Below, piece by piece: positions 1 through 26,401 of a stretch of 26,401 nt of DNA (position 1 is the first letter of the stretch; each line of letters begins with the position of its first letter). This DNA is from a virus. The position numbers and the translations under genes were made by a program. The stretch spans positions 1 through 26,401 of the IMG/VR virus record IMGVR_UViG_3300009610_000078, one strand, 5' to 3'. The notes below the pieces were generated by a model. It saw only the letters and a list, made by a program, of their open reading frames with translations. It was not told where the DNA came from and searched no databases.

Positions 1-1
1 G

Positions 2-562
2 ATCGGTCTCGAGGTTGCAGGGCGCATCGAGATCGGGACGGACACAAACGTGTTCCTCGTGTTCCGCACGGATGAACTAGCGCTCCAGGACAAGATGCTC
101 TGGATCGTCGACCACAAGACGGCCGCGCGTCTCGATCCCAGGGACATGCTCAAGTACGAGATGGACCTGCAGATGACCGCCTATACGTACGCGATCACGA
201 AGAAGCTCTCCCAGGAAGCAGGACGTGCGGTCCGAGTGGCCGGCGTGATCGTGAACGTCCTCGTGAAGACCGCGGTGCCCCAGTTCCACCGGGAGCGCTT
301 CGTGCGGACGGATGAGGACCTGGAGGAGTTTGAGCGGGAGTTCGTCGAGATCGCCCGGGAGATTCGGTGGAGACACCGCCGAGTGAAGGAGGGCGAGGAC
401 TGGAAGCAGGTGTTCTACAAGAACACGAACGAGTGCTTCTCCTACGGAACCTGCTACTTCAGGGACCTGTGCCTGAAGGACAACCCGATACGGCGGATGG
501 CCTACATCAGTCGCAAGAGGGACTATGTGGACGATCCAACGATCCTGGAGAAGAAGGCGTGA
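2..562 (+). CDS. PD-(D/E)XK nuclease, RecB/Cas4-like, with Fe-S cysteines (5' partial)
   Basis: The reading frame is open from the window edge, so the N-terminus is missing; an internal GTG at 50 is not needed as a start. The visible 186 residues carry the second half of a RecB-family nuclease core: a strand with VDHKT (the D...xK metal-binding motif) followed by a QMTAYTYA helix (the QxxxY motif). Near the C-terminus is CFSYGTCYFRDLC, a C-x5-C-x5-C cluster. Phage exonucleases and Cas4/AddB proteins use such cysteines, plus one further upstream, to hold an iron-sulphur cluster. The likely role is resection of DNA ends for recombination or replication, which fits the RecA-like ATPase and DUF669-like genes downstream. 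The TGA overlaps a GTG codon of the next frame. The family assignment is quite secure; the exact substrate is not. Confidence 0.8.
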   Translation: MGLEVAGRIEIGTDTNVFLVFRTDELALQDKMLWIVDHKTAARLDPRDMLKYEMDLQMTAYTYAITKKLSQEAGRAVRVAGVIVNVLVKTAVPQFHRERFVRTDEDLEEFEREFVEIAREIRWRHRRVKEGEDWKQVFYKNTNECFSYGTCYFRDLCLKDNPIRRMAYISRKRDYVDDPTILEKKA

Positions 563-573
563 AGGACAGGATC

Positions 574-903
574 ATGACCTTGGTGGGGGGTAACGTTCTC
601 ACCATCCAACTTCTCCCGGGTAACGTGCTAATCACACGTGACCCAATCATCGACACAACGCCCAGTGGCCTGATCGTCCTCCCTCCACACTACGAGGAAC
701 TGTCCACACGGGCCTACGTCCACCTCCACGAGCCAGGCGGATACTGGGAGTGGTGGGGCGGTGAACCACCTCTCACGGGCGCCTGGGTGGTCATCGAGAA
801 GTTAGCAGGGCGCCCATTTACACTTCACGGCCTCGATCTGTGGATCCTTCCGGAGCACAGCATTCTGGCCGTAGAGGAGGCACAGTGTTCCGAGACGAGT
901 TGA
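574..903 (+). CDS. GroES-like co-chaperonin
   Basis: This 109-residue protein aligns by eye with GroES along its length. VLITRD matches the first barrel strand, TTPSGLIVLP matches the mobile loop (usually xxGGIILP), and an HEPG turn comes next. GAWVVIEKLAGRPFT matches the GDxVLFxKYAG segment, and WILPEHSILAVEE matches the C-terminal strand. Its predicted role is to cap the host GroEL chamber and help fold phage proteins, as T4 gp31 does for the capsid protein. ATG 574 was chosen because GAAGGA lies 7 bases upstream; GTG 559, overlapping the previous stop, is the alternative. One copy of the dispersed motif covers codons 3-8. The protein is longer than most GroES (about 97 aa) because of a tryptophan-rich insertion, GYWEWWGG. 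Encoding a co-chaperonin within a recombination operon is unusual. Confidence 0.75.
   Translation: MTLVGGNVLTIQLLPGNVLITRDPIIDTTPSGLIVLPPHYEELSTRAYVHLHEPGGYWEWWGGEPPLTGAWVVIEKLAGRPFTLHGLDLWILPEHSILAVEEAQCSETS
580..597 (-). repeat. Dispersed motif copy 1 (full 18 bp)
   Basis: On the minus strand this reads AACGTTACCCCCCACCAA. It starts 6 bp after the start codon of the GroES-like gene, where it encodes LVGGNV. Confidence 0.7.
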
Positions 904-1052
904 AAGAGGAAGTGGGCAAGCTGATCGACAGCGTGGTAGCGGAGAACACCACGCTGACCGATGACGACCTCATCGCGATCGAGAACGCCCTCGAGGATCT
1001 GGGCGAGCTCGTGGCCGAAGCGGACAAGGACGATGGGGACACCGGTAATTAA
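885..1052 (+). CDS. Small acidic protein of unknown function
   Basis: This 55-residue protein starts at GTG 885, four bases after a strong AGGAGG site, and overlaps the end of the GroES-like gene by 19 bp. It is very acidic, predicted helical (two amphipathic helices separated by a TLTDDDL turn) and ends in a DKDDGDTGN tail. No family is recognised. It could be a partner or regulator of a neighbouring protein, but nothing in the sequence shows this. The ribosome-binding site and operon position support that it is translated. Confidence 0.6.
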   Translation: MFRDELKEEVGKLIDSVVAENTTLTDDDLIAIENALEDLGELVAEADKDDGDTGN

Positions 1053-1260
1053 GCCGGGAGAAGCCCTCACACTGTACGAGGACGGACACGAGGTAGCTCG
1101 TGTCCGTCTCCGATACAGCGACCTCGGGGTGATCCTCGAGGTGGCACAGCGTAAGCCCGGCACGCACGTCTGGATTCCGTGGACAGACATGGTCCACCTT
1201 ACCACGGTCGGTGGGCGGATCAGCTTCGCGGTCACGGGGAAGAGAGGGGATATAGCGTAA
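1033..1260 (+). CDS. Small beta-rich protein of unknown function
   Basis: This 75-residue protein starts at ATG 1033 after AAGGA and overlaps the previous gene. Its pattern is alternating hydrophobic strands: EALTLYEDG, VARVRLRY, GVILEVAQ, THVWIPWTDMVHLT. This resembles a small beta-barrel or sheet. A faint likeness to CsrA (GExLxL...VxLxV) was considered, but the key CsrA residues are not convincing. The stop overlaps the start of the ATPase gene (TAATG), so the two are probably translationally coupled. Confidence 0.6.
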   Translation: MGTPVIKPGEALTLYEDGHEVARVRLRYSDLGVILEVAQRKPGTHVWIPWTDMVHLTTVGGRISFAVTGKRGDIA

Positions 1261-2111
1261 TGCCATTCGAACTCCTGCGCACGAGCAGTCTCAAGGCGCC
1301 AAGGGCGACGATCCTCGTGTATGCACCTCCGCGCTGGGGGAAGACACATCTTGCACGGACGTGTCCCAAACCTCTGGTGATAAGTACGGAGGCAGGAAGC
1401 ACCGGCGGCCTGATGACACTGTCAGACCTCGACCTACCGGCCGTGAGGGTGAGGAGCTGGGACGAGATGGTCCAGTTGATTGCCACGCTCCGTAAGACAC
1501 CTGGCCGCGTGGAGCTGGACGGTGAGATCTTCGAGACGGTGTTCATCGACAGCCTCGGACCCGGATGTGGCGAGCTGTGGATGCAGGCCGGAATGAAGAT
1601 CATGGGCTGGAAGGACGTCTGGGGGGTGGAGAAAGGGAAGGATCCCAGGCGGGTCTACAGCTACATCAGTGAGAAGGGACAACAGGCTATGAAGTTGTTC
1701 CTGTCGCTGGACGCACACCTCGTGATGACCTCACGAGTGACCATCCTCGAGGAGTCGGTGGGCTTCGACGACAAGGGGAACGAGATCAAGGTACAGTACG
1801 AGGTGCCCGACCTCCCAGGCCAGCAACTGCCGAAGAAGCTGACAGGGGAGACGGACGCCACGCTCTACGGAGAGTTCCGGGGCGCGACACGCGTCTTCCG
1901 GACGAAGAACCAGGGGAAGCGGGTAAGCGGCATAAGGGCTCCAGGAGGAACGCCGATCCCGGATCCGATCCTGGCGAACATCACAGACGTGATCGCCCTG
2001 ATGATGGGCGACATGACGGCTGTGAAGCGACTTGAGGTCCCTAAACCGGGGACCTCTGGAAGGGCCACAACGGCCACAACGACCACGACACGTGGTCAAG
2101 GAGAAGCGTAA
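1260..2111 (+). CDS. Sak4-like RecA-family ATPase
   Basis: This 283-residue ATPase has a P-loop APPRWGKT at residues 22-29 and a Walker B strand TVFIDSLG with Asp97. ISTEAGSTGG around residues 41-50 holds Glu44, a position typical of the catalytic glutamate in RecA-like folds. Its size and layout match phage nucleotide-binding proteins of the Sak4 type, which promote single-strand annealing and replication-linked recombination. The neighbouring nuclease and the DUF669-like gene fit that role. The start overlaps the previous stop as TAATG, and the end overlaps the next start the same way. The C-terminus is a low-complexity Thr/Ala tail from an ACAACG-type repeated stretch at about 2067-2095, probably disordered. 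A general AAA_24 annotation would be equivalent; DNA-strand-exchange ability is not shown. Confidence 0.75.
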   Translation: MPFELLRTSSLKAPRATILVYAPPRWGKTHLARTCPKPLVISTEAGSTGGLMTLSDLDLPAVRVRSWDEMVQLIATLRKTPGRVELDGEIFETVFIDSLGPGCGELWMQAGMKIMGWKDVWGVEKGKDPRRVYSYISEKGQQAMKLFLSLDAHLVMTSRVTILEESVGFDDKGNEIKVQYEVPDLPGQQLPKKLTGETDATLYGEFRGATRVFRTKNQGKRVSGIRAPGGTPIPDPILANITDVIALMMGDMTAVKRLEVPKPGTSGRATTATTTTTRGQGEA

Positions 2112-2509
2112 TGGCACAACTGCCTGGCGGACCCGTCCGCACCGGAGACCTCGCGTCCAGCCTCATGCCGGACGCCGTTTACACCTTCCGCATCGACCGC
2201 GCCGAGATCAAGAAGGCGCAGGGAGAGGGGAAGGAACCCTACATCAACCTCATGCTCAAGTGCGTCGACGAGGGCGAGTGGCTCGGTCGCGCGGTGTGGG
2301 ACATCCTCACGCTGGCCAAGGGCAAGACCTTCAAGCTCGACCAGCTCCTGAAGGACGCCCTCGGATGGGGCGAGGACGACACGCTGGACGACACCGACCA
2401 GCTCCTCCAGCTCGAGGTCTGCGCTGCCATCACGACGGAGAAGGGCCAAGCGGGCTACAGCGATCGTAACAAGGTCGTGAAGTACCTCCCCACGGACATC
2501 GCCCGCTAA
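2111..2509 (+). CDS. DUF669-like phage recombination-associated protein
   Basis: This 132-residue protein starts at an ATG overlapping the ATPase stop. YTFRIDRAEIKKAQGEGKEPYINLMLKC, read in parts, is typical of DUF669-like phage proteins: a strand, an AEIKxxxxG turn and a YLNLxxxV strand. It is followed by GRAVWDILTL and a helical segment with KLDQLLKDALG, then a final strand with a VVKYLP ending. Such proteins commonly sit beside Sak4 or Erf-type recombinases and are thought to bind single-stranded DNA or assist the recombinase, though the biochemical role is not well established. It is the last gene before the only intergenic gap, so it probably ends the first operon. Confidence 0.6.
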   Translation: MAQLPGGPVRTGDLASSLMPDAVYTFRIDRAEIKKAQGEGKEPYINLMLKCVDEGEWLGRAVWDILTLAKGKTFKLDQLLKDALGWGEDDTLDDTDQLLQLEVCAAITTEKGQAGYSDRNKVVKYLPTDIAR

Positions 2510-2525
2510 CGGCGTAGAACAACAA

Positions 2526-2538
2526 TACCCCCCACCAA
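2526..2538 (+). repeat. Dispersed motif copy 2 (13-bp core)
   Basis: TACCCCCCACCAA, left arm of the intergenic inverted repeat; it is preceded by AA rather than GT. Confidence 0.65.
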
Positions 2539-2558
2539 CTCAGACTTGGTGGGGGGTA
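2526..2558. terminator. Perfect 13-bp inverted repeat, possible terminator or regulator site
   Basis: TACCCCCCACCAA (2526-2538) and TTGGTGGGGGGTA (2546-2558) are exact reverse complements with a 7-base loop CTCAGAC. It lies 17 bp after a stop codon at the end of an operon, as a terminator would. No T-run follows on either strand, so a standard intrinsic terminator is uncertain. Both arms are copies of the dispersed motif. Confidence 0.45.
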
Positions 2559-2562
2559 ACGT
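2546..2562 (-). repeat. Dispersed motif copy 3 (17 of 18 bp)
   Basis: This is the right arm of the intergenic inverted repeat. On the minus strand it reads ACGTTACCCCCCACCAA; the next base differs from the full motif. Confidence 0.7.
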
Positions 2563-2654
2563 GACCAAGAGATCACACATGGACAAAGAGTATCGACGAG
2601 TCTGGTGCCGTATCATGAGACACCAAACTCCCATTTCCCGTTGGAGTAGACAGA

Positions 2655-3341
2655 ATGACCGACATACTACAGGACGTAGACCGCTTCCTCCGGATCGCGC
2701 AGACGGACGAGCTCCGCATCCTCCGCGACATGACGGAGAAGGAGCTGTCCCGTCGGAACGAGGCACCTGCTTTCTCGAATGCCCAGACTGTCTCCGGAGG
2801 AGCGCAGGCTGGAGCGTACCGTGAGGAGGCCCGGGAGAACATGAAATCGGTGTCGATGCACACCTTCGCCACAGGGGCCAAGCGCAGCGAGCGGATGCCC
2901 AGATACGACCTCGTCGTCCACGACCTCATCCGCCGGATCGCGGAGCGGGCTACAGGAGAGGAGACTCCAAACGGTCCAAGTGGCGGAGCACTCAAGTACG
3001 GTGAGGGCAACTGGGAGCGCGGGCTCCCGACCAGTGATGTGTTCAACCACATCATCCACCACCTCGGACGTCTCCAGGAAGAGTTCCGGGACGGTCTCTC
3101 CATTGCGTCCCGTTACGATGGCCAGGAACCGTGGCCGTTACGGATGGACGCCATCCGTAACCGCATCAACGCTTTCCTCGCGGAGGACGATCACATTGGG
3201 GCTGTGGGATGGGGACTCATGGTCCTGTGTCATCAGCTCAAGACAGGCTTCTACCACGACACGAAGTTTGAGCAGGATACGGAAGTGCCACCTGTCCCTG
3301 TGGAGACAACGTTACCCCCCACCAAATCGAGGAAGCGATGA
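2655..3341 (+). CDS. DUF5664/MazG-like dNTP pyrophosphohydrolase
   Basis: This is a 228-residue, mostly helical protein. From about residue 82 it shows the DUF5664 pattern: RYDLVVHDLIRRIAE, then LKYGEGNWERGLP near 113-124, a helix with HIIHHLGRL near 132, and DDHIGAVGWGLMVLCHQL near 178. Phage members of this family are annotated dATP/dGTP diphosphohydrolases and belong to the all-alpha NTP pyrophosphohydrolase group, which cleaves dNTPs to dNMPs with metal-binding Glu/Asp/His residues. Its place directly before queD suggests tuning of purine nucleotide pools; that is inference. The N-terminal 80 residues are poorly conserved looking. The last codons contain a copy of the dispersed motif (TLPPTK), and the stop overlaps the queD start as ATGA. 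Confidence 0.65.
   Translation: MTDILQDVDRFLRIAQTDELRILRDMTEKELSRRNEAPAFSNAQTVSGGAQAGAYREEARENMKSVSMHTFATGAKRSERMPRYDLVVHDLIRRIAERATGEETPNGPSGGALKYGEGNWERGLPTSDVFNHIIHHLGRLQEEFRDGLSIASRYDGQEPWPLRMDAIRNRINAFLAEDDHIGAVGWGLMVLCHQLKTGFYHDTKFEQDTEVPPVPVETTLPPTKSRKR
3308..3325 (+). repeat. Dispersed motif copy 4 (full 18 bp)
   Basis: AACGTTACCCCCCACCAA, ending 12 bp before the queD start codon and read as TLPPTK in the preceding gene. Confidence 0.75.
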
Positions 3342-3766
3342 ACTGTACCGCCCGAGTGACCATAGCAATGGGACACAGGCTTCTGGGGCACGACGGTCTA
3401 TGCGCAAACATCCATGGCCACAATTACGTGTTCGAAGTGACCGTGATGGGTAACCCTGACGCAGTGGGCCTTGTGACAGACTTCTCGATCCTGAAGAAGG
3501 ACATGCGGAAGCTCCTGGACCAACTCGACCACACGATGCTCCTGATTAAGGGGGACCCGGCCCAGGCGTACTTCGAGTCGACGGACAACCGCTTCATGCT
3601 CCTCACCCGAAATCCGAGTGCGGAGCACATCGCCTCGCTCATGTTCAACCACATGCAGGACCTCGCGTACAGCGTGAAGGAGGTCAGGGTGTTAGAGTCG
3701 GATGGTGGATGGGCCACCACCGACCGTGTTAACCGGGAAGTGCACCTGATAAAGGGGCGTGTATGA
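3338..3766 (+). CDS. queD: 6-carboxy-5,6,7,8-tetrahydropterin synthase QueD
   Basis: QueD converts 7,8-dihydroneopterin triphosphate to 6-carboxytetrahydropterin, the second step of 7-deazaguanine synthesis. This 142-residue protein has the usual length and all visible key residues. Zinc ligands are His13 and the HGH pair His26/His28. The catalytic Cys22 sits in C-ANI-HGH. GLVTDFSILK, LDHTMLL with Asp64-His65, NPSAEHIA and the glutamate in RVLES (Glu120) are also present. The CxxxHGH spacing marks QueD rather than PTPS-only enzymes. It starts at an ATG inside the preceding stop (ATGA) and overlaps queE by 4 bp. FolE supplies its substrate from the same operon. Confidence 0.9.
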   Translation: MNCTARVTIAMGHRLLGHDGLCANIHGHNYVFEVTVMGNPDAVGLVTDFSILKKDMRKLLDQLDHTMLLIKGDPAQAYFESTDNRFMLLTRNPSAEHIASLMFNHMQDLAYSVKEVRVLESDGGWATTDRVNREVHLIKGRV

Positions 3767-4395
3767 ACTACCCACTCGCCGAGAAGTTCAAGTCCATCCA
3801 GGGAGAAGGCATCTTCACAGGCACCCCGATGGCATTCGTCCGCATGGTCGGCTGCTCCGTGGGCCAGGGTGTATGTACTGCCTGCGACACGGACTTTGAC
3901 CGGATGTACCCACAGCTTGGTGGGGGGTTGCACACTCCCCTCCAAATCGCTGAATGGGCAGAGCCCTACCACATCCTCTGCATTACGGGTGGGGAACCAC
4001 TGGACCGCAACCTCTGCCTGCTCGTGGACGTGGTCCACAAGTTCGGAATGAAGGTCCACGTGGAGACCAGTGGCACCGTGGAGTACGATCCCGCAAGACA
4101 CGGCTCCATCGACTGGATCACCGTGTCGCCCAAGCCGGGCTTCCTCCCCACAATGATCGAGCAGGCCTGTGAGCTCAAGGTGATCCTCGGGGGCCTGGGA
4201 GACACTACGGAAGGTTGGCCTACAGTGGAGCAAGCGAGACGCTGGGCCAAGGAGAAGGAGTTGGTCTACCTGCAGCCTCGGAACAAGAAGAACGTGATCG
4301 ACGACATCGAGATGCAGAACGCAGAGGATGTCGTGCTCCACTACCCGGAGCTGAGGCTCAGCACCCAGTTCCACAAGTTCATCAACGTGCGATGA
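3763..4395 (+). CDS. queE: 7-carboxy-7-deazaguanine synthase QueE (radical SAM)
   Basis: QueE is a radical S-adenosylmethionine enzyme that contracts 6-carboxytetrahydropterin to 7-carboxy-7-deazaguanine. This 210-residue protein opens with FKSIQGEGIFTG, the substrate-binding N-terminus of the family. The cluster-binding cysteines are Cys31, Cys38 and Cys41 followed by DTDF. ITGGEPL binds SAM, VSPKPG and ELKVIL follow, and YLQP lies near the C-terminus. The cysteine spacing is C-x6-C-x2-C instead of the common C-x3-C-x2-C; the Burkholderia multivorans QueE also has an expanded loop ending in CDTDF, so function is plausible. The gene is coupled to queD and folE by ATGA overlaps. Confidence 0.9.
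   Translation: MNYPLAEKFKSIQGEGIFTGTPMAFVRMVGCSVGQGVCTACDTDFDRMYPQLGGGLHTPLQIAEWAEPYHILCITGGEPLDRNLCLLVDVVHKFGMKVHVETSGTVEYDPARHGSIDWITVSPKPGFLPTMIEQACELKVILGGLGDTTEGWPTVEQARRWAKEKELVYLQPRNKKNVIDDIEMQNAEDVVLHYPELRLSTQFHKFINVR
3917..3929 (-). repeat. Dispersed motif copy 5 (core, one mismatch)
   Basis: On the minus strand this reads AACCCCCCACCAA. It lies inside queE, encoding LGGGL, and is not at a gene boundary. Confidence 0.5.
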
Positions 4396-4979
4396 CCAAG
4401 ACAACGTTACCCCCCACCAAGCGGTTCGACGACCGCAAGATGCAACAAGGGGTCAAACTCCTCCTGGAGGGAATGGGAGTAGATCTGAGTGATCGTAATT
4501 ACAAGGACACACCTGCCCGCGTCGCACGTATGTACAGGGAACTGTTTACTCCCCGTCACAACAGCTTCGCCACCTTCCCTGAACAACACGACTCCATGGT
4601 CATCCTCCGGGGTCACGTGGTGCACGGAGTCTGCCCACACCATCTCGTTCCAGTGGAGATGCGTGTGTACGTCGGTTACATTCCGCATAAAGAGGTCCTC
4701 GGTCTCAGCAAGCTGGCTCGAGTCGCTGAACAACCTCTCACAGGACCCATTATGCAGGAAACTTACACAGACGCGGTGGTCGATCTCCTGCAACACGCCA
4801 CAGACGCGAAAGGCGCTGGAGTCGTTGTTGTGGGGCGCCATGGTTGCATGCGCCACAGGGGAGTTCGCTCCGACGCAGACGTTGTCTCCTCTGCCATGAG
4901 GGGTCTCTTCATGACCAATCACCCCACCCGAGACGAGTTCCTCCGGATGATCGGCTACCCACGAGTGGAGGCAAGATGA
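4392..4979 (+). CDS. folE: GTP cyclohydrolase I FolE
   Basis: FolE opens GTP to 7,8-dihydroneopterin triphosphate, the entry step for deazaguanines. The protein has 195 residues, close to the usual 180-220. KDTPARVARMY is the typical N-terminal helix motif, and CPHHLVP gives Cys81 and His84 (family CEHH, so Glu is replaced by Pro). GLSKLARV follows, MQET holds the likely guanine-anchoring Glu123, and GRHGCMRHRGVR gives the second zinc cysteine, Cys152. QueF was excluded because the paired-cysteine and HxxHH arrangement is of FolE type. It begins at the ATGA overlap with queE; codons 4-10 contain a full copy of the dispersed motif (TTLPPTK). A phage copy suggests host GTP cyclohydrolase flux is limiting during infection. 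Confidence 0.9.
   Translation: MTKTTLPPTKRFDDRKMQQGVKLLLEGMGVDLSDRNYKDTPARVARMYRELFTPRHNSFATFPEQHDSMVILRGHVVHGVCPHHLVPVEMRVYVGYIPHKEVLGLSKLARVAEQPLTGPIMQETYTDAVVDLLQHATDAKGAGVVVVGRHGCMRHRGVRSDADVVSSAMRGLFMTNHPTRDEFLRMIGYPRVEAR
4403..4420 (+). repeat. Dispersed motif copy 6 (full 18 bp)
   Basis: AACGTTACCCCCCACCAA, 8 bp after the folE start codon, read as TTLPPTK. Confidence 0.75.
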
Positions 4980-5134
4980 CAGAACAAGAGATGGTCGGTC
5001 TCATTCAAGACCTGATCGAGCACCTCGAGTATTGCGGATGGGGAGACAGGTGGGAACGTGACGTATCAGAGGAGCTACGTATCCGGGCCACGGCGTTTCT
5101 AGAACGTTACCCCCCACCAAAGGAGGCGTCGTGA
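4976..5134 (+). CDS. Small protein of unknown function
   Basis: This 52-residue protein starts at the ATGA overlap with folE and ends in a GTGA overlap with the next gene. It is predicted helical, with MVGLIQDLIEHLEYCGWGDRW followed by a charged helix, and finishes RYPPPKEAS, where the dispersed motif supplies the codons. No family is recognised. The unbroken chain of overlaps supports that it is a real gene. Confidence 0.55.
   Translation: MTEQEMVGLIQDLIEHLEYCGWGDRWERDVSEELRIRATAFLERYPPPKEAS
5103..5120 (+). repeat. Dispersed motif copy 7 (full 18 bp)
   Basis: AACGTTACCCCCCACCAA, ending 10 bp before the GTG start of the next gene and read as RYPPPK, a different frame from copies 4 and 6. 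Confidence 0.75.
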
Positions 5135-5418
5135 AGCAAACACACAAGGGGAAACGATACCCCCCATCAACGCATGACGAGCGCTACCAGGTCCGGAACG
5201 AATACATCGAGCGGGCACTGCGTACCCTGGCCACCTTGATCGACGAGGAGGTCCCGGAAGGGTGGGGATGGGGCCTGTTCCTCGTCCCGTTCGGAGAGCA
5301 CGAAGCTGCCCCGAAGGGAGAGGGAGCCGTGTTCTGGATCTCCAACTCTGAGCGTGACGGGATGATGGACTCCGTCCAGGGTTGGATAGACGATAACAAG
5401 AGACGGAGGAAGATGTGA
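5131..5418 (+). CDS. Conserved phage protein of unknown function (WISNSER type)
   Basis: This 95-residue protein starts with GTG inside the previous stop. The core reads EYIERALRTLATLIDEEVP, then GWGWGLFLVPFGEHE, then GAVFWISNSERDGMMDSVQGWI. It matches a small protein often seen in phage genomes in which a helix is followed by an FxLLVFPFGE-like strand and a YISNAxR motif; its function is unknown. A variant copy of the dispersed motif lies in its tenth to fourteenth codons. The stop overlaps the polymerase start as ATGTGA, so both are probably translated together. Confidence 0.65.
   Translation: MKQTHKGKRYPPSTHDERYQVRNEYIERALRTLATLIDEEVPEGWGWGLFLVPFGEHEAAPKGEGAVFWISNSERDGMMDSVQGWIDDNKRRRKM
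5158..5170 (+). repeat. Dispersed motif copy 8 (core, one mismatch)
   Basis: TACCCCCCATCAA, 24 bp after the GTG start of its gene, read as RYPPST. It lies 37 bp downstream of copy 7. Confidence 0.5.
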
Positions 5419-7892
5419 AGTGTCAAAACTCCGTCTGCAAGTCCGGCCCGGATGGCAAATCCGCAACCTCGGATTTGCACCCGAACACTGGGTTGTGCCC
5501 AGTGTGCCAGAAGCGCTTGATCACGGGACCCAAGCCTGACGACTGTATGGCGTGCCCCCTCTACGAGATTGGTGAGGGGTACGCCTATGGTGTCGGACCC
5601 ACGGATGCCGATATGATGTTCATCGGCGAAGCACTCGGCGAGGAGGAGGCCCGTAGGGGCCTCCCCTTCGTCGGTGGCTCTGGCCGGGTGCTCACTGCGC
5701 TGATGGGCCAAGCGGACATCCGCCGTGACGAGGTCTACATAACCAATGCCGTGAAATGTCGGCCACCCAAGAACAGGAAGCCAGACGATGAAGAAATCCG
5801 ATGGTGTGCCCGCTACCTCGTCAACGAGCTCAAACTCGTCAACCCCAAACTCCTCGTCCCTCTCGGAGCGACTGCGCTCTACGTCACTACAGGAAAGACA
5901 GAGATCGGTAGCTATCGCGGGATACCTATTGAGGGCGCTGGAGGAAGGAAGGTTCTCCCCACGTTTCACCCCGCGTTCGTCATGCGTACACAAACGTTCT
6001 GGCCGGTCGTCGTCTGGGACCTCGTCAAAGCGAAGCGGGAATCGCGGTTCCGGGAAGTCCGTCGCATCGACGTGGAGTATTCCATCCTCCCTGATGCTGA
6101 GGATCACGCAGATGCTGTTAGAAGAGAAGCCGAACTCACCGGCTTCGTCTCGATCGACGCCGAGACAACGAGCCTCGACGTCCATGAAGCTCACATCAAA
6201 TGCTACGGCGTCGGGTCGGCCGCAGGTCGTGCTAGGGTTTTCCGCTGGACCCCTCAAGCTCAGCGCCTACTCTACGGGCTCCTCTCAGATCCTACGATTG
6301 TTAAGGTCGGACAAAACTCCGAATCCTACGACTGGCCCCTCTTCGAAGACAAACGGCCAGGTTGGCGAGTAGCGGGGAACACCTGTGACACGATGCTCAT
6401 GTTCCACCTTACAAACTCCGACCTTCCGAAGTCGCTGGACAACATCAAGACCTTCTACACGGACATGGAGCACTGGAAAGATGACTCTATGTACAAGGGT
6501 GATGAGGTTGGACTGGCCACTGGCTGCGCTAAGGACGTGGACGCGACCACACGTGCTTACCTGGGCCTTCGCGCTGAGATCCACAACATGGGGATGGATG
6601 ACCTCCTATACAAGAACGTGATGCCCCTGCAACCCATCCTCCGTCGCATGGCCGACCGTGGAATTCGGAAGGACACGGACAAAGCGGAACTCTGGGCACA
6701 TGGAATGACCGCGGCCGCAGGCCGCTACGAACAGATGCTCCGGGATGCAGTGGGTCAGCCTAACCTCAACGTGCAGAGCCCCAGGGAGTTGATGAAGCTC
6801 CTGTACGACACCATGGGCCTTCCCGTTCAACACGTGAAGGACCAGAAGGGCGGGATGCGTGCTACGGCGAACGCGGCGGCGGTGGAAGCGCTGGTCGAGA
6901 AGTTCCCGGAGAACAAGATCCTGGGCCTGATCAACGAGATCCGAAGCGCTCACCACACCGTCAGCACGAATCTAGAGGTAAAGACCGATGAGCAGGGCTT
7001 CGTCCACCCACGTTTCGGGTGTGCTAAAGCGGCAACTGGGCGTATCAATTCGTGGGATCCGAACGCCCAGAACATTCCGAAGAAGCTCCGGGAGATCTAC
7101 ATCCCGGACGATCCAGATCACGTTTTCATCAGCGTGGACTGGAGCCAGGTCGAGTGGCGAATTGCAATGGCACTCTCTGGCGATCCTTACGGTCTCGGAC
7201 TTCTGGCGGCTGGTCAGGACATTCACGAGGTTACGGCCGCAGAGGGTTTCGGTCTACCTCTTTCTCGAGTCCGAGACCTCGTTCCCGGTAAGCAGTACAA
7301 TTACCGTTACGCCACGAAGTTCATCGTGTACGGCCTCGGCTACGGACGGGGAGCACAGTCAATCGCTCAGCAGCTCGGGACAACCAAGTCGTGGGTCGAG
7401 TCCTTCCTGCTCCGCTTCTTCAACAAGTACCACGTGTACGAACGGTGGCGCAAGTCCCTCGAGGAACAGGTCGAGCGACAGCACTTCCTCGCTAACCCGT
7501 TCGGCCGACGGAGGTGGTGGTACACCAGGCAAGTGACGGAGATGTACAACTTCCCTCCGCAGAGCACGGGAGCGGACATGATGTACGTCGCCATACGGGA
7601 AGCGGACGAGCAGCTCCCACACGGAGCGAGTGTAAGGCTTACCGTGCACGACGAGCTCGTGGTTGTGAGCCACAGGGATGTAGTGAAGGAGGCCACGGAA
7701 TGTCTCACAAGTGTGATGCAACGCTCATGGCCGGAAATCGTGGGCGCCTCACGCGATCCAGCTACAGTGCGCAAGTTCTATCCTCACGGATGGCGCGTGC
7801 CCGCAGAGCCCAGCTACGGGCCGAGGAATTGGATGGAGACGAAGCTGGAAGGGGAAGCACAGATGAAGTTCAGGAAGGAGCTCGGACTATGA
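5415..7892 (+). CDS. Family 4 uracil-DNA glycosylase/3'-5' exonuclease/family A DNA polymerase fusion
   Basis: This 825-residue protein is a probable replicative polymerase with a repair domain in front. Residues 1-35 hold four cysteines (3, 8, 28, 31), a possible zinc ribbon. Residues 40-205 are a family 4 uracil-DNA glycosylase: CMAC (44, 47), GEALGEEEARRGLPFVG, Cys115, Cys131 and HPAF (His185), where four cysteines bind a 4Fe-4S cluster. The exonuclease follows with DAE (248-250), NSESYD and CAKDVDATTRAY. Polymerase motifs are TGRINSWDPNAQNIP, VDWSQVEWR (Asp575), RYATKFIVYGLGYG and HDE (745-747). Tyr639 occupies the position of E. coli Phe762. It starts with GTG at the overlap with the previous stop. 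UDG fused to PolA is rare but is reported in some phages. The fusion could excise uracil ahead of synthesis; this is inference. Confidence 0.9.
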   Translation: MKCQNSVCKSGPDGKSATSDLHPNTGLCPVCQKRLITGPKPDDCMACPLYEIGEGYAYGVGPTDADMMFIGEALGEEEARRGLPFVGGSGRVLTALMGQADIRRDEVYITNAVKCRPPKNRKPDDEEIRWCARYLVNELKLVNPKLLVPLGATALYVTTGKTEIGSYRGIPIEGAGGRKVLPTFHPAFVMRTQTFWPVVVWDLVKAKRESRFREVRRIDVEYSILPDAEDHADAVRREAELTGFVSIDAETTSLDVHEAHIKCYGVGSAAGRARVFRWTPQAQRLLYGLLSDPTIVKVGQNSESYDWPLFEDKRPGWRVAGNTCDTMLMFHLTNSDLPKSLDNIKTFYTDMEHWKDDSMYKGDEVGLATGCAKDVDATTRAYLGLRAEIHNMGMDDLLYKNVMPLQPILRRMADRGIRKDTDKAELWAHGMTAAAGRYEQMLRDAVGQPNLNVQSPRELMKLLYDTMGLPVQHVKDQKGGMRATANAAAVEALVEKFPENKILGLINEIRSAHHTVSTNLEVKTDEQGFVHPRFGCAKAATGRINSWDPNAQNIPKKLREIYIPDDPDHVFISVDWSQVEWRIAMALSGDPYGLGLLAAGQDIHEVTAAEGFGLPLSRVRDLVPGKQYNYRYATKFIVYGLGYGRGAQSIAQQLGTTKSWVESFLLRFFNKYHVYERWRKSLEEQVERQHFLANPFGRRRWWYTRQVTEMYNFPPQSTGADMMYVAIREADEQLPHGASVRLTVHDELVVVSHRDVVKEATECLTSVMQRSWPEIVGASRDPATVRKFYPHGWRVPAEPSYGPRNWMETKLEGEAQMKFRKELGL

Positions 7893-8122
7893 AAATTGGA
7901 GACATCGAGAGGGACAGCCACACCTCGTGCTACACATGTGGCTGCGGCTGCTTCACCAAGGTGTACAACGTGAACATGCAAGGACGGGGAGAGGAGACAC
8001 TGCACCCAGCGTACCAGTGCGTCCGCTGTGGCAGCGTGCTCGCGTTCCTCCTGGACAAGAATCGGCATCGGGAGGTTGTGGGCAGCATCTGTGTCGAAGT
8101 GAAGATGGAGGTCGCGAAGTGA
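7889..8122 (+). CDS. Small zinc-ribbon protein
   Basis: This 77-residue protein starts at the ATGA overlap with the polymerase gene. CYTCGCGCF near residues 14-22 and CVRCG near 44-48 form two cysteine knuckles, and strands AYQCVRCGSVLAFLL and VGSICVEVKMEV follow. This is a zinc-ribbon pattern. No enzyme motif is visible. It lies directly before the DpdA-like gene with a GTGA overlap, so it could help that enzyme or the polymerase bind DNA, but this is only context. Confidence 0.65.
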   Translation: MKIGDIERDSHTSCYTCGCGCFTKVYNVNMQGRGEETLHPAYQCVRCGSVLAFLLDKNRHREVVGSICVEVKMEVAK

Positions 8123-8841
8123 AGCTGTGTATGGAGATTCCCGTCGAACACCTCTGGGACCTCTCGCCTCTGTGCGAGATGGACTTCGCCCTGGCACACA
8201 TGGTTCTGGACAACAAGCTCTACGCCGAGTTCTACCGGGAGATGAGTGCACGGGGCAGGGAGGTAATCCTTGACAACAGCTTCCACGAGCTGGGAGTGCC
8301 CCTGAGCCCAGTCGAGCTCCGCTTGGCCGCGAGGGCGATAAAGCCCACAGTGGTCGTTGCGCCAGACCGGCTCGGAGATAGAACGTGGAACTGGGAGCAG
8401 TATGAAGAGACGCTCCGTGTGTTCAAGAAGGAGTTCCAGGTCGGGATCGTGGTTACTGGAGGAGATCCCAACGTCCGGAGCCAGTTCATAGCGGCCGCGC
8501 TAAGCCGAGGTTGCAGCTGGTTCTTCTGGCCCTTCAAGGAGCCACGTAGCGAATGGATCCGGACGCACATCCAGGAGTTCAAGCGATACGAGGTCCGGCA
8601 CCATCTCCTCGGAGTGAACACCCTGTCCGAGCTAAAGAGCATCCGCACGATCCTCGAGGAGCAAGGGATCAAGGCAAGTGTGGACACCAGTAAGCCGATC
8701 AAGTTCGGGCAACAGCTGAAGCGGTTCGAGCCGGGGATCGATTTACGGGGAACGGGGCCGTTACGGATGGACGCTGTCCTGACAAAGGAGGAGCTGGCGT
8801 GCACGTACTACAACGTGGCGTATCTCAGGAGATTCGCATGA
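8119..8841 (+). CDS. dpdA: DpdA-like DNA deazaguanine transglycosylase (TGT-like fold)
   Basis: This 240-residue protein looks like the compact phage branch of the tRNA-guanine transglycosylase superfamily. VILDNSFHELG (Asp52) is in the place of the DSGGF-type motif. VVAPDRLGD (Asp83) follows, then GIVVTGGD, and HHLLGVNTLSELK and VDTSKPI later, consistent with alternating strands and helices of a TIM barrel. DpdA enzymes replace guanine in DNA with a 7-deazaguanine. The proposal rests on both the motifs and the folE, queD and queE genes upstream. No C-terminal zinc cluster of bacterial TGT is seen, which fits a DNA rather than a tRNA substrate. It starts at GTG 8119 in the previous stop. Confidence is moderate because the similarity is remote. 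Confidence 0.65.
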   Translation: MKLCMEIPVEHLWDLSPLCEMDFALAHMVLDNKLYAEFYREMSARGREVILDNSFHELGVPLSPVELRLAARAIKPTVVVAPDRLGDRTWNWEQYEETLRVFKKEFQVGIVVTGGDPNVRSQFIAAALSRGCSWFFWPFKEPRSEWIRTHIQEFKRYEVRHHLLGVNTLSELKSIRTILEEQGIKASVDTSKPIKFGQQLKRFEPGIDLRGTGPLRMDAVLTKEELACTYYNVAYLRRFA

Positions 8842-10229
8842 AGCAGGCGACGCCACTCCCAATCAGCCAGCAGATCGCGAAGCTGATGGAGTTCCTCGCC
8901 GGAGTCAACGACGTACGTGGTGGCGCCCTGTACAACCAGATCCTAGAATGGGTCTTGTTGCTCCCACCCGCCTCTCGCCCGCCTGAACTACTCCGTGCGA
9001 TGCAACACAGCTTCCACCTCACGGACGCGGAGCTCTCTACTGCCTTGGACATGAAGAAGAAGCGGATCCCCGACTTCATGTCCCTGGTGCCAGCGCAGAG
9101 CTGGCTTGCGGACTACATGCTCTTCACCCTCAACACGGAGCCGCCTGATGTCTTCCACTTCTTCGCCGGATGTGTCGCTATTGGAAGCGTGCTGGGCCGG
9201 AACGTCTACTACGACAAAGGGGCGTATCAAATCTACCCTAACCTTGCAGTTCTTATCGTTGCACCCTCCGGGAAGTGCCGGAAGACAAGTGCTTGCAATG
9301 TTGCAATGTCCCTCCTGCGCAAGGGGGGTGGAACTGTACTTGCAGACAAAGCTACCCCTGAAGCTCTTACTGCTGCCTTCCAAGACAAGACGGAGTCCAT
9401 CGCTACGATCTACGCCCCGGAGTTCGCGGTCTTCCTCGGCAAGCAAAAGTACCAGGAGGGGATGATCCCCCTCCTGACCGCGCTCTTCGACTGTCCGAAG
9501 GAGTTCAAGAGCGTCACGATCACGAGGGGAGAGGTGATCCTCTACAACGCGGCCTTCTCAATGCTAGCCTGCAGCACCATGGACTGGATCCAGACCGCCA
9601 TTCCGAGGGACGCGTTTGGTGGGGGGTTCATGTCCAGGCTCCTCTTCGTAATCCAACACGACACTCCCCGGATCTTCCCCCGTCCCCCGGCCATGAACAA
9701 GGAACTGGAATCACGGCTGGTCCAGGGACTCAGAACCCTGAGCGGGTTACGGGGGGAGTTCCACATGACTGCCGAAGGCGAGCAGTGGTACGACAACTGG
9801 TATCTCAACAGAGGGGAGTCAGGGAACACGGACAAGCAGTTCGCCGGGTACTCGGAGCGGAAGCCGGATCACCTTATCCGTCTCGCCATGATCCTCTCAG
9901 CGAGTGGCGGAAGTTCCTTGGTCCTCACTCCTGCTAACCTGAAGCGGAGTCTCCAGATTCTGGAGTGGTTGGAGCTCTTCCTCCCAGGTGCCTTCGGAGA
10001 GATGAACCAGAACGCCTTCGGAGAAGATCAGTCACGGTTGCTGACCCAGCTCAAGCGGAAGGGTGGCAAGATGCTCCACAGCGACTGGCTCCGCTTGAAC
10101 AGCAATCGGATGAGACAGAGGGAGTTCCGGGAACTGATGGAGACCCTGAAGAGCGCAGGCCTCGTCGAGTACGACGCGCCCACACATACGTACTTCCTAA
10201 CAACAGAGGGATGGGCTTTCAACACCTAG
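8838..10229 (+). CDS. DUF3987-like helicase or primase-helicase
   Basis: This 463-residue protein starts at ATG 8838 after AGGAGA. An N-terminal helical part is followed by PPDVFHFFAGCVAIGSVLGRNVYYD, and then the nucleotide-binding strand LIVAPSGKCRKTSA (residues 139-152). The glycine before the P-loop Lys149 is replaced by Arg, an arrangement known in phage DUF3987 proteins. APEFAVFLG with Glu195 fits Walker B, and FGGGFMSRLLFV (260-271) carries the conserved arginine-finger-like segment. A C-terminal helical domain ends in a winged-helix-like part (GLVEYDAPTHTYFLT). A replicative helicase partner for the polymerase is the likely role; no primase motif is seen. Copy 9 of the dispersed motif falls in the GGGF codons, so there protein constraint may explain it. 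Confidence 0.65.
   Translation: MKQATPLPISQQIAKLMEFLAGVNDVRGGALYNQILEWVLLLPPASRPPELLRAMQHSFHLTDAELSTALDMKKKRIPDFMSLVPAQSWLADYMLFTLNTEPPDVFHFFAGCVAIGSVLGRNVYYDKGAYQIYPNLAVLIVAPSGKCRKTSACNVAMSLLRKGGGTVLADKATPEALTAAFQDKTESIATIYAPEFAVFLGKQKYQEGMIPLLTALFDCPKEFKSVTITRGEVILYNAAFSMLACSTMDWIQTAIPRDAFGGGFMSRLLFVIQHDTPRIFPRPPAMNKELESRLVQGLRTLSGLRGEFHMTAEGEQWYDNWYLNRGESGNTDKQFAGYSERKPDHLIRLAMILSASGGSSLVLTPANLKRSLQILEWLELFLPGAFGEMNQNAFGEDQSRLLTQLKRKGGKMLHSDWLRLNSNRMRQREFRELMETLKSAGLVEYDAPTHTYFLTTEGWAFNT
9616..9628 (-). repeat. Dispersed motif copy 9 (core, one mismatch)
   Basis: On the minus strand this reads AACCCCCCACCAA. It lies inside the helicase gene in codons for a conserved FGGGF segment, so it may be coincidence. 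Confidence 0.4.
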
Positions 10230-10237
10230 GAGCCATG

Positions 10238-10621
10238 ATGGCCATTCAGTGGGATCGGATAGCACAGGAGTTGGGATACAAGGACCCACAGCACATGTGG
10301 ACGGTGCTGTACAACAAGCACAGCGTGGGGCAACTGGCCATGCGGTTCGCCATTAGCGTGAACACGGTCCGTGCCGAGTTGAAGCGACACGACATAAGAC
10401 CCAAGCCCCCAGGCGGAGCGAATAACCTGAAGCTCGAGATCACGCCGGCCCTTCTAGAGCGGGTCCAGACGCAGGGCGTGCTAAGCCTGAGCAGGGAGTT
10501 GGAGTTGGATGAGACGACGTTGTACAAGGCCCTCAAGAGGGCGGGTTACAACGCGAGGGGACACAAGGACGAGAGTGGGGGGAGTGATACCCCCCACCAA
10601 GCTATTTCGGAGGAGGTGTAG
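10238..10621 (+). CDS. Double helix-turn-helix DNA-binding protein
   Basis: This 127-residue protein is the last gene of the rightward block. Two helix-turn-helix units are visible: SVGQLAMRFAISVNTVRAELKRH around residues 29-51 and a second ending ETTLYKALKRAGY around 90-105. A basic proline-rich linker separates them. ATG 10238 was chosen because AGGAG lies 5 bp upstream; ATG 10235 is too close and ATG 10211 lies inside the helicase gene. It may be a transcription regulator, and it is the only obvious candidate in the window to bind the dispersed motif. The last 20 bp overlap the convergent 714-aa gene, and the last codons contain motif copy 10. Confidence 0.65.
   Translation: MAIQWDRIAQELGYKDPQHMWTVLYNKHSVGQLAMRFAISVNTVRAELKRHDIRPKPPGGANNLKLEITPALLERVQTQGVLSLSRELELDETTLYKALKRAGYNARGHKDESGGSDTPHQAISEEV
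10575..10597. terminator. Hairpin at the convergent junction, possible bidirectional terminator
   Basis: GTGGGGGG (10575-10582) pairs with CCCCCCAC (10590-10597) across a 7-base loop AGTGATA. It sits inside the end of the HTH gene and 5 bp beyond the stop of the leftward gene. It could stop transcripts coming from both sides, but no U-run follows on either strand. Confidence 0.4.
10588..10600 (+). repeat. Dispersed motif copy 10 (13-bp core)
   Basis: TACCCCCCACCAA, read as part of DTPHQ in the third reading frame. It forms the right arm of the hairpin at 10575-10597 and lies immediately beyond the stop of the leftward block. Confidence 0.65.
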
Positions 10622-12746
10622 TAGATGGGAATCCGAGGAACCGCTTCGTCGCTTCTCCCACATCAGCGTTCCACATCATCTCGAGCGACTCCGTCGTCCG
10701 TCGAATCTGGCCCCACGGAATGGGGACGTTCTGCTGCACGATGTTCCGTCCGAGACGCTGGGCCTGGAGCCGGTCAACCAGGTTCGCGCTCTCGGTCCCC
10801 ATGATCGTAGGGAAGTAGCTCTCCTTCGTCTTCTCCCACGACTTCCCTACATCAATGTTCCCGCCCGCAGCTAGCTTCGCAGCGCTCCCAGCTTGCTGCA
10901 TCATCTCCATATACGGACCACCCGTGTACCCGAACGGGGCAAAGAAGCTCCACTTGCTCAGGTCCACACCCAGCACGCTCGAGGCCCCTAATGCCATTGC
11001 CCCGTTCACGCCGAGCCAGCGACTGAAAGCCGTGATCCGATTCTTCTGGCTTCCCCTCCGATACATGTTCCCCATGTACTCCATGTACTGCGCCGGCCAC
11101 GTACCGTACTGCCCGAGGAAGCGGCCCATCGTGGAATTCATCACGTAGGGATTGTTTCCCCGACTGTAGATGAACTGTGTATCCTGCATGAACTTGAAGG
11201 CCATCTCGTGCTGCGCGGTCTCCACGTTCCCCTCAGCCAGGAGCTTCCGGATCACCTGGGTAAACGGACCCTCCGCGTTGTCCAACCTGTCCAACTTGCT
11301 GGCTTCGAAGAATTGGACCCAGTTCGTCTCACCCTTCGCGAAGCGCTTGAGGTGCGGGAGGCTGTGCCCCATCATTGCATCATAGGCCGTGATGCGCATG
11401 AAGTCATCCGCCGACTTGAAGGCAACGGTCCCCTTCTCTTGGAAGAACCTAACGGCCTCTGACACCTGGCCCGCGACCCCGCGGCCCTGGAATTGACGGA
11501 GTGCATCACTCACTTCCCGGAACTGCTCGTGCTGCACGTTGCGAGTGATCACACCCCTCGCCTCGTAGTACTTCTGCAGCTTCTCGTCCCGCATCCACTT
11601 GACCGCAGTCTTCATCGCGGACAAGGTGTTGTTGATGCCCATATCCGGCATTACGGTCTGAAGGGGCTGCATGAACTGCCGTAGCACCGCGCCCGGATTC
11701 CAAGCCAAGTTAGCCTGGTAGTTCCAGCTGACCATCATCGAAGTGAGGTCCCTCAGGTCACTCTTATTCAGGACCACGGCGATCTTCTTGAACCCACTTG
11801 TCCCGTCCAGCTTGGTGAGAATCCGCCGCATCGACTCCGCAAGGGCGAGTTGCGTCGCATCGGGAGAGTGGCGAACCTGGTGCAGATAGCGGAGGAACAG
11901 TTCCCCAGTCTGAGGGTTCATCTGATCCGCGAACGCCTTAAACTGGTTGACCGCGAGGTTCCAATGCGGGGCGAGGTGTGTCTCCGTGCTCACCGCGCGG
12001 AAGAGGGTCTTCGCGATGATCTGTGCATCCAACTCCCTGTCGACAGGGGCCTCTCCCGTCCGCACGGAACGGGAGATAAGGCTGCTGATTTTCCCGGGTG
12101 TCTTGATCTGACTGAACTTGCTGTAGTCTCCACCCATCGCCCGGATAGTAGGGACGAAGTTGCCCAGCAGCTCCGCAACGTCCTCCGCGCTGTAGTCCAG
12201 CTTCGCGAAGTAGTCCACATACGTCTTCATCAGCTGATCGTGCATCGTCTGGACGTACGCAGCCTTCTCCGCCGGGAGTCCCTTCAAGAGGGCAGCCTTC
12301 CCCTTCTCGTTCCCCGCCATCTCAAACAGCTCCTGGACCATCTCCCTCTCTTGCCGGGTGCTTCCGGAGAAGATCTTGGGAATGATGCTATACGACGCCT
12401 CCGCTAGGAACGTCTCAGCATCCCTCCGACCCAACTCGATACTGCGATACCACGTCCAGAAGGGGATACCGGTCTCCCTCTGCAAGTCCTGCAGCATGTT
12501 CCCCGTAGGACGGAAGAAGCGGGTGATGCTAGCGAAGACGCCCCCTTTATCCGGAGCCAGCTCCTTCCCACCCTTTTGGATGCTGTCCATGATCTCCTGG
12601 TTCATCGCGGCATCGGAGATGTCCAGGTGACGCGGGCCCTCAGCGTCGCGAGGCTCGAACGTCTCCTCCGACTGGCCAACGACCTCTTCCAGGTCCCGAT
12701 TGTCCCGCGGACCCCTAGCAGGGGGGCAGTTTGGCAAAGGCGGCAT
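10602..12746 (-). CDS. Large virion-associated protein, 714 aa (possible LPD38-like or ejection protein)
   Basis: This is the last gene of the leftward block. It is mainly helical. The C-terminal third has GRFLGQYGTWPAQYMEYMGNMYRRG, then a hydrophobic stretch GAMALGASSVLGVDLSKWSFFAPFGY and GGPYMEMMQQ. This resembles the ends of large polyvalent proteins and ejection-type virion proteins of podoviruses (LPD38-like), but I cannot confirm a family. ATG 12746 has a strong GGAGGAG site 4 bp upstream, inside the preceding 1550-aa gene, and overlaps its end by 32 bp in another frame. A fused product by frameshifting is possible (see findings). The 3' end overlaps the convergent HTH gene by 20 bp. 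Confidence 0.6.
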   Translation of the reverse strand: MPPLPNCPPARGPRDNRDLEEVVGQSEETFEPRDAEGPRHLDISDAAMNQEIMDSIQKGGKELAPDKGGVFASITRFFRPTGNMLQDLQRETGIPFWTWYRSIELGRRDAETFLAEASYSIIPKIFSGSTRQEREMVQELFEMAGNEKGKAALLKGLPAEKAAYVQTMHDQLMKTYVDYFAKLDYSAEDVAELLGNFVPTIRAMGGDYSKFSQIKTPGKISSLISRSVRTGEAPVDRELDAQIIAKTLFRAVSTETHLAPHWNLAVNQFKAFADQMNPQTGELFLRYLHQVRHSPDATQLALAESMRRILTKLDGTSGFKKIAVVLNKSDLRDLTSMMVSWNYQANLAWNPGAVLRQFMQPLQTVMPDMGINNTLSAMKTAVKWMRDEKLQKYYEARGVITRNVQHEQFREVSDALRQFQGRGVAGQVSEAVRFFQEKGTVAFKSADDFMRITAYDAMMGHSLPHLKRFAKGETNWVQFFEASKLDRLDNAEGPFTQVIRKLLAEGNVETAQHEMAFKFMQDTQFIYSRGNNPYVMNSTMGRFLGQYGTWPAQYMEYMGNMYRRGSQKNRITAFSRWLGVNGAMALGASSVLGVDLSKWSFFAPFGYTGGPYMEMMQQAGSAAKLAAGGNIDVGKSWEKTKESYFPTIMGTESANLVDRLQAQRLGRNIVQQNVPIPWGQIRRTTESLEMMWNADVGEATKRFLGFPSTTPPPK

Positions 12747-15700
12747 TCTTCTCCTCCGGAGGGAACATCCGATACTGACCCTGACTGTCTGCCTGGAGCT
12801 TCCCCGCCATGAACTCTTCCTTCATGCTCTTGCTCTTGTACCAGCTGTACATGAAGGCGTCCGACGGGTCCCTTCCCTTCAAGATGTCCAGGCCATCGGG
12901 GATCTTCCTATCGATGTCGGACAAGATCACGTGAGTAGGTCGCGGCATCCCGTTCGCATCTCGGACCTCTACTCCTAGCTTCTGGAAGCCCTGCTCCCAT
13001 TGCTTGAAGATCTGTTGCACCTTGTTCTCGTCGTACACGAACATCTTCTGCCTGCCGTTCACAAGCTCCGGTGCTGTCCACGTACGAAGGGACCGCATCT
13101 GTGGAACCTTCTCTGCGAGGTTGTCGAGGATCGCTTGGACCCGGTTCGGAGGAGACATAACGCGGAGTGCAGCCTCCGTCAGCCCTTTTCCTCCGGCCTG
13201 CTGTACTCCACCGATCTCGGCGTGGGGAACCACGTACATCTCCATCCCAGGGCGACCTGCAGAGACGACCTCCTGGAAGGCCTGGTCCACAGCTTGAGCG
13301 GGGAGGAAAGCCTTGGAGTCCACATCGGGATCCCGTCCCCGCTCCCGCCCCATGTTCCACGTTCGCTCCAGCTCCCCTTCCAACTTCACCCCACTCTTCT
13401 TGATCGGGATCTTGGAGATCGCAGCCATGGCTTCCATCGGGTGATGGAACACTTGCTTCTCGCCTGCAAGTGCATTCTCCACTGTCCAGGTTCCCAGCTT
13501 GGGGTCCCTCTTCACGCTGTAGCCACGGAGCGAGGCCTGCTTCTCCAGCTCACCTGGAGACACGTAACCCAGGTCGATGTCCGCAGCCTCCCGAAGGGTC
13601 ATGCTCGGCTTCTGCTTCCCTGGAGCATGGGTTGTGTGGCTCACACGGAGGCGGACGGGCGTGGACTCAGGGACTCCTGCCTTGATCAACTTCCGCGCTG
13701 CGTCCCTGAACTGGACCATGTTGGGATTCGTCCCTTGGGTCTTGTCGAAGATCTCGTAGCTACGGAGAGTGCTGACCCGTTGAGTGGGATCGCCAAGCGT
13801 CCACCGACCGGTTGCTGGGTCCTTGTACTTCACATCCGGACGCTGGGTCTTATCCGGAAGCCCCCTGGGATCGTGGATCTTCTGCACCTTCCGCCGGGCC
13901 GTTGGATCCAGGTCCTCGAGCGCAACGTTCTCGTCGTAAACAATGCTCCGGTTCGTGATCCCGGAGGTCTTGGTCCGATCGATCTCACCCTCAGCAGTCC
14001 GGACAACGAGCTGCTGTCTACGAGGCTCGAAGCCTGCAGTGAAGCGGTTGTCCCAATACCCCTCTGGCCCACTCGGAGCGAGGTCACCCGCTGCAGCCTT
14101 CCCTCCGAAGCTCTGCCGATACGCACCGAACTCCGACGGAGCGACAGGCTGCGCGCGGTCCAGACGGCCGATGTTCGCTCGGAGCCCAGTCTGTGACTCT
14201 GTCTCCTGGATCACAACGGGGGTAACGCTGAGGGTGAGAGTGTCATCCCGGTGACTGAAGCCTCGAACAAGCTCGTGCTCGTAGTCCGAGGAGGGGTCAG
14301 CGGACGTGAACTCCGGTTCCCGCCAATACCCACCCGGAGCGTCGAGCGGCTCCGGTGTAACGTCCCCCGTTCCGAGGTCCACGGTGAAGCGACGTTCCTT
14401 CCCACTACGATGGGCCCTGAGGTTGAGCACTGGCCCCTGAGTGGGGATAAGAGCGTTCACATCCGTGAATGGAGCGACAATCTCCTTGCCACCCACCTCG
14501 AGACGGATGTACCCAGCCTGCAGCTGCATCTGGCGGAGGGCCTCAGGCATCGGTTCGGGTGGCGGCGTGGTCAACTCGCTCACACGGCGAGAGACACTCT
14601 GGCCCGCAGCCTGCCTCGCAGCGATATCGGCACTGTACGCCTTAAACTCGTCCCGGAGCTCCTCTACCAGTTCCGGTGTCCCGTGTTGAGAAGCTAAGGT
14701 CATCCGACGAGAGTAGTCCAGACGGCTCCACTGGTCCTGACTGACGTAGGGCACCAGCTCCTGCGGGACTGCTTCGGCCTCGTAGCTCCGGGACCTGGGA
14801 ACCATCTCGCGGCCCTGCACCCGTGTTGGAAGATCGGGTTCCTCCCCTGACATGAGCTTGGACCGGTACATAGTCTCGGGGGTGTCTGCGAACTCAGGCC
14901 CGGAGGGTCCCTCTCCAGGTGTGGGACGAGCGGGACGCTTCCGACCCATCACGTTGCCCTCTGCGTCCACTCGCTCGCCTGCACGGTTCCAGAGGTACTC
15001 CCGACGCCGCTCTCCCGTACCTTGGACGACCTTCGTCTGCTCCGGGGTCACCAGAGTCACAGGCTTCCCTTGTCCCAGGTTCTCTGCGTAGAGCAGCGCC
15101 TGGTCGGAGTCCTTGAACTTCTTCAGGGTTGTCCCGTCCTTCTTCCGTACGACCCACGTCTTCTTGTCCGTGGCACTCCTGTCCACGATAAACTCAGAGG
15201 CAGGGACCTCCGTGAGCATGGTCCCCTTCTTCGCCGGAATCCCGAGAGCCGAGCCGGAGATGTCCTGTACCGGAACCTGGGTCGCAGCGGCCGCCTGCTT
15301 CACAGGAGCTGTATCCGGTCGTACTACAGCAACGTACTCACCCTTGCCGATGATCGACTTAGCGTACGCCTGGGCCGACTTCGAGTCCTCGAACTCCTCT
15401 AAGACCTCGTTGTTCTTCGTCCGGACGGTCCACTTACAGGGGCTGTGGCAATCCTCGCTGATCGTGACGTCCGCTGGCTTCGACCCCTCCGCAGTTACCT
15501 CGGATCGGGAAACTTTCCCCGAAGGGAGCCTAATGGGACCTTTGCCCTCTCGTGCGAACTGGACTGCGTGTTCTGGACGCAGCTCATCAACATGCGCCTT
15601 CGAGTAGCCGAGGTCGTACAACTGCTGACGAACGTCACGTGTGACCGTGACACCGGGAGCTTGTACCTCTGCAGCCTTCCCCTCAACCATGGCCTTGTCT

Positions 15701-17367
15701 GCAGCCATGGACTCTTCCATTCGGGCCTTCGCTGCCTGGACCTCGGGTGTGTTCTGGACGTACAGCGCGTTCGCTCGAGTAGTGGCTTCCTTCGCGGTCG
15801 CGAACTCTTCCTCAACCCCGGTCGACTGTTGTACAATCCACTTCCCATTCTTCCCGTACACTCGGGTGCTTCCCGGTTCCATTCCCTCGACCGCAGCTCG
15901 ACCCGGACCGCCACTGGCCGAGGCTCCTACCTCGAGGACTGTCCCGGTCACCGTGCCCCCGCCGGGCACGCGGACTGTGACTGTGGCGCCGACTTGTGGA
16001 ACGTTGCCACTGTGGGCCACGGTCCCTGGAGCAGGCGCCCCTTGAATCGTTCGCTTGGCCCCTGGCCCGTTCTCCAAGAGGTTGAGCATCCACGAAGCGG
16101 CTCCCTTATCCGAGGCACCGTACGTAGCCTCCAGGATCTCCACCTTGTGACCCATCAACCGTGCGGACTCCATCTTCTGGCCCCACGAGAAGACGGTGTT
16201 CCGGAACAGGTTCTTGTCCGCTCCCGTTGCGTCGGACTTGAAGAGGGTCTCCTCCTCAATCCCGTTGATCCGAGTCTTTATGGTGACCCCGGAGCCTCTC
16301 TCAACGCCCGCCTGAACGGTCCAGAAGTTGGGCGAGCGCATGTTGAAGGCTTCCACAATCTTCGCGGACTGGTGGGCGAGTGGAGTCTTCTCCGCCGGAG
16401 TCCCTTGTGTCGCCTTGAGCACCTGCTCCGCTGTCTCTACATCCTTCGTAGAGGACCCGTTCCGGATGGAGCCCATCTTAGACTCTACGTTGTCCGTATG
16501 CTGACCAGTCTTGGAAGCAATCTCCTCTACCACCTGGTCCAGCTTCTTCTTCCCCTCCCGGATCTCCGTCCGCAGTGCCCGGTGTGTGGTGCCAAGTACA
16601 ACCGCAGCGTCGAGGACAGCACCTCCACCTGCGTTCAGCATCACATTGTACACCCGGTCTTCCCCGCTATCCGCTTCTGCGGCGATGCTGAACATCCCGC
16701 CGGCTGTAGCGCCTGCCCCTACGATCCGGCCGATGCTCTTCGTTGCTGCACCCACACGCCAGATAGCGTTCGCAGCCTTCACGGATCCGACACCTGGAAT
16801 CGCGGTTCCCGCTAATTCAGCGAGGACCTGGGGAGCATAGGACCCTGCCTTCGCTTCCGCAGGGCTGAAGCCTGCAACACCGTACGAGGGCTGCTGGATG
16901 AACTTCTCCATCGTAGCCCGATCCGCTTCGGCCGTTTGACCCAGGCTCTCGTACCAGCTTGGCATCAACGAGGCGATGGGAGCCATCAGGCCGTGGAAGA
17001 AGCTCGCTGTGGGACCCCTGACCAGCGCGGCCGCAGCGGCTGTGTTCGCAACGGGAGGAACGTACCCCTGTCTCCGGAAGGTCTTCGCGGAGACAGCGCT
17101 CCCTCCTAGCTTCTCCCTGTCGTAGCCCGGCTCCCCGGGAGTTTGGAAGGGGCTCCTGGTGATCGGGATCCCGAACGTCCCTTCAGCCTCGTTCCGGGCA
17201 TTCAGGTCCTTGATCAGAGCCTCGTCCGCCTGCTTGTCCACCTGGTCCTGTACTGCACCAGAGGCGATCATCTCCAACTCTTCCATTGGAGTGAGAGGAC
17301 GAGGCGTTCGAGGCTTAGCGAGCTCCTTCGCCCCAAGCGTGAGGACATCCTGGAGTGGATCGTTCAC
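12715..17367 (-). CDS. Giant virion protein, 1550 aa, with four internal WxV repeats
   Basis: It starts with GTG at the overlap with the previous stop. Residues about 190-270 are rich in Gly, Ala and hydrophobics (GRIVGAGATAGGMFSIAAEA), possibly a membrane-active part. Four repeats of about 30 residues follow: GKWIVQQ... near 503, CKWTVRT... near 643, KTWVVRK... near 735 and GTWTVEN... near 1290. Each reads WxVxx...F followed by an Ala-rich helix, a shape like DUF2188. Long charged and proline-rich linkers lie between them. Length, position and neighbours point to an internal virion or DNA-ejection protein, or a large polyvalent protein carrying small effector domains. No catalytic motif of lysozyme or transglycosylase was recognised. 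Confidence 0.6.
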   Translation of the reverse strand: MNDPLQDVLTLGAKELAKPRTPRPLTPMEELEMIASGAVQDQVDKQADEALIKDLNARNEAEGTFGIPITRSPFQTPGEPGYDREKLGGSAVSAKTFRRQGYVPPVANTAAAAALVRGPTASFFHGLMAPIASLMPSWYESLGQTAEADRATMEKFIQQPSYGVAGFSPAEAKAGSYAPQVLAELAGTAIPGVGSVKAANAIWRVGAATKSIGRIVGAGATAGGMFSIAAEADSGEDRVYNVMLNAGGGAVLDAAVVLGTTHRALRTEIREGKKKLDQVVEEIASKTGQHTDNVESKMGSIRNGSSTKDVETAEQVLKATQGTPAEKTPLAHQSAKIVEAFNMRSPNFWTVQAGVERGSGVTIKTRINGIEEETLFKSDATGADKNLFRNTVFSWGQKMESARLMGHKVEILEATYGASDKGAASWMLNLLENGPGAKRTIQGAPAPGTVAHSGNVPQVGATVTVRVPGGGTVTGTVLEVGASASGGPGRAAVEGMEPGSTRVYGKNGKWIVQQSTGVEEEFATAKEATTRANALYVQNTPEVQAAKARMEESMAADKAMVEGKAAEVQAPGVTVTRDVRQQLYDLGYSKAHVDELRPEHAVQFAREGKGPIRLPSGKVSRSEVTAEGSKPADVTISEDCHSPCKWTVRTKNNEVLEEFEDSKSAQAYAKSIIGKGEYVAVVRPDTAPVKQAAAATQVPVQDISGSALGIPAKKGTMLTEVPASEFIVDRSATDKKTWVVRKKDGTTLKKFKDSDQALLYAENLGQGKPVTLVTPEQTKVVQGTGERRREYLWNRAGERVDAEGNVMGRKRPARPTPGEGPSGPEFADTPETMYRSKLMSGEEPDLPTRVQGREMVPRSRSYEAEAVPQELVPYVSQDQWSRLDYSRRMTLASQHGTPELVEELRDEFKAYSADIAARQAAGQSVSRRVSELTTPPPEPMPEALRQMQLQAGYIRLEVGGKEIVAPFTDVNALIPTQGPVLNLRAHRSGKERRFTVDLGTGDVTPEPLDAPGGYWREPEFTSADPSSDYEHELVRGFSHRDDTLTLSVTPVVIQETESQTGLRANIGRLDRAQPVAPSEFGAYRQSFGGKAAAGDLAPSGPEGYWDNRFTAGFEPRRQQLVVRTAEGEIDRTKTSGITNRSIVYDENVALEDLDPTARRKVQKIHDPRGLPDKTQRPDVKYKDPATGRWTLGDPTQRVSTLRSYEIFDKTQGTNPNMVQFRDAARKLIKAGVPESTPVRLRVSHTTHAPGKQKPSMTLREAADIDLGYVSPGELEKQASLRGYSVKRDPKLGTWTVENALAGEKQVFHHPMEAMAAISKIPIKKSGVKLEGELERTWNMGRERGRDPDVDSKAFLPAQAVDQAFQEVVSAGRPGMEMYVVPHAEIGGVQQAGGKGLTEAALRVMSPPNRVQAILDNLAEKVPQMRSLRTWTAPELVNGRQKMFVYDENKVQQIFKQWEQGFQKLGVEVRDANGMPRPTHVILSDIDRKIPDGLDILKGRDPSDAFMYSWYKSKSMKEEFMAGKLQADSQGQYRMFPPEEKNAAFAKLPPC

Positions 17368-19100
17368 TTCTTCATCTCCGCGTTGATCCTTGCGACTTCA
17401 GCCCAGTCACCCTTCTCCAAGGCAGTCTTCAACGCCGCAGCGTTCTCCATGACGTGGGTCTTCATCGCGATCGAACTGCTCGGATCCTGGATAATCCTCT
17501 TCGCGTAGTCGGCGTAGCCCTTCGCGATACTCTGACTGGTCTCCGGAGTGATCTCTCCAACCATCTGAACGGGTCCACTCCTCGGAGTCGTGGGCATCAT
17601 TCCGATACCCGTGCTCTGTGGAATCGGGTTCGTGGTGAGTGCGTGCGCTGTCCCTCGAAGCGCACCCTCGCCGAGTGCGAGCGCCTTTGCACCCCCCTTC
17701 CAGTGTCGGTCGAGTTGGACCAAGAAGATCTCCGTCGCCAACTCTGTGAAACCGATCCCCGGCTTGTAGTCGCAGGAGGCAGTTTCGGGGCCCGCAGACT
17801 TGCAGAACTCCTTCTGCATGTCCATTACGTACCGGGTCTTCTGTGCGTCGTTCGGTGCCCGCATGGCCAAGTCGTTCAGGGCCTTGAACCTGGGACTCTG
17901 GATCAACGCTTCCCGGTGATCGTCCTCGAACTTAAGCCTTTGAGCCTCTTTGATGGAGAGCTCAACCTCGGCCATCTTGTCCGGCGGGAGCACGAAGCCC
18001 TCTGGCGCCTTCCCGGTCGTCAACCACTTGTACGCGACCCCTTGAGCAATCTCTGGATCCACTCCGTTGAGCGCCAGGGTCGAGGCCGTCTTCATGGTCT
18101 CCTGGGCGAGCGCAGTTGCGGTCTTCTGCTTGTTGAGGGCGTGCTCCGCCGCCCTAATCTGATAGGTCTTCTCGTCCACTGTGATCTTCTTCTTCGAGAG
18201 GGAAGGGCCGAGCCGCTTCTTCGTCTCTGGCGTGAGGACCTTGTCCGGGTTGTCGATGCTCTCCGCCCACTCACTGATGTCCTTTGGATCAGCGTCCGGG
18301 AACTCTTTCAACAGTTCCGTCCGCCGTGCCACGGCCATCTTCTCGTACCAACCAGGTGTAGAGGGAACCTCCTTCTCCACCTCTTGCTCGATCAAGCGCT
18401 GCTTCCCACGGAACGCGAGGATCCCTTCCTTAGTGAAGGGAACGTCAAGGAGCTTCTGTAACGCAGCCTCGTTCCCAGCCTCGACGTTCGACACAAGGGT
18501 CTTGTTCCGGAGGACCTCTACTGCGGTCTTGGACTCCTCTGCCTCTGCCTCCGCGACAGCTTTACGTCGGGCTGCAGCGAGCTGTGGTGACACAGTGTAG
18601 TCGGGACGACCGCTTGCGCTCTTAGGATTCCCGAAGGCATCCGTCCCCTTGCCGAAGGCACCCGCTGGGATCCCCTCGGTCACGGTAAGAGATGGAATGC
18701 CCTTACTGTCAGTAGTGTACGCAGGGATCTGAGACTTCTTGAGAGGTGGCTCGTAACCCTCTTTCAGCGTCTCGTGTTCCTTCCGATGCCGGAACCGCGT
18801 GAACGGGCTCTCGTTCTCGTGCTTCATCCGCTCGATCCGCTTGGGATCAAGGATCCGCATCACCGCGGGCATGTTCTGCAACCGCGTTGCTTCCTCAGGA
18901 TCCGTCTGCTTCAGCTTCGTGAGCTCCAGCTCCCACTTCGCTTGATCGAGCTCTGCCTGCTCGAGGTCCTGCTTCTGCTTCTGCTCTATGATCTGGTTCC
19001 TGGCGTAAGCCTGAACGATCTTCTCCAACGCAGGACCTAGGGACTCCATGAAGGAGGGCTCGACGATGTACGCTTCCTTCGTCTCACGAATTTTCGGCAT
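17364..19100 (-). CDS. Charged helical virion protein of unknown function, 578 aa
   Basis: This 578-residue protein is predicted largely helical. Residues about 30-70 (IIEQKQKQDLEQAELDQAKW and onwards) look like a coiled coil. Most of the rest is Lys/Glu/Ala-rich, with a lone SAGPETASCDYKPG segment, and the last 100 residues are more hydrophobic and proline-containing (TTNPIPQSTGIGMMPTTPR). No family is recognised. ATG 19100 follows AAGGAG and overlaps the S74 gene by 17 bp. Between the S74 protein and the giant virion protein it is probably an internal or tail virion component. Confidence 0.55.
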   Translation of the reverse strand: MPKIRETKEAYIVEPSFMESLGPALEKIVQAYARNQIIEQKQKQDLEQAELDQAKWELELTKLKQTDPEEATRLQNMPAVMRILDPKRIERMKHENESPFTRFRHRKEHETLKEGYEPPLKKSQIPAYTTDSKGIPSLTVTEGIPAGAFGKGTDAFGNPKSASGRPDYTVSPQLAAARRKAVAEAEAEESKTAVEVLRNKTLVSNVEAGNEAALQKLLDVPFTKEGILAFRGKQRLIEQEVEKEVPSTPGWYEKMAVARRTELLKEFPDADPKDISEWAESIDNPDKVLTPETKKRLGPSLSKKKITVDEKTYQIRAAEHALNKQKTATALAQETMKTASTLALNGVDPEIAQGVAYKWLTTGKAPEGFVLPPDKMAEVELSIKEAQRLKFEDDHREALIQSPRFKALNDLAMRAPNDAQKTRYVMDMQKEFCKSAGPETASCDYKPGIGFTELATEIFLVQLDRHWKGGAKALALGEGALRGTAHALTTNPIPQSTGIGMMPTTPRSGPVQMVGEITPETSQSIAKGYADYAKRIIQDPSSSIAMKTHVMENAAALKTALEKGDWAEVARINAEMKK

Positions 19101-20706
19101 CGGCCATCTCCTTCGCAGCCAGCATCAGGATCCCTATCACGTCGACCGCGTGGATAGTCCGTCCATCACCAACGCCGAACAGCCTCTTCATGTCCTGAGC
19201 CATCGGGCCGATGTGGATCGTCCCATCGTTCGTGTAGCGCCACGTGCTGATGTCCAGCTCACGGAGGGCCTTAAGCACGCTGCCACGGAAGGGCACTACG
19301 TCCTCCTTGGCCTCGCGGTCCGACTTCGTAATCGCGGCAGCTCCAAGCGTCCCCGCCAAGAGGCCCAGCGTTTGGAAGAGACTGTTCCCCTGACCCTGCA
19401 CAACAGGCTTCGGATTGGGATTCGGTGGGAAGCCCGTTGCCATTCCGAGGGCGTAGTTCATGTAGGGGTTCTCCTGCTGACGGATGAACTCCTGATACGG
19501 CCTCGTGATGTTCCCTTCCTGGATGCCCAGATCCATGCCCGCCAACTGAGCGAGGATGCTGCCATACTGTCCGTATCCCTGTGACTGGGCCGTGGTCATC
19601 CCGGGAATGATCCCTGCTCCCCCGAGCAACCTGTTCTGCTGACTCTCCCATGCACCCTGTAACGCGGTGCCCTTCTGCACGTTCATATCGGCGATCGTCC
19701 GACCCTGTCCCCTGGCCACAGCCTCCGCGACATCCGAGCCCGCACCGAGGCCCATCGCTCCGTACTGCTCCCGAATCTGGGCCCCTACGTCCTCAAGCTG
19801 CCCCTTGCCCTGTGTGTCGATCGCTTGCATCTGTTGCTCGAGCCCGGGGTACGCACCCTGCATCTGCCCGATGAGGCTCTCGAAGAGGCCGCCGTACTTG
19901 TTGCTGGTGCTCGCTGCACCGGCTCCCGCCTGGGCCGCCTGGTCCATGTAGGGGCTTCCCCCCATCATCAAATTGCCGCCATAGCCCGGAGTGGTCGCGT
20001 TGAAGTTCTGGGTGAGGAAGCCACCTAGCGCCTCTCGCAGAGCCCTGATGTCTGGGGGAATGTTCCCCGCGGTGTAGATGTTGTTGATCGCAGTGCCGGT
20101 TGGGCTGTCACGGGGCGGGGCGTCCGGGTTATCCGTTACGCAGACTCCGTTCTCCTCATGCATTCCCCTCGGGCACCCGCCTCCTGGGCTTCCAGGTAGC
20201 TGTCCCCAGGTACAGTACCCCAACTTGTTCCGGACCTGTCCTGCCGGACAGGGAGCATTGGGGTCGGGAGCGTTCGGGTCAGTTGGCCCAGGTGTACTGT
20301 TCCCCGGTGGTGGGAGCTGGTGGCACGATCCGTCTGCCTCCCTGACGTAGCCCTCTGGACAAGTAGTCGAGCCGCTTCCCCCGCGTGGATCCCCTCCAGT
20401 CTCCCCACCCCTGTCGATGATCGGCTGGTACGTACCACCTGTCCCCTGCGTCGAGAAGTAGTTGGCTAGGTCCCCGAGGCCAGTCATCCCGCTCTGCGGA
20501 GGGGTGTACGTCTGGGACGTAGGAGCAGTAGCCTGCGTCGTAGGCGCAGCCGTCCGAGTCTGCGTACCGGTCGGAGTCTGCTGCCCAGCCTGCTGGCCCA
20601 CAAGCTGGTCGATCGTCTGATACCGGGCAAGGGTGTCCAGCTTCTGCTGGTGATACGGATCGTAGCCCAGTACGTCTAGGCCGAAGTAGTCGTTTGCAAG
20701 TGCCAT
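19084..20706 (-). CDS. Virion protein with Cys-rich repeats and C-terminal Peptidase S74 chaperone domain
   Basis: This 540-residue protein ends in a Peptidase S74 (intramolecular chaperone) domain from about residue 460: TKSDREAKEDVV, LKALRELDISTWRY, HIGPMAQDMKRLFG and DVIGILMLAAKEM. The Ser-Asp at its start is the usual self-cleavage point of endosialidase-type chaperones. Before it, residues 40-75 are Thr/Pro/Gln-rich. Three CPxGxxxxxxxGxC units lie near 113, 152 and 175, and a Gly/Ala/Gln-rich helical middle spans about 220-440. The domain normally folds and trimerises fibres or spikes; here the middle looks helical rather than a beta-helix, so it may act on an internal virion or tail-tip protein. 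ATG follows AGAGGAA. Confidence 0.75.
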   Translation of the reverse strand: MALANDYFGLDVLGYDPYHQQKLDTLARYQTIDQLVGQQAGQQTPTGTQTRTAAPTTQATAPTSQTYTPPQSGMTGLGDLANYFSTQGTGGTYQPIIDRGGETGGDPRGGSGSTTCPEGYVREADGSCHQLPPPGNSTPGPTDPNAPDPNAPCPAGQVRNKLGYCTWGQLPGSPGGGCPRGMHEENGVCVTDNPDAPPRDSPTGTAINNIYTAGNIPPDIRALREALGGFLTQNFNATTPGYGGNLMMGGSPYMDQAAQAGAGAASTSNKYGGLFESLIGQMQGAYPGLEQQMQAIDTQGKGQLEDVGAQIREQYGAMGLGAGSDVAEAVARGQGRTIADMNVQKGTALQGAWESQQNRLLGGAGIIPGMTTAQSQGYGQYGSILAQLAGMDLGIQEGNITRPYQEFIRQQENPYMNYALGMATGFPPNPNPKPVVQGQGNSLFQTLGLLAGTLGAAAITKSDREAKEDVVPFRGSVLKALRELDISTWRYTNDGTIHIGPMAQDMKRLFGVGDGRTIHAVDVIGILMLAAKEMADAENS

Positions 20707-21188
20707 CAGAGTTCCTCTCGTATCACCCCGAGCAAGATCATGTCCTCAAAACCCTTCTCGTCCAACCAACCCTTGCGGATGGTCCCTTCCCAGATGAAGC
20801 CCACACGCTTGAGGAAGTCCCGTAGGACGCGGTTGCTCCACTTCATCTGAGCCCCGATCCGTTGCAACTCGAACCGCTCCGTCGCGAGCTTACAGGCCTC
20901 CCGGGCCGCGTGGACCCTGGACTTGCCTAGCTTCTGGTCCCAGAACACAACGTTAAACGTCGCTCTGTTCTGGGGCAAGACGCTGGTAAAGTAAGCCAGC
21001 CCAATGTCCCCTATCTCGAGGAACCAGGCCGCCCGATCCTGTGTGAGGTGATAGGCGAACTGACTCCTGTCCTGCTTGGGGACACGCAACCCATCGTACA
21101 GCGCGAGGATGCGTTGTATATCTCCAAGGGACTCAAACTCCAGGAGCTTCAATGGGACGTGGACTTCCTCTACCAGCTGACTCGTCAC
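20706..21188 (-). CDS. GNAT-type acetyltransferase
   Basis: This 160-residue protein has the order of a GNAT fold: an N-terminal strand and helix, AAWFLEIGDIGLAYFTSVLPQNRATFNVVF as central strands, and GKSRVHAAREACKLATERF as the acetyl-CoA helix region. RIGAQMKWSNRVLRDFLKRVGFIWEGTIRKG matches the RimJ/RimL-type ending (N-x-A...GF..EG..R). Such genes are common in phage structural regions, where the target is usually unknown. It starts with GTG after AGGAG, one base beyond the previous stop, and overlaps the next gene by TGATG. Confidence 0.65.
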   Translation of the reverse strand: MTSQLVEEVHVPLKLLEFESLGDIQRILALYDGLRVPKQDRSQFAYHLTQDRAAWFLEIGDIGLAYFTSVLPQNRATFNVVFWDQKLGKSRVHAAREACKLATERFELQRIGAQMKWSNRVLRDFLKRVGFIWEGTIRKGWLDEKGFEDMILLGVIREEL

Positions 21189-21189
21189 G

Positions 21190-21546
21190 CTACTCCTCCG
21201 AGGAGAACACTCCGGTTGGGGGATCGGGGGTCCCGGTCACTGTGCCCACGATGACCCCATCGTTCGTCAGCCGCTGCAGGATCCGTTTGTGCAGGCTGCT
21301 CGTCGTGAAGTTCGCCGTGTTGATGTACTTGATGAAGTCGATCGCAACCTGACCAGTGTACTGGTGGTTGAGCACTCCACCTAGGTTGTCCCTCAGCCGG
21401 ATCTGGACCAGTCCCGGCGTCGATGGTGCAGGAGGCGGCGCGACGAGGGCTGCCGTCTCGTGGTCCATCGAGAAGTAGACCACGTGGTACTTGTTCTTGA
21501 CCTCTTCCGGCTTGACTTCCGGAGTCGTGAGTGTGAGTTCTTCCAT
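21190..21546 (-). CDS. Small virion-region protein of unknown function, 118 aa
   Basis: This 118-residue protein starts one base after the previous stop. It begins with an acidic helix, then strands KYHVVYFSMD, a proline-rich turn APPPAPSTPG, VQIRLRDNLGG and a helix TTSSLHKRILQRLTNDG, ending in GTVTGTPDPP. No family is recognised. Its place between a coiled-coil gene and the GNAT gene suggests a minor structural or accessory role. Confidence 0.5.
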   Translation of the reverse strand: MEELTLTTPEVKPEEVKNKYHVVYFSMDHETAALVAPPPAPSTPGLVQIRLRDNLGGVLNHQYTGQVAIDFIKYINTANFTTSSLHKRILQRLTNDGVIVGTVTGTPDPPTGVFSSEE

Positions 21547-21547
21547 G

Positions 21548-21724
21548 TTACTGCTCCACTGCCCGTAGGCCCTGCGTCGGCGTGAGCGCCTTCTTCAACT
21601 GGTCGTTCTCCGCGATGAGGCGGTCCATCTCCTTCTGTGTGTAGTACCGGATCACCTCACGCTCACCGATGATCTTGTAGAGGTCCTCGAGCTGGACTGC
21701 GATCCCTTGCTGTTGCTCACTCAT
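21548..21724 (-). CDS. Short helical protein of unknown function, 58 aa
   Basis: This gene reads MSEQQQGIAVQLEDLYKIIG, then EREVIRYYTQKEMDRLIAEN, then DQLKKALTPTQGLRAVEQ. It is predicted to be almost wholly helical, with a possible short coiled coil. ATG 21724 lies 8 bp beyond the stop of the 690-aa fibre and its stop lies one base before the next start, filling an otherwise empty slot in the operon. Short helical proteins of this type are seen next to fibres in phages, sometimes as assembly helpers; nothing specific is shown. Confidence 0.6.
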   Translation of the reverse strand: MSEQQQGIAVQLEDLYKIIGEREVIRYYTQKEMDRLIAENDQLKKALTPTQGLRAVEQ

Positions 21725-21732
21725 CTGTCCTC

Positions 21733-23805
21733 CTATACGTAGTACGGGACGTAGACCGGGGAGCCCCCAACATAGAACTTGAGGAACCCGGAATTGGTGG
21801 AGCCGTTGCCTGATGTGCCGGGGAAATTGCCGTTATCGGGGGTGCCGACCCACCGTCCGATGTACGCGTTGTAGTATGAATCGACGTGATACACACCCGA
21901 ACTGAACCCCGCTGCGCTCCACACATTACCTTGGACGTAGAGGCCAGTGTTGCAGTAGATGCCGTAGCTCCCATGCCCTTGAATGTACCAAGTGGTCTGA
22001 TAAGCCTCACCGCCTTGGCCCGGATAGATCAGTCCACCGGGGTGGAAGTTGCTGCGCCAGACGTTGGTCGAGGTCCCAATGGTGCCGGACGCGGTGAAGT
22101 TACCGGATACATCGAAACCCCCAATGTACGTATCGTTCAAGTTCCTGAACGCGATCCCGTGGCCCTTTAGATAGGTGACGCTGCTCGACTCGAAAAACAG
22201 GCGCTGGTGGCCCTCACTGCTGTTGTGCCATACAGACACAGGGAACGTTATCCCACCAGCCACCCAAAGGCCCCCGGCCAAATACAACCCGGTATTCGAC
22301 TTCAGGCCGTAGCTAGCGTGCGAGCTCAGATACCATTGGCTCTGCGTCGTCCACCCTGTGTCTTCCCGGCCGGGATATATCGGTGCCGTCGAGTAGAGGT
22401 CCCAACCTGACGTAATGCTGTTGCCTGCCCCCCGAACTACTACGATTGAGCTCGCACTAACGTAGATTCCGTTCTGGAAGTCCGTGGCGCCGCGGCACGT
22501 CAGGTCACCAAGACTGTTCGAGGTCCCTGTTGTCCAAACGAACGACGCTCTGAGAGGCGCATACGCTGCGGCAGGTGTACCAGCGGTGACGACCTCAAGA
22601 TAACCCGGATACCCGTAGGGATTCCCGTCACGTAAAGCAGGGTAGGTGTCCGTTTGCGCGCCAAACTTCAAACTCGCATTGACATTGGTCGGAAGCACCA
22701 ACGCACCAGACAGGGACAACGCTCCGCCGATGTTGACGTTCCCATTGCGATACCACGTCATCGGGATGCTCTGGATGGCCGTGTCGCCATCATCGAGCAT
22801 GTACAGGTTCAGGTTCCCCGAAGCGTGTTGCAGTTTGCAATACCGAGTGCCAGCAGCATAGCCTCCTGCATAAAATCCAAGGTCCGCATAGGTGGAGCTA
22901 TAAATCTTCAACTCCTGTCCACCGATTTGGTGCTTCCCTGTATCGGCGAGGGCCAGCCGCTTTGTTAGCACTCCAGTTGTAGACACGGTGTAAGCGTCGA
23001 TGCGCGTGGCATCGAGCACCAGCAGCGCCCCGCCATTGGCGGTATCATCCTGCGACCACGCCGAACCGGTGTAGTAGAAGTTAGCGGAAATGTCGACGCG
23101 ACCGCCCGGCACCGCTTGGAACACGCGGCCCTTGGCAACGTCACCACCTGTCTGGAGAATGAGTTCCGGACGGGTCTTATTGATTAGGACGTTGCCGACC
23201 CACGTAGACTTTCCCGCCCGGTCAATCATCATTACCGTGGGGCCGGTCGTCTCCGCGTCGGTGATCGCTTCAACCCTGAGCGACTGTCCGTAGGCATACA
23301 GTGCCCACTTCTTCCCATCGACAGGCGCAGACATTTCCGAGAAGTTGATCCCAGCCACACCGGTCGCAGCGGTGAGCCGGAGATGAGGATACGGTCCTGT
23401 CAATTCGAGTTTGACTATCTGGTCGTTGCCACCTGGCTCGTGCTGGACGTGGTGCGGCTGGGTGTTGTCTCCTGTATCCCCTTTCGGACCTTCGGGCCCT
23501 GTTTCTCCCTGAATACCTTGTATTCCCTGTGGGCCCGTCGCTCCAGTATTGCCAGTGTCTCCTTTATCTCCCTTAGCTCCCGTATCGCCTTTGACTCCTT
23601 GGACTCCTTGTGTTCCTTGGACACCTTGGTCCCCCTCATCTCCCTTTACGCCCTGGACACCTTGTGGGCCGATGGGGCCAGTATCGCCCTGGATACCTTG
23701 CTCACCCTGGATACCTTGAGGCCCCTGCGGCCCTACTGGTCCGACGCTCGTCGGGTTCCAAATGGGAACCCACTCCGTGGTTACAGGATCAGGGATGTCT
23801 GCCAT
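21733..23805 (-). CDS. Collagen-like tail fibre, 690 aa
   Basis: The N-terminus, [17 protein letters not shown], is shared with the other fibre. It is followed by about 30 collagen-like Gly-X-Y triplets (GPQGIQG, GDTGAKGDKGDTG types) to about residue 120. The remainder is beta-rich with many Gly, Tyr and Trp. Two similar units occur: IYPGREDTGWTTQSQWYLSS near 475 and IYPGQGGEAYQTTWYIQG near 592, each continuing SYGxxxNTGLYxxGxxW. This is a receptor-binding fibre layout: anchor, collagen stalk, repeated beta domains. No clear S74 domain is seen. ATG 23805 overlaps the preceding gene by 17 bp and has a weak ribosome site, so coupling is likely. Confidence 0.85.
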   Translation of the reverse strand: MADIPDPVTTEWVPIWNPTSVGPVGPQGPQGIQGEQGIQGDTGPIGPQGVQGVKGDEGDQGVQGTQGVQGVKGDTGAKGDKGDTGNTGATGPQGIQGIQGETGPEGPKGDTGDNTQPHHVQHEPGGNDQIVKLELTGPYPHLRLTAATGVAGINFSEMSAPVDGKKWALYAYGQSLRVEAITDAETTGPTVMMIDRAGKSTWVGNVLINKTRPELILQTGGDVAKGRVFQAVPGGRVDISANFYYTGSAWSQDDTANGGALLVLDATRIDAYTVSTTGVLTKRLALADTGKHQIGGQELKIYSSTYADLGFYAGGYAAGTRYCKLQHASGNLNLYMLDDGDTAIQSIPMTWYRNGNVNIGGALSLSGALVLPTNVNASLKFGAQTDTYPALRDGNPYGYPGYLEVVTAGTPAAAYAPLRASFVWTTGTSNSLGDLTCRGATDFQNGIYVSASSIVVVRGAGNSITSGWDLYSTAPIYPGREDTGWTTQSQWYLSSHASYGLKSNTGLYLAGGLWVAGGITFPVSVWHNSSEGHQRLFFESSSVTYLKGHGIAFRNLNDTYIGGFDVSGNFTASGTIGTSTNVWRSNFHPGGLIYPGQGGEAYQTTWYIQGHGSYGIYCNTGLYVQGNVWSAAGFSSGVYHVDSYYNAYIGRWVGTPDNGNFPGTSGNGSTNSGFLKFYVGGSPVYVPYYV

Positions 23806-24139
23806 TGTTCAACCAATCGATCGCCTCTAACGCATGTCGAGCCGGTGTCCCTGACTGCCACGGTACGATCGTCAGGTAGTTGTACAACATGTCGGCCTCG
23901 TCCAACGTGATCTCCAACACGGCCCCGTTCACGAGCTGCCGCTCGGCCTCTCCATTCACCATCTTCTTCCCGCAGGGCTTCAACTCGCTGATGGCCTCCA
24001 GCTTCTCGAACAGTGCGACCTCTTTCCGCAGGAGCTGAATCCCCTTCTTGTCGCTCATGGACCCTCCGAGCACGAATCCCACGAAGAGGAACTCGAAGTG
24101 CCTCGGGCCCAGCTCATCGCTCAAGTCCAGTGTGATCAT
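23789..24139 (-). CDS. Small conserved phage protein of unknown function
   Basis: This 116-residue protein starts at the ATGA overlap with the HxH fibre gene. It begins [19 protein letters not shown], like small phage proteins of unknown role. It continues with a helix KGIQLLRKEVALFEKLEAI, strand AVLEITLDEADMLYNYL and a final helix PARHALEAIDWLNN. An internal ATG at 24058 has a strong GGAGGG site, so a shorter 89-residue product is possible. It lies between two fibres and could assist their assembly, which is only positional. Confidence 0.55.
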   Translation of the reverse strand: MITLDLSDELGPRHFEFLFVGFVLGGSMSDKKGIQLLRKEVALFEKLEAISELKPCGKKMVNGEAERQLVNGAVLEITLDEADMLYNYLTIVPWQSGTPARHALEAIDWLNNGRHP

Positions 24140-25443
24140 AGCTTGTAGCAGTAGATCATGTCGAAGTACGGCGGATAGTGGTTCGTAGCCCAGCCCGTGT
24201 TGTTAACAACCGCGATAGCGGGGGCAGCAGTCACGCTTCCATCGATCCCTTGTCCCCCGTCACTTGGGATTCCACCTGTAAGCGCGAGGTGGTGCGAGTG
24301 CAAACCCGCGTTGTTCGTATTGTCACTGTAATCGATGTTATGATCGTGTGGACCCCGAGCCATGTTGCCACTGTTTCCCGCGTCCACGTTCATATCGCCG
24401 TTGTTGTTGCTCCCTGTTGTCCCATGCACTCCGAACGCGTGGCTGTGCTCGCCTTCATTGTCCGTTCGTCCATCGATCCCGACAAGCCCGCCGTGATTGT
24501 GGCTAGGCAACGTAAGCCCAGCTGCAGCATGCCCGTGTGCCGGGATCGCAAGGCCCCCCGCTCCGTGGTAGTGGTCCGTCGCACCGTAGGGTCCACTATA
24601 AGTCGCTGATGATCGGAAGAAGTGACCGTCCCACCACGGAGCTCTAGCCCATCCCGCTGGACACCCTTCCCAGAACATGGCGACCATGTGCTGAGGGATC
24701 TGATCGGGAATCGTCGCCCATACTCCGTCTCCGCGGAGGTAGTACGCACTGCTCCCGTTGAAGTTCACAGTGGACACGTTACCCAGGCCCAGGTTCGTCC
24801 GAGCCGTCCCGGTGTCCGTCGCCCCCGTCCCGCCCTCGCTTACAGGGATCACAGCTACGGTGCTAGGCTCGCCCCAGATACTCTTCACATATCCGTTGGC
24901 CAGCAGATTCAACGCCCGCTCACTCACGAGCGTGGGATGGTTGCTCACCATCCAATACGTGCCATCGACCACTGGCCCGATTGGACCCTGTACTCCCGGG
25001 GGACCCTGTACACCCTGTGGGCCCTGTGGACCCGTCGGTCCAGGAGGGCCTACGGAGCTGCTGATCCCCACTCCAGGCCACGGTTCTGGGGGCGTCGTGG
25101 TACCATCGACCACACACATGTAGGCGATGCCGTCCGGCCCGATCACGATGTCCCCGTCGTAGTACACTGGAGCCGCGGGATACGCTCCCAGGTAGTCGAG
25201 GTTCATCCCTCCACCCGGCCCGCCACCCGTCGCGTTGATGATCACCTGTCCCGGTACGGAGAGGTCGATCTCTACGTTGTCCCCTGCAACGAGCGTCCTC
25301 GCGTTCTCCAGCGTAGGCTCATCCGTCGCCGTAACGAAGGACTCGTTGAGGGCAGGAGTCTCCCCCGGAGGTCCTTGTGGCCCCTCTGACTTGGAGTTCC
25401 AGATCGGGACCCACTCAGTGGTTGCTGGATCCGGTGAGCTCAT
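24136..25443 (-). CDS. Tail fibre with collagen-like segments and HxH repeats (collar/needle-like tip)
   Basis: This 435-residue protein begins [19 protein letters not shown], then GPQGPPGE, and a second collagen-like run [19 protein letters not shown] near 130-150. After [19 protein letters not shown], a typical fibre hinge, it reads [20 protein letters not shown] near 255-275. Residues about 290-395 carry six HxH motifs (HYH, HGH, HNH, HSH, HDH, HSHH). Collar-type tips such as the T4 gp37 needle bind iron through HxH residues of three chains, so a metal-bound trimer is proposed here. The C-terminus [12 protein letters not shown] is typical of collar domains. It starts at the ATGA overlap with the next protein upstream. 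Confidence 0.8.
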
Positions 25444-26063
25444 GTGATGGTGACCATCGGCTGCTGTTTGGGACTCTCAGTGATTTCCAGTGAGTGCGCC
25501 CGGTAAGCCGCGTTCGTCCCCGCCGTCGCAACCGTATCCGCTACCATGTTAGCCGTCAACGCCGCCCGCGTATGCACCGACATCAACGGGGTCGCGGGTT
25601 GCACTATTCGTTGGGTCCACCCAGTTGGAGCATTGCCAGCTGCTGCGACCGCTACGCCACGCGTTCCGCAACGGACACCCCACGACGTCCCGGTAGTGAT
25701 GACCGACAGTGCCGGGTATATGATCGTCTGGGTATTGGCACCGTTAGCCACGAAGCTGGTCCTGTAGTTCAGAGTCTTCTCGGTGTCGGGACGCAGTACC
25801 AGTACACATATCTGTGTGGCGTTAGTCCACGTCCCCGTAGTATGATTCGACGCGGTCGCAAGTGCCCAAGCCGACGTCAGCGCCAACGTGTTTGCCCCAG
25901 CAGCCTGCGGCATGTTCCAGTCCGGAACCGTGCCACCTGCCGCCGGTTTAGTGGCCTGAACGTTGTTCAACCTCTGCGTGAACACCAGCATCATGTCCCC
26001 CGGCTGATGCGCTGGGATCGCAACACTTGCTGCTGCAGCTGATGCTGTCCCTTGAACTATCAC
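25440..26063 (-). CDS. Small phage structural protein, 207 aa
   Basis: This 207-residue protein starts with GTG overlapping the preceding stop. SVAIPAHQPGDMMLVFTQRLNN, then Thr/Ala-rich strands (LTSAWALATASNHTTGTW), and WTQRIVQPATPLMSVHTRAAL give a beta-sandwich-like pattern. PxHxxGDxLL followed by GW-containing strands is a common virion or fibre-associated module. The exact role is unknown. It precedes the HxH fibre in a tight operon. Confidence 0.55.
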   Translation of the reverse strand: MIVQGTASAAAASVAIPAHQPGDMMLVFTQRLNNVQATKPAAGGTVPDWNMPQAAGANTLALTSAWALATASNHTTGTWTNATQICVLVLRPDTEKTLNYRTSFVANGANTQTIIYPALSVITTGTSWGVRCGTRGVAVAAAGNAPTGWTQRIVQPATPLMSVHTRAALTANMVADTVATAGTNAAYRAHSLEITESPKQQPMVTIT

Positions 26064-26401
26064 GGTGTGTGCTCGATGAACAACGATACACCCAAATTCG
26101 ACGGAGTCCCGACTGGAGACGAGAGGACGATTGTCAACTCATCATCCGCTGCAAGGGCCTGGCTGAACGCCGTGGTCGCTGCGGTCCCGGTCGCCGTGAT
26201 AACGGAGCCCAAGTTCCCACCGTTCCGACGCACCTGCACCCCTACGCTGGTCCCGGACCCCAGACGCGTCCGTACTCCAATCAACGAGGCTGCCTGGGTG
26301 CCTAGCATCGGTACGAACATCGACGGCAAAGTGGTCAACGCGGATACATCTCCCACGAGACCCCATGTATGGCCGAGCCGAAACGGCCGCGTGATCCCGA
26401 C
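26060..26401 (-). CDS. Virion protein, partial at the right edge
   Basis: The frame is open to the window edge, where it begins VGITRPFRLGHTWGLVGDVS, so the true start lies outside; the GTG at 26356 is internal. The visible 113 residues continue LTTLPSMFVPMLG and a Gly/Thr/Ala-rich beta region ending VSLFIEHTP. The stop overlaps the next start (GTGA). It looks like a structural or fibre-associated protein. No family is recognised. Confidence 0.5.
   Translation of the reverse strand, partial: VGITRPFRLGHTWGLVGDVSALTTLPSMFVPMLGTQAASLIGVRTRLGSGTSVGVQVRRNGGNLGSVITATGTAATTAFSQALAADDELTIVLSSPVGTPSNLGVSLFIEHTP

What the first reader, a model, noticed from the sequence alone, without database searches (positions are those of the whole stretch)
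21733..25443. Two fibres share the same N-terminal anchor
[13 protein letters not shown] followed by a collagen-like run begins both the 690-aa and the 435-aa fibre. The N-terminus of a fibre binds the tail, so both may compete for or share one attachment site, giving mixed or branched receptor-binding structures. A duplication followed by tip exchange is likely.
Basis: partly seen in the sequence, partly recalled or inferred. Interest (0 to 1): 0.5.

Follow-up and report, generated by a model that had tools for sequence, protein, structure and literature searches.

The report
Plug-and-socket chain of phage fibres
Two tail-fibre genes of an uncultured virus of bacteria begin with the same short peptide, and comparison with relatives suggests it is a plug that fits a small socket domain in another fibre, so that fibres can be chained like building blocks.

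Summary
In detail: both fibres (690 aa, 21733-23805; 435 aa, 24136-25443) begin with [13 protein letters not shown] and go on into Gly-X-Y repeats. The proposed origin is not supported: compared with a sister phage, the window phage has a ~1.48-kb insertion inside the fibre A gene that gives the front half a new tip and the back half a new anchor peptide. The peptide is a widespread N-terminal module ("plug") of uncultured phages. It tracks a ~45-aa domain ("socket", weakly CBM5/12-like) in the fibre genes. Socket and plug numbers are equal in 76 of 76 scored representative loci (0:0 to 5:5, hand tally, three weak extra matches set aside). Automatic whole-record counts agree in 43 of 50; the other seven are five fragments that start just before the plug and two with an extra weak socket match. 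Usual order: socket-only, plug+socket (repeated), plug-only; three loci depart from it. Most likely each plug fibre docks on a socket of an earlier fibre, making chained or branched receptor-binding assemblies. Docking itself is inferred. It resembles the KP32/G7C anchor-branch systems, with a different peptide and partner domain.

The parts
24136..25443 (-). Fibre A, 435 aa: plug + socket domain + collagen-like repeats + His-rich C-terminal tip
25396..25434 (-). Plug of fibre A ([13 protein letters not shown], residues 4-16)
   Evidence: coordinates from the reading frame
25060..25197 (-). Socket (S) domain of fibre A, residues 83-128
   Evidence: HMM hit 4.9e-29; 4e-23 with the rebuilt model (G004:33293-33433)
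23789..24139 (-). 116-aa conserved protein (P116); overlaps the end of fibre A by 4 nt and the start of fibre B by 17 nt
21733..23805 (-). Fibre B, 690 aa: plug + long collagen-like run + different tip; no socket domain found
23755..23793 (-). Plug of fibre B ([13 protein letters not shown], residues 5-17)
   Evidence: coordinates from the reading frame
25440..26063 (-). 207-aa ORF carried by the inserted cassette; PHROG 13352 (minor tail protein) match
26060..26401 (-). C-terminal end of the front fibre (cut by the window end). In record G004 the full ORF starts with the KLPYDFPLEPP N-terminus and carries its own socket, outside the window
25354..26401 (-). Window part of the ~1,482-bp cassette absent from sister phage G001 (it continues past the window end to about 26835 in window numbering): socket + new tip for the front half, 207-aa ORF, plug for the back half

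Best explanation
The shared N-terminus is a portable docking peptide (plug). A plug fibre attaches by it to a small socket domain (S) of another fibre, most likely one encoded upstream. The first fibre of the operon has no plug and reaches the virion by its own N-terminal domain; middle fibres carry plug and socket; the last carries only a plug. In the window phage the chain would be front fibre (S), then 435-aa fibre A (plug + S), then 690-aa fibre B (plug). The middle link arose when a cassette carrying one socket and one plug inserted into the fibre A gene. Shown here by sequence: the module, its conservation, the insertion, the matching numbers and the usual order. Inferred: physical docking, which plug sits in which socket, and that all links are trimers.
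For: (1) 30 of 31 IMG/VR stretches with EWVPIWN have it near a protein N-terminus followed by Gly-X-Y repeats; 0 of 13 in bacterial genome contigs are such fibres. (2) 18 genes with TTEWVPIWN use 18 different coding sequences, mean third-position identity 0.37. (3) Of 57 representative loci, 45 could be scored, 8 end in or just after the S fibre and 4 have neither feature. A looser plug pattern added 29 records, 27 of them scorable. #S equals #P in 72 of 72, or 76 of 76 with the four 0:0 loci; 100,000 shuffles gave at most 49. (4) Automatic profile counts on whole records: equal in 31 of 36 and 12 of 14. (5) L186 and L199 (two sockets in one fibre, then two S-less plug fibres) and L198 and L206 (two sockets, then plug+S, plug, plug) keep the equality. 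(6) Of 33 representative records reached by the P116 scan, 29 have S and plug, 4 have neither, 0 have one alone; in the four, the homologous fibre has no S. (7) The window cassette adds one S and one plug.
Against: No physical evidence of docking. Socket-plug similarity does not single out the next gene: in 14 plug+socket genes S correlates 0.22 with the next plug and 0.30 with its own. Three loci break the usual order: L174 (last gene keeps S; counting one more degenerate plug would make it 3:4), L178 (socket fused directly to an internal plug), L181 (one frameshifted plug+S gene and an upstream fibre without S). Seven of 50 whole records are unequal by automatic count: G006, G020, G024, G039, G040 have a plug and no S but begin less than 1.3 kb before the plug; G019 and G034 have one extra weak S match (an 86-aa frame outside the fibre genes; a partial second hit inside one gene). 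Loci are related, not independent trials; representatives and the 76 tally were made by hand. The last plug gene is cut by the record end in L079, L089, L097 and L183, the first fibre in L096, L172 and L186. S also resembles a carbohydrate-binding module. L112, one of the 'neither' loci, has a further fibre-like gene with another N-terminus.
Confidence: 0.72

Rival explanations
1. The peptide is a direct virion anchor. Both fibres bind equivalent sites on the tail hub, as fibres with one N-terminal motif bind the adenovirus penton base, giving mixed virions or several fibres per site.
For: Short, strongly conserved N-terminal motif followed by a trimeric shaft. Adenovirus fibres with the conserved FNPVYPY tail bind the penton base, and several adenoviruses carry two fibre genes (passages of PMC8156859).
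Against: Plug genes follow first fibres whose N-termini look unrelated by eye (at least four kinds), so a common hub site is unlikely. It gives no reason for #S = #P or for joint absence of both.
Confidence: 0.17
2. S is a receptor-binding carbohydrate module, and plug plus socket travel together only because the recombining unit happens to be [S - tip - stop - start - plug]. The equal numbers then reflect how the genes recombine, not docking.
For: S is weakly CBM5/12-like. The window cassette is such a unit; its tip, 207-aa ORF and plug align with G022 over 1,036 bp.
Against: Would allow S without plug or plug without S; none of the 72 scored loci shows that (fragments apart). Two-socket fibres followed by two socket-less plugs (L186, L199, L198, L206) do not follow from one fixed unit. 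The last plug fibre usually lacks S.
Confidence: 0.12
3. The anchor of the 435-aa fibre is an in-genome duplicate of that of the 690-aa fibre (or the reverse), with later tip exchange.
For: Same peptide in neighbouring fibre genes of one genome.
Against: Clean insertion relative to G001. The 45 nt upstream of fibre A's anchor match G015 at 29/45 but its own fibre B at 10/45; fibre B's anchor matches G001's at 68/72 nt.
Confidence: 0.04
4. The plug is bound by the conserved 116-aa protein (an adaptor or chaperone) rather than by another fibre.
For: P116 lies between fibre A and fibre B in the window and is highly conserved.
Against: P116 follows the His-rich-tip fibre, whichever N-terminus that fibre has. 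It was not found in many plug loci (for example L055, L056, L061, L064, L078, L176) and is present in four loci without plug.
Confidence: 0.05

Closest known systems
KP32 / KP34 / G7C anchor-branch receptor-binding proteins (PMC6872550 and PMC13082707, passages seen)
   Same: A first RBP anchored to the virion offers a docking domain; the second RBP attaches, or is modelled to attach, by a short conserved N-terminal peptide (as short as 7 residues; 29 in KP32); some group members have one partner truncated.
   Different: There the docking domain is T4gp10-like and the peptides differ; here the partner domain is ~45 aa and weakly CBM5/12-like, shafts are often collagen-like, and up to six fibres form one series.
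K1-5 / SP6-type adaptor with two tailspikes (PMC6872550)
   Same: Two RBPs held by short conserved N-terminal peptides (7 and 11 residues).
   Different: There a separate adaptor protein with a T4gp10-like domain holds both; here the sockets lie inside the fibres and the plugs are one family.
CBA120 / RaK2 branched tailspike complexes (PMC10253068, passages)
   Same: Several RBPs assembled into one branched unit by conserved N-terminal modules.
   Different: There the modules are folded domains (XD, D1, D2); here one side is a ~13-residue peptide.
Adenovirus fibre tail motif FNPVYPY (PMC8156859, passages)
   Same: Short conserved N-terminal peptide of a trimeric fibre as the attachment device; two fibre genes in some viruses.
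   Different: Binds a capsid protein, not another fibre.
ExsF with the F-Anchor N-terminal peptide (PDB 9h3d, seen only as an entry title)
   Same: By its title, an N-terminal peptide bound to ExsF, which matches the C1q/TNF-like tip fold.
   Different: Spore surface; the matched fold is the tip, not S.

Membership tests
Anchor-branch RBP system (KP32/G7C type) | Second RBP begins with a short conserved peptide | tested here: met
   Plug in fibres A and B and in the relatives
Anchor-branch RBP system (KP32/G7C type) | First RBP carries a T4gp10-like docking domain | tested here: inconclusive
   No gp10-like name among the families listed for the fibres scanned (lists capped at 25), but the front fibre of the window phage was not scanned whole and remote structure was not tested; the co-varying domain is S
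Anchor-branch RBP system (KP32/G7C type) | Physical docking of the second RBP on the first | not testable with these tools
   Needs binding assays or structures
CBM_5_12 (PF02839), for the S domain | Score at or above Pfam's gathering cut-off | tested here: not met
   Best 25.1 bits against 26.2 (L078:15953-16693); a typed S domain of a relative had no hit, nor did the window's 435-aa fibre at E<=0.1
Collagen (PF01391) | Gathering cut-off, fibre B (690 aa) | tested here: met
   55.5 bits against 27.2
Collagen (PF01391) | Gathering cut-off, fibre A (435 aa) | tested here: not met
   18.5 bits against 27.2
Phage tail collar domain (label recalled), for the His-rich tip | Pfam match | tested here: not met
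   No collar family at E<=0.1 for the 435-aa protein

The most novel reading that the evidence does not exclude
Many uncultured tailed phages build their receptor-binding apparatus from an interchangeable plug-and-socket kit, with one socket per plug and an order that usually follows the gene order. Chains and branches of two to six fibres grow when cassettes carrying one socket and one plug insert into a fibre gene, so a new tip is added while the severed old tip is kept in service.
Probability: 0.6. Interest if true: 0.85.

Novelty: new variant of a known kind. Interest (0 to 1): 0.7.

Why it matters
It would let the wiring of a phage's receptor-binding apparatus be read from sequence alone (count plugs and sockets), and it gives a concrete route by which phages gain extra receptor-binding tips without losing old ones. 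It also supplies a short, strongly conserved peptide and a ~45-aa partner domain that could be tested directly for binding.

Tried and rejected
Duplication inside the genome: rejected on the junction and on flank comparison. Known isolates: the 435-aa fibre, the anchor, the S domain and two plug+S fibres gave no credible match in 50,697 phage records; the one weak anchor hit (Xanthomonas phage M29, E=5) lies at the C-terminal end of a hypothetical gene and is taken as chance. The 1550-aa neighbour also had no match. Bacterial genomes: 13 stretches match EWVPIWN, none is N-terminal in a fibre. P116: AlphaFold2 model of good confidence (pLDDT 90.3); no PDB match at E<=0.001, best BFVD match E=0.012 to an uncharacterised protein; function left open. 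AlphaFold2 of a plug+S fibre (L078, pLDDT 78.9): the plug has low confidence and no coordinate file was laid in the Python box, so contact with S could not be measured; the structure searches informed mainly the tip, residues about 108-249. Socket-plug similarity: over 53 pairs S and next plug correlate at r=0.65, but shared ancestry confounds this, and among 14 plug+socket genes it does not tell which socket takes which plug. Tree of P116: the four loci with neither feature need three changes by parsimony, but well-supported branches force only one. Papers: no hit for the peptide EWVPIWN; two searches returned none; some searches gave listings; passages only were read of PMC6872550, PMC8156859, PMC10253068 and PMC13082707. 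That I found no report of this kit rests on these searches only.

Rows left out of the hand tally: weak S hits in L067 (4158-4418, an 86-aa frame), in L185 (2336-2470) and a second partial hit inside one L078 gene (seen again); the degenerate plug of L174; the 8 loci whose contig ends in or just after the S fibre (L148, L150, L161, L162, L165, L169, L170, L175); L196 and L212, whose records start just before the plug. Near-copies represented once, judged by eye: L016 and L023 with the window phage; L009, L024 with L055; L026 with L057; L034 with L065; L076 with L084; L021, L030 with L136; L098, L100 with L099; L114, L117 with L115; L123, L131 with L124; L160 with L159. Some similar pairs remain counted separately (L187/L191, L193/L197, L198/L206, L158/L159, L057/L063).
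Full report
WHAT IS THERE. The window is a whole IMG/VR virus record of 26,401 bases. It is identical over its full length to part of a 49,383-base record, G004. The two fibres are at the stated places. They share [13 protein letters not shown] at the N-terminus, followed after a few residues by Gly-X-Y repeats. Fibre A (435 aa) and the 116-aa gene overlap by 4 nt, and the 116-aa gene and fibre B (690 aa) by 17 nt (coordinates), so they look like one transcription unit.

THE PEPTIDE IS A MODULE. A degenerate DNA pattern for EWVPIWN found 31 stretches in IMG/VR. In 30 the peptide lies near the start of a protein and is followed by Gly-X-Y repeats (L022 is chance). In bacterial genomes 13 stretches matched and none is such a fibre. 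A second pattern (PDPATTEW) left the rest of the motif free and showed tolerated variation: EWVPIWT, EWVPIWS, EWIPIWN, EWVPLW, EWVPLY; some of these proteins lack collagen repeats. Eighteen genes with TTEWVPIWN use 18 different coding sequences. The first scan demanded EWVPIWN itself, so invariance of those seven residues is partly ascertained. A profile of the anchor on 28 whole records gave two copies in five of them (G004, G010, G012, G015, G017) and one in the other 23, ignoring three matches at E above 0.01. G012 and G017 show the same two N-termini as the window phage.

WHERE FIBRE A GOT ITS ANCHOR. In the sister phage G001 (83-94% identical DNA in the aligned stretches) the fibre with A's tip is a single 647-aa ORF that begins with an unrelated N-terminus (...AIKLPYDFPLEPPLTDYSRRYF...) and has no plug. 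In G004 the same gene is interrupted: the alignment runs to G001 position 5750 and resumes at 5759, with 1,482 bp in between. The insert ends the front half with a new socket, collagen repeats and tip, adds a 207-aa ORF, and restarts the back half with the plug. No direct repeat of 8 bp or more was found at its ends, only one 8-bp inverted match. Its tip, 207-aa ORF and plug align over 1,036 bp at 65% with G022, and the stretch around the plug over 103 bp at 77% with G015. Upstream of the motif, fibre A's gene matches G015 at 29 of 45 bases and fibre B of its own genome at 10 of 45; fibre B's plug region matches G001's at 68 of 72 bases. So the two anchors are not a recent in-genome duplication. 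In G001, in turn, fibre B appears as two genes, the second restarting with another N-terminus (MADGVLKVRVGGGWQPV).

THE SOCKET. One further domain recurs in the fibres upstream of a plug fibre: [34 protein letters not shown]. With a profile of it, the 25 representative loci then in hand (window phage counted once) showed one pattern: the first fibre has the domain and no plug, middle fibres have both, the last has a plug and no domain (the last plug gene of L079 is cut by the record end). I then tested this on records chosen in other ways. (i) Exact S peptide: 16 records, 14 already known; the two new ones both have a plug downstream, in new variants. (ii) P116 scan: 46 loci. As 33 representatives, 29 have S and plug, 4 have neither, none has only one. 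Counting only records first reached by this scan, 7 have both and 4 neither, which by chance would be 1 in 330 (own arithmetic). In the four, the tip region follows a linker or collagen with no S found; one of them, L112, has a further fibre-like gene with another N-terminus and neither feature. (iii) S profile: 54 loci, 18 new records, of which 8 end in or just after the S fibre. (iv) A looser plug pattern: 71 stretches, 29 new records; 27 can be scored after fetching more of one.

THE TALLY. Of 57 representative loci, 45 can be scored, 8 end in or just after the S fibre and 4 have neither. With the 27 this makes 72 with at least one plug or socket. #S = #P in all 72: 44 loci 1:1, 19 loci 2:2, 7 loci 3:3, one 4:4 (L176), one 5:5 (L078, six fibres). 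Adding the four 0:0 loci gives 76 of 76; 100,000 shuffles of the numbers gave 31 matches on average and at most 49. These numbers were read off by hand, three weak S hits and one degenerate plug were set aside, and related loci are not independent. As a check without hand scoring I counted both profiles on whole records. In 36 records the counts are equal in 31. G006, G020 and G024 have a plug but no S and begin within about 1 kb of it. G019 has an extra weak S match in an 86-aa frame outside the fibre genes (2:1), and G034 a partial second match inside one gene (6:5). In 14 more records counts are equal in 12, including the 3:3 ones and L174; G039 and G040 are short fragments that begin just before the plug. 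In the 12 equal ones no further socket or plug lies elsewhere in the record.

The most telling cases are L186 and L199, where one fibre has two S domains and two socket-less plug fibres follow, and L198 and L206 with two S, then plug+S, plug, plug (in L186 the first fibre is cut at its start). L185 holds two series, the second started by a fibre with another N-terminus (IRVKTTTGWAELVIQGPPG) and its own S. The order rule is broken in three loci: L174, L178 and L181. L174 counts as 3:3 only if a degenerate plug (PDPLTPPPLPI) is not counted. The last plug gene is cut by the record end in L079, L089, L097 and L183, the first fibre in L096, L172 and L186.

MECHANISM. The simplest reading is that the peptide docks on the S domain of another fibre. 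Gene order and the missing S in the last fibre suggest that each plug fibre sits on a fibre encoded before it; where one fibre has two S domains, a branch is implied. First fibres with N-termini that look unrelated by eye (KLPYDFPLEPP-like in the window group, a hub-like 1054-aa ORF in L067, MADGVLKVNVAGQW in L062, those of L055 and L061) all carry S, so the kit seems independent of how the first fibre meets the virion. Inferred, not shown: binding, stoichiometry in the particle and pairing. Similarity of sockets to plugs did not favour the next gene over the gene itself (0.22 against 0.30 in 14 genes).

WHAT S AND THE TIPS LOOK LIKE. S in L078 is just under the Pfam cut-off for CBM_5_12 (25.1 against 26.2 bits), so a carbohydrate-binding role is a live rival. 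A model of one plug+S fibre (L078) has a C1q/TNF-like tip (Z 10.7 to lectin BC2L-C, Z 10.6 to a chain of the cyanophage A4 portal-tail complex). The tips of fibres A and B were not modelled. P116 is well folded in the model but without a clear match among solved structures; it follows the His-rich-tip fibre whichever N-terminus that fibre has.

COMPARISON. Second receptor-binding proteins held by a short N-terminal peptide are known from KP32, KP34 and G7C-like phages and from K1-5 with its adaptor (PMC6872550, PMC13082707; passages). There the docking domain is T4gp10-like. This system would work alike but has another peptide, another partner domain and longer series, and was not found in 50,697 phage records with the queries used. 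I rate it a new variant of a known kind.

Noticed in passing
3338-4979 (+): QueD-like, QueE-like and GTP cyclohydrolase genes in a row, as in a 7-deazaguanine pathway for DNA modification, near DNA polymerase, primase and Sak4-like genes.
   Followed up: no
19084-20706 (-): A 540-aa protein ends in an endosialidase-type S74 chaperone domain although it does not look like a fibre (PHROG 8003, virion structural).
   Followed up: no
L054 oriented 7313-10027: In the sister phage fibre B appears as two genes; the second restarts with MADGVLKVRVGGGWQPVPTLGPIGPTGP, another N-terminal type also seen on the first fibre of L062 and, in looser form, in L174 and L185.
   Followed up: partly
L178 1725-2564: A socket directly followed in the same polypeptide by a plug-like segment and a tip, as if two links had fused.
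   Followed up: partly
L036, L037, L038, L045: DPGDPEWVPIWNP inside long ORFs of Planctomycetota, Phycisphaerae and Brocadiia genome bins that resemble conjugation ATPases (recalled label); the motif match is taken as coincidence.
   Followed up: no
L081-L083, downstream of the plug fibre: Another conserved 116-aa gene (M..STxQMALTRDxxPGGFMERV...), by eye unrelated to P116, recurs near the fibres.
   Followed up: no
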